Assembly (NCBI GenBank): GCA_033439265.1
Contig: JAVTVX010000019.1
Coordinates: 21,726,039-21,790,038 of the forward strand
Direction of reading: 5' to 3'
DNA length: 64,000 nt
DNA from: Dillenia suffruticosa
Taxonomy: Eukaryota > Streptophyta > Magnoliopsida > Dilleniales > Dilleniaceae
Positions 1 through 64,000 of the stretch are shown here, piece after piece. The notes beneath the pieces are model-generated. The model saw nothing but the letters and a program-made list of their open reading frames with translations. It ran no database searches and was not told the DNA's origin. Positions within the stretch are counted from its first letter, which is position 1, and each line of letters begins with the position of its first letter. A program made the translations under genes and the position numbers.

Positions 1-1889
1 TCATCCTGATGATGGACCATTGAATCTAGTCTTTTATTTTGTTTTTCCATTTTGATGTTCTGTAAGTCCTTTGAATAAAACTTAAAGTTTTATCTATGGG
101 ACCAAAAGCATTCATAACTTCTGTTTCCACTATCAAACTCAAGGTGGCCGTTTCTCTCATGATATTTGTTGCACCCTTTTCTGGTGCAAACAACATTTTG
201 GTACGCATTTGATTTCCATTAGAAATATTTTGTGAATAGCCTGAGCCTGACCACCATGCTGATCATGAATATATTCTTTCATTGTTCATTCTAAGGGCCG
301 CTAATATTTGTTGAATATGGCCAACCCTAGCAAGGGCTTTGTACTAGGGGGTGTTGGGTCTGTTGGCACTCGCTGTGGGCATTTCAAGTAGTGTATGAGA
401 AGCCTCAAGTGAGCTCTATCTTCTCTTAATCTAAATGCAAAAATGAAAAAGTTTTGGTAGGAAATGTAGGGTTTTACGGGTAGAAGTCAAATTTCTCTAC
501 GAAACGAATTTAAATTATCACTGTATTGATAATTTTTGCAGGTGAAAAGTTAAGCCTAACCTACACTGAACTAACCTCAACTTTTCCAAACAGGGCCTCA
601 ATATGCTAACAATATGTCAATTCAACAGGTTCTTAAGGGGTATTTTGGTACACATAGCATGGACCCATATCATCAGCATTTGGAAACTTATTACTTCCAA
701 AAGTGTAACAATAAGTTGAGATAGACATTTCCTTTTTCTATAGGAAACAAAAATAAAAAAATTGAGATTGGCACAAGTCAATTTAGATTTCCTTCTTTAG
801 TTCAAAAGGCCATGGTGATCTTACATAGTATAATAACACTTTGAAAATCCATAAACTATATTCATTGACATCATCATTCAAATTACCAGGAGAAGCTTTA
901 GGGTGAGAAAAAATGTTTATTCTCCTAAGATGAATGCGATTGCATAAGATGCCCCTGCATGTAAAGAAAGCCATTTAACGAGTCCTTTACAAAACTTCTA
1001 CGTTTCATGGAATTTATGTTCCAAATCTTTTATATTGGTTTTTAGGAGGGGAAATAATGGGTAAAAACCCCTAAATTACAGCATACTAGCAAAATGCATG
1101 TAGCAATCTTGCACCCAGCCAATGAGGTCATTATTGAAAGACCAGTTTGCCAGCTAGATTGCTCTGTTTTCCAGATCGCTGACATGTGCCGCCCAAAAGC
1201 GTAACCAAATCAACTCATTCCCTTCACAAATTCCAACTATGGCTACAAAAGGGCCCTCCTCAGAGAAGCTGATGAACTTGACCATCTCAAATTACAACCA
1301 TCTGTTTTACTTGGGTTTTAAGAGAAAACTAACATTAAAATGCGAAACTTAATGAATAGGGCTTGATTAGTTCTCTGCATAAGATCAAAACCATATGAAA
1401 GACCTTTGAAACATTCATTTGCATCAACATAAGTAAAATCATGCCTTCATTCCACAAAAACAACAAGAAAATGAGCCTTAATTCCAAATTTTGGATCGGC
1501 TGTTTGAAATCAGTATAGAATAAAAGAGAGGGGAAAAGGGTAAACCACCCATAGAAACGTTAATAATAATGCATTAATTCAACTGGTTTGGGTTCTCCAA
1601 TGTCACTTATTCGTATCTAATAATAATAATAATAATAATAATCAAAATCATGCCTTCATTCTAACATTCTATTTTCAATGGATTTCACTGGTTGGCATTC
1701 AAAGTGGTTGCTACACTTTGATTCATTAATTTTATATTTCCGTTCTCCTCCCCTTCTCTCTGTTGCATTAAGGATGTCAATCCTTGTCATTAGCTATACA
1801 TTTCTCCATGTACTAAATTTGTTCTTGTTCTACAAGGAAATGAAAATAATTTTAAAGTGTGGTGTGCGCATGAGGTTTGTTTCTGCAGG
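1..1889. other. Intergenic DNA, no gene recognised
   Basis: AT-rich DNA with only short unrecognised open frames on either strand. A (TAA)n microsatellite lies at about 1618-1642. No 5' half of the hydrolase-like pseudogene that follows could be found here, so that gene appears truncated at its 5' end. Confidence 0.5.
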
Positions 1890-4277
1890 AGAATACTTGG
1901 CTCTTATGGGAAACAAACTCGTTGGAGCAGAGATGATTGCTTGTGGGCTTGCTGCACATTATTCACACAGCGAAGTTGTTCTCTAAACCTCCTTTGATAC
2001 TGCCAGCATGAACCTTTTCAAGCTTTATAAAAGTATCCCCTTGTTTTATGCAGAAACTTCCTCAAATTGAAGAGCAGCTTGGCAATTTGGTTACTGATGT
2101 TCCTTCCATTATTGAAACTTCTCTTGAACAATATGGTGACATAGTGTATCCTGACAAGACAAGTGTGTTGCACAGGTTGGTTTAGCTTGCAAATATTTTC
2201 TGCAATTCTTTTTTGCCAAAATCAAATCCTTCCCAGTTTACCAAGAAAACGTTTGTCCTTCGTAGGTCCAAGTTTGCTTGTAGACACCTTATTTCACATG
2301 AATGTAAGATCATCATCTCACTGATTCATAATACTTTCGAGCAGAATGTCCAAGAGATATAGCAAGGCCAACACCTACTTGCTTATTAATGTTGTTGCAT
2401 ATTTGGCTGGTCTTTCCAAGTCTTGGCATTGTGATCTTTCTTTGTGAAATAGCAATGAGTATGCTGCATCGCAAATATTTGAAATTTCAGTTGTATTTCA
2501 TGATTTACCATTGCATATATCCCTTTTCTCAATTTCGCCAGTGGACAATTTGCATTTTTTTGATGTTCTTTTTGAGATGGGGAGATTTTTTTTTTTTTTT
2601 TTTTAATCTATACTTCATATGAGTACTACACATGCCCCTGTTTAATTTTCTCTTTTCCTTCAAATCTTATTTTTAAGGACTGAGACAGTTGATAAATGTT
2701 TCGGTCATGGCACGGTGGAAGAAATCTTTGATGCCTTGGTAAGCATGAACATATTTGTATTCATTTAACAGCAGCAGGTTTATATAAAGGAATATTGAAG
2801 AAGAGAATTTCTGTAGGAAGTTTGTTAAATGATGGATGGCAGCCTCCAAGGTGTTATAGATCCGTGATCTTTCACATGGACACAGAGGTCACAGAATGTG
2901 TCCGAAGCTTGATGGAAAGCTTTTTCATGTTCTTGTGAACAATACATAGCAAGTCATGACAGGCTTCATTTCTTACCACTGCTCTCTACTTTTGAGATGA
3001 ACTCATACATCTGCTTAAAATGTCCCTTTTCTCCTTTTCTTTTTATTTAAGTTGAAGAGAGTGAGTTCAACTATTGCTTGGACAGAATATAAGTTATCCA
3101 TGTTGTTTTTTGTGTTATTGAAAACACCTCTACATCTGATCACCTTAAATCTAAATTGGCGCTTGAGTTTTAGTCGAGTTTAAATCTCACCTCACGAATA
3201 TTTGAAAGGTATTGCTTGCAACAGGAATTGTATTTCCCCTTTCATTTTGTCTTCTTATTCTTCTGGGGCTAAGGGGTGCGACGTTTGGATAGCGGGTCGT
3301 CACAGGTATAGTCTGGCTGTGTCCTTTATTCACATATTATTTAATTAGATGGTCTGTTTTGTGAATTATAAGCTTTGGCTGTGGGTGGGCAACCAATCAC
3401 TAGATTTGATTTATCTCCCTCCCGCAAAATATATGATTCATGAAAAGAAAAGACTTAACACGCTATTCCAAGACAATGCTTTAATCTTGTTTTTGACTAA
3501 GCTCTTTATCAGAAATGTGAGGCATCAAATGATGACTGGTGCTCTTTGACGCTTAAGAAACTAGAGGCAGTCGTTGAGCTTGAAAGTGTCATTGAGATCT
3601 GCAAGTTTCTTCTTTCCTATTATCATTGTGTGAGAAACCTAGATCCACCATCCCTTATTATGTTGATGACTTGTCCAGATACGAGAAGGCAGATTTCGGA
3701 CTCTTGATTAATGCCTGGTCCGTGAGTATAGAATGTCACTCCAAGGGATCTCTAAACAGATCTCTGGTGACTTCTGTGAGGTATGAAACCTCTTGAACAT
3801 CATAAGACCTCGAATATGCTATATTGATTAGCTCACCACATTTTGTAACCATTTTGCTTTCAGGGGACGAGGGCACGGTTGGTGGATAAGGACTTTGCAC
3901 CAAAGGTATTAACATATTCCCTTTTCTTCTTAAACAGATGCTTTGATGATATTTTCTATGAGGTATTCCATTCTAATGAAAGCTCTGGCCATTATGGGGG
4001 GAAAAGCTGCTTTTTGGATGGCAAATATTGTACTCACACAATTGGGATTTGTACCAAACTATTGAAATCAACCATTCACTTAATATGAGAATATTTGTAG
4101 TACTGCAAATCATATAAGCTGAAGATTGTGTACTCTAATGACTAAAAATAAATGCAGTGGGACCCCACAATCTTGGAAGATGCATCTGAAGACATGGCAG
4201 ATCGCTATTTTTGTCGTCTCAGTGAATTTGAGACTGAACCAGAGCTTCCCACAAAACAAAGAGAAGCATTTACTTAG
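1890..4277 (+). pseudogene. 3-hydroxyisobutyryl-CoA hydrolase-like (CHY1 family) pseudogene, C-terminal half only
   Basis: Six exon-like blocks match the C-terminal half of plant CHY1-type enoyl-CoA hydratase/isomerase-fold hydrolases, which act in valine catabolism. Exons: about 1890-1971 (GEYLALMGNKL), 2052-2175 (KLPQIEEQLG...SVLHR), about 2679-2742 (TETVDKCFGHGTVEE), 3513-3600, 3679-3780, 3864-3905 and 4158-4277 (ends ELPTKQREAFT, stop). It is broken in two places. In exon 3513-3600 the frame shifts near 3567-3573, between KKLEA and SLSLKVSLRS. In exon 3679-3780 a TAA at 3709-3711 stands where the family has Gln in LDQCLVREYR. The N-terminal half with the oxyanion-hole region was not found upstream. 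Most splice borders are GT-AG; the intron at 3601-3678 appears to be GC-AG (starts GCAAGT). The family call is from recognised motifs. Confidence 0.8.
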
Positions 4278-5995
4278 TTGGAATTGAAGCCACTTCTCAA
4301 CAAATCTAATTTTCTGAAGATGCAGATACTCTTGACACAGTAAGTGTGCTGGTGCTGCATGTCTGTTACTGTTTTTGTCCTATCATGTTGTAAATAGATT
4401 TTGAGAAGAAGGGATCCGATTTAATTGAAACTCTCTCAGGCATTAGAGTCTTTTATATGGATTCAATATGAATTATAATGGTAGATTTTGAGGATTTGGA
4501 TATAGCAACATCCATCAACATTTTCATTTGATCTCTATTCTAGATATCTGGGAGAGGACAATTTTCTTTTTGCTAGTTGTCTTGATCAGAAACCCTTTTT
4601 GCAGCGGCAGGGTTCATAATGAAGTAATGAAGTTGATTAGATGGAGAACTTTTCAATAAATCTAACCAACTCATGCATTTTGACTTGTTCTGATATTCCA
4701 AATAAGAAAATGTAAGAAAGACACAAGCTTCAGAGCCTCTGGACTATTGTTTTTAAGGACTCACAAGGCACCCCAATTGGTCTATGATAAGATCGTAGGC
4801 TAGTTTGTTGTGTTTAAGAATATGCTGTTGATAGGTTAGTGTGCATTGGCATTATGCCCTAAGGGCATGTCTGGTTTGGTGTGTAGGTGATGCTGGCATA
4901 TCACGGTTTCTTCATTGTTAATATAATTATATGGTAGATGCTAGTGTTATCCCTTTAATCAATGAACCATGATGCTCAGAAAGCCCAATGGAATCTCAAG
5001 TTCGTTGCTTTATCTTATGTCAAATGTCTAAATATATTGAATTAAGTTCAGTCATCTTTTTGAAGCGAGAATAATCGGTTATCATCGATTAGATGCAACC
5101 CGTTCGACTTTCACCGGTGACATCAAACTACGATTCTAATAATATCAATCTTCTAAAATGTGTAATAATATCGATCTTTTAACAAATTTCAATATTTAAA
5201 TTAAATTATTATTTTACATTTTTATGTAATTTAGTATTTTTTAATTTGAATTTTTGGAATATATACCGGGTAAAGTTATTAGTTAATAAAAATCTATAAA
5301 AAAAAATTATTTGTATTAATGATATCTTAAATAAAATGATCTTTGGCTACTTATGAAACCGCGGACAAGTATTACATTTTGCATTAGTAAGGGTAGTAAG
5401 ATAATTCTAATATTTTTATATTTGTATAATTATGAGTGTAGATGTCCTTAAGGGGACAACTTAGTGGTCATAATCCCATCCTCCAACCTGATGATCTGAT
5501 ATTTAAATCTCTGTGTAATAAAAAAAAATAATTATGAGTCTAGATGCATTTATAAGAATAATTGTTGAATCATTAAATTATACTAACAATAGTTTTGTTA
5601 CTATTTAAATAATAATTATAACTTATATAAAATTTTACAAGATATTAGAAAATCGGTCGAATATCAAATTAACTACATTTTTTATGATAATTGTATTGAT
5701 GTATTTTAATAAAATTTTAATTAAATTGTAAATAATGAGGATTCGATCAAAATGTGGTCAAAATATATGGATTAATCTTTAATTTATTTAGTTCAAGAAA
5801 TTAAAAAAAAAAATTCCCCTCTGCATATTTTCTCGACCCGACTTCGGAGGATGTGACCCGACCCGTTTGTTTACACGTCTCCCCGTTTTTTATGGTACGA
5901 CGCACTTCTCTTCATGGTCCAACCATCTTCTTCATCTAGGGTTTTAGCAACTCCTTGTGCGTTGATAAACCCTCTCTCTCGTTCTCTCTACAACA
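4278..5995. other. AT-rich intergenic region and MEFG promoter/5' leader
   Basis: No coding sequence is seen. The stretch 5150-5800 is very AT-rich. A short SINE-like repeat lies at 5451-5535. The last 180 bases before the elongation-factor start are less AT-rich and pyrimidine-rich, as expected for a promoter and 5' leader. Confidence 0.5.
5451..5535 (+). repeat. SINE-like dispersed repeat, copy A
   Basis: An 85-base block (GTCCTTAAGGGGACAACTTA... ending in an A-run) closely resembles a block at 15844-15940, including the AAGGGGACAA core, a pyrimidine-rich middle, TGATGATC-like sequence and an A-rich tail. Copy B carries a GGTTCAAATCC box like the B box of tRNA promoters; in copy A this box has decayed. 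A tRNA-derived SINE is the best guess, but neither end was verified. Confidence 0.4.
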
Positions 5996-8900
5996 ATGGC
6001 GAGATATGCAAAGTCCTCTTCGACTCGCCTGTTGTTCACACTCTTCTCCGAAACCCTGTCCTCACAACCTTATTTGTCTTCCTCATCCTCGCCACTGGCA
6101 GTTCTTCTCTTCCGAGGAGGACAAAAGCGTCATTTTTCGGCGAGCAATTTGGCTCGAGTGAAGGAAGAGAAGGAAGCATGGTGGAAAGAGTCGATGGAAA
6201 AGCTTCGGAACATCGGAATCTCAGCTCACATCGATTCCGGCAAGACTACGCTCACGGAGAGAATACTCTACTATACGGGAAGGATTCATGAGATTCATGA
6301 AGTGAGAGGGAAGGATGGAGTTGGCGCAAAAATGGATTCCATGGATTTGGAGAGAGAGAAAGGGATTACGATTCAGTCTGCTGCTACTTACTGTACTTGG
6401 AAAGATTATCAAGTGAGCAATTTCATCTCTCATTTCTTTGCCTTTTGTTTATTTATTTTTCGGGAGCTGACCTGCCTGATTTTGAAGCCTGGTTCATGTT
6501 GATTTATTTTATCAAATTGTAGAACCTCGGAGAGAATTTGAGATTCTTAAAATGGCTTGAATTTGAATGGAGACTAAGGAATTGCATGGCTCTACATCTT
6601 GAATCTGAATTCAACAACTATGGTTAGCAGAATCGTTGAATAAAACTGAATACAAGTGTAGTTAGCTGTCAATCAATGTGGGTTTCTAAAAACTCTTAAA
6701 ATGTCTTGAAATTTGAATGGAGACTAGGGAATTGCAAGATTACAACTTGAACCTCAATTTCAACAACTGTGGTTAGCAGACTCTTAGAATACAACCGAAA
6801 ACAATTGTAATCATCTGTCTAGCTAATCAACTTTGGTGGTGTAAGAATTGTACTTATGGACAATAGATTAGAATGATTAATGTTATGAAAGCAGAGGTGA
6901 CTGTCAAGCTGGTGTATTGCAATTATTGTCTGCCCATAAAAGATTTCAGAATGTATTAGAGGTTCTGCTATGGCTCCAACCGTATGGCATATCTAACTGG
7001 ATGAAATAGGAATTCTTAAAGCCGCAACCATATTTTTCTAGAATTTCTGCACAATGCAGAGTCATGAACGATGTTAGTCAGTATTATTCAAAAACTAACA
7101 CGGTTCCTTTAGGAGTGGACACTTCTTGGAATTTACATTTGGATTGTGTTTTTGTAGGTTAATATTATTGATACACCAGGTCACGTCGATTTTACTATTG
7201 AAGTTGAGAGAGCTTTGCGTGTTCTTGATGGTGCCATTCTTGTCCTTTGTAGTGTTGGTGGTGTGCAAAGTCAGTCAATAACAGTTGATCGGCAAATGAG
7301 AAGATATGAGGTCCCAAGAGTTGCATTTATTAACAAACTTGATCGGATGGGAGCCGATCCATGGAAAGTTCTCGATCAGGTACTCTTTTCATCATTACAA
7401 ATTTTCTGTGTACTGTTATTGGCTAATCATATTGTGAAATTTCATAGGGTTTTGCATTATAACAGATAAAGGTACCATTTATTCTGACTCAGCATCAAAA
7501 TAATTATGAATTAGGTCAGCTAAGTTGTACTTATAGATTCCCTATTCGAACTTCAAAGACCCAGTATGATTTACTTTGAAGCTTGTCAATTTTGTTATTA
7601 ATGGATATACAGAGCTTTTACTTCAATAACACAGTGATTGTTCACAGGCAAGATCTAAGCTCCGGCATCATAGTGCTGCTGTTCAAGCTCCAATTGGATT
7701 GGAAGATGATTTTCAGGGCCTTATTGATCTTGTGCGGCATAAAGCTTATTATTTTCATGGTTCTAGTGGGTCCGTTCTTAAAGCCACTGAGGCTTTTTTA
7801 GTTTGATTTTCACTCTTTATAATTTTTGTTTTTTTTCTATTTGTTGCTTATTTTCCCATTTCTTCTGCAGTGAGAAAGTTGTCACTGAAGAGGTACCTGC
7901 TGAAATGGAAGCTGTAGTTGCAGAAAAGAGGCGTGAGCTAATAGAAATGGTCTCTGAGGTTGATGACAAGCTTGCTGAATCTTTTCTTGCTGATGAGCCT
8001 ATATCCTCCACTGATCTTCAGGTATGTGTGAGAAAAGTATGTGAGCTAATAACCAAGCACCAGGAATGAGATCTGGTTCGCTGGTATCCACTCTACTGGC
8101 CCTGGGTGGTTCAATAAGCTATCTTTTTGGAATTTTCTTCTACAAGGTTCTTTTACTTCTGTGTTGGAATCAACCTTTTGACTAAACATTCTTTTTGTGA
8201 AAAGAACTTGAATTTTATTGTCTTTTTTTTTTTTATTTTTTGTGTGGGGGGGTTGTCTCTGAGGTCTCCTGATCTTCCTGATTAACCCCCCTCCAAAATA
8301 TATATAGATATGCCACCACTTCTATCATTTCTGAAAAATTCGATGCAATCCAAGCTAAGATGTTGACCATAAATTTGACTTGAGTTCTGAATGAAAAATT
8401 AAAAATTTTTGTTTTCTAAACTTTTAAAATTAGAGTTTGAGAACAAATTCAAGGCTTAAACCCTTTATATTGAGATTTTTCTTGAATTGATGAACTGCCT
8501 TCATCAAAAGTAACAAACCAATATGTGATAAGATCATGCACATGGATATCCACCCCCCCAAAAAAAAATTACGGGAAAAAGATAGGGGAAAATATGTCTC
8601 AAGGTCCATTTCTTTCACATAATATCAATGATGGCCAATATTGTATTACCATGATTACTCTTTGCAATTCATGCTCCTGAAAGATATTGACACAGTTTCA
8701 ACCGCAAAATAATACAGCTTTTTGAAACCTGAATGCTTGTTTTGCAGCTTTAAATAACCTTACAGTAAAGTGGTTGTGGCACTTGATATTTTATTTTCAT
8801 TTTGGAAATGATATGAACTTAGAGTTTCTTTTTTGTTTTGCATAGGATGCAATCCGCAGGGCAACCATAGCACGGAAATTTGTGCCGGTATTTATGGGAA

Positions 8901-11900
8901 GTGCATTCAAAAATAAGGTATTTATAGATTTATCTTTTCATCCAAATGATATGGGCCTTCCAAGTGGCATCTAATTACGCTTGTCATCTTTGGATTAAAT
9001 TTGTTTGACTGAGCATCAGGTTTCATTTTATTTGAGCTATTATTAAATCACATGCAGTTACATTTGAGCTAATGAACCAACTCAATAACCTGTAATGTTG
9101 AAGCATTCTAGAGCTGCTTCGGTGAAGAGCCTTGGTCTTGGCAAGTGTTTCAGGAAAATCCACTAGTGCCTGCCACCATCTAATTTAAGACCAATACATT
9201 TGTTTCTCTCAGAAATAAGGATGATATTAATGTCAATGTTTGTTTAATCTTGAGAAATTTACTAGCTTCAACTCATTTTCTCCCCCATTTGTCATGCAGG
9301 GAGTGCAACCACTTCTGGATGGTGTGCTCAATTATTTACCATGTCCAATTGAAGTCAAAAACTATGCCCTTGACCAGACTAAGAGTGAAGAGAAGGTAAT
9401 GTTATTAATGAGATTTACTTGGTATTATGCCTCTGCATTGTGATCAGAAACCTTGAACTGAAATTCATGGAGTCATCATTGCTAGGTCGCATTATCTGGA
9501 ACTCCTTCTGGGCCTCTTGTTGCATTGGCTTTTAAGTTGGAGGAAGGACGATTTGGTCAATTGACATATTTAAGGTACTTTGGATCTTGGTTCACATCCT
9601 ACTTTCATGCTTGTGTTGAGTGTATTCTCTCACTTACATACTCTTACTTTCATGCTTATGCTCATGCTACTTTTGATAATGAAGGATATATGAGGGCGTT
9701 ATTAAGAAGGGTGATTTCATTATTAATGTGAATACTGGCAAAAAGATCAAGGTACGTGTGACTTTATGATTAATATTACTGATTAGGTGAACACTTCTTT
9801 CATCGACTGCACTTGATGTTGCTTGAATGGATGGTATCTAGGTTTCATAGTCTTGTTTAACTGCTTGTCATTCTGCTCATGTAGGTTCCTCGTTTGGTTA
9901 GGATGCACGCTGATGAAATGGAGGTCAGTCTGCTCAGCATTTTCAATGCGGGTTGAAAACATGTCTTCAAATATTAGTTCCTAAAGGATCCCTTTCTTTA
10001 TCAGATCATGTCATCCCTGTGTTAGGAATATTACAACGGTGGTTCTTTTCACTTATAGCTTCTCATTCTCAAGTTCCGTTGACTCACTTAAATTTTCTTG
10101 TTGCTTTTGATGCTACAGGACATCCAACAAGCACATGCTGGACAAATTGTTGCTGTGTTTGGTGTTGATTGTGCTTCAGGTACAACTCCAGTTCTCTTTC
10201 TTTTGCCTGCTTGCTTAGATGCAAAATATTGTGGAGCTCTTTCTTAAAACTGGAAATTCCTGGAACTACTTGCAATGGGGGGATCAAGATATGGCTGCTA
10301 TCAGAAAATGCTAATCATCAATATGGATTCGAGATGCTGTTGGTTATGTTTGCGGCACATGTTCTGATGTGGCAGTCAGTGCAGCAGGGCTGGTTTTGCT
10401 TTCCCCTCTTTTCCCTGACATTTGTAAAGCTGGCCAGTGTGCCGAGTTCCCTGGTTGAGGAAATTTTTGCACTTCCATCACCAGAATCTGGCTACCTGAT
10501 TTTACCCTAACAGCCTGTACTGGATATCCTTCAATCCATCTTCAACTGTGTGCATGTCAGTGATTGAGATATGAAATTCTAAATATTATGGGGCAATTAG
10601 TCACTGAAAAAGGCAAACTCCAGGTTTCATCTAGGGAGAATATATTTCAACCTTGTTCACCTTGTCTTTCTGTTTCAAGTGCTTCCAAAGAACTTCAAAG
10701 GAGAAAAGGCAAGGACAAATCAGGTGGGAATCCTTCCCAAGGGTTTCATAATCATGGAGCTCACTTGGGAAGAGTTAATTGAACCATTTCGTGAATGGAG
10801 ATAATCTCTACAAAATCACTCAAGTGCACCACTTAATCTCTGTGTGCTCCACAAGATACATTTTTTCTTTTTAAGAAAAGAATAAATAAAAATTAAATTC
10901 AATCATTGCTTTATTTTATTTTATTTTTCTATATGGGTGTTTCTGATGGATGGATTTCTTCCCACAAATTTGCAGCATCTTCTTGGTTACCGGTGGCTTG
11001 GGTTTAGGGTCCATACAACTGAGGGAGATGCTGCATCATTTTGGAAATACCGTTATGATTGTTCTTATTTTTTTAAAACTGGAGCCTAGAGTATAACACT
11101 AATAAATCTGATAACCTCGGTTAGCAGATATTGGTGCTTGGATGCCTGAAACTGTTCTTGTCCTGTCCCAAAAAACAATGCATTTACTTCCTAATACCTA
11201 GTCAAGGTGTTCAATGACTACCCAAGTGGGGTCAGTTTGGATTATTGGGGTACATGTTAAAGTGACATCTCTTATATTATTATATCAGGGTCAATAAGGA
11301 TCAAGAATGGATGATGCTCTTCTTTTGGTGTCATTGTATTATGTCTCTGAGTCTTAAACAAAAATATCTTGGTTTAATGTTTGATAACTCATGTTGTTAG
11401 GAGACACTTTTACTGATGGTTCGGTGAGATATACCATGACTTCAATGAATGTTCCTGAGCCAGTGATGTCCCTCGCTGTTCAACCAGTTTCTAAAGACTC
11501 TGGTGGACAGGTAAACAGTTTCATTTGAAAGGTTTTATTGCACAATGTTTAGTTTGTTTTAATTTTTAATTTTTTTTTTTTTTTTTTTACTTGTTAGCAG
11601 TTTTCAAAAGCTTTAAATCGCTTTCAGAAAGAGGATCCCACTTTTCGTGTTGGTTTGGATGCTGAAAGTGGACAGGTGTGCTTGATTCCATTAATATTTT
11701 TGCTTTTGTTTAGATTTCACTAGCTTTACCATAATGCTCCTTTTTTGTGAGCAGACAATTATATCTGGAATGGGAGAGCTGCATTTGGACATATATGTTG
11801 AACGCATCCGCAGGGAGTATAAGGTGCCCAGTGATTCCATCTTAGATCTAAAATCTAAATTTGATATTCTGATCACTGCTATGCGAAGAAATTATCACCC

Positions 11901-14208
11901 TCTAGTATAAGTAATTCTATTTTCTCCTTTGTTTTTGGGAAATTCAAAGGTTGATGCAACAGTTGGGAAGCCTCGTGTCAATTTCAGAGAGACAATTACT
12001 CAACGTGCTGAATTTGATTATTTACACAAGAAGCAGAGTGGTGGACAAGGTCAATATGGTCGAGTATGCGGGTGAGATTCTTTTATCCCTTAACCAATTT
12101 TCCTTTTTAGTGTTTTTGTTGGGGGGAGGGGTGTTGAAGACCCTTTTTGTTGTGCAGTGGTCCTAAGATCAACTTTTTGACTTCAGATCAACTTTTTGAC
12201 TTCATTCAAAGGAATAATTTTTTTAGTAGTGGTGTTGATGCAGCTAATTTGTAAATTTGGTCATAAGGGCTACATCCACTTTATGCTTCTCTCTCTCTCT
12301 CTCTCTCTCTGTTTTTTTTTGGGAGGGGGGGTTAGCAAACCCTGCTATAGTATGGATTTTTAGTGGCATTGAAAAGAAAACAAAACTTTAGTGGCATTTT
12401 TACTCTTGTGGTCTTCAGCATAATATTTTAAAGGAAAAAAGTGTATGCATGAGAGATAGGAGGGGTAAAAATCATGGCATAGGTTGTGTTTTACATTTTA
12501 TATACATCATTTTCTCGACACAGATATGCTGGGGCTTTTCAGGTAATGCTTGGAAACTTACATTTCATATTGGTTCCAAAAGAATGGAACTTATTGATGT
12601 TGAAGTAGCTTATATTCATTGTCACGGCATTGATCCCTACCCCCCTGCCGGGGTGGGGGGGGTTGTTTGTGATTTATCATTTTTGTATCTTCTTCATCGC
12701 AGGTATGTAGAGCCACTACCACTGGGATCTCCCACTAAATTTGAATTTGAAAACATGATCATTGGACAAGCTATCCCATCAAATTTTATCCCAGCTATTG
12801 AGAAAGGGTTTAAAGAAGCTGCAAATTCGTGAGTGATTTTCTTTGGCAATATTGTAATTACCTTTTATTGTAGTAATTATTCCTCGCATTCACTTGAGAT
12901 GTAGTTATGGCCACTGAATCTGTTTTGCTTCTATCTTATAGAGGTTCATTAATCGGGCATCCAGTTGAAAATCTTCGTGTTGTTTTAACGGATGGCGCAT
13001 CCCATGCTGTGGATTCCAGTGAACTTGCATTTAAGTTGGCGGCAATATATGCCTTCAGACAGGTTCTGTATTTTTATCTGTGGCAAAGTACTTTTCTAGT
13101 GGCAAAAGATACGATGCTTGTGCTACATTTGCTGTATTTCAATTAATTTTCGTTTGCTTCTTTGCGGGACAGTGCTATGCTGCAGCTAAACCTGTTATAC
13201 TAGAACCTGTTATGCTTGTAGAGTTGAAAGCTCCAACAGAGTTCCAGGGATCTGTTACTGGTGATATCAACAAGTGAGTTATGTTGCCGTTTATCATGAT
13301 GTTATTTTGGCTTGCATACCATGTTATGGAACTTAAATAGTGTAAATTTGTTGTACCACAGGAGAAAAGGTGTGATTGTTGGAAATGACCAGGACGGAGA
13401 CGACTGCATAATTACTGCTCATGTAAGCATTTTTCCCATCTTCTTTGCTTTATCATCTGATGTGTATCATCTTCCTTGATTTCGTTTGAAACCAGAATTT
13501 TTAGGAGCAAGAACTTTTATATAGAACTGTTTGCTCTTTTATACTTTGTAGATTCTCTTCTAATTGAGGGGTTATTTGCCCTTCCGGTTCATCTGGTCTG
13601 TAAACATGTTCAAAGTATGTAGACCTAGAGAACAACTAGTTTTGCTTGCTATTTCTCTGTCACAAAAGCATGTGTCCATCCACTTGAGATTATCAATATC
13701 CTTGTCATGCACATATAGTTCGCAAATATTATTACAAATCAGATCTCCATCTTACCAATGATTGACTTGTTGAACTTATTGATCTAATTGTATGGTCTAA
13801 ACTACTAGGATATGACATTTTGTACAAATATATGATCCAAAAACTTTTCTGGTCCACCTAGTTTTGAGTTGGAATTTGCAACATATTTCTGAATATCTCT
13901 TTTTTGGCGTCCCAGGTTCCACTAAATAATATGTTTGGCTACTCGACTACTCTCCGTTCCATGACACAGGTGAGGAATTGTGTCCAAAAAATTTCTTGCT
14001 AAATCTCTAGATTTCTTCCTGTTCAATGGGAAAATATTGTACATTTTGCATAGAAACTCTCTCAAGTACATTCATATCTCTGAGCTATTTGCATAAATTA
14101 ATGCAGGGAAAAGGTGAATTTACTATGGAATATAAGGAACATTTGCCGGTTTCTCAGGATGTGCAGATGCAATTAATAAACACACACAAGACCACCAAAA
14201 CCGAATAA
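5996..14208 (+). CDS. MEFG1: Elongation factor G, mitochondrial (MEFG1-like), 20 exons, complete
   Basis: Translational GTPase that moves tRNAs and mRNA through the mitochondrial ribosome. Exons: 5996-6412, 7158-7379, 7648-7769, 7871-8021, 8846-8917, 9300-9395, 9486-9574, 9685-9751, 9885-9923, 10119-10179, 11401-11510, 11601-11675, 11755-11823, 11950-12071, 12703-12828, 12942-13062, 13173-13273, 13362-13422, 13916-13969 and 14107-14208. All phases join, giving 758 aa, close to the family length of about 750. The first 60 residues are Ser/Arg-rich and acid-poor, like a mitochondrial presequence. G-domain motifs are AHIDSGKTT (residue 77 on), DTPGH (144) and NKLD (198). [11 protein letters not shown] and GQGQYGRV mark domains III and IV, and the C-terminal region ([20 protein letters not shown]) fits domain V. 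The start sits in a good context (acaATGGC). Intron 3 has an unusual donor, GTCCGT. No sign of decay. Confidence 0.96.
6546..6835 (+). repeat. Tandem duplication in MEFG intron 1, period about 148 bp
   Basis: The block beginning CTTAAAATGGCTTGAATTTG at 6546 is repeated from 6694 with substitutions (CTTAAAATGTCTTGAAATTT). Both units continue through a shared CAACAACT(A/G)TGGTTAGCAG segment. It lies wholly in the intron. Confidence 0.8.
12167..12204 (+). repeat. Perfect 19-bp tandem duplication in MEFG intron 14
   Basis: GATCAACTTTTTGACTTCA occurs twice in direct succession. Intronic. A (TC)n tract follows at 12288-12310. Confidence 0.85.
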
Positions 14209-15599
14209 TCCTATTCAGACATGGTGTCATCCTCTAAAATCTCTGTGCAAGCTACATGTGCTGCTTCATCATACTATTTTTTCACTTATTTATAGTTTTT
14301 ATACTAGCGTGGTCCAAAGAATTAAGTTTTGTTATGGCCATTAAATTTTGGAGGAAAACATATTGTATAATGTAGTAGTTGAGGCCAAAAATTAAATGGT
14401 GTCATGGCTGTTGGAATTTGGAGGTGAAAAAAAGCAAACGATGTAATTTGACCATTTTTTTGTTAATAAATGATGAATGAATGGAGAGAGCATCACTCTC
14501 TATGAAGCATTTTTTGCTTGTCTGGTTCTCTTCATGCCATGGTGTACTTAGTTGGGTTTGGGTCGGGCTAGGCTCGGCCAAGAATGAAGAGTATTAGGCC
14601 CTCCATGGAATCTAGACAGTTTTGCCTTGACATGCAAGTAGTGCAAATTATACGTTTGATAGCGTGCAAACGGTATCACTTAAAAGGGTTGAGCAAAGTT
14701 GGTAATATCCAGTGCCGGACCAAGACATCAGATGGGTGCCTATGGGTTCCATGCAAAAGCGCCTTTTTTTGGTACCTTGCATGGTGCCCACCATGAACCC
14801 ACATGACATCTGGGTCTAACTGCTACATGGGAGAGTGGAGGAAAGGGTCCTCCACCCTTTCTCCCTTGTGTCTTTGGGAGTTATATGAAGTACAGATTTC
14901 TTTTATTTATGGGATTTGATACCTTGGTTCAAGGGTCGTATGGGTGACCAAAGTAAAACATGTTTGCTAGCCCTGCTTGAAAATTGGCAGTTAAGCTGCA
15001 AGTTTTTTTTTTTTGGTTTTCTTCTCATTTTAACCGGTATGGCTCGCCAGGGAATGGTAAGAAGTACCTAGCAGTGCACTTGCTTTTTATTACCGTACAT
15101 ATGGATCAAGAAGCCAAATATTGCAGATGTTCAATGTAAATAGGTCGAGACTCCCCTGCCACAACAAAAAAAAAGGCTGTAATATGTTCTATTAATTCAA
15201 AATCTAAATCACAAGTTTCTAAGGTAAGTTGATAATAATTCAGCCAGAAACATGACAACAAAATACCCCGCACGTTCTTGTCCTAATATTAGCGCTATTG
15301 ATGCCGGGCAGTTGTCTAAAGATTCTTCCTTTTTGTTAATAGATTGTAAGGATAAATAACTGGGCAACATAAGGTGAATTGAATAAGTAATGACCAAATA
15401 TGACTGGAGCACAATTTCTTTTACTCACTCAAAAAGTCTTGAGAAACTTTCAACCTAAGAAATAAGGCCGCACGAGATTGTCTTTTTCACTCAAACAACA
15501 TTACTCCGAAGACTGTATAAAGTCAAAAACTGAGCTGTATGGCGCATCTTCATGTAGCAGAAAGCAAATCCTAGAAAAGTCCATTTCCACATCAGTCTC
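14209..15599. other. Convergent intergenic region, MEFG and CNR6 3' ends
   Basis: The two flanking genes run tail to tail, so this stretch holds both 3' UTRs. It has only short unrecognised frames, a T-run near 15006-15014, and no repeat that could be named. Confidence 0.5.
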
Positions 15600-18500
15600 C
15601 TAAGAAGAGTTGTTGGTAGAAGTAGTGGACTCCCGGTTCTCAACAGCATTCATCTCCTGAGCTGGCGGTGGCTTCATGACAGTCATGGCCATGTCACAAT
15701 CATCTGAGAGATGCCCCTTCATCTCCCTGTGCTCCTGGCACAATGCACACTGGTGCATACAGAAATGCACCATGCACGGATCACATGGCGAGTTCTGCAT
15801 GATCACGACATGGGAACATATCAGTAGTGAGTAAAAGGTAAATTACAAGGTCCCCAAGGGGACAAATTAGTGGACACAACCCCCTCCCCCAACCCAATGA
15901 TCAAGGGTTCAAATCCCAGGTAACCAAAGAAAAAAAGGTAGATTACAAGAAAGAGAAAAAATTATTGGTCTTCCAAGCACCCATTTTTTGTGGTTATTTC
16001 CCATCTTAAACTAATGAGCTTAAGACTACATGGATAGAAGGGGATTTCCTATGATTTGACTGAAAACGACAACCACCTTCTGGAAAGTAAAACATATACA
16101 ATATGCAAGCCACATGCATTATGGAGGTGTTCAATACAATTTTAGATGCATTACAGCTGCCAATAGGATAATAAAAATTCATTTTTTAAAGACTAAATTT
16201 TTGCATCAAAACAAAGTTCAATGTCTTCTACTCTCTTCACATAAATGCTTCAATCTGTTAGAAACCAAAATGCAATAAACTTCAAGGTTTTCTTTAATAA
16301 TAATCAATGCAGCAGATGTTCTCAAATGAGTACATGAATTTGATTAAATGCTCATAAGAATGTACAAAAGCTCTTTATCTTGAGGCAAAAGAATTTCATA
16401 TCTTTTTCTTTTTGGGAATCAATTAGTTTCTTCACACAAGGATTCACAAAAGCAAAATTGAACGGACCTTGAGATGATATTTCTTCTGCAATGATTGTCG
16501 AATCATGCCGGTATAGATGCCACACATCCACCATGAAAATAATAGACCCTCAAAGATGAGAAATGATGTGTTCGGATCAATTCCATTTAGAAGTGACGTT
16601 GCAGCTGCAAGTGCAATTCCGCCTTCAACGCATATGGCATGACAAACGCATGCATCTGTCCAAGGAATATCATCTCTCAAGGTTGCAACATTACGCCCAA
16701 ACAGCACGCATGGACAAAACAATCCAGTCCAGCCTGTGAAATCAGCAAAGCTAATAGAATAAATAGTGACAGGTAATAATGCCCAAATTGATTAACAAAA
16801 CTATCATCAAGGATATAGTAATCTATAGGTAGAATTGCTACCCGAAAATAAAATTTCAATGTGAAAAAAACATCATTCCAAAGGCATATACACAGCCATA
16901 TGATCATACTATTATTCAACCACTCAGCAGCCAATAATGATTTTCAGTTTTGCATGGTAAGCTGAGAAGCAGCGTTCACCATTGCCATGTAAGCTTCATT
17001 GTGGTTTCTTCTTGAAAGATCCCCCTCAGATAATTCTCAGTGACAATGTGCAGTGATAGAAGAAGAAATTCCAATCAGATAGACCACATATGACGAGCCA
17101 ACAAAAGCGTAGAGTATTTGAAACACATTTTTCTTTCAAATTCCAACAGTCAATGAAACAAGTTGAAATGTATCGCTTTTTTAACTGGTGCAGTTCTTAA
17201 TCTTCATGCATCAAATGATAGCTTCAGTCAAAAGTCTCCTTACACTTCCGGTTAAAGCCATCTTATGTCTTCCAAGGTACCATATACCCAATGTTCATGT
17301 GCACACTAAAGATGATTTTTCTAGTACAAATCCATGTTATAGTTTCTTTAACCCAAAAAAAAAAAAAAAGGAAAAACAAAAAACAAAAAATCAAAGGTTT
17401 TTCCATCCTTTAAATAAGCACTTGAGAACTGCTTTAACAAGACCATTACAAAAAGCCTACTGTTAATGCCCACCAGCAAAAGGGGGTCAAGAGCCAAAGT
17501 GAGCCTATGAAACCAACTTTTTAGTTATAGTGGTGAAAAAGCTTTTCCCAGTTCAATAAAAGGCTAGCAAGAAAGAAAAACATCAAAATTGCTGAGAAGA
17601 GGTCTCCTGCTGTTTCAACCACAAATAGGCTAGAAAGCCATAAAGCAACTAGCAAGGAGTCATGTATGAAATTTCTTCTGTTCCATATCTTCCTGCTGAT
17701 ATGGATCAATAAGCAATTATTGCTGCATCAACACATTCACCTTCAGATATAAGTTCTACTAACCCCCAAACCCTTATGTTCCAATTTGTTGCGGCAGTGG
17801 CCTCAATCCTGTGCACCATGCACTTTTTTACAGAGCTAGGACTGAGGAGCTGCTGACTAGTTCTAAATAAAACTTAGGGAAACATAATAGCATGACCCCT
17901 AAATAAATAAACTTTGGAGATCAGGATTTAAGATTCATGAAATCAAGCAGCACGAAAACTTACAACTCTCTGGATCTTCAGCACATCCACATATGCCAGT
18001 TGTCCAAGCTTCATCAGCAGGGGGTGAATAACTCTCTGGTAGAGGTTGCCCACATTCAGGACATCTATGAACAGCCAACTATCCAATGGCACATTATCAG
18101 CGAATAGAACAGAGAAAACCAAAACAAAGTACTGGGTCCACCATGGTCCTTGCTATTATTACGTTTACAACTGAGGATAGGACAAGGCATCTTTAATTGA
18201 TACCCCAGGTTCAATTATTTGAAGCACTCTCTTCTTAATAAAAATAAGGTAAAACTATACGGGTATTGCTCACCCTAGATCCCATGAGTTTAGGAGAACA
18301 GGAAGGTGACATTTTAGAGGACGGCAAAAACTCCACACACTGCCCCAATATGGCTGTATCTGTTGTTCACAGTGGTCTGAGATATATATCGTATGCATGG
18401 CAGAAAATGCTTGTCTTCTTCCACAAATTGTTTCATGTATCTTTTTCTAGCTTTGCATCTTGAAACCACCTCTTCTCTTTCCACACTTGAACAACAATAC

Positions 18501-19201
18501 CCCATTTTATTTTTCCTCACTTTTTTGTTAGTCCAACACACACACACACACACACAGAGTAAAGTTTGATTTGTTTTTTACTTTTATTTATTTTTACTTT
18601 TATTTATTTTTACTTTGCGCAAAAGAAGACTAGCTCTCAGGTGTTGATTTCACGACTAGTTTTGTGTTTATCAGAACCTGATTTCAGGATAACCCCATTT
18701 CAGTTTTTATCTCTTTCTTCAAGCCCTGCCACCCAAACTTGCTTCTTTGGGAGGCTGAAGCATTGCATCACCGAGACATGTCCTTCCTCTTTACCTTAAA
18801 CCCACGTTTTTATTCTTTGGAAAATTAAAACTATTAAGCTGGACTTAACAAGATCATAGTTAAAGGTTTCAATGAATAAGGCACCCCACTGGGGCAGTCT
18901 CACTTATAATCCATAGAACATCTTCAGTGTAGGCTTTAAAATTTTCAAGTAACAGGCAATTAAATCAAGAACGAACACAATAATTCGGATGTTTAAAATC
19001 CCCCCTCCGAAAAAAAAATCATCATGTGGGTAATGAATTGCAACTAGAGTGAATGTACAGACGATACTGAAAAAAGAAGAAGAATAAGAAGACCTGAGGG
19101 ACTTCAATAGGTTGATTGAGTTCACCAGTGATTATATCATGGACAGTGGCTTGATCCTTTGTCAATTTCACGTAATGCGATTGCGAATGTCCTTCAGCCA
19201 T
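15600..19201 (-). CDS. CNR6: PLAC8-family protein, cell number regulator 6-like, 4 exons, complete
   Basis: Cysteine-rich membrane protein of the PLAC8 (DUF614) family; plant relatives (cell number regulators, PCR proteins) affect organ size or move Cd/Zn. Exons on the minus strand: 19201-19094, 18078-17964, 16733-16468 and 15794-15600, giving about 227 aa. The N-terminus (MAEGHSQSHYVKLTKDQATV) and the block CPECGQPLPESY are typical of the CNR6 branch. The family signature is the CWTGLFCPCVLFGRNV segment at the exon 2/3 joint, followed by a hydrophobic segment around CHAICVEGGIALAAATS and FSWWMCGIYTGMIRQSLQKK. Exon 4 has a second Cys cluster (CDPCMVHFCMHQCALCQEHR). All splice phases join. The poorly conserved C-terminal tail is Ser/Thr/Asn-rich. 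The molecular substrate cannot be told from sequence. Confidence 0.93.
15844..15940 (+). repeat. SINE-like dispersed repeat, copy B
   Basis: Related to the block at 5451-5535. It carries CCCCAAGGGGACAAATTAGT, a C-rich middle, and GGGTTCAAATCCC, which matches a tRNA-type B box, then an A-rich tail. It sits in CNR6 intron 3, just downstream of the exon 4 acceptor in genome order. Confidence 0.45.
18534..18555 (+). repeat. (CA)n microsatellite
   Basis: About ten CA units in CNR6 intron 1. Confidence 0.9.
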
Positions 19202-19387
19202 TATCTATCTATACCTCCAACACCCAAGAAATAGAGAGAGAAACAATTAAAATAGAGAGAGAGAGCGGGAGAGGATACCTTGAAATGGAGCAGTGAGATG
19301 ATGATCTTACGCTGAGGAGAGAATTAAATAAGTTGAATTTGGGTTTAATCGGAGAATGTATTTGGTGAAAATCTTCTCCAAATCTGC

Positions 19388-19413
19388 AGAGAGAGAGAGA
19401 GAGAGAGAGAGAG
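19388..19413 (+). repeat. (GA)n microsatellite upstream of CNR6
   Basis: Thirteen or so GA units about 190 bases upstream of the CNR6 start codon, followed by GCGCGC. Confidence 0.9.
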
Positions 19414-19479
19414 CGCGCGTGGAGGAGAGATCAAATGTAACTTGCAAAGGCAGAAACGCCGTTTGCGAGGCATGGACGA

Positions 19480-19498
19480 TGACGTGCTGATGACGTCG
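19480..19498. promoter_or_regulatory. Possible as-1-like element (paired TGACG motifs)
   Basis: TGACGTGCTGATGACGTCG contains two TGACG cores 11 bases apart, the second inside the palindrome GACGTC. In plants such pairs bind TGA-class bZIP factors and respond to xenobiotic, salicylate or metal stress. It lies about 280 bases upstream of the CNR6 start. The motif is seen; its use is inferred. Confidence 0.4.
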
Positions 19499-19906
19499 TA
19501 TTTTCTTTTTGTTTTTTTTGCGCCTTTTCCTTTCAACTTCTTTACCGAATATATCCTTTACAAAAATTAACTTACATCAATATTTGTACCATAATTATTT
19601 AGCACTATTATTCAACATCTTATATTCCAATATTTGGCCCAAATTCCAAAAAATTAAAAAAAAATTAAATTAATATTTCAAATAAATAAGATAATATTTT
19701 TGATATTCTGTTCAATAAAAAATAGAAAATTAATCGTAATAAATTAATTTTTTATTCAAAATGAGTTCACGAGTATATACATATTTTTATTATTTATGTT
19801 AATTGTGATTAAATTTAATTTTGAATAATCGAAAAATAAAATTTTTCTTATAATTATTTTTTCGATAGACTACTAACTTAGGGAAGACAGAGGATGGAGG
19901 GAGGAG

Positions 19907-22071
19907 ATGGCAGGAGGAGCTATGCCATTAAAATCAATCACCAACTCTATGGTCGGGTCTGCAACAACTGACCCTTTAATCCTCAAAACCCACAAATCCT
20001 CTGCTTCAAATTCCAACCATCCTTCTTCCTGCTGCTCTCAATTCTCTAAACCTTCCTGTCACAGCCAACCATCATGTTCTTCTTCTTCTTCTTCTTCTTC
20101 TTCTGCTGCTGCTGCTGCTGCTGCTGCTCTCAATTCTCTAAACCTTCCTGTCACAGCCAACCATCATGTTGTTTCTCCAACTGGATCATTTTTCTGGCGG
20201 ATTTGAGGATGAGAGGGCAAGTGGGTATCCCTATGATTTTGTAAATTTTGTTTTTGGTCAAGTGCCTTCAACAACTGAAGTTGAAAATGCTTTATCTGTC
20301 CTTCAAAGGTAATAAACTGTAATGGCTATCGGTTTACTCTTTGTTCCGCCTATATTTGCTTCAAATTTCCTCACTTTTATCAACTCAGTTGACTTAACTG
20401 CAGATTCTACATTTGAAGACTAGAATTGGCCAGCACAGGTCATGCCAAGGATGTTACAAAGCCACAAAAAAGGTAATGTGATAGATATACTTTTAAGTCA
20501 TGTTAAATAAAATGTTCGTAACAGACGCTTCATTGGTCTAATGAAAAGGGCACTAACATTCCATATTAAGAATCAGGATTCGAATATTGTTAGTGATAAA
20601 AACGACGTTGGGAGAGCTCCCTCCCGATTGGGACCCAATAACAGCTCGGCTGAAATTAATCAGAACAAAATTTCAGATACTCAGCTATAGATCAAGTCTA
20701 GGGAATCAAAAAAAATAAAATAAAAGGTTCATTTCATTTCTTGTTTAGGCTATACAAAAACGTTATGTATAGAAAAGAGAAAAAGGTTATGGAATATTTG
20801 AAAACTATATAAGGAAATTATTCTAATCTTGGATGTATATTCTAGGGCAATATGAGAAAATATTTGAAATTATTGTTATATTATTTGAGATTTGTTCTTT
20901 AAATAATCTCAGCTTAAATCAAAGTTTTCCTTTTTAGTTGATACGGTCATGGAATTTTTTTCCTATTTATTTTTATATGAATAGTTGAAAATATTTATTA
21001 AAATTTAAAATCAAATAATTTAAAATGATTTTTCAAATTCAAATTAAAGAGATCTTGTTTAAATCTGAATAACCCAAATTGTTCATATTTATTTCTAAAA
21101 TCTTGAATTTTCTATTAATAAAGAATCAAATCATTTTGTTTTTAACCTAATTCAATTATTTGATGAAAAACTTTATACTAATTATTTTTTTGTGTGCGTT
21201 GATGAGTTCAGCTCCCAGTTTCTGATCTGTACCGTCTCTTTCATTCAATGAGCTTGAAAGTGATGCTTGAGGTAGGGTTCTTTACCAAGAGGACGAGCCT
21301 TGAGTTGAGCCATTGTTAAGCCTCAGCTTGTTTGCGTAACCTCACATATGCATCAAATCTTACGTACTTATAAAGTGGTTTGATCAACAATTGAGGAAAT
21401 TTAACTTGTTTTTCTCATTCCAATATAGTTCCATACTCGGTCTTTCGACGTCAGGATCAGGGTCTCATTGGCTTCAGACAATGTTGTCCCAGTGTGATCC
21501 AAGAGTATTGCAGTCTCCCGGTCTATCGAGAGTTTGTGATGCTGGGTGCTTGCTCCAGAGAGACCGTTTCGTTCAGGTAAATTGATGTTTCCTTGTGATT
21601 ATGTGGTGCTACAAAACCCTTCCAATTTACGTTTCAAGCATGATCATTTCCCTACAGAGAATGGTTGTTTCACTATCATCTGATAAGGCCGTTTGGGATG
21701 CTGTGTTGAACAATGAGGTGATTCAGAAGCTAAAGCAATCACTTTACAGTGGTAATGCGTAGAATTCTTTCTATGATGACTCAACATTGATGATGAACTC
21801 AAAAAAAAGTTTTGGTCATGCATCCAATGAACCAGACTTGGCTATGTGCATGATGAGGTTGATACCGGACTCAGACATGGCCAAAATAATGGAACTGATT
21901 GATAGTTTCATAACCCTAGTTAATGCAATGTTTCATCTTCCTCATGGTCAAAGGGGAGTGCCAACATCAGAGCATCCAGATCATCAGGATAAAAACATTC
22001 GATCATCGGTTCTTCTATGCATCGTGATTCTTCTTGTAGTAGTGGTGTCTAGGGCACAAATGGCACATTAG
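19907..22071 (+). pseudogene. Decayed gene for a small plant C-terminally anchored membrane protein of unknown function
   Basis: Several blocks resemble an uncharacterised plant family ending in a single membrane segment. About 20164-20308 reads GYPYDFVNFVFGQVPSTTEV...ALSVLQ; 21430-21576 reads CDPRVLQSPGLSRVCDAGCL...DRFVQ; 21658-22071 reads RMVVSLSSDKAVWDAVLNNE and ends in LLCIVILLVVVVSRA. The last two share a reading frame across a good GT-AG intron. A TAG at 21760-21762 interrupts the last exon before the membrane segment, in frame on both sides. The N-terminal frame opening at 19907 (Ser-rich, then poly-Ser and poly-Ala) is out of frame with the 20164 block. The middle exons are missing or unrecognisable. 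This is probably a pseudogene; a short protein ending at 21760 cannot be excluded. No function is known to me. Confidence 0.55.
20030..20172 (+). repeat. Direct repeat of about 50 bp split by (TTC)n(TGC)n microsatellite
   Basis: CTGCTCTCAATTCTCTAAAC and the following bases, up to CCAACCATCATGTT, occur at about 20032-20079 and again at about 20122-20170. The two copies are separated by about eight TTC and eight TGC units. The insertion shifts the frame, which explains why the poly-Ser/poly-Ala frame does not continue into the downstream block. Confidence 0.8.
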
Positions 22072-22225
22072 TTGTATACCGATCAGTAGAATGGACAGCT
22101 TGCTATACCACTTGACAGTTTGGTAAATCTACCAAGTGCCTTTAAACAGAAATCAGAAATCAAACAACCAAAAAGAGATGAAGCCACTCATTGTACTTGT
22201 GAAAAAATCATGCTGCAGTTTTCCA

Positions 22226-22390
22226 ACTTCCAACAGAAAAGCCTCAAAAGAAAAATAATCTCAATCTTGTTGTCCACCTCAAAAAGATTATTTCCATGCT
22301 ACAACCAACTTCCAACAAAAGAGCCTCAAAAGAAAAATTATCTTAATCTTGTCGTCCAACCCAAAAAGATTATTTCCATGCTACAACTAA
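22226..22390 (+). repeat. Tandem duplication, period 82 bp
   Basis: CTTCCAACAGAAAAGCCTCA at 22227 recurs at 22309 with few changes, and both units end in GATTATTTCCATGCTACAAC. It lies between the 3' end of the membrane-protein pseudogene and the NUP62 3' end. Confidence 0.85.
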
Positions 22391-22467
22391 GAAGTTGAAG
22401 AAGGTTTTGTTACTTTATGTTAGTCTTCATATGCTGGTCCATTAGGTAAGATCCTGTAGTCCAGTGA

Positions 22468-25400
22468 TTATGTCCTCCACAACTTTGAACCCATCAATTC
22501 TCGATCTGCTGCAGACCCTTGGTTTGCAACCTTTTGAATGCGAGAGGAGAACGCTTCAGCCTGATAATATAAATGGAACTCAGTAAACTAGCAATAGAAA
22601 GTACTTGAGATGACCAAGATGGAAATGCAACTTGTTCAGCAGATTCCACACTTGTAACAAGGCTTGAAAGCCTTGGGAAAACACGGAAGCATGAACAACA
22701 TGGGAGCTTTCAACTTCAGAGAAGTTGAAATGACCAAGACTAATAATGAATTCAGAATATGTACTTTGTGCAGTGCTTGAACAACAACCTAAATGCTGTA
22801 CAAATACAAAATTATCTATCATGCGATATATTGCCTCTTGATTCCATAACTATTTGAGTTGATGGAAAAATAAATAAATAAATAAAAGACCACCCAAGAT
22901 ACAAACCTTTTCGTCAATCCACATTAAGGAACTTAGTTGATTGTTCAGTATCCGAACAACAGCATCCCAAGGAGTCATCCCATCAATTATATTTAGCTCT
23001 CCACCCTGAATAAAGAATAGATAAGTAAAAAATCATAAGGGAAAGAGCCAAGGGAAGAAGTGAAACTCTTCAACTTGAAGGTTTTACCTGGTTGGAATTA
23101 AGAGTCTGTATAATTGATTTAATCTGCTCTGCCATCTGCTCTATTTCCCTTTCTAGGAATTCAGCCTGCTCATACCTGATATCCTCCCAAAGAGGATAAT
23201 GAAAAATGATTCCAATAGATATCATCAATACACAACACTTATATGGAGACAAACTTGGAAGAAATCAAGAAAGCGGAAGGAAGGAATACAGCCAACTTTG
23301 ACTCTCAGTTATAGCACTTCTCTGATAAATGAGAAGTGTGCAAGTGCGTGATTGTACCAGAACATTGCCAAGAATGTTGCAGGTAATTTCCTCAGAAACC
23401 AGAGAAATGGTATGTCAGAACCAATTTCACTCATTGTGATAAATGCAAGAATTGAAGATCTTAACCAACTGTATAAACCAGTATTGGCCCAACTACACTT
23501 CAGTTATACCTCGAAGATTAAAAGTGAAATAGCTCAACAATGGATAGCAATGAAGACAATGCTATATGTAAATGCAGGAAGGTACTTTGTCATATTTGAA
23601 CTACAGAGATAGCAGATTTCAAGCCAAATCACAGAGGCAAAGTTTCCAAAGAAACAACTCCAAAAGACCCAAACATGCAGTGGCACTCCATCAATAGCCC
23701 GTCACCCAGTGAAGAATAGGAAAAACTAAATATTTATATGTAAGATGATATGGAAAGGCCGCCCATCCCCAATCAGCCAAATCTACAAGCTTGAGTGATA
23801 ATGCATATTATGATCAATAGATATCATGTTGCTGCAAAAACTTACATTGCATCTCTGGTGGAGGCAACTTCATCATCAAGAAGTAGTCCGCGTTCATCCT
23901 TGTAAATACGCTCAGCCTCTTCTTCTACACTCTGTAAAGCTTTGTCCACCTAATATCAACATTTGAATTTGATCAATCAAGTATAAAAGCAGAAATTTTA
24001 CATAAAATTCAAAATGCCGGTTCCCCACAAAACCCCCAAAAAAAATGAAATAATCCAGAAGATATAATCAGAACTCAACGATTTGAGTGTGTGTCATTTC
24101 ATACAACCAGACACTAAATAAATATAAAATAAGGGGTGCAGTACATCATGGTAGCAACTGTAATACGGCGCCATTCAAGCCTGAAAACACAGACAGTCTG
24201 CCAAATAGAAACATGCATGAAGTGAAGAACAATAAACACCAAGAGAATTGTGCCTGAAAGTAGCAGGCACCAAACAATGATAAAACCATGATTAACCTTG
24301 AAGAAAAGTCTCTGTTTGCATAGACAAAAAGCCTAAAAACGTACTTATCCTAGCCCTACTTTTTTAAGAAGTTAAGACTGATCAACTAGTATGTTGATAT
24401 GGACCAAACCAACGAAAAGGCGATAAAAGAATAATAGCGTACTTCCTGTTGATGAGTTTCAATCAACTCTAACTGCCGCTCCAACTTAGATTGGGTCTCC
24501 ACTACTTTTGCCACCTCAATCTACAAACAAATTAAGAACGATTAAACTAAAACTTAACCTAGAAGGAGGTTTCATAGATGTTATAGAATAAATAAAAATA
24601 GAAACAAGATCAAATCAGGCTTATAAACCTAACTTCATCAAAAGCTGCAAAACACTGATCATAAACTCAATAAAAGTGAATATGAAAATAATCAGGAATG
24701 AGAAAAACACCAATCCAAATTCATCGTACTGCAGAATCCTGTTATTGAAAACTCTGGACGAGGTTTTGTTAAGGTAACATATGTGATATGACATTATAAG
24801 CAAAGTGCAGAGGCTATCTAACTTTATTCACAGAGAACAGCGCCAGTCAAGGGAAAAAAATGCAATACACTGGCAGATGTATCAGTACGTTTTCCATAAT
24901 GTTACTTAAATTTGAAATGAATCACCTCAAGTTTAAGAAGGACATCACGATTTTGCAAAATTCTCTTGTCCCACTCAGCAATTGCATTAGCCTGCTTTCG
25001 GAATTTCCCAGTTCGCTCTTGTAACTCTGTGTTCCACTCCTTAATGATCTTTATCAGAAAATGAAAATGTATTAAAGGACAAGAAGTTGGTGAAAGAAAT
25101 TTAACCAAAACTAAGGATAGTTCTTCATCAAATGAACAAGCCACTTGAAAGGCAATGAACAAGCCATTTGAAAGGAACTCGAAGCATATCCAATGAATGT
25201 GAGAAACATAAATGTTAGGAAGAACTCAATAAGCATGCATAATGAAGCACAAAGAAAATGAAGTTGCTATTAAAGATTGCCAAGACTGACATTAAAAAAT
25301 TAAATAAGCCAACCATGTCTAGAGGGGAAAAGCTGCAAATACCTCCTCAACAGTCTTTCCTGCGATCTCAGATGGTAATTTTGGCAATGCTGCAGCAGCT

Positions 25401-28400
25401 GTTGATGCAGCCCTATATATAACAGAAGGCCAGAAGATGTCAATGTCTCATAGCATCAAAGAACTGTTCACCATAGCATGTTAAGATTGATAATGGTAAC
25501 ATCTTATTTTAGGCATTTCACAAAGACGTGTTAAAAAGATTATGAATTTATCGTACAAAACATCTCATTTCATCTTGAAATCTATAACTTCGGATCAGAT
25601 AGTGGCTCCCCATCTCTCACTCATAATTGGCATTTAGTATACAAATCTTTTTGAGGGCATACACATGTATAATAGATATCCTGGCAATAACAGCTAGTTA
25701 CTTATCCTTTAAAAAAGAAACATAACATCATCATTTCCAAATTAAAGATTAAGTATACAAACCCGCCACTAGAAGCTACAACAAGCGCAGCTGATGTTTG
25801 AGCTGCAGTGCTGGCGGTAACAGAAGCTGTTGCGGGTGTGGAAGCTGAAGTAGAAACACCTAGAAAAAGAATAGAATAATACACATGAAATCTTCCTTTA
25901 AATATAATTATATTGGAAAAGAATTATAATAAGACCAGAACTTTGGCAACGAGGGGAAGCAAGAAAAAAGCTGATTTAATCAGATCAATTCCTACTAGAA
26001 AAAATTTTTGGCAGGCGATGCTACTCACTAAATATAATATTAATTGTGTTAAAATTGCAAAGACGATGTGAAGTAAGTTGATAGGTAATTGTTTCTTACA
26101 TTAATCACTACTGTCCAATCATGCTATTACATCTAAGATGCGGTTCCCAGTACAGCCACCATTCTATAACAATGGCAGGCAAAGAGTAGTAAACACAATT
26201 GAGATACAACAGCAAACCCACAAGTAAAGATATGGGATCTTTCCAGTGATTACAGCCACATAAATAATGTAGATAGTGAATGCACCACCAACTCAGTGTG
26301 CAGGTGGTAGGTGCTTTTAGTAGCTTATGACTCTAATTTCTGCAGTCAGGACAGCCTCAATACCACACCGGCTAGAAGAGTGTCAGCTATGGGGGTTCTA
26401 CCATTAATTTAGATCCTAGGTACCGGCAGTTAAGAAAGTCAACTAAAAACATGGGATCATTCCAGTGATTACAGCCACATATATAATGTAAATAGTAAAT
26501 GCACACCGACATACTGTGTATATTATACAATACAGATTAATAGGCAGTAGTGTTTTTGGTAGTATATGGCTCTCTAATTTTCTGCAGTCAGGATAGCCTC
26601 AATGTCACACCCAGCTAGAAGGGTGTCAATTATAGGGGATCTACCATTCTCTTAGGTCCTAGGTACTGGAGTTAAGAAAGTCTAGCTTCAAAGGTTGCCA
26701 TTTCAACCCGGAGAAACAGACCATTTAGCATGCACAACTATAGCCTCTACATCCATATTACATCTGCATTTTCCCTCCCCCCTCCATTCTCCAAACGACA
26801 TCGTCAAACTTAATCTCGTCACTGCTCATACCAAAGGCAACCAGAGAGACATAGTGGAATGCCAGTGACATGTTCCTTTAGGGTATCCAGAGAAACTATA
26901 GACCAATTTAAACACCGGCCATTCCTCCAATGCCTCTATCATCAACAACGAGACCAGATCACTACCACCCCAAGTCAAGCATCAACCACTCAAATTCCCT
27001 AGTGAACTAAGTCAACATTGGCATTATGAATTCAAGAACTAGTGCTCTTATATTATTACTCTGCATTAACCCCGCAAGTTTTGGTTCAATTCTTCATGAA
27101 ATGATAACTGAATTTAAAACTTATGCAAATCCAAAAAAAAAAAAATTAACAAGCTCACCAAACACAGGAGTAGCAGCAGTTGACTGTGCTTGTGACGACG
27201 AAGATGTAGTCACACCAAAAAGGGGAGTGGTGGTGGTGGTGGTAGTAGCAGCAGACTGTGCTTGCGAGGATGAAGTAAAAGCTGCACCAAATAGAGGAGT
27301 TGTAGAAGAACTAGTAGTGGACTGCGCCTGCCCAAATACTGGAGTTGTGTTAGTCAACGTCGACTTTGAGGATGAAGCAGAAGCTGTAGCAAAGAGAGAA
27401 GTAACGGTACTTGTCTGTGTTTGGGACGCGGACGCTGAAGCTACTTTCGTAGACAGAGAAAAACTCGGAAATGAAGCCACAGTCCCCGAAGAAGCAGAAC
27501 TAGCAGTCACACCAAAACTTGGTGCAGTTGCTGCAGAGCCAAAACTGGATGCCGGAGTAGATGGGGCAGCAGCAGCGGAGGATGAAGAAGATGAAGTTGT
27601 TTGGGACGCAGACGCTGAAGCTCCTTTCGTAGACGGAGAGAAACTCGGAAATAAAGCCACAGTCCCTGAAGAAGCAGAACTAGCAGTCACACCAAAACTT
27701 GGTGCAGCTGCTGCGTTGCCAAAACTGAATGCCGGAGTAGATGGGGCAACTGAGGATGAAGATGAAGTTGAAACTGTGGCCGCCGGAGTTGAACCTACAG
27801 TTGTTGTGCCAGTAGAAAACAGAGGTGCAGTCGATGTTCCGAAACCCGAAAATGCTTGTTTGGAAGCTGCAACAGGAGTGGTTGAGACTATAGTGACAGA
27901 AGGCACACTAGCAGAAGAAGAAGCTGCATTGCTGAAACCACCGAAAGTAGATTGAAATGACGAAGAAGACGATAGTGTTCCGAACGAAAAACTCGGAGAA
28001 GATGAAGACTCAGAAGTCTCGGAAGAAGAAGTTGAAGTGGTCGCAGTCTTCCCAAAAGGCGGAATTGAAAATGCCCGCGTAGAAGAAGCCGAGTGAGAAC
28101 TTGATCCAAAGATAGTGGTTGATGGAGCTGAAAAGCCCGAAAACGGAGTCGGAGTCGAAGTCGAAGTCGAAGTCGAAGTCGAAGCCCAAGCCGAAGAAGC
28201 TGCCGCCGTAGGAGCAGAAGCTGAAGAGGAAGATGAGCCGAACAATGGAGATGAAGAAGATGCGCCGGACAGAGAGGATGCGGATCCAGATGACCCGGAT
28301 CCGAACCCGAAAGAGAGAAATGGGGCCGATGACGAAGAAGAAGACGTAGACGAGGAAAAACCGAAACCGAAACCGGAGGAGGGAACAGAGGCAAAAGATG

Positions 28401-28665
28401 AGGAAGAGGAAGAAGAACTAGGGTTAGATAAGGAAAGGGCGGAGGATAAAAAAGGTGAAGAAGATGGGGTTGAGACAAAAGAGAGAGGGTTTGAAGAAGT
28501 TAAAGACAAAACAGAGGAAGAAGAAAAGGAGGACGAGGAATTAGGGTTTGAAAAAGAGAAAGGTGTTGAAGAAGATTGAGATGAAGAGGAGAATCCAAAA
28601 AGAGGGGTTGAAGATGAAGATGTTGATGATGATGATGATGGGTTGATGGACAAGCCGAAGCCTGA

Positions 28666-28668
<3 letters not shown>
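22468..28668 (-). CDS. NUP62: Nuclear pore complex protein NUP62, 9 exons, complete
   Basis: Central-channel FG nucleoporin that forms the NUP62-NUP54-NUP58 complex and lines the transport barrier. Minus-strand exons: 28668-27159, 25859-25763, 25412-25343, 25048-24926, 24520-24443, 23949-23846, 23175-23088, 23005-22907 and 22560-22468. All phases join, giving 753 aa; the Arabidopsis protein is of similar length. Exon 1 (residues 1-503) is Ser/Thr-rich with many FG, GFG and PLFG motifs. It contains a 60-codon in-frame duplication (27421-27600 and 27601-27780). Exons 3-9 encode the Nsp1_C coiled coil: EIAGKTVEEIIKEWNTELQE, AEWDKRILQNRDVLLKLE, MTPWDAVVRILNNQLSSLMW. The last exon holds the conserved end AEAFSSRIQK...ADRELMGSKLW. 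The start codon is preceded directly by a 50-bp GA tract. Intron 1 (1.3 kb) has its own tandem duplication. Confidence 0.94.
26231..26685 (+). repeat. Tandem duplication in NUP62 intron 1, period about 219 bp
   Basis: GGGATCTTTCCAGTGATTAC at 26234 and GGGATCATTCCAGTGATTAC at 26453 begin two diverged units that both end near GTTAAGAAAGTC. The same pair is present at 38494 and 38715 in copy 2, so this tandem event predates the gene duplication. Confidence 0.85.
27421..27780 (-). repeat. In-frame 180-bp tandem duplication in the FG domain
   Basis: TTGGGACGC(G/A)GACGCTGAAG begins at 27421 and again at 27601, exactly 180 bases (60 codons) apart, with high identity through the AGAACTAGCAGTCACACC segment. 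It doubles a Ser/Ala-rich FG block. Both units are absent from copy 2. Confidence 0.85.

Positions 28669-28718
<50 letters not shown>
28669..28718 (-). repeat. (GA)25 tract touching the NUP62 start codon
   Basis: Fifty bases of TC on the plus strand, that is GA on the coding strand, end exactly at the ATG. They form the whole proximal 5' leader. The corresponding place in copy 2 has 'TTTTGATTG' and then only about eight CT units. Confidence 0.9.
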
Positions 28719-28722
<4 letters not shown>

Positions 28723-30500
28723 AATTGGGGTGAGATGAGAGGACTCGGAATCGCGTGAAGGCTTTGCTTTCGAAAATTGACAGGGTTTAAGGTGGCGCTT
28801 GTTTTTCCGCTACTCGGGTCGATTAATTGAATCGGAGTTTGTTTCGGGCTGAACCGCTGTTGTGAAGAGGAGATGGCCGGGGAAGAAGACCTAGGAAAAC
28901 AATAAAAAGGTTGTGACGACATTATTTTTTATTTTATTATTACCACAGATAAAAAAAAAAAAATCATTTTTTATTTTTTATTTTTTATTTTTTATTTTTA
29001 TATGTGAAATTTTTACAGATCATCTCTAGAGCTTTTTACATATTATCTTTAAACTGGTGCGGAGAGAATAATGAAGAGAGTGAGTGGGCAAAATTTACGA
29101 AGGGCAGAATGCTATGAAGAGGGTAATTTGATAAATATATCGATTTTCAAAAATAATTTATCAATCAGAAAAAATTTAAAATAAAAGCAAACTACAGAGA
29201 TTTTTAATAATTTATCATATTCTTTATATTAATATACTGTTCCGATAGTATTATCTAGAAAATAAAATATTAAATTAAAGTAGGTAACTGTGTTGTTAAA
29301 ATTGTATGGAATAAAATCTTGAAAAAAATAATTTAATTTTCTAATAATTAATAGATTATAAAGAAACGATAACACATTTCCAATAATATGCCCACAAATT
29401 CTAAAATAGTTTTGACAAGGGATAAATGGTTTATAATAAGTAAAATAATACACATGTGAAATGATTTTATAATTCCACAATAATAATGAAAAATTCTAAC
29501 TTTTGAAGAAGGTTATCTTTTGAGATTAATTGGGACTAACCTTATCTTAATTATATCTTATAGTACCTGATTCAATGGCCTATTATCATAAGATCAAAAC
29601 TACCTGAACCCATTAGACCATATCGCCCATAAGCGACTAAACATACTGGTTGTCTTTTAGTTGAGTGCTATCCTGATCCGACATTTCTTTCGACCCTCTT
29701 GGTCTTATTCTCTTGAGAAGCCAGATATATTTGACCTCTCGATCATCCCAACTCTCAGTACCCAAACTTCTTAGTTATCCCCACTCTTCAGTATATGTGT
29801 TCTATTAATACAAACATAATTCATTCCATTACGTGATAAATACAATTAGAAACCATCCATCAAGGAAGTAAATCTCTAATAAATTTAAATTTTTCTTAAA
29901 CAAATATAAATATTCCATATTCCTGAAAAAATCTCTCTCAACAAGAAAATATATCTCAGTAATCACTCCCGATAAGTCAGGAAATCTCCGTAACAACTTG
30001 AATTTTCCTTAACCGACCAAATTCTAAATCTTTTCGAGATCTTTGACTATAGTTCATATAATTTCAGAAGATTTTCAACAATTTCTATAAGAAAACTAAT
30101 GTTTCTACACCGCTAATCACATACGACAATTACTATATATACATGTTATATATATTCAGCATAAAAAACCAACGAGATACGTTTTCAAAAACTCTATACT
30201 TATCGCATAGAGACACACATAAGGTTACCTCATAGATTTTCTTAGTCTGTTTTTATTCTTTCAAAACTGCTCTTTCTAACTTGAATGTCAAAACCTCCCT
30301 TGTCGGAGCGCCTTCCAACGGTATTTGTACATCACATCATTCACGAAAACCCCGAAGATTCCTTATCACTTCGGTTCCACACATAAGTCAGTGGAGCAAG
30401 CATCTGTAGAGCAGACCTACATCCATCAAATTGGTGCCATCTTTAGGAAACAGACTAATTTTTTAACCAGCATATTTAAACTCTATTCATTATTTCAATT
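28719..30500. other. AT-rich intergenic region, possible LTR remnant near its end
   Basis: No gene is seen. From about 30130 there is a TATATATA-rich stretch. At 30431 TTGGTGCCATCTTTAGGAAA resembles the primer-binding region that follows the 5' LTR in many plant Ty3-gypsy elements (usually TTGGCGCCGTCTGTGGGAA). Part of 29500-30425 may therefore be a decayed 5' LTR, but its start was not found. Confidence 0.35.
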
Positions 30501-32590
30501 GCCATGCCACCCGAAAGAAGGAACGAAAACACCTCAAAGATCATGTTTACTACATGAGGACAAATGTCCAATCCCGCAAATATTCCTCCCGAAAATCAGC
30601 CAGAGATTCTGGTTATCCACCCCAACATCAAATAGAAATGCTTCCCCAAGAAGTTCTTCATTTGCTGCTACACAATTCTAGGACCAACTGATTCCACCTA
30701 TTGCCCCAGCCTCTCTTGAGAAAATCCACCATTCAATAATGGAAAAACTCGAATCGAAGATGCAAAAGATGACTAAGAGGTTAAAGAAGCTTAATCATGC
30801 TCGACGATAAGAAGGATCGTCCTCTCCCTAGATATCAAAGCAATCATGCATGCGCAAACTCCAACCCCGAAGGCAACGAGAGCACTTAGTCACCTCCTAG
30901 CACGATCCATACAATTTGAGAAAACAAGTCAAGAATCTCATGACCGTCAAATTGAAGTGTGCTAGTGTAGGCAAAGAAGATGTCACCCATTATGTAGCTG
31001 GTCTTTCTCCTTTTGATCTCAAAGTTTTCACTGAGCCCATGCCACAAGATATGCTTCTCCCTCCTATGAAAAGGTATGACGGTACTACTGACCCTTGAGA
31101 CCACACAACCACTTCATGATAGTTATGATCTCAAGAGACATGTCAAATGCTACCAAATGCAAGTACCTCCATACGACCTTAAAGGGTAACACTCTAACCT
31201 GATTCAATTTACTCCCTCCATTTAGCATCAAGAATTTTTCCTAATTCCGACAACAGTTCGAAACACATTTTGTGATCAATTGAGAGATCAAGAGAAAATT
31301 TACCTCCCTCCTATCCTTGCGACAAAGAGAAGACAATTTTTAGATAAGTTCAAGAACAAGATGATAAAGGTCTCTGGTCTAAATCACTCCATTTTGCTTG
31401 CAGTACTACTCAGTGGTTTGTAGCCTTTAGGAATAAAGACCTTTATAATAAAGAATCCTCCATCCACTATTCAAAAATTCTATATTTGAGTAGAAAAATA
31501 CATCGCAATTGAGAAAACTGAGACATTCAATAAATGTCAAAACAGAGTAGGGAAAAACGAACGCAATCACTCGCCTCATCAATCATCACCAAAGAGGAGC
31601 TGATTGGGACATCCTCCTCATTTGAAGTTTACTAGCTACACTTCTCTAAATGACACTCTAGCCAAATCCTATTGTAGATCGGAACAAACCCTACATTAGA
31701 GGCCCCCCTTGCCCTCAGGGGATGACTCGAAAAAGGATGAGTCCTGATACTATCACTTCCATAGAGACTACAGTCATCTAATAGATGAATGTAGAAAGTA
31801 AAGGCGATCTTGAAGTCTTGGTTCGAGATAGCAAACTCCAAAGGTTCTTAAGTATAGAATAAGAGAACAACCCTCCTCGAAGTCCACATGTAGTGGCACA
31901 AGCAAATGAGCCAAATGAGATACCACTCTCGGGAGTTGGGTGAACACCCCTCTTTAGCATCTCCCTCTTCTGGAGAGGCCTCTCCTACCCTGAACTCAAT
32001 AGCCTGAATGGATACTCAACAAGGTCAAACTGAACGAACACTCGCACCAATCTTCCAGAAGGTTGAGGCACCTGCTTCTAAAGAAATTCTCACAACCCGC
32101 ATCAAGAAAGGATAGAAAAAGAAAAGATCTACGATGGGCTTTGATAACAATGATCTAACAGAGACTGATCCAAACCGCCATGACTGTTGGTCATTACAAC
32201 CAAGATAGGCCGGTAAAAAGTAAGGAGGATCCTTATCGACCAGGGGGAGGCTACGATCTCCTTTACTGAGATATAGTCCAGCGGATGAGCTTCGATTGCA
32301 CATATCTTCAGCCTCATGTTGGACCTATAAAGGGACTCCCGGGTGAGTGGCTCTACCTCGAGAGTACTATCCCTCTTTCTATCACTCTCGAAACACCACC
32401 TAATTTTGCAACTACTATGGTGACGTTCAATGTGATCAAACTATAGTTAGCCTACAATGCCATCCTGGGATGCCTCGACCTAAATGCCTTAGAAGCATTA
32501 CCGAGTGCCAATCAAATGAAAGTCAAATTCAAAACACCTCTCAGAATCAGGATGCTTCCATGTGACCCCAAGTCATCCATTGTTCCAGTC
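30501..32590 (+). mobile_element. Degenerate Ty3-gypsy retrotransposon (gag and protease remnants)
   Basis: Many stops and frameshifts break this former polyprotein, but its order can be followed. A possible gag start is MPPERRNEN (about 30504). Gag capsid-like blocks include KRYDGTTDP (about 31071), TTLKG and a later YYHFHRDYSHLIDECRK (about 31740). The protease C-terminal pattern LAYNAILGCLDLNALEALPS lies at about 32449-32508. Reverse transcriptase, RNase H and integrase were not found, so this is a 5' fragment or an internally deleted element. It lies between the two NUP62 copies, on the opposite strand to them. Confidence 0.75.
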
Positions 32591-33627
32591 TAGTAATCTC
32601 TACCTATTATATACTATCATTTTGTTCATAACTCAAATTGAATAAGTTAATTCAAGAATTTCATAGTTACTCTTGCAATAGTATTTTCATTTCTTATGTT
32701 TTTCACTGTCTTCTCATAATATCATGATTGTAACCGACGCACGCAGCTGAGAATAGCTTGCAGCCCAACCGAGTATACACGGTCCGCTGTCTCGGCACAA
32801 TACTTTCAAACTCTCTCAATGCAATGTCTTCAAACTCTCTCAGTGCAATGTCTTCAAACTCTCTCAATGCAATGCCTTCAAACTCTCTCTTGGTCAACAT
32901 CAACAAACACTCTTGGCACAATGCTTTCGAACTCTCTCCTCGCGCAGCGCCAACAAACACTCTCTCAATGCGATGCCTTTGAACTCCTTTGGCATAGAGC
33001 CAATGAGCACTTTATCGATGCAACACCCGGTGCACTACATACATGCTTTCAAGGTGCAATGCCTTTACAATGCCTCGACACATTGCCTCTCTGTATAATA
33101 CCAAAAACATGCTCCAACTACAACACCTCCATATAGCTCTACACAACATGGTTTAAAACACGATATGAGCCTTACGCCCCCTTAACAACGGATATGGCTT
33201 CATACAACCCCTTTTTAACAAGATTCAAGTTTACACGCCACAACGAACGAGACTACAAGGCAGCAAAATTGCAAGATTTCACTTAGCGTCGGCCTTTATA
33301 GGATCCTAAACCAACCTTCATAACTCCTTTTTGGGATATCATCTCGACACTCCATTCAAGGTTCACTCAACCTTGCTCATAGTTAATAACACATTTCTCA
33401 TACTTTCTCAATATTACATCTGTTACATTACCAATTATTATTACCAATTCATTCACATTCATGAGGGGTGCCTACTATGTTCATACCTCACCACTCTCGC
33501 CCAACAAAGGGGATAATCAAGTAGCAAAACAACATCACGGCAATGTAAAAGCCATAAATGAAAAATAGCCATGAAAGTTTCTCTCATTAAGATGCGTAGA
33601 TTACACAGAAGCAATGGCTATAACAAA
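32591..33627. other. Non-coding DNA between gypsy remnant and chimeric gene
   Basis: Apart from the 24-bp minisatellite at 32798-32893 and looser repeats of its AACTCTCT motif up to about 33010, no gene or element was recognised. It may hold the decayed 3' end of the retrotransposon. Confidence 0.4.
32798..32893 (+). repeat. 24-bp minisatellite, four units
   Basis: Four consecutive 24-base units share CAATG(T/C)CTTCAAACTCTCTC with one or a few changes; the first reads CAATACTTTC. Degenerate copies follow to about 33010. Confidence 0.9.
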
Positions 33628-36600
33628 TCAAGGAGAAAGGGGAGCAGGAGGCCTTCGCCGCAAGTTAATGAAATCAATGCGAAGAGCATCTATACGTGAA
33701 CTGGCAGCGGTGACTTCTTCAGAACAGCCTCCCATGAGAGCACTCCCAAGACTCAAGCCCAAACTATCGAAGCTACCAACATCAGCTCTATCAGCCGCGC
33801 CACTTCTTAACCGTCGGATAGTATTCTCAGCCTCACGCAACTTTTCAGAAAGCTCTTGACGGTTGCGTTCACAAGTTTCCTCCCGTTCTCGCAAAAGCTC
33901 TTCAACAGTTAGCCGACCTGCTTCACTTCTTCTAAGGAGATCTCTCAACTTCTCACCCTCTTCAATGGCCGCATCGATAATCTGATACGAATAGTTCAAA
34001 TCAATCTGCAACAACTCTATCATTTTTTTCTTTTTGTTAAGGGTAGACATTGTCTTTGCTTTCTCAGCTTCCTCTTTTGCCTGCTCAGCTTCCTTTTGGA
34101 CCTTCTCGGCTCGAAGCCGAGAAATCTCCTCTTCGAAACCATCCAACTGACCCTTCAAGTGATCTACTTGCTGCTCCTTCCTTATCCTTTGAAACTCCAC
34201 CATAGCAATAGCCTACAAGTGAGAGACAAATTACATTGACAACGATAGAAACGATGAATTAACATAAACTCTACCAAAGAGAACAAACCTGAATTAAAAG
34301 GGATACCACAGCCTCATCACCTTGCTCCACCGATAAGTGGCTCAACTCTGACTTTGCTCGGTGAAAATCTAGCCTATCAACAAATCTCCCTACTTCAGCA
34401 ACATCCGAGTAGCAAAAATAGTTGTCACCGCAGCTTGCAGCGACCGTTTCTTTCTCCTTCAAATGCTTTAACCGGTCAAACGAACAATCCAAAATTGGAG
34501 GAAGAGAAGCCGTTTGCTCATGCACCACCCCTTTACTCTTCCGGACGAATAGGTACTCTGGGAGGGCGCTTGAAGAACCCAGTTCAGTTCTTCCTACCCC
34601 ATCCTGATAATATAAATGGAACTCTTCAGCCTGATAATATAAATTGAACTCAGCTGACTAGCAATTGGAAAAACTTGAGATGACCAAGATGGAAATGCAA
34701 CTTGTTCAGCAGGTTCCACACTAGTAACAACGCTTGAATGCCTTGGGAAAACAGGGAAGCATGAACAACATGGGAGCTTTCAACTTTAGAGATGTTGAGA
34801 TGACCAAGACTAATAATGAATTCAGAATATGTATATTGTGCAGTGCTCGCACAACAGCCTGAATGCAATACACATACAAAATTATCAATCATGCGATTTG
34901 CGTTCAACACATTGCCTCTTGATTCCCGTAAGTATCTAAGTCCATGGAAAAACAAATAAATAAAAGACCACCGAAGATACAAACCTTTTCGTCAATCCAC
35001 ATTAAGGAACTTAGTTGATTGTTTAGTATCTGAGCATTAGCATCCCAAGGACTCATCCCATCAATTGAATTTATCTCTCCACCCTAAATAAAGAACAGGT
35101 AAGTAAAAAATCATAAGGTAAAGAGCCAAGGGAAGAAGTGAAATTCTTCAACTTGAAGGTTTTACCTGGTTGGCATTAAGAGTCTGTATAATTGAATTAA
35201 TCTGCTCTGCCATCTGTTCCATTTCCCTTTCTAGGAATTCAGCCTGTTCATACCTTATACCCTCCCAGAGAGGATAATGAAAATGATTCCATTAGATATC
35301 ACCAAAATGCACAAAACTTATGGGGAGACAAACATGGAAGAAATCAAGAAAGCAGAAGCAAGGATTACAGCCAACTCTGACTCTCAGTTATAGCACTTAT
35401 TTGATAAATTATAAGTGTGCAAGTGTATGATTGTACCAGAACACTGCCAAGAATGTTAGGTAATTTCCTCAGAAACCAAAGAAATGGTATGTCAGAACCA
35501 ATTTCGCTCATTGTCACAAATGCAAGAATGGGAGATCTTAACCAATTGTATAGAACAGTTTTGGCCCAACTATTCTTCAGTTATACCATGAAGATTAAAA
35601 GTGAAATAGCTCAACAATGAATAGCAATGAAGACAATTTTTGCTACATGTAAATGCATGAAGGTACTTTGTCATATTTGAACTACAGAGATAGCAGATTT
35701 CAAAAGCCAAATCATAGAGGCAAAGCAAAGTTTCTAAAGAAACAACTTCAAAAGACCCAAACATGCAGTGGCACTCCATCAAGAGCCCCTGTCATCCAGT
35801 GAATAATAGGAAAAACTAAATATTTATGTGTAAGATGATATGGAAAGGCCCCCCATCCCCAATCAGCCAAATCTAGAAGCTTGAGTAACAATGCATATTA
35901 TGATCAATAGGCATCATGTTGCTGCAAAAACTTACAATGCATCTCTGGTGGAGGCAGCTTGATCATCAGAAAGTAGTCCACGTTCATCCTTGTAAATATG
36001 CTCAGCCTCTTCTTCTTGTAAAGCTTTGTCCACCTAATATCAACATTTGAATTTTATCAATCAAATATAAAAGCAGAAAGTTTGCATAAAATTCAAAATG
36101 CAGGTTCCCCATGAAACACAAAAAAAATAAAATAAAATAAAATAAAATAATCCAAAAGATATAATCAGAACTCAACGACTTGGGTGTTTGTCATTTTATA
36201 CAACCAGACACTAAATAAACATAAGTAAGTCATATTTCTCCTTTAGTTATTTCTATTTTCAAGATCCATACTTGATTCTACAATTTCAGACAGCCAAGAG
36301 AAGTGATAAATGAATTGGAGGCTACAAATAGGTCCAAAATGTGGGATTTATCTTCCAAAAGGGGTGCAGGACAATATGGTAGCAACTGTAATCTGTCTCC
36401 ATTGAGGCCTGAAAACACAAGCAGTCTGCCAAATAGAAACATGCATGAAGTGAAGAATAATAAACACCAAGAGAATTGAGCCTGAAAGTAGCAGGCACCA
36501 AACAATGATAAAATCATGATTAACCTTGAAGAGCAGCCTCTCTTTGCATAGACAAAAAGCCAAAAACAGTACTTATACTAGCCATACCCTTTTAAGAATT

Positions 36601-39600
36601 TAAGACTGATCAACTAGGATGTTGATATGGACCAAACCAACAAAAAGGCGATAAAAGAATAATAGCATACCTCCTGTTGATGAGTTTCAATCAACTCTAA
36701 CTGCTGCTCCAACTTAGATTGGGTCTCCACCACTTCTGTCACCTCAATCTGACAAACAAATTAAGAACGATTAAACTAAAACTTAACCCAAAAGGAGGTT
36801 TAATAGATCTTATAAAATAAATAAGAATAGAAACAAAATCAAATCAGGCTCATAAACCTAACTTCATCACAAGCTGCACACCACTGATCATAAACTCAAT
36901 AAACGTGAATATGTGAATACTCAGGAATGAGAAAAACACCAATCCAAATACATCATACTGCAGAATCCTGTTATTGAAAACTCTGAAGGAGGTTTTGCTA
37001 AGGTAACATAAGTGATATGATATTATAAGCAAGTGCAGAGGCTATCTAACTTTATTCACAGAGAACAGCACCAGTCAAGGGGAAAAAAGGCATACACTGG
37101 CCTAACAAGATTACAAACAACTCAGATGTATCAGTACATTTTCCATAATGTTTCTAAAATTTGAAATGAATTACCTCAAGTTTAAGAAGAACATCACGAT
37201 TCTGCAGAATTCGCTTGTCCCACTCAGCAATCGCACTAGCCTGCTTTCGGAATTTATCAGTTCGCTCTTGTAACTCCGTGCTCCACTCCTCAATGACCTT
37301 TATCAGAGAATGAAAATGTATTAAAGGACAAGAAGTTGGTGAAACAAATCTAATCAAAATTAAGGATAATTCTGCATCAAATGAACAAGCCACTTCAAAG
37401 GCAATAAACAAGCCATTTGAAAGGCACTCGAAGAATATCGAATGAAAGTGAGAAACATCAATGTTAGGAAGAACTCAACAAGCATGCATAATGCGGGACA
37501 GGGAAAACAAAGTTGCTCTTAAAGATTGCCAAGACTGACATTAAAAAATTAAAAAGAGAATATGAAAATAAGCCAACCATGTCTAGAGGGGAAAAGGTGC
37601 AAATACCTCCTCAACAGTTTTTCCTGTGATCTCAGATGGTAATTTTGGCGATTCTGCAGCAGCTGTTGATGCAGCCCTACATAACAGAAGGCCAGAAGAT
37701 GTCAATGTCTCGTAGCATCAGAGAACTGTTCACCATATTGACAATGGTAACATCTTATTTTAGGCATTTCACAAAGATGTAATAAAAAGATTAAGAATTT
37801 ATTGTACAAAACATCTCATTTCATCCTGAGATCTATAATTTTGCATCGGATAGTGGCTCCCCATAGTGGCTCCTCATATCTTACTTTTAAATGGCATTTA
37901 GTATGCCAATATTTTTGTGGGCATACACATATATAATATATATCCTGGCAAAAACAGTTAGTTACTTATCCTCTAAAAAAGAAAAATAACATCATCATTT
38001 CCTAATTAAAGATTAAGTATACAAACCCGCTACTAGAAGCTACAACAAGTGCAGTTGATGTTTCTGCAGTGCTAGCGGTAACAGAAGTTGTTGCAGGCGT
38101 GGAAGCTGAAGTAGAAACACCTAGAAAAAGAATAGAAGAATCCACATGAAATCTTCCTTTAAATATAATTATATTGGAAAAGAATTATAACAAGACCAGA
38201 ACTTTGGCAATGAAGAGAAGAAAGAAAAATTCAGATTTAGTCAGATCTATTCCTACTAGCAACAATTTTTCACCGGCAATGCTACTCGCTAAATGTAATA
38301 TTAATTGTGTTAAAATTGCAAAGACGATGTGAAGTGAGGTGATGGGTAATTGTTTCTCACATTAATCACTACTGTCCAATCATGCGATTACATCTAAGAA
38401 GCGGTTCCCAGTACAGCCACCATTCTATAACAATGGCAAGCAAATAGTAGTAAACTCAATTAAGATACAACAGTAGACCCACAAGTAAAGGAATGGGATA
38501 TTTCCAGTGATTACAGCCACATAAATAATGTAGATAGGGAATGCACCACCCACAAAGTGTGCAGCTGGTAGGTGCTTTTAGTAGCTTATGACTCTAATTT
38601 CTGCAGTCAGGACAGCCTCAATACCACACCCAGCTAGAAGAATGTCAGCTATGGGGGTTCTACCATTAATTTAGATCCTAGGTACCGGCAGTTAAGAAAG
38701 TCAACTAAAAACATGGGATCATTCCAGTGATTACATCCACATATATAATGTAAATAGTAAATGCACCACCGAGATACTGTGTATATTATACAATACAGAT
38801 TAATAGGCAGTAGTGTTTTTGGTAGCTTATGGCTCTCTAATTTTCTGCAGTCAGGATAGCCTCAATGTCGCACCCAGCTAGAAGGGTGTCAACTATAGGG
38901 GATCTAGCATTCTCTTAGGTCCTAGGTACGGGAGTTGAGAAGGTCTAGCTTCAAAGGTTGCCATTTCAACCCGGAGAAACAGACCCTTTAGCATGCACAA
39001 CTATAGCCTCTATATCCAGATTACATCTGCATTTTCCCTCCCTCCTCCATTCTCCAAACGACATGGTCAAACTTAATCTCGTCACTTCTCATACCTAAGG
39101 CAACCAGAGAGACCTAGTAGAACACCCCTGACATGTCCCTTTAGGGTATCCAGAGAAACTATAGACAATTTAAACACTGGCCATTCCCCCAATGCCACTA
39201 TCATCAACAATGAGACCAGATCACTACCACCCCACTTAATCAGCATCAACCACTCAAATTCCCTAGTGAAGTAAGTCAACACAGGCATTATGAATTCAAG
39301 AAATAGTGCTCCTATATTATTACTCTGCTGCATTAACCCCGCAAGTTTTGGTTCAATTCTTCATGAAATAATAACTGAAATTAAAACTTCAGCAAATAAA
39401 AAAACTTAACAAGCTCACCAAACACAGAAGTAGCAGCAGTTGTCCGTGCTTGTGACGATGAAGATGTGGTCACACCCAAAAGGGGAGTGCTGGTGGTGGT
39501 GGTCGTCGTAGTAGTAGTAGCAGCAGACTGAGGTTGCGAGGATGAAGTAAAAGCTGCACCGAATAGGGGAGTTGTAGAAGAACTAGTAGTGGACTGCGCT

Positions 39601-40268
39601 TGCCCAAATACTGGAGTTGTAGAAGTCGCAGAAGCCTCGGAAGAAGAAGTTGAAGTACTCGCAGTCTTCCCAAAAGCCGGAATTGAAAATGCCGGCGTAG
39701 AAGAAGCCGGGCTAGAACTTGATCCAAAGACATTGGTTGATGGAGCTGAAAAGCCCGAAAACGGAGTCGGAGTCGGAGTCGAAGCCGAAGCCGAAGAAGC
39801 TGCCGCCGTAGGAGCCGAAGCCGAAGAGGAAGATGAGCCGAACAATGGAGATGAAGAAGATGCGTCGAACAGAGAGGTGGCGGATCCAGATGACCCGAAT
39901 CCGAACCCGAAAGAGAGAGATGGGGCCGATGAAGAATAAGATGAGCTAGACAAGGAAAAACCGAAACCGGAGGAGGGAACAGAAGCAAAGGAAGAGGAAG
40001 AGGAAGAAGAACTAGGGTTAGCTAAGGAAAAGGCGGAGGAGAAACAATGTGAAGAAGATGGGGTTGAGCCAAAAGAGAAAGCGTTTGAAGAAGTTGAAAA
40101 GAAGAGAAAGGAGGAAGAAGAAGAGAAGGAGGAGGAATTAGAGTTTGAAAAAGAGAGAGAAGGTGTTGAAGAAGATCGAGATAAAGAGGAGAATCCGAAA
40201 GGAGGGGTCGAAGCCGCAGATGATGATGATGACGATGATGGGTTGATGGAGAAGCTGAAGCCTGACAT
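33628..40268 (-). CDS. Chimeric gene: NUP62 duplicate (exons 1-8) fused in frame to a coiled-coil protein
   Basis: Minus-strand exons: 40268-39419, 38120-38027, 37676-37607, 37297-37175, 36748-36671, 36033-35936, 35253-35166 and 35083-34985 (all NUP62-like, 500 codons, no stop, splice sites intact). These are followed by 34630-34289 and 34212-33628 (308 non-NUP62 residues). The phase is zero at the joint and the frame stays open, predicting 808 aa. The FG exon is about 220 codons shorter than in the complete gene; the Nsp1_C coiled coil is kept, with two codons lost in exon 6. The NUP62 C-terminal exon (AEAFSSRIQK...) is replaced by AEEFHLYYQDGVGRTELGSS, an unrecognised region (SFDRLKHLKEKETVAASCGD, AKSELSHLSVEQGDEAVVSL), then a long charged coiled coil (RIRKEQQVDHLKGQLDGFEE, AEQAKEEAEKAK, LLREREETCERNRQELSEKL). 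The second partner is not recognised; it could be retrotransposon-derived. Expression is unproven, and an untranslated remnant is the main alternative. Confidence 0.7.
34604..34657 (-). repeat. 27-bp direct repeat at the fusion joint, duplicated splice acceptor
   Basis: CCTGATAATATAAATGGAAC at 34604 and CCTGATAATATAAATTGAAC at 34631 are 27 bases apart. On the coding strand each supplies the same TTATATTATCAG acceptor, copied from the end of NUP62 intron 8 (compare 22561-22575). Because 27 is nine codons, splicing to either acceptor keeps the downstream frame. Confidence 0.85.
34622..40268 (-). repeat. Segmental duplication, copy 2 (NUP62 locus)
   Basis: Counterpart of 22561-28668, in the same orientation about 12 kb away, covering all introns and exons 1-8. 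It lacks about 660 bp of exon 1 and ends abruptly at the intron 8 acceptor. The intron 1 tandem pair is present at about 38491-38945. Confidence 0.9.
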
Positions 40269-40850
40269 TTTTGATTGCTCTCTCTCTCTCTCTAGCCGAG
40301 AACTGGGGTGAGACCACCATCGTGCCGTGTGTGTCCTGAAAAATTAATTAAAAACAATTATAATTTATTAAATTTATAATACAATTATCAAATTATATAT
40401 AATACAATTTAAAAAATTAAAATTTTGATCCTAATAAATTATTTCCACAATTTTAAAATCTCTTTTAACATATTCATAAATTTTTAAATTTTAATATACT
40501 TTGTTCAATATTACCTTTAAAACTTCATTACGTAAATATGTTCAAAATTTTCAAAAAAAAAAAAATCTAAATTTTAAAAGTAAACATATATGTACAAATT
40601 GTGAACAAATACTAAATAGGGAGATATATAAATTCAAATAATTTTTTGATTTCTTTAGAAAGAGGTCACGTGTTGATCATGTGACAAAAAGACCACACTT
40701 ATTAGCCTCTTTTTTAATAGAGTTATGGTTGGGTGCACATAAAAAGTGAATTGTATTTTTTTATTGTATAAATATTTATTAAATTTATAATTAACTCAAT
40801 ATGTAAACTAAATTATTATCTAAATCAATAGAAAACACTATATATATTAA
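40269..40850. other. Promoter side of NUP62 copy 2, AT-rich
   Basis: A short CT tract at about 40278-40293 is the reduced counterpart of the (TC)25 beside copy 1. Homology to the copy 1 upstream region appears to fade within some 50 bases of the start, around GAACTGGGGTGAGA. The rest is AT-rich with no visible feature. Confidence 0.5.
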
Positions 40851-42480
40851 TAATAGAAAAAAAATAAAAAAGAGGTTAATTGCTAGAGTTTTAAAAAAAG
40901 TTAATGAATGAGGTAAAAAAAGATAATAAGTGGAGTAAGGATAATAGAAAAAAAGAGATGACCATCCGTGGGACAAAAAACAATTGGAAAAAAATTGATG
41001 TAAAAAATGAAGGATTTAAGAGAAAAAATGGTAAAAAATAAAAAGAGTAAGATCCGAATGAAAAAAATTATGGTACAAAAATAAAGAAACGATAATTCAC
41101 GGGACAAAAAAAAGGAAAAAAAAAACCTATATTCAAAAAAAATGAAAGACTCAAGCGGAAAAAAAATTGGGTAAAAAAAAAACAAAGCAATGATCTGAAT
41201 AGACAAGTGAGGCAAAATAGGGGAAAAATCTATGTCCACAAAAAAAAAAGAACTTAAGGAAAAAACTAAATAAAAAAATAAAAAGAGGAAGGGTCCTAAC
41301 AAAAAAAAGTAAAGAAAAATAAGCAAAGAGAGAGAAAAGAGCTTAAAGGAAAAAAAATTGTAATCTAAAAATAAATGGACGACTATCCGAGACTATCCGA
41401 GTACGCTACAGACAAGTGGAGAAAAAAAAATAAAAGAAAAAAACTATACCAAAAAAACCCAAGGGATTTAAGTAAAAAAATTGGATTAAAAAAATAGAGA
41501 AAGGATTGGAACAAAAAAAGGTTCCAAAAAAATGAAGGATATGAAAAAAAAAAAAAAAAATTGTAAGCAAGTGCAGAAAAAAACAAAAGAGGAAAAATCC
41601 ATATCCAAAAAAGGAAGGACTAAAGCAAAAGCAAAACCAAGTAAAAAAAATCAAAGGAGAAAGGAGCAAAATAAAAAAAAAATGATCAAAAAAAGAGAAA
41701 GTATTTGAATGAAAAAAAAAAACTAAGATCTCCTAAAAACATGGGACGACCACTCCCAAGACGCATTTTATTTTATACTTAGAAAAAAGAGAAAGACATG
41801 ACCAAAAAAAATTATGGTTGGGGCAGGAAAAACAAAAGGAAAAAAACCCTATATCTAAAAAAATGAAAAATCTAAACAAAAAATAAAAACTAGTAAAAAA
41901 ATAACAAGATGAATGATCTAAATTTAAAAAAAAAAAGTAAAAAAAGAGTAAAAATTTGAATGAAAAAAAAATCCCAAAAAAACATGAGATGACCTCTCTC
42001 AAACCGATTTTTCTTTTATATTTAGATAACCAGAAAAAAAAATCAAAAAAGAGAAGTGACATAAACGGGAAAAAAAACTGTAGTTAGCAAGTGAGGCTAA
42101 TAAAAGAGGAAAAACTCATATCTAAAAAATGAAGAATTTAAATGAAAAATAAAATCAAGTTAAAAAAAAAAAAAGTGGAAGGATCCGAAGTGAAAAAAAG
42201 AAGTCAGAAAAAGAGAAATGACTTGAATAAAAAAAAGATCCAAATGAAAAAAAAAAAAGGTTCAAAAAAAAGGGATGATCACTCCTTTGCTATTTTTTCT
42301 TTTATACTAAGTTATGTGAGAAAAAAATCAGATAAAAAAAAAAAGAAAAATGAACTAAATGAAAAAAAAAAAAGTTAAAAAGGAAGGATACAAACGAAGG
42401 AAAAAAAAAGGAAAAATCTGAACAAAAAAGTTGCAAAATGACTTTAAAGTAAAAAAAAAAAGAAAAATTACGGTTCAAAA
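40850..42480 (+). repeat. Polypurine, A-rich satellite-like block
   Basis: About 1.6 kb in which the plus strand is nearly all A and G, made of loosely repeated phrases such as AAAAAAATGAAGGAT, GGATCCGAA and AAGTGAGG. A longer unit recurs: a 'GGGA(T/C)GA(C/T)CA(C/T)' phrase, then a T-rich piece TTTTCTTTTATA(C/T)T(T/A)AG, at about 41745, 41990 and 42275. This suggests a higher-order period of roughly 240-290 bp. No coding function: the Phe- and Lys-rich open frames here are low-complexity artefacts. Confidence 0.75.
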
Positions 42481-43195
42481 AGTTAAAGTCACATGTGGGT
42501 CATGTTGGTCACGTGCATGGACAACCACACTCTTGGCCTTGAAGTACACCATGTAGCGTGGTTTGGAGTTTGAATTTGGTTGCGAAAGATTCGATGATGT
42601 GTCCGGTTATATAAAAAATCATTAAAACGATTAGTTAATTTTGAATTTATGAAATTAAAAAATCAAAAAGAATTCAAATATTAAAATCTTTTAGAAAAAT
42701 TATGATTTGAATCGTAAAATTATATGTTTAAATTGAAATATTTAATACTTTGCTCGTTTTAAAAAAATTATTGAAACGTTAAGTTAATATTGAATTTATG
42801 AGATTTGAAATTTGTTAAGAAAATTACGGCTACTTATAATAAATAATTATAAAAATTTGATTTGTTATATGATATCATTAAAATATAATGAATTGAATGG
42901 TGTTTATTTTGAAATTTTTATTATATTTATTAAACATCTCAATTCATATTTACCGAAGATAAATTTGAAAAAATAATTTAAAAATTACAAAATCATGGCC
43001 CGTAAAAAAGTGTAGGCTTTAATAATAATTTCAAAAGAAGGGAGGCCAAATTCTCATTAAAGTCGAGATTGCAAAAAGTATATATATAAGCAAAACAATG
43101 AAAGAGAAAGTAGGGGAAAAAAAAGAGTAAAAGTAGCTTTTGCAAAAGGTCAAAACAATAAGCAAAAGTATCTCTACGAAAAGCTACTTTTGCAA

Positions 43196-43375
43196 AAGGT
43201 CGACTGTGCGCTAAGTCGACAAATCTGTGGCCTTAATCGACCTAGGACACCAGGCCACCTTGGTCGACCAAGGCCACACCCTTGGTTGACGAGGCCGTGG
43301 CCTTGGTCCACCAAGACCCTACATTGGTCAACTAAGGCTATGCCTTGGGTCGACCAGAGCTTTTGGGACGTTGGT
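43196..43375 (+). repeat. Cluster of TTGGTCGACCAAGGC-like palindromic repeats
   Basis: Short units around (T)TGGTCGACCAAGGC recur about every 20-30 bases with substitutions (TTGGTTGACGAGGC, TTGGTCCACCAAGA, TTGGTCAACTAAGGC, GGGTCGACCAGAGC). The block is GC-rich against a strongly AT-rich background. Confidence 0.75.
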
Positions 43376-43865
43376 GGTCGATATACCCTCGATTTTTAAA
43401 TCATTAATTACTAGAATTCTTATTTATTGAACTGTTTGATACTCAGTAATTCTTGTTTAGAGAAATATTTGGTACTTGGTAGTTTTTATTTATTGAAGTG
43501 TTTAATGTTGGGTGGAATTTAGTTTCTCTGTAACAATTTGATTTTTTTTTTAAATTAACAAATATATTGTGTATTTAACTTTTTTAATAAATATTACTCT
43601 TTTATGATACTTGGCAATGTGAACTCATTCGATAAAGTTCCATTATTACCATTTTTTTAAAATATATATATTCCTATTTGTTTTGTTACATTTTTCCATT
43701 TAGCTTTCATCATACTGTCTCTTGGTATATCTGCTCCTTTGCATTTATCTTTTGGGTCTCTCGGTGCATCACTTTTTTCTTTTGTGATTTCTATCTCTTT
43801 TCTCGGCACATTATTTTCTATTTACCTCTAGGTGATGTTATTTGCTCGGTAGACTTTTAGCGTTT

Positions 43866-44284
43866 GGTGTATTATTTTTTCAATTTTAATTTCCGATCAG
43901 TGATGATTATTTAAATTTGAATCTCTCAGCTACCACTGTCGATTGAGCTTCTCGGCTCGGTTGACCTCTCTCGATTATCAAGTTCCTTGACTATCGAGAG
44001 AGGTCAAGCTTCTCAGTTACTAAGAGAGGGCAACCTCCTCCGTTATGTTGCAATAAGAAAAGAAAGCTACTCGATTATCGGGAGATGTCAAACTCATTAA
44101 TTATAACTCTTGTAATAATTTAGAGTTATTGTTTCAAATGTATTTGGTATACTGTTTTTTCAATTTTAATTTTTGATTATAAATGATTACCTAAATTTGA
44201 GCCTCTTAGTTATCTTCCTCAATTGAGCCTCTCGGCTCGGTTGACCTCTCTAGGTTATCAATCTACTTGACTACCGAAAGAGGT
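43866..44284 (+). repeat. Diverged tandem duplication, period about 280 bp
   Basis: TTTTTTCAATTTTAATTT, then GATTATTTAAATTTGAATCT and TCTCGGCTCGGTTGACCTCT in the first unit are matched in order in the second unit from about 44150 to 44284. Confidence 0.75.
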
Positions 44285-44927
44285 CGAGGAACATAGTTCA
44301 GCCTCTTGGCTACGAGGGCATATCAGGCCATGAAATGACAAGGAACATAATTCATTTACTCGAAGCACGAGAGATCATATCAAACCTGAAGCAAAGGAAA
44401 TATGTCAGCAACAAATGTAATGAATCCACTTAGGGCGACTACCATATTCCTTCAAGTAAAAACATTGTGGCAGTTCACGTAAAATAGAAGTAAAAATATT
44501 TCCTGGACTGGGTAACATTTAGGGTTACATATTTTAACATGCTACCAAGGATGATAACACCCCAAAAATTCACCCCCCCCCCGGCGCAATCCAATGACCA
44601 TTGCCTTCTCCGAATTGCTCGTTTTACTGCAAAATCCTTGTTATTAATAATAATGGTTACAAACAAATAATTACAGAATGTGTCGAAATACACTAAACCA
44701 CATTTCTTTTCCTTGAAAAACTTCTCAAACTTCCCCAACCCAATCAGCCCATCTTCTCCCAAACATATTCCTCCCTTCCATTTTGCTGACCAGCTGTCCA
44801 CTGTAGTGATAGAAACCCAGTACAAAATATTTCCCTGCCTTACATGAAGTTTATTAGCTTTTAGTAACAACTTACAAAACTTATAGTAAAATTGAACAGA
44901 TCCCCGAATATATAGTTAAGCAGGTGA

Positions 44928-45018
44928 TTAGCTTTCATCACATACAAACTCAATGAAGTTCATCCCCTCATCATCAGTTCGCCTCCGTCGTCTTCTATAG
45001 TAATATGAGTCCCAATAC
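44928..45018 (-). pseudogene. Orphan terminal exon (YWDSYYYRRRRRR...), unrecognised gene fragment
   Basis: On the minus strand a good acceptor (CTCTTTGTTTAG) precedes a 29-residue open stretch that begins YWDSYYY, has six arginines, and ends MNFIEFVCDES before TAA. The composition looks like a real C-terminus, not random AT-rich DNA. No upstream exon was found before the tRNA gene and the opposite-strand PPR gene, so it is probably a transposed or leftover last exon. I do not recognise the protein. Confidence 0.3.
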
Positions 45019-45270
45019 CTAAACAAAGAGCATAATGAGGTTCAAAAAAGGAAAAAAAAAAATGATACCGCTACACATTTTCCTCACACAACCCGGTGAA
45101 AAGACAGATGACATGTCCAAAATAATCAAAAAAATGATTACCTAAACAATGACATAGTTTGATTAGAACTTGGGTTATATTCTGTTCATTGTCAGCGTAA
45201 TTTCTTAAAATAATCAGAAAACAAAAAGGGCAAAAGGGTCACCATGGGTTAAATTAATTGCAAAATTAAC

Positions 45271-45342
45271 GCGCCAGGTAGGGGTCGAACCTACGACCTT
45301 CTGCTTAGGAAACAGACGCTCTATCCACTGAGCTACAGGCGC
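45271..45342 (-). tRNA. tRNA-Arg (anticodon CCT)
   Basis: Reads on the minus strand as a 72-base cloverleaf starting GCGCCTGTAGCTCAG. The D arm is GCTC/GAGC, the anticodon stem TCTGT/GCAGA with loop TTCCTAA (anticodon CCT at 45309-45307), and the T arm GTAGG-TTCGACC-CCTAC. The acceptor stem pairs except for one T-T mismatch at the sixth position. There is no intron. A TTTT run about five bases past the 3' end can stop RNA polymerase III. It lies about 100 bases upstream of, and opposite to, the PPR gene. Confidence 0.95.
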
Positions 45343-45438
45343 CCGCGATTTTCTCTTTGTTAGTCTATTATTTTATATTAGTATAATATTCATTCTATAA
45401 ATCAAAATCACCGTGAAACTAAATCAGCAACCCCATGA

Positions 45439-47700
45439 ATGAGCCTAAGAGTCTTCATCCGATCTCTGTGCTCTGACATCCACAGAGAATCCCACAATCT
45501 CTCTCTCTCACCAGTACTCCAAAATGTCGTCTCTCTCTGCAAAAGTGGCCAACTTGAGAAGGCCCTTTCACTCTTCTACTCTCTCAGCAACAACCCACCT
45601 TTATTTAATTATTCCCATTCCCAGCAAGCGTATGCCACTCTTTTCCATACTTGTGGCCTTCACAATTCCCTCCAACAAGGAAAAAATTTGCATACCCACA
45701 TGCTCAAACATAATCCCAGTTATGCCAATGACATGTTTGTGACGAACCATTTGATTAACATGTATGGAAAATGTGGCCAATTGGACTTGGCATATACCTT
45801 GTTCGATGAAATGCCTCGAAGGAATGTGGTCTCGTGGACGGCGCTTATTTCGGGGTATAACCAGCACGGGAAGGATGATGAGTGTTTTGATTTGTTTAGG
45901 CTAATGTTGGGAGATACACGTTATAGGCCTACCGAGTTTGCATTTGCTAGTGTGCTTAGTTCGTGTGGTTCTAATCGTGGTCGCGGTAGGCAAGTTCATG
46001 CCGTGGCACTGAAGATGTCGTTGGATGCTTGTGTTTACGTTGGGAATGCGCTTATTACAATGTATTGTAAGAGTAGTGAGTATGGCGAGTATTGTGATGA
46101 CAAAGATGAGGCTTGGGTGGTTTTTAGGACCATGGTGTTTCGTAATCTTATTACTTGGAATTGCTTGATTTCGGGGCTTGAGTTCCGTGGACTTGTAAAA
46201 GATGTTCTTTATGCAGTTTCCGAAATGCACCACATGGGAATTGGGTTTGATCGCGCAACACTTCTTAGCATCTTGTCTGCATTGTGTAAGGGAAGTGAGA
46301 ACTGCATTGATATGAGTCTCAAGTGGTGTCATGTGTTGCACGGTCTTATAATCAAAACTGGGTTTCTATCGCAGATTGAAGTGGTGACTGTGTTGGTGAA
46401 AGCTTACTCCAATCTTGGGGGTGAGATGGCAGATTACAAAGCGCTTTTCTTGGAGACAAGTAATCAGCGTGACATTGTCTCATGGACTGGGTTTATGACT
46501 GTCTTTGCAGAACAGGAACCTGAAGAGGCATTAGTTCTATTTCATTGTTTGCGCCAAGAGGGTTTAACTCCCGATTGTTATACTTTCTCTATCATCTTAA
46601 AGGCTTGTTCAGGCTTTGCAACTGAGCGGCATGCTCTGGCTGTCCATGCACAAATCATAAGAGTTGGGTATGAGGATGATACTGTGCTTGGAAATGCTTT
46701 GATGCATGCTTATGGAAGGTGCGGTTCCATTGCTTTGTCACAGCAAGTTTTTGATGGAATAAAACTTCGTGATATTGTTTCTTGGAACTCAATGATTAAG
46801 GCTTATGCGGTTCATGGAAAAGCCAAGGAGGCTTTACAGCTCTATTCAGAAATGGATATCAAACCTGATTCTGCCACCTTCCTTGCTATCCTCACTGCTT
46901 GTAGCCATGCTGGAGTGGTTGAAGAAGGACGTAGGATCTTTAGTGTCATGCATGAGAACCATGGGATTGCTCCTCAACTTGATCATTATGCTTGCATGGT
47001 TGACATGCTAGGGCGAGCTGGGAAGATATCGGAGGCCAAGGACATTATAAGCAAAATGCCAATGGAGCCCGATTCCGTAGTATGGAGTGCACTCCTTGGA
47101 GCTTGCAGGAAACATGGTGAAATTCAATTAGCACAATTAGCAGCAACTAAATTGAAGGAGTTGGATCCTAGAAATTCTTTAGGATATGTACAAATATCAA
47201 ATATGTACTGCACAGGCGGTAGCTTTGATGAGGCAGATATGGTTAGGATGAAGATGGAAGGGAATACAGTAAGAAAGAGACCTGGTCTAAGCTGGATTGA
47301 AATCTCAAATCAGGTGCATGAGTTTGCCTCTGGGGGCCAATGGCATCCCCAAAGAGATGCCATATTTGTCAAACTCAAAGAAATGGTTAGTCAACTAAAG
47401 GAATTAGGATATGTGCCAGAGACAAGCTTGGCATTGCGTGACATTGAAGAAGAGCACAAAGAGGAGCTATTGTATTTTCACAGCGAGAAGCTAGCACTGG
47501 CATTTGCCGTAATGAATGCTGATAGGTTGGATTTTAATGGGGGCGTGATTAGGATAATGAAGAACATTCGAATTTGTATAGATTGCCACAACTTCATGAA
47601 ATTGGCATCATGCTTAATTCAAAAGGAGATTATTATTAGAGATTCAAACCGTTTTCATCACTTCAAGGAGAAGGTATGCTCTTGTAATGATTACTGGTGA
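45439..47700 (+). CDS. Pentatricopeptide repeat protein, PLS class, DYW subgroup
   Basis: Single-exon 753-aa protein. PPR proteins of this class bind single organelle RNAs and direct C-to-U editing in chloroplasts or mitochondria. Repeats fill most of the chain, with the usual phrases NVVSWTALISGYNQHG (near residue 130), LITWNCLISG, DIVSWTGFMTVFAEQ and DIVSWNSMIKAYAVHG. The E region follows (SVVWSALLGACRKHG near 546; RKRPGLSWIEISNQVHEF). The DYW deaminase domain closes the protein, with the zinc ligands and catalytic Glu in HSEKLA (near 681) and CIDCH (near 714), then HHFKEKVCSCNDYW at the very end. All key residues are present, so it should be active. The first methionine gives a Ser/Arg-containing N-terminus consistent with organelle import. 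The target site cannot be deduced by eye. Confidence 0.97.
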   Translation: MSLRVFIRSLCSDIHRESHNLSLSPVLQNVVSLCKSGQLEKALSLFYSLSNNPPLFNYSHSQQAYATLFHTCGLHNSLQQGKNLHTHMLKHNPSYANDMFVTNHLINMYGKCGQLDLAYTLFDEMPRRNVVSWTALISGYNQHGKDDECFDLFRLMLGDTRYRPTEFAFASVLSSCGSNRGRGRQVHAVALKMSLDACVYVGNALITMYCKSSEYGEYCDDKDEAWVVFRTMVFRNLITWNCLISGLEFRGLVKDVLYAVSEMHHMGIGFDRATLLSILSALCKGSENCIDMSLKWCHVLHGLIIKTGFLSQIEVVTVLVKAYSNLGGEMADYKALFLETSNQRDIVSWTGFMTVFAEQEPEEALVLFHCLRQEGLTPDCYTFSIILKACSGFATERHALAVHAQIIRVGYEDDTVLGNALMHAYGRCGSIALSQQVFDGIKLRDIVSWNSMIKAYAVHGKAKEALQLYSEMDIKPDSATFLAILTACSHAGVVEEGRRIFSVMHENHGIAPQLDHYACMVDMLGRAGKISEAKDIISKMPMEPDSVVWSALLGACRKHGEIQLAQLAATKLKELDPRNSLGYVQISNMYCTGGSFDEADMVRMKMEGNTVRKRPGLSWIEISNQVHEFASGGQWHPQRDAIFVKLKEMVSQLKELGYVPETSLALRDIEEEHKEELLYFHSEKLALAFAVMNADRLDFNGGVIRIMKNIRICIDCHNFMKLASCLIQKEIIIRDSNRFHHFKEKVCSCNDYW

Positions 47701-48148
47701 TCAACCATCAACAAAAATGCATGTTGCCAGCTATGTCGGTCATTATTAAGTTAATCTTATGGTGTTTAGCCACCTGTACACATTTGACCGGTCTGAGATT
47801 GCAAATTTAAATGGAAAACTGGCAAAAGGATAGGTTGCTTCTAATGTGACTTACAACTTGCAGTTGCTTTGTGGCATGATAGTATGGAAGGGAAGGAGGT
47901 AGGCTGGAATTGGGTCTCTCTCACTACAGAATGGACTATAATAAGAAAGAAAAAGCTATTTCCTTACCATAATCTTTACCCTTTCATCCATGAACCAAAG
48001 TAAACCAAACTTTTAAAAAGAAATCCTTTTTCGCATCTTCATGCAAGTCCTCCTTGACACCAAACTTTCTCCAAGAACAAGCCAACCTTCCTTTCATACT
48101 GCTCCACCCTTACGAACATTCCCCATTAAGGTTTTTGATGTGCCTAAA
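47701..48148. other. PPR 3' flank
   Basis: No gene is seen. This stretch holds the PPR 3' UTR and the region upstream of the broken polyketide synthase. Confidence 0.4.
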
Positions 48149-48905
48149 ATGTCTCGTCATTTAGCACTCTTGATGATGTCGGACACCCGTGGGAATGGCA
48201 CTCCCAAGCATCATCATGCCACTATTATACGAGTACCTAATCCAGAGAAGGCAACAGTGCTTGCAATTGGCAAAGCATTCCCAGCCAGCTCATCCCACAA
48301 GATTGCTTAGTGGAGGGTTATATTCGCGATACCAAGTGCGAGGACTTGGCCATCAAGGAAAAGTTGGAGCGCTTGTGTAAGCAAAACTGTGTAACTGAAC
48401 GTCTTGACGTTTAATTGACTAATCTTGTTCTTGATACTTTTTAGTGAAACTAAGATTAATTGAAGTGAAAATGGTGGACTCCTGTGAAGAAAATTTACTC
48501 CGTTGGTCATACTTCGTATCTTACGGATGATGAACTCCACCAAGCGATGTTACACTCTTTAAGAGATATGAACTGGACTCACTTTTTTCTTCTTTCTTTT
48601 TGGGATTTTACTTTGCTAGGTAAAACAACAACTGTGAAGACAAGGTATACAGTCATGTGTTGAGGGATTCTAGACAAGTATCCCGAGCTGGCAACTGAGG
48701 GCCCTCCAACATTTAAACAAAGGCTGGAGATTGCAACACCGGCGGTAATTACCATGGCAATGGAAGCAAGCCTTGCTTGTATTACAGAATGTGGTAGACC
48801 AGTGGAAGACATTACTCATATTGTTTATATCTCTTCAAGTGAGATGCAATTACCTGATGGTGACCTCTACCTTGCCAGTCAGCTTGGTTCCGTAGCTCTT
48901 TGCAT
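48149..48905 (+). pseudogene. Type III polyketide synthase (PKSA/LAP6-like) pseudogene, N-terminal part
   Basis: Two blocks match the N-terminal third of the anther-specific chalcone-synthase-like enzymes that make sporopollenin precursors. Block 1 (about 48149-48380) reads NPEKATVLAIGKAFPA, then, after a one-base frameshift near 48282, IPQDCLVEGYIRDTKCEDLA and KEKLERLCK. Block 2 (48621-48893) reads TTTVKTRYTVM, then a TGA stop at about 48654, then ILDKYPELATEGPPTFKQRL, MAMEASLACITECGRPVEDI and SSSEMQLPDGDLYLASQLG. Block 1 would end at the usual CHS-family intron position. The active-site Cys region and the rest of the enzyme are absent. A decayed, truncated copy. Confidence 0.8.
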
Positions 48906-49779
48906 TTCTTGACAAGGTTGAAAGCGGAAGCAACAATCGGATGATCTTACTTCGGGAGATGTGCGACAACTTGAGAGTCCTCTTTCCACTAAAAGGTTTG
49001 AAACGTTGGGTTCTTGGCCAATTTGAGACTATGCTTCTGGGTCCAAAGCTTTCTACTAGGGACTAAACAACACCCTAAGTCCACTCTAAAGCCATGCTTC
49101 CAAGCCTTTTATTCCCAGATTTGGAATTGAAACGGGGTAAAGCATAAACATGGTTCTTTCTTGAAATAATAAAAAATTAGTTATATATAAAAAAAGAATC
49201 ACGACAAACAAAAATTAATATATTTCAGAATTTTTAATTATATTATTTTAGTCATATCTATATTTTAATATTTTATTCTAAAAAATTAATTGACAAATAT
49301 AGTATAACACATATATACATGCGTACATATGTATTTTTCTTTTGCAAAGTAAATATACGTATGTATTTATATATACATGTTAAATTTTATTAGTTTAATC
49401 ACTTCCTTCATAATTTCGTAAAATTATGATTTTTAATAATATCATTTTTCACAATATCATCGACGTCTTGCAATTTATCTCCATTTTGTCTAAATTAAAA
49501 AGGGGTTGGGGGATTGTAATTTGTTTAGGGTGAGATTTTAGTTGGAGTAGGAGCAAAAACAGGTTTTGTGAATGTTTATTTAGTTTTTTCTTGTTTATAT
49601 CTTTATTTTATTCTTAATTGTAATTTTTTCTATTTTAAAAAAAATTATAACAAATATGATTTTATAAATAGAAATTAAAATTTCATATAAAATAATTAAA
49701 TTTTTTATTACATCAATAATTTTTCATATTAAAAATTTTATTAAATTTCATATCAATTCAATTTGATAATTTTTGATAA

Positions 49780-50060
49780 TTTCATATTTTTATAATATGT
49801 ATATTTTTTGTCAAATTAAATTTCTAAAAGAAATTAAAACCTATATCTAATCCTTAAACAAATGACAGTAATTTCATATTTTTATAACATATATATTTTC
49901 TTGTCAAATTAAGTTTCTAAAAGAAATTAAAACCTAAATCTAACCCTAAAACAAAAATAAAAAGTTTACCTAAACTCAATTATGCTAATTTTCAGTAATT
50001 TCATATTTTTATAGCATATATATATTTTTTGTCAAATTAAGTTTCTAAAAGAAATTAAAT
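49780..50060 (+). repeat. AT-rich tandem repeat, three units
   Basis: ATTTCATATTTTTATA followed by TTGTCAAATTAA(A/G)TTTCTAAA and AGAAATTAAA occurs from about 49781, 49871 and 49999. Unit lengths differ (about 90 and 128 bases, the third partial). Confidence 0.85.
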
Positions 50061-50268
50061 CTAAATAGCAACAACAACAACAAGGTAAAAAAAAAATGTC
50101 GAGGATTAAAATTTGTAAACTAAGTGATATAACGAGTCGTGTTAGATTAGATTGATTTTTTGTGAAAATTTATAAGATCGGATACGTATTTCATTTCATT
50201 GATTTGAGTAGAGTTAACAGCGCATTAGATTTTCAACATATATGTTATTAGCAAAATTTATATCTTAC

Positions 50269-50390
50269 TTGCCAGATGGGTATTTAGTAAGTCGACTCTT
50301 AATTTTATTTTAAAATCTATAATAAGAAAAGTATATTAAAAAAAAAAAAACTTGCCAAATGGGTATTTAGTAAGTCGACTTGTGGATGTG
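50269..50390 (+). repeat. Direct repeat, about 30 bp, spaced about 81 bp
   Basis: ACTTGCCAGATGGGTATTTA and the following GTAAGTCGACT recur with one change (ACTTGCCAAATGGG) about 81 bases further on. Confidence 0.85.
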
Positions 50391-50558
50391 GGTGAGTCTT
50401 TTTCATGTTTGTGTTTCAGAATTCTATGTTTAATCATTATTAAATTCATCTTAATATTTTTTAAATTAATTTTTATTAATTTAACCTATTTTGTTTTGAA
50501 TGGACATTCCCATTCATGAACCTCCTGTGAAATGCGATAATGGGAAAGTGAGTGTGTG

Positions 50559-50602
<44 letters not shown>

Positions 50603-51082
50603 AAAAGTAGGCAAATAATTCCATTGTGTGATGAAAATAGTATTTTGTTCCATTATTTGAAAAACAAAATGGTTATGGCATGATTTTGTTGGGAATATGA
50701 AAAACGACAGAAGACAACACTGAAAAAAGGGGGCGTTTATTGCGCAGTCGGTTGAGGGAAAACGGCGTCGTTTTAATTATTAACTGGGTAGTTAAGAAGA
50801 GACTCTCCCTCGTCTTCCAAGTCTCAACCTCCTTTTACTTGCGACGGAGGGTTCTCTCTCAAATTCTTCTTTACCCAAAAATCATTCAATTCTGAAAGTT
50901 TAGGGTTTTGTTAATTTGAATTCTCGTTTTTAGAATTTGTTAGCTCTCGCGGAATTTTATTTTGGATTTGAAACCTCCCGAATCCCCAAATTTGATCTGC
51001 CTCTCTCTCCCTCTCTGATTTGCTCAGGTACTAAATCTCTCTCTCTTCATCACACAATTGAATTATTTGCCTACTTTCGAGT

Positions 51083-51083
<1 letters not shown>

Positions 51084-51122
<39 letters not shown>
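51084..51122 (+). repeat. (GA)n tract in the hydrolase 5' leader or promoter
   Basis: About nineteen GA units, roughly 760 bases upstream of the proposed start codon. Confidence 0.9.
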
Positions 51123-51124
<2 letters not shown>

Positions 51125-51880
51125 CCCCATATGCACTTTCCCATTATCACATTTCGACTTCAAGGTTGGGAGGGAGAAAGAGAGAAAGAGACCAAATTAT
51201 TGTTATAACATTGTTTTTTGAAGCTTATGAAAACACCATTTCTGGGTTGAGAGAGAGAGAGAGAGTCAAAATCTTTTTATTCTCCACTCGAAAGCCATGG
51301 GGTTTCGTTGGATGTAGTTGATGCCTAAGAATTATATAGTGAAAAATCCAAATAGAATGATTGCTGTGCAATTATTTGAATCATTTGAATCCTTATCCCA
51401 GTTCTGGGTTTTTATCATTGTGATCTAAAAGTGTTGAAAGTTAAATGGGGTAGTGGCAATGTCCCCTCCCCACTAAATGTCAAATACATCTGTGTCTGTT
51501 GTTGGTATTTTGCTAAGATGTCAAGTCTTAGTTAATATTGGGTAACTTAGTTGAAACCAAGTAGATTAAGTCAAATAAAGAGGTAATTAGTGTAATCTTG
51601 TCGAGTTGTTTGGTTTAGGAGATGGGCTTGTTGGTTACTGAGATCCAATTTACTCTACATCTTGTTATTCATCCTATCAAGTAGGTGCTGCGGATGACTG
51701 AATTTTGTGTAATTGTTATGTCCATGATCTCTAGTTGACATCAATTTACTGGTTACTTAAGAGGGGTTTTGATTTCAATGCAAAGGGAAGTGTTTATTTT
51801 CTCAATTTTTTTTTTTCATATTTTAACCAGCTGTAGCTGTGGTGACTTGTGTATCATCGATTAAAAATTACGTTTTGATT

Positions 51881-52496
51881 ATGGAAGCTGGAAATCGGTG
51901 TGATGGTCGATCAAGAATGCCGTCAATGGTAAGCCTGTGTGGATAATACTGAGGATGCATTCTTAGGTTTTCTTTCCTTTTGAAATTCCAAATTTTCTCT
52001 TCCAAATCTTGATATCTAATGCATGAAACCATCCTCTTTTGCTATGTCTAAATCAAAGTTTTGCACTGACAATTGTCGTATCATTTCCCTATTGATGCAT
52101 TTTCTTTTCTTTTCTTTTTGTGGTGGGAAAAAATGGGGGACGGACTGGGTGGGCTCAAGATGGAACCTTAGGTTGGTTAGAAAGTAGAATGACTCTCTGT
52201 TGTGCTTATCTGCTCAGAAATAAGCCATTGGAGAGTAGAGCGGCAGATGTCATCGTTTACCATCTCCATCATTTATACCTCCATGTCTCAATCTCCACCT
52301 CCTCCACCCCCAATTGAAACTTCTCCTATGATCTGACACTGCTTTTATACTTTTTGGGGACAAGAATGGTAGATCCAGAAGTAATGAGCAAGGCCCACAG
52401 CTATTTAACTCTGTTCCTTTACTCGATGAAGCTGTGTCTTACCTTGCTGAAACAACATCTTACATTACACGGTGTTTCTCTGATTCTCCTGGTGAG

Positions 52497-52536
<40 letters not shown>

Positions 52537-55500
52537 CCCATTCCTTCTTCCATCCGCTGGTGTACACAAGTATTATGAAGTGCATGATTCATGTTGATTT
52601 GGAAGTTCTTCCTTCCTCAGTTCTTGGATTTTGACCTGGTCTGTTCTGTTAGTGGGCCTTTTTTCTTTGCTAAATTAAAGAAAAGGATTCTTCTTATCTC
52701 ATGCTAAACAAGTAAAATATTCTTTTCCTGATTATGCTGGTGCAGCAGTCACTATCCAATTACTGATGTCTTTAGCAACATCGGTCATAGACATCACAGG
52801 TACAATAGCTTGTCCAAGACATAGGAATTTTATTGAGTAAAACCTTAGTCATATCACTGGTATTGTTGTTGAATATCAATTCACGGATTGGAAAGAAATG
52901 GCCAACTGTGCCCTTTCTACATATTGAATAGTGCAGCCTTATGATGTTGCAGTCATGGTCAAAACATCTTGTTAAGTGTATTCAACCTTGGCTAATATTC
53001 TCTTACAAGCTAAAATGTGAAACTTGAAATGTAATGCAACATTTTGACGACTTTAAATACAAAAGCAATGGGCAAGAACCATTATAGACACAACTACTGA
53101 TAGATCTTTCCTTGCCAACTCTTTGTGATGAATTTGTATTTGAACAATTGAAGCTGCTCATTACAGATAGATCTTTACAAACAACATTTTTTTATCACTC
53201 TTTTAATGAGCCTTCTGCAAATTTGTATTTGGACAATTTAAGCTGCTTATTATCCCCTGGCCCCTCGCTGCTCTTATACTGCATGTTTGTCTTCTCTGCT
53301 TATCTTACATTTGACATACCTTGCTAAGTTTTTGTGGATCTTAATCCTGTGAGTGTTAGTTTAAGTTGTATACAAATTGTGACAGAAAATAGGTTTGAAG
53401 TTTGGCTGCATTAACGGTGATGTTAATACAATTCACGCCACGCATTTAGTTCTGATTTTATTGGCATTATTTCTAGTGTTGCTCTTTTTTTCTTTTTTCT
53501 TTCATTCGTGAACCTGTCTCTCAAATAAGGAGTTTCTACAGTCCACTAGTACGACACCCTGCCTCCCAACTCGACCAATACAATCTTTGTTCTTCCTTAT
53601 CTCAGAAGGATTATCATCCTCACATGTAACCAAATGAAAGTTCACCTTCCCCTCTTGGAGCAACTACCCTAAGGGAGATTGGTTCTTTATTACCATTTTT
53701 TGAATGAAAAATGATTATTTTGTACAATGCCACTGCATGGTGTGCTATTGTTTTCAATTGATATGTTTTGGGAATTTTGTCATTCCATTTGCAGTAGAGG
53801 GAGAAATTTGGATTTATATTTTTTAATAGAAAAAGAATTTATTATATTGATGAAGAAATAAGAATTTACAAGGAATGGGATAAGAATCCTCTCTCAGAAA
53901 AGAACAAAAAAGAAAAAGAAAAAAAAAAAATAGAGGAGAAGACAAAAGGCATAGTTAAGCCACTAAAGAAGAGAGCTCTTTGACCCCTTTTATATCATCC
54001 AAAAGTACATGTCAAACACCCAGATCGCAAATGACCATAAAGAAGCATAAAATGTGATCTTGTCCCAATAGATAGAACTAGCAGTTTGTTGATTCTTGAA
54101 AATCCGTGCACTTTTTGCCCACCAAAAGAACCAAAATATGGACATTTTGCATAATGTATTTGTATCTATAGTCAAAATCTACATCATTGAATTTTTTCAT
54201 GTTCCCATGCCTTTTCCAGCAGTGGCATTTGGTCTAGGTTTGGAAGTTGGAAGGTAGATTATAGTTCACCGTTAGGGCATTTTTATATCCATTGAGTCTA
54301 CGTTCCTATCTACCATGAATTGGAGAACCTGACTTGAACTTCTTGCCATTGTTGCTGAAGGAATTACATTTGGAAGTGCTAGAGCAACTACAGATGGGCA
54401 GGAAATGGTGACATTTGCTTCTGAACAAACTGAGCCCAATGATCGTGACTCTTCAAATGGAAACTATTCTGCCTTTTCCAGACTATTAAGTACTGTGACA
54501 GCTTCTCCTTCTGTACATTATGGGACATCTAGGAGCTCAACTGGAGAGTCATCCCAAAATGCTGGTGTATCTGCAGAACCATCTCGTACTGTTCAAAATG
54601 GCATTTCCCTCTTCCAAGGGTATGAAAATTATATCATCTGTTCATCTTGTGAACGTCAGAACATTAAGTAGGCTCTAACAAGTTCTATAAGTAATAAATA
54701 TTTGGCAGAATATGCAACAAAGACCTTTTGCGAGATCTCTTCTTTATTAAACATGGCAATACTTGGTTGTTTTAGAAATTATTTCAGTGAGTGTCTTAAT
54801 CTTTGAAGAACTTTTGTGAACCATGCCAATCTGTGCAAGAAAGAAGCTGTGTTAGAAATTTCGATTTCACATCAAATAATTTTCAAGTTGTAAGCCTTGA
54901 GCATCAAAATCTTAGATAAATTGAGTGTTGGCCCCTATGCCAAAGGTAGGGCTAGTGATTGGTCCAGAAAGTGAAGTCATAACAAGGTAGCCATGCTTAA
55001 AGGGGTTGCTAGGTCACCTCCTTCTCAAGGAATGCCAGTGATGCTTCTTGATTACCAATGCATGTCATTATATTGACTTATAAATTTGAGTATCAAAATG
55101 GCTTTACCCTTTTTTTGATACCATTTTGTGCAATACAATGATATGCATGTCATTGTATTGACTTATAAATTTGAGTATCAAAATGGCTTTACCCTTTTTT
55201 TGATGCCATTTTGTGCAATACAATGATATTTCTGTGGATTATCGGATCCAGAGGTGGTCATAGTGCCTTAATCACTTCTTTATCCTCAATAGAGCACTCT
55301 CTAAGACATTATCAGTATTGTGTCTTCTTTGATATATTGCTCAGTTCACTTTTCAGATTTTACTAATTTTAGATCCCTTTTAAATTACAATGGGATTATA
55401 ATTGTCATGGGAGTTGTAAAGTATCACAGTTTTGGTTTTTTTGAATGTATACATACATACATATATATACAGATATATATATATATATGTATCTTTTTCT

Positions 55501-57765
55501 ACTTTAGTGTGCTTGTGCTTTATGCTACCAATCACTTATAGCGTTATTGAGCGGGCTCGGAAGACTGTTCGTGGTTCTGCAGATGATATAGGCTGGCTGC
55601 AATGTGCGTCTGAAATGCCTTCAGTTGAGGATAATACTGAAAGGTTCTTGAAAATTCTCGACCACATCAGGTACTGTGCACCTTTTGCTGCTTTCTGCAG
55701 CTGAAATCTGTATAAATACATGGTTAGGGATTGCCACTGTTGATTTGCTCGTTTTCCTTTCCAGACATGGCGTACATAAGTTGCCAGATTCAGTGGTTTA
55801 CTTGTTGGTTCCAGGTACAATTTGTGCGCCTATCTTTTAACAAATTTAATGAAAATAGAAATTCATAACAATGAGGGTAGTTGTTGTCAGTCTTGGGTGT
55901 GAAAATGTATATGAAGCTCGTCTTTTCCATTTTCTAATGTTGCAAATGTGATTAAAGACCTTTAGCTTTACAGAAGTGCAATGTTTGATAATCTGAGACC
56001 ATTTGAGCTTGCATGTGAATGCATTTTGTCATTGTGAGCTTTGTTAAAACTTCCTTACGCAGTTTTTTGCAGTAGAAGAATGTAAGGATTGAGTGGTCCA
56101 AAATGGACTCCATACATTGGGGGTGTTCTGCACTTTACAGTGGCAGACTATGATTTAGAACCTTTTAACTTCAGGGTTCCCCTAGCTCAACCGTCCACCA
56201 TTGCTGTATACTGAGAAAGACTTTATATTACAATCCTTTTTAAGATCGTTTTGAGTTCATTCATCCATTTTCTTTTCCCTTTAAGCATTTTATATTTCCT
56301 TATCTTTTCATGGTCTGCCTTGTGAATGTAATGCCCTCATAGATTCTCTTTATCTCTAATAAAAAATAAAATCAAATGGAGAGGATGAGTTGATTGTTTT
56401 CTTCAGAAGTTCAAATCCAGTTCCTAAAATATGTGTTGTACTTTGCAGGTCTTTTCAGCAATCATGGCACACAATATTTTATTAGTACAAAAACATGTTT
56501 CTCAAAAATGGGTTTGGCTTGTCATATTGCCAAGATTCACAGTGAGGTGATTGTTATCATTACATCCACAGCTCTTTTGTTGCCTTGTATGCATTTTGCG
56601 TATTGAGATGTTCAATATTCAGGCTTCAGTTGAGAAAAATGCAAGCGTGATAAAGGATTATGTCAAAGAAATTTACTGGGGTTCCAATAAGCGTGTGTTG
56701 CTTCTAGGACATAGTAAGGGGGGAGTAGATTCTGCAGCTGCTTTATCAATGTACTGGCCGGAGCTGAAAGATAAAGTTGCTGGGTTAGCATTAGCCCAGA
56801 GTCCATATGGTGGTAGCCCAATTGCTTCAGATATCTTGCGAGAAGGACAGCTTGGTGATTATGTCAACGTACGGAAAATGATGGAGCATCTGTTTTGTAA
56901 AGTTGTCAAGGTACAACAGCTTACTTTGTTCCATTTTGTCTCTTTGTGCAATGGTAGGTATCCTTTTGGGGTGGTAATTGATTTTTCATTCACCACACTT
57001 TCCCATTGGATTAGCTTTGTTTGATGGTTCCTCGTGTCTGATTTCTATTGAGATTTTTGTGGATGTTGGTTTTTTTTTTGGGGGGGGGGTCTTTTTTTTG
57101 CGCCTTATCTTGAATCTGACCTCCATATGTTGCCCACAATGTGCCTACATTTCCTCTCCACAACTTGTTCTTGTTCCCCTACTAATTAAATTCTATTTTC
57201 TAGCTAGATCAGCAAGCTCACTGTCATATCAAATGTGCAATTTTGACTCTCGCATCTAATTATCTCGGTTTTGAAGGGTGACTTGCAAGCTCTAGAAGAC
57301 TTGACCTATGAGAGAAGGAAGGAGTTCTTGAGGAAGTACCCTTTGCCCAGGGAACTCCCCGTTGTTTCATTCCACACAGAAGCCAGCATCAGTCCTGCAG
57401 TTCTATCTACACTATCTCATGTTGCTCATGCAGAACTGCCAACACCACTATTAACAGGCGAGCTCATTAAAGTTCCAGTGGTAATGCCTCTGGGGGCTGC
57501 TATGGCTGCTTGTGCACAGCTTCTCCAGATCAGGTATGGCGAGAAGAATGATGGTCTGGTCACTTGCCGTGACGCCGAAGTCCCTGGCTCAGTAGTGGTA
57601 CGACCAAAGCAAAAATTGGACCATGCCTGGATGGTTTACTCCTTGTTAAAAGACGACCCTTCTGAGGCCAGTCCTTCTCAAGTGTGTGAGGCTCTTCTGA
57701 CGCTGCTTGTGGAGGTTGGGCAGAAGAAGAGACATGAACTCACCAAGAAAGTTGAATGGGATTGA
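51881..57765 (+). CDS. Alpha/beta-hydrolase (lipase-like) family protein, 9 exons
   Basis: Proposed exons: 51881-51928, 52365-52491, 52746-52799, 54361-54619, 55542-55670, 55765-55814, 56449-56546, 56623-56910 and 57277-57765. All phases join, giving about 513 aa. The N-terminal part is Ser-rich and looks disordered (residues 60-150). The hydrolase fold begins around LPDSVVYLLVPGLFSNHGTQ. The nucleophile elbow is GHSKGG (Ser near 286); candidate acid and base are Asp in EKNDGLV (near 443) and His in KLDHAWMVYS (near 467). A conserved plant family of unknown substrate, probably a soluble serine esterase or lipase. The start ATG is chosen because exon 1 joins in phase to exon 2; exons 1-3 are the least certain. 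Exon 3 has a NAGNAG acceptor (CAGCAG), so Ala may be included or skipped. Confidence 0.85.
52501..52534 (+). repeat. T34 tract just after a splice donor
   Basis: A run of 34 T begins ten bases into intron 2 of the hydrolase gene, directly after the donor GTGAGTGCC. No other use is visible. Confidence 0.9.
53812..54185 (-). mobile_element. 3' end of a plant LINE (L1-like), fragment
   Basis: The minus strand reads FWWAKSARIFKNQQTASSIY followed by WDKITFYASLWS, the kind of sequence found at the C-terminal end of plant L1 ORF2 proteins (N/ARIF...W..I...ASLW). After its stop comes a T-rich 3' tail, TTCTTATTTCTTCATCAATA, then TTAAAAAA, typical of plant LINE ends. The reverse transcriptase core is absent: a 5'-truncated insertion in hydrolase intron 3. 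Confidence 0.55.
55060..55229 (+). repeat. Two nearly identical 85-bp tandem units, each with hairpin potential
   Basis: The unit starting GCATGTCATTATATTGACTT at 55060 is repeated at 55145 with only a few substitutions. Within each unit TCATTGTATTG near the start is complementary to CAATACAATGA at the end, and an inner CAAAATGGC pairs with GCCATTTTG (in the first unit ACCATTTTG). It lies in intron 4 of the hydrolase gene. Confidence 0.85.
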
Positions 57766-59690
57766 ATGGCTTGTCAGGATCTTGCTGCGATCTTTCTTCT
57801 TGTAAATTTTGTTCCAATTTTCTTGGTATAAACCTTTCCCTTTTTGTTGCCGAATAAGTTAATAAAGATGAGAAAAGGTTTTTTTTTTTTTTTTTTTTTC
57901 CTGGTCTTTTTACGTATGTGTAGTTTGTAACATATTGGGACTTGCTTTTTTTTCACTTTTTTTTGAATTTTTAAAGAAAATTGTATTAGAAGTATGGAAG
58001 AATGTATAAAAACTCTAAATAATAAAAAATCTTCATTAGTCAAAAAAGAATACAAACAGCTAATGACTCCATTACCATTGCTTTTGTTTTGGAAAGGTTT
58101 TGTTAGTGTTGGCTCAAATATGAAGAGGGTGGACCGAAGTTGCCTCCAATCATCCTCAAGTCTCCGATTTTGCACGACCATTGTTTGTCACTTTGGACTA
58201 TATATATGTCTTTGTTCCATGCTTGGCTTGGATATAAATTGATGCAATGGAATATAAATGTTTTGGAACCTTAAAACAATCGAGCAAAACTAAGGAATTT
58301 TGAATTCAGTATTATTGACAATGTCATCAAATGAAAAATAATAGAGCAAAGCCACAAAGGGAAAAAACACTCAAAAATTCCTGCACTATCTCTTCAATTT
58401 CTCTTCGGCTTCCAAGTTTAAACATTATCAAATATTTCTTTTAGCACGCAGTACTAGCATGGAGTGGTTGCCGAGCAAACCAAAACCAAGTGGATCGTGG
58501 GTAAACATTCATTTTTTGCTTTCATCGACAAAAAAAAAATAAATAATTTTTTTATTCTCAAATTTTAAATATAAGATTTAATTAAAAAATTTAATATTTT
58601 ATTTACTTGATCCATCGTGTATGTTGATTATTTTTATTATTTTTAAAATACAACGCGTCGTTCCAAGCCCAACACGTCTCCATCGATAAGGGATACCATC
58701 ATCTTTATCCGGTGTCGATAAACACATCATCCCAAGACGCTTGCAAGCACACAAACAAAAGCCCACCATTTTTGTCAACCCTCACCCATCCATTCCAACT
58801 GTTGGCCTCTCGCAACATTATGCAAAATTTGCATTCCAGGCTAAAAAGAGAGCGTTAGAAATGCAACACTTGCGAAAAGTTTATGAAAGAAAATACTTTT
58901 AGACCATTTTATCTCCAAAAAAATCAGTTTTTATTTTTAGTTTGAAACAAACATACAATTCCTATATTTTTCCATTTTAAATTGATAACGATTTATAAAT
59001 TTCGATGCGGTGATAACTCCGTTAAACATAATCTTTTAATTAAAAATATTTAAAATTAAATAATAAGTTAAAATATTATTGAACATTATATATTTCAAAT
59101 TTCTATCATCCCGTATACTAATAGTATTATAATATTATTATAATTATATTACAATCGTAATAACTGTATCATATTTAATAATTATCAAATTATGATAAAT
59201 TTGTAATAATTAAGTTATAATTGCTATAGAATAATATTATTTTTAATTTAAATTGTAATCGCGAGAATAGTGATAAGTAATTAGAAAAAACTATATTTGT
59301 TTGGACAATAAATTCATCTAACAGGTAAATTACAAATGCAAAATTCCTCCTAAAAAAGAAAAATTTTGCAAATTTGGTTCGAGGGCGCTTGGCATGTAAG
59401 CACCGCTTTGGAAAAAAAAAAAAAAAAAAAAAAGAAAAGTAAAATTACTACATTGCCAGACCCAATATAATGCTGTCGGATAAAGACTCGAGTCAAAACG
59501 AGGATATTATAGTCATTTGGTTCAACTCCCAATCACATTCCAACCCCCCGGTTCTATCATCCCGGGTGACGTAATCCACTGCCTTGGATTTTACGAGCAA
59601 GATACGGTGAGAACGATCACTGTTTTTATGACGAAAATACCCTCCACACTTCCCTCAAATTTCTCTCCTCTCCTGATATTCTAAACTCCG
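57766..59690. other. Intergenic region between hydrolase and HUB1-like gene
   Basis: Contains the hydrolase 3' UTR, a T-run at about 57880-57900, AT-rich DNA at 58540-59300 and an A-run at about 59411-59433. No gene was recognised. The last 150 bases are GC-richer and likely promoter. Confidence 0.5.
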
Positions 59691-59709
59691 CTCTCTCTGC
59701 TCCCAAAAC

Positions 59710-59793
59710 AGAGAGAGAGAGAGAGAGAGACGCCCACTGCGCCGAGAGAGAGAAACTGCGAGTGTTTCAGAGGGAGAGAGAGAGAGAGAGAGA
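59710..59793 (+). repeat. (GA)n tracts in the HUB1-like 5' leader
   Basis: Two GA runs, about 59710-59729 and 59774-59793, lie within 290 bases of the start codon. Confidence 0.9.
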
Positions 59794-59914
59794 GTGAGAG
59801 GGAGAATTGGTTTTGCAAAGCTCACGGCCTAGGGTTTTCGTTGGTGAAGAACGGTTATTTTGATGTTATTTTTTTTCTAGGGTTTGTGAGGGTTAGGTTA
59901 CGAATTGGTGAACA

Positions 59915-59945
59915 AGAGAACCCTAATTGATTAGGGTTAGGGTTT
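59915..59945 (+). promoter_or_regulatory. telo-box-like motif (TTAGGGTTT) in the leader
   Basis: ATTAGGGTTAGGGTTTGGGG lies about 60 bases before the ATG. The reverse complement of AAACCCTAA is a common element near the start of plant housekeeping genes. Its use here is inferred. Confidence 0.35.
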
Positions 59946-59990
59946 GGGGGCAGAGTTTTATAGGGATGCAATAGGGTCTAGGGTTTTCAA

Positions 59991-60049
59991 ATGGGTAGCA
60001 CTGGCGAGCCAGACCGGAAAAGGCGTCACTTTAGCTCAATCTCTCCTAC

Positions 60050-60098
<49 letters not shown>

Positions 60099-60143
60099 GC
60101 TGCTAAAAAGCAACCCTTTTGCCCTCCTTCCGAAGACAAAAAG
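59991..60143 (+). CDS. HUB1: E3 ubiquitin-protein ligase BRE1-like 1 (HUB1), first exon only
   Basis: The exon encodes MGSTGEPDRKRRHFSSISPT, eighteen alanines, then KKQPFCPPSEDKK, and ends at a GT donor (AAG^GTCTAA) in phase zero. The N-terminal sequence is that of plant HUB1/BRE1 homologues, which ubiquitinate histone H2B on chromatin and affect dormancy, flowering time and circadian genes through a C-terminal RING finger. The coiled-coil and RING exons were not found in the remaining 3.9 kb, so the gene runs out of the window through a long first intron. The poly-Ala run is coded almost wholly by GCT (a GCT microsatellite) and is longer than I know for this protein. ATG context AAAATGG is good. 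Confidence 0.85.
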
Positions 60144-60426
60144 GTCTAATCATTTCCATTATCTCCTCAATTTTTGAGTATACGAAACTTTGATCGATTG
60201 TTCTCTGTAATCTAATTGGTGTTTTATCTGCACTTTTTGCGTGGTTGAAATTGTGGTGTTAAGCCTTTTGGATCGGATTTTGTTCAATTTTTACCCACTG
60301 ACTTGTTTTATTTGAAGTAGGGTAAAGATCAGATCTTTTATTGTTTTGATGCCGTGAAACTTGTTTTCCTCGTTTGGGTTTCAGTGAGAAAAGATAATAC
60401 TTATGTTGCCCTTCATAATTTGAGTA

Positions 60427-61690
60427 ACGATCCTATTTTTGATGGGTTTAGTATCTCGATGCAGGACTGCTTGAAGTAGTTTTCGTAATTAGTGGGAGTT
60501 AGTCGTGCTATTAAATTTTTTTACAGGAAATGAGAGAGGGTAGATGTTTGTATTCAACGCATATGAATAAAAATGCAGATTTGATGTAATAAATGAAGTG
60601 TACTCCGGTCACGGAAGCATGTCTTTTAATCTTATCTTTTAATCTTGGACGGGATGCCTAATGGAAAGGATTTTGTTTAAAATGTAGAAAGAATTAAAGA
60701 AAGTTTATCAAATGCTTTGCCTACCAAAATAGCAATACTTGTTTAACAAACATTGACAAAACCAGAAAATCTTTGTTGCATTTTGGCTAAATAAACCCAT
60801 TACTAGTACTTCAGGTTATCACAAGTTCAAATCCTTTTTTTTTTTGGTTGGGTTATAAGATGCGATTAATCACGGATGAGTTCCCCCCTGGCGGTGTCAC
60901 TTATCTTTTTTTCACTTTGAATCTATCCAATCTCTTCTAAGGTGCAAATCATCACTAAGGCTAGAAATAACTTAATTAACAGGGCTGGCTTGACTTGGCT
61001 CTTTCATTTAGCTTAGCAAACTCGGCATGAATAGTAGGGTTTGGAGGAAATGATTCTATTTTTGATGGGTTTAGTGCCTTGTGCCAGGATTGTTTGAAGT
61101 AGTAAGTGAATTAGTATGCGTGGTGTATTATTATTATTTTTTTTTACAGGAAATGAGAGAGGGGTATAAGAATTTAGTTTTGATGTGATGTCTGAAGTGT
61201 CTCTGGTCTTGGAAATGCCTTTTAACCTTGGACAGGATGCCAAATGGAGAGGATTTTGTTCAAAATGTAAAAGAAATTGAAGAAAGTGTATCAAATGCTT
61301 TTCCTTACCAAAGTAGCTACATGTTTAACATACATTGATGAACTGGAAAATCTTAGTTGTGTTTCAGTTAAAAAAACCCATTATTTTGTACTTTAAGGCT
61401 ATCACCTGTTCAGATCCTTTTTGTGGTTGAGGATATATAAGAACTGATTAATTAGGGACGAGCTCTCTCTCTCTCTCTCTCTCTCTGCCCCCTCTCTCCC
61501 CCTTGTCGTTAATCTTAATTTGCTGAATCTTTCGAATCTCTTCGTTTCCATCTTTGAAGCACGAACCTTATAAAGTGCAAACCATCATTTAAGGCTACAA
61601 ATAACTTAAACTAATACAGCTTGTTCATGGCTTGGTTTGGCTCAGCTTGGCTCTCTCATTAAGTTTAGCAAGCTTAGCATGAACACAGTT
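60427..61690 (+). repeat. Diverged tandem duplication, period about 620 bp
   Basis: CTATTTTTGATGGGTTTAGT occurs at about 60433 and 61050 and starts two long units. Shared landmarks in order are GGAAATGAGAGAGG, GGATGCC(T/A)AATGGA, TATCAAATGCTTT, AATAA-rich 'ACCCATTA' and a 'GGCT(T/G)GGCTT' patch near the end. Many substitutions and indels separate the units. Confidence 0.8.
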
Positions 61691-63049
61691 TCATACTTAT
61701 GAGCTTGAGCATATTATTTAGCCTCATTACATGGATAGGCTAGTTAATCTAGTTTGAACAAGATTTTTAGACTCATTTGTGATGTCCTCCTCATTAAGAA
61801 CGGGAAAAACAAACAAAATAGTTTGGACATCGTCACTCTTCGCTCAACCTGTCTGATTTTTTCTCTAATCATCATTGCACCTTGCAACTTGAAACTTGAA
61901 ACTGCTAATATTCCCAAATATTCAAATATCTCCAAATATTTAGCTTCATGGTTGAAGTCTAAACAAGTTGACTTTTTGGGTGTAAACTGTCTTGATATGA
62001 AGCTTACATAAAACATGGGTTATGGAGATGTGGTGAGGTGATACAACAAATTCTTGAAAATAGGTGTAGTACAAATGGGAGATTATATTTGTTTAAATAT
62101 TATAAACATAACTCCTAATCAATTTGCATGATTTGTTCGTGACTAGTATGAAGAGTTGTATTTGATCTACACGGTAAAATGATATTTGTGTAAACTTATA
62201 CTATATGAAGAAGCATTTAATTTGAATCTCCTCCCGCATTTTAAGTATTCTTGATTTTCCCTTTTAGTGGGACAATATGGATAATTAAGTTAAGAGAAAA
62301 TAACCAACTATATCTAAGCATGCATGTTCTTTTTTATCCATTTATTAACCGGCCTAACTGAAGCCTTTTTTGGGTAAAAAATCACCTGTTAAAGTCTTTA
62401 GTATAGCTTGTATCTTCAGAAATTATGAGTCCAAATAATGTCCAAAAAATATATACATACTATTAGGTGCATATCTTTAGAAAGCTTTTGAGAGATTATT
62501 TATGTGTGTGCTGTGTGCCATTCTCATTGAAGCTATTTTTTGCGACATCGGAATCTGAAGAATAGGGTATTCTTCCAAGTGAGGGATATCAACTGTGAAC
62601 ATGTACAATTTTTAATCTACTATTTGAGTACTTGGGGACTTCATCAAGTGAGCTATTCTGGTATTCTAATATAGTTTTGGCAGCGAAGGAAAACATGATA
62701 TCCTAAAACAGTTTTGTGCCATCAATGTGTATATAAGCACATTATTTATGCTACTAGTGGGTTTAACTGTAATCTGAAATAAAATTGTTGTTTAGTTTCG
62801 AAGAAGTTTTTTTCTTTTGCCCGTAGGAAAGGAATCTGAGAAGCTTCCATAAAGCGTTTGATGTCTAAACAATTGAATACACCATGTATCAGACGGAGGT
62901 TAGGTGACTTTGTCTTGCATCTGATACAGATTTGATACAACTTCCATTTGGTGAGATTGGTATAAGTATTTTTTTCCTTTGCATGGAGAGAGTCTGATTT
63001 TATATCTTCCCTTCCTCATTCACATCTTAGTTCTTCATCTAATATACAC

Positions 63050-63660
63050 GCACATACACATTGTTTGTGCTACAAGAAGTCTATGCCAGAAGGAAGAACT
63101 TGCATGGGATAGCCCTCGAGTATGTTGTTGAGCATATGGAAAATATATGGTGTTTAATGAAAGGCAGCACTGGATACGCCAAGTTGATTATTCAATGCCT
63201 ATTATTGATGATCATAGTATTGCGTATGGATATGGCTCTTCTTGTGTTTTTGTCTCTTGGCCCATTTTGGAGCCCAAGGAGAGATCCTGGGGATGGTATG
63301 GACCCGAGCCCAAGGAGAGATCTTGGGGACGGTGTGGACCTGACCCGCTTCATTTATTTTTGTAGTACCTGACCAGCATATATTTATTGTCCTCCTTAAG
63401 GGTTTTTTGGGTAGTTGAATTTATTGTGAGAGCTTTGGTTTTATTTTGGTGGCTAGGGTTTGTGAGAGTTCTCCAGCATCTTTATATCTTTGATTGATTA
63501 TAGTGAAATTTGCTCCTCTTTGCATTGGCGGAGGTAGGGTCCTCAGCCAAATTGCGTAAAGATTGTCTCTCTCTTCTTTATAAGCTTTCCAGGTGTTACG
63601 TTTCTACCATTGTTGTTCTAGTAGTTTTCATCTTAAAATTTTCATACTCCATAGATGCTT
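63050..63660 (+). mobile_element. Possible Ty1-copia LTR fragment with a 36-bp doublet
   Basis: GATTATAGTGAAATTTGCTC followed by GGCGGAGGTAGG and CCAAATTGCGTAAA (63496-63559) resembles the R-U5 part of plant Ty1-copia LTRs (TAGTGGA...GGACGTAGG...CCGAACCACGTAAA). Upstream, 36 bases (GAGCCCAAGGAGAGATC...) are repeated head to tail at 63270-63305 and 63306-63341. No coding part of an element was found. The call rests on motif resemblance only. Confidence 0.35.
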
Positions 63661-64000
63661 TGCAAAACCTTTTGTTTCTCAATTTAGCTGACTATTCCAA
63701 AACTGAACATGAACTTCATTATAACTTTTCAATGAGTGTGCTTGGTTGTGAGGATTGGATGCTTCTCTTTCAGACTTCACATATGCTTCGTATGCTAGAC
63801 TTTTTGTCTTAAGTTGCTTGCAAGCATATATTTTGCCTTTCCAATGCGCGGTATAAATATCAGTCATGGTGTGGATGCTTTCTTGGCCAAAATGACATTA
63901 ATCGTGGACTGTAACATATTGAATTTCTCATCTCGGATAAAAAGGGTTTCTCCAGTCTGTGGGGGTTTTGCAATTGCATTGTGGCAAAGCCGCGAGCCGT

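Follow-up and report, generated by a model that had tools for sequence, protein, structure and literature searches.

The window, the whole stretch of 64,000 nucleotides that was analysed, is part of contig C19 in the 596-Mb genome of Dillenia suffruticosa. It carries two copies of the gene coding the channel nucleoporin NUP62, both on the minus strand (Table 1). Copy 1 has the complete set of nine exons, while copy 2 retains eight open NUP62 exons with GT/AG borders, and its frame then continues through two exons of another origin to a stop codon, coding 808 amino acids of which 308 follow exon 8. The introns between the ten exons of this fusion are all of the GT...AG type. Translation and inspection of the splice borders bear out the coordinates and the 808-residue chimeric frame proposed by an earlier, sequence-only reading of this DNA. 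In copy 2 the host exons are joined in frame to coding sequence of a transposon; both the structure of the fusion and the source of its last part are well supported.

Table 1. Features of the two NUP62 copies and of the adjoining transposon sequence (positions in the window)
Feature	Positions	Strand	Remarks
Copy 1, NUP62	22468..28668	-	exons 1-8 open, true exon 9 at 22560-22468; original locus by synteny with contig C30
Copy 2, exon 1	39419..40268	-	start codon (40268) and shortened FG-repeat region, 284 aa, 12 FG
Copy 2, exon 2	38027..38120	-	3-base deletion private to copy 2
Copy 2, exon 3	37607..37676	-	
Copy 2, exon 4	37175..37297	-	coil; many changes private to copy 2
Copy 2, exon 5	36671..36748	-	
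Copy 2, exon 6	35936..36033	-	6-base in-frame deletion private to copy 2
Copy 2, exon 7	35166..35253	-	
Copy 2, exon 8	34985..35083	-	
Joint	34604..34651	-	end of intron 8 with first AG acceptor, piece of exon 9, end of intron 8 again with second AG
Fusion exon 9	34289..34630	-	first 27 bases from the NUP62 joint, the rest from the 3' part of the transposon first exon
Transposon's own intron	34213..34288	-	GT...AG here
Fusion exon 10	33628..34212	-	second exon of the transposon (coiled coil); codes 194 aa, then stop
Rest of the 5'-truncated transposon	29560..33627	-	internal region and one terminal-repeat copy (~30430-29560)

The NUP62 copies and their relationship

A third copy of NUP62 (h3) is found on contig C30 from position 793635 onward. 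Copy 1 matches h3 piecewise through the gene and beyond it, upstream to 29555 and downstream to 19567, while the match of copy 2 to h3 is confined to 40312-34619. Since only copy 1 shares its flanks with h3, it represents the original locus, from which copy 2 is derived. The latter is a DNA duplicate of 5.7 kb that extends from about 44 bases 5' of the start codon as far as the twelfth base of exon 9. Its BLAST pieces are 86-90% identical to copy 1, and intron divergence between copies 1 and 2 amounts to about 3.3% per branch. Retrotransposition is ruled out for copy 2, whose introns are kept and alignable, as is a duplication of the whole upstream region, given that copy 2 and h3 have just those ~44 bases before the start codon in common. 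Broken NUP62 relics with 73-78% DNA identity and stop codons within the matched stretches occur elsewhere in the genome (L021, ~4270-8670; L022, ~4850-5120).

The expectation that copy 2 keeps the FG repeats and most of the coiled coil agrees with the data. The FG-repeat region of exon 1 spans 504 amino acids with 20 FG motifs in copy 1, 461 with 12 in h3 and 284 with 12 in copy 2. From exon 2 on, the fusion is recognized by the Pfam model Nsp1_C (E 2.1e-20, 73.1 bits, cut-off 24.1). The conserved carboxyl terminus of NUP62 is lost, as the sequence-only reading had also noticed: 26 of the 30 residues coded by exon 9 are replaced. These fall in the matched part of the NUP62 chain of PDB entry 9sob, the closest solved relative, to which the copy 1 coil aligns with 333 bits. 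Copy 2 thus resembles the NUP62/Nsp1 channel nucleoporins in having FG repeats and Nsp1_C, but differs from them in lacking the last 26 residues, in carrying a tail of 308 amino acids and in having conserved coil sites changed. The copy 2 coil (~37650-34985) is also more acidic, with a net charge of -23 compared to -15 in copy 1 and -16 in h3.

Of the parental upstream region, only the ~44 bases before the start codon were copied. The DNA upstream of copy 2 is repetitive between 41900 and 45400, and the repeats at 41925-45104 give match rows of 66-86% identity on many contigs. A tRNA-Arg (CCT) gene lies at 45270-45342 on the minus strand, in a stretch that matches repeated rows on contigs C34 and C15. 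The window also contains an open frame of 753 codons that presumably codes a protein of the pentatricopeptide type.

Transposon source of the tail and formation of the joint

The tail is the end part of a two-exon coiled-coil gene belonging to an old transposon family, an assignment that is well supported. The sequence-only reading had left the origin of the tail open. Matches in the genome, the window included, amount to at least 42 rows for the first tail exon as DNA and at least 154 for the second as protein, some rows being pieces of one copy. The match begins at some point between 34606 and 34575 in each of 10 fetched relatives, and in four of them (L010, L013, L015, L017) it extends across most of the internal region. 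The terminal-repeat stretch 30430-29560 is matched in 9 of the 10, somewhere in the fetched DNA. Long direct terminal repeats of ~460-770 bases, 71.6-79.3% identical and with starts 6-8 kb apart, are found in three (L010, L013, L017), a feature expected of an LTR retrotransposon, while the copy in the window retains one end only. Within the window, the DNA upstream of copy 2 gave no match to the 5' half of the transposon from these 10 relatives.

The joint lies inside a transposon exon, since L011, L015 and L016 have an open stretch across the corresponding point. The intron between the two tail exons is at the same place in the relatives, its borders being changed in several of them. In the distant relative L029, open in its own frame, exons one and two span ~467 and 196 codons, from which the tail corresponds to about the last half of such a transposon protein. 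The sequence-only reading had considered it improbable that 342 + 585 foreign bases would be open and spliced in the right phase by accident. The bases are indeed open, but the reasoning has to be amended: all except the initial 27 belong to a pair of exons that a transposon gene brought along together with the intron between them, and only the joining phase is left to chance, about 1 in 3.

Pfam scans of the tail, of six pieces of the relatives' coiled-coil gene and of the open L029 gene reached no curated cut-off and gave no named transposon family. A model of the second tail exon, built from 4 sequences (mean pLDDT 83), predicts one helix of 137 residues and a short one; a PDB fold search with the modelled last exon returned a single match of no value (E 8.5). 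The new long charged coil suggested earlier is half right: the model supports a coiled coil in the last exon, but fusion exon 9 contributes 114 residues, placed between the coil of NUP62 and the 137-residue helix, that have no Pfam match. Base changes in the tail show no deamination signature clearly different from that of its relatives.

Other members of the family have features of their own. L016 bears, at 4368-4934 when numbered in its reversed orientation, a tandem repeat of the tail first-exon region within one transposon copy. L029, L030 and L031 share stretches of ~9.3 kb that are 98.6-99.9% identical; in L029 the open two-exon relative of the tail gene is found beside a fragment of a Pif1-type helicase and a weak B3-like match. 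These stretches may represent a young Helitron-like carrier.

How the joint was formed can still be read from its sequence. At the border of intron 8 and exon 9, copy 1 and h3 read ...GAGTTCCATTTATATTATCAG / GCTGAAG(C or A)GTTCTCC. Copy 2 has at the joint the intron end, GCTGAAGAGTTC, CATTTATATTATCAG again and then the transposon sequence GATGGGG. Twelve bases of exon 9 (34630-34619) are followed by a repetition of the last 15 bases of intron 8 (34618-34604), so that two 21-base repeat copies can be delimited (34651-34631 and 34624-34604) that differ at one base. The repetition of the intron 8 end yields two AG acceptors, one before 34630 and one before 34603, 27 bases apart and both in phase. 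The differing base is a change in the first repeat copy that is absent from the second, from copy 1 and from h3; the joint is therefore not brand new.

Copy 2 probably originated by replication-based repair. In this mechanism the copying strand would have slipped back 27 bases, from the GAGTTC of exon 9 to that of intron 8 (a 6-base match), would have copied anew the intron 8 end with its acceptor, and would then have switched at AGG into a transposon situated 5' of the original gene. Replication template switching leaves traces of this sort, a slip followed by a switch, and is the likely process at the joint.

Openness of the frame and change of residues

Several comparisons address whether the frame was kept open, and all are to be read knowing that the fusion was chosen because its frame was open. 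In none of 3000 runs of a neutral simulation with intron-derived rates, started from the sequence as it stands today (exon 1 of copy 2, exons 2-8 of copy 1 and the tail) rather than from the ancestor, did the whole frame stay intact, and the probability of having no stop codon is 0.033 on its own. Halving both rates raises the probability of an intact frame to 0.0017 for all 808 codons and 0.08 for the tail.

Rates of indels taken from introns may overestimate those of exons, so the transposon was used as a second calibration. In its non-coding part, 2291 bases hold 12 private indels, 11 of them frame-breaking. The coding tail has one, an insertion of 18 bases, and hence no frame-breaking indel where 4.3 are expected (P 0.013), an expectation that takes the whole tail branch as unconstrained and would be lower had the element still been live during some of that time. 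The same coding stretch has 4 frame-breaking indels in L010 and 7 in L013. Relatives were fetched at 9.9 kb (20 copies) and 14 aligned, namely 12 nearer ones and the distant L029 and L031; left out were L011, L012, L014 and L018, with the second exon missing or short, L030, which is 98.7% identical to L029, and the distant L032. All 12 nearer relatives have stops in the tail frame, 2-12 each, while L029 and L031 have one each. The relatives had more time to decay, as the terminal branches of those with stops are longer than that of the tail (0.15-0.43 vs 0.12).

Within the NUP62 exons, the indels private to copy 2 are four events (6 bases, one large, 3 and 6), all of which keep the frame as far as the alignment resolves. 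When the large exon 1 deletion is counted as a single event, indels that are multiples of three are 4 of 4 in exons vs 4 of 12 in the introns of copy 2 (70/1820 by hand calculation, ~0.04).

The residues tell a different story from the frame. For exons 2-8, dN/dS on the copy 2 branch is 0.74, with a range of ~0.4-1.5 that includes 1, while the two remaining branches have 0.22 (likelihood-ratio statistic 5.96); an omega of 0.74 does not indicate purifying selection on the copy 2 coil. In exon 1 the copy 2 branch has a dN/dS of 2.7, its range leaving out 1, over a background of 1.1. This could reflect positive selection, the repeat-rich alignment making it weak evidence. The tail branch, in a tree that joins the window copy with 12 relatives, has a dN/dS of 1.04 (range ~0.6-2) compared to 0.57 on the other terminal branches and 0.23 on the internal ones. 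Changes private to the tail are distributed over the three codon positions as 35/23/27, with no excess at the third, while the counts are 32/27/48 in L010 and 39/31/41 in L013. The tail's share of change is 0.281 in coding and 0.315 in non-coding sequence, the former not being significantly lower (P 0.27). Copy 1, h3 and the PDB chain agree at 142 sites of the coil, and copy 2 differs at 16 of these, one of them by deletion; in the same comparison copy 1 alone departs at 2 and h3 alone at 1. The sequence-only reading had held that neutral dN/dS combined with stop codons at the population level would speak against a gene; the first half of this describes copy 2, where dN/dS is near 1 in both coil and tail.

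Young gene or open relic

The frame looks kept and the residues do not, so the case for selection on the frame is suggestive and a functional gene is a candidate only. The reading that we prefer, with a probability of roughly 0.48, is that a partial DNA duplicate of NUP62 was joined in frame to a transposon coil gene and gave a young chimeric gene, whose frame was selected during part of its life while its residues were free. That selection kept the frame open for at least part of this time is less certain than the fusion itself. A lucky pseudogene is about as likely. It would stem from the same fusion event, never have been usefully expressed and be open by luck and youth, and it earns nearly even odds from the dN/dS of ~1 in coil and tail, the scant upstream sequence copied, the loss of conserved coil residues, the missing codon-position signal of the tail and a share of tail change that is no lower in coding than in non-coding sequence. 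What weighs against it is the conjunction of an open frame with undamaged splice borders and with indels confined to multiples of three, jointly unlikely under neutral rates calibrated on introns or on the transposon.

The remaining explanations are much less probable. If copy 2 were an ordinary working NUP62 with the tail as a tolerated extension, Nsp1_C would still be recognized, as it is, and the viable Arabidopsis carboxyl-terminal truncation described in the available part of PMC4203139 shows that such a loss can be borne; the rise of coil dN/dS from 0.22 to 0.74, the excess of changed conserved sites over those of copy 1 and h3, and the lethality of other nup62 alleles in the same partial source make this quite improbable. 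A comparably slight chance attaches to the transposon as the driver, capturing NUP62 exons that it would then spread. The joint is inside a transposon gene, and host-gene capture by plant elements is well described (PMC13317346, as far as its accessible text goes), but one fused copy only is seen, the other near-full NUP62 matches being copy 1 and the C30 copy; moreover the 5' half of the element was not found upstream in the window, and the retained introns show that no RNA copy was made. An artefact of assembly or haplotype merging at the joint is similarly improbable: the window has no N, the two repeat copies at the joint are one base apart, and copy 2 is just 86-90% identical to copy 1 in BLAST pieces.

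Under the preferred reading of a young chimeric gene, the product, if translated, would have FG repeats, most of the NUP62 coil and the 308-residue tail, and would lack the last 26 residues of NUP62. Arabidopsis nup62-2, thought to lack 53 carboxyl-terminal residues, is viable, small and early-flowering, so loss of the carboxyl terminus need not abolish function; other nup62 alleles are lethal, and NUP62 is therefore not freely dispensable (PMC4203139, available part). From these phenotypes, the retained Nsp1_C and the 26 lost residues, the likeliest role for the protein, if it is made at all, would be to enter the NUP62-NUP54-NUP58 channel complex as an altered or weak partner, or to compete there; it would not replace copy 1. 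The stronger proposal of a second, fast-evolving channel nucleoporin, with a transposon coil as carboxyl terminus and a selected frame, that alters or competes with this complex in some tissue or in genome defence is unlikely.

Chimeric genes of host and transposon sequence are already known as a kind. Copy 2 shares with host-transposon fusion genes the joining of a host coding region to transposon coding sequence, and with maize Bs1, a plant chimeric gene made by a transposon, the transposon's part in the chimera (PMC13317346, accessible text). It differs from both in being a DNA duplication that ends in a transposon exon, with introns kept and no reverse transcription. Genes that harbour or adjoin transposons, documented at the RNA level, are alike in running into transposon sequence, whereas copy 2 is a duplicate with its last exon replaced and is known from DNA alone. 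A search of the open-access literature found no paper on a channel nucleoporin with its carboxyl terminus swapped for a transposon coil. Since the joint still records the steps of its formation, the birth of a chimeric frame can be traced here base by base, and, if expressed, copy 2 would be a natural test of the role of the NUP62 carboxyl terminus.
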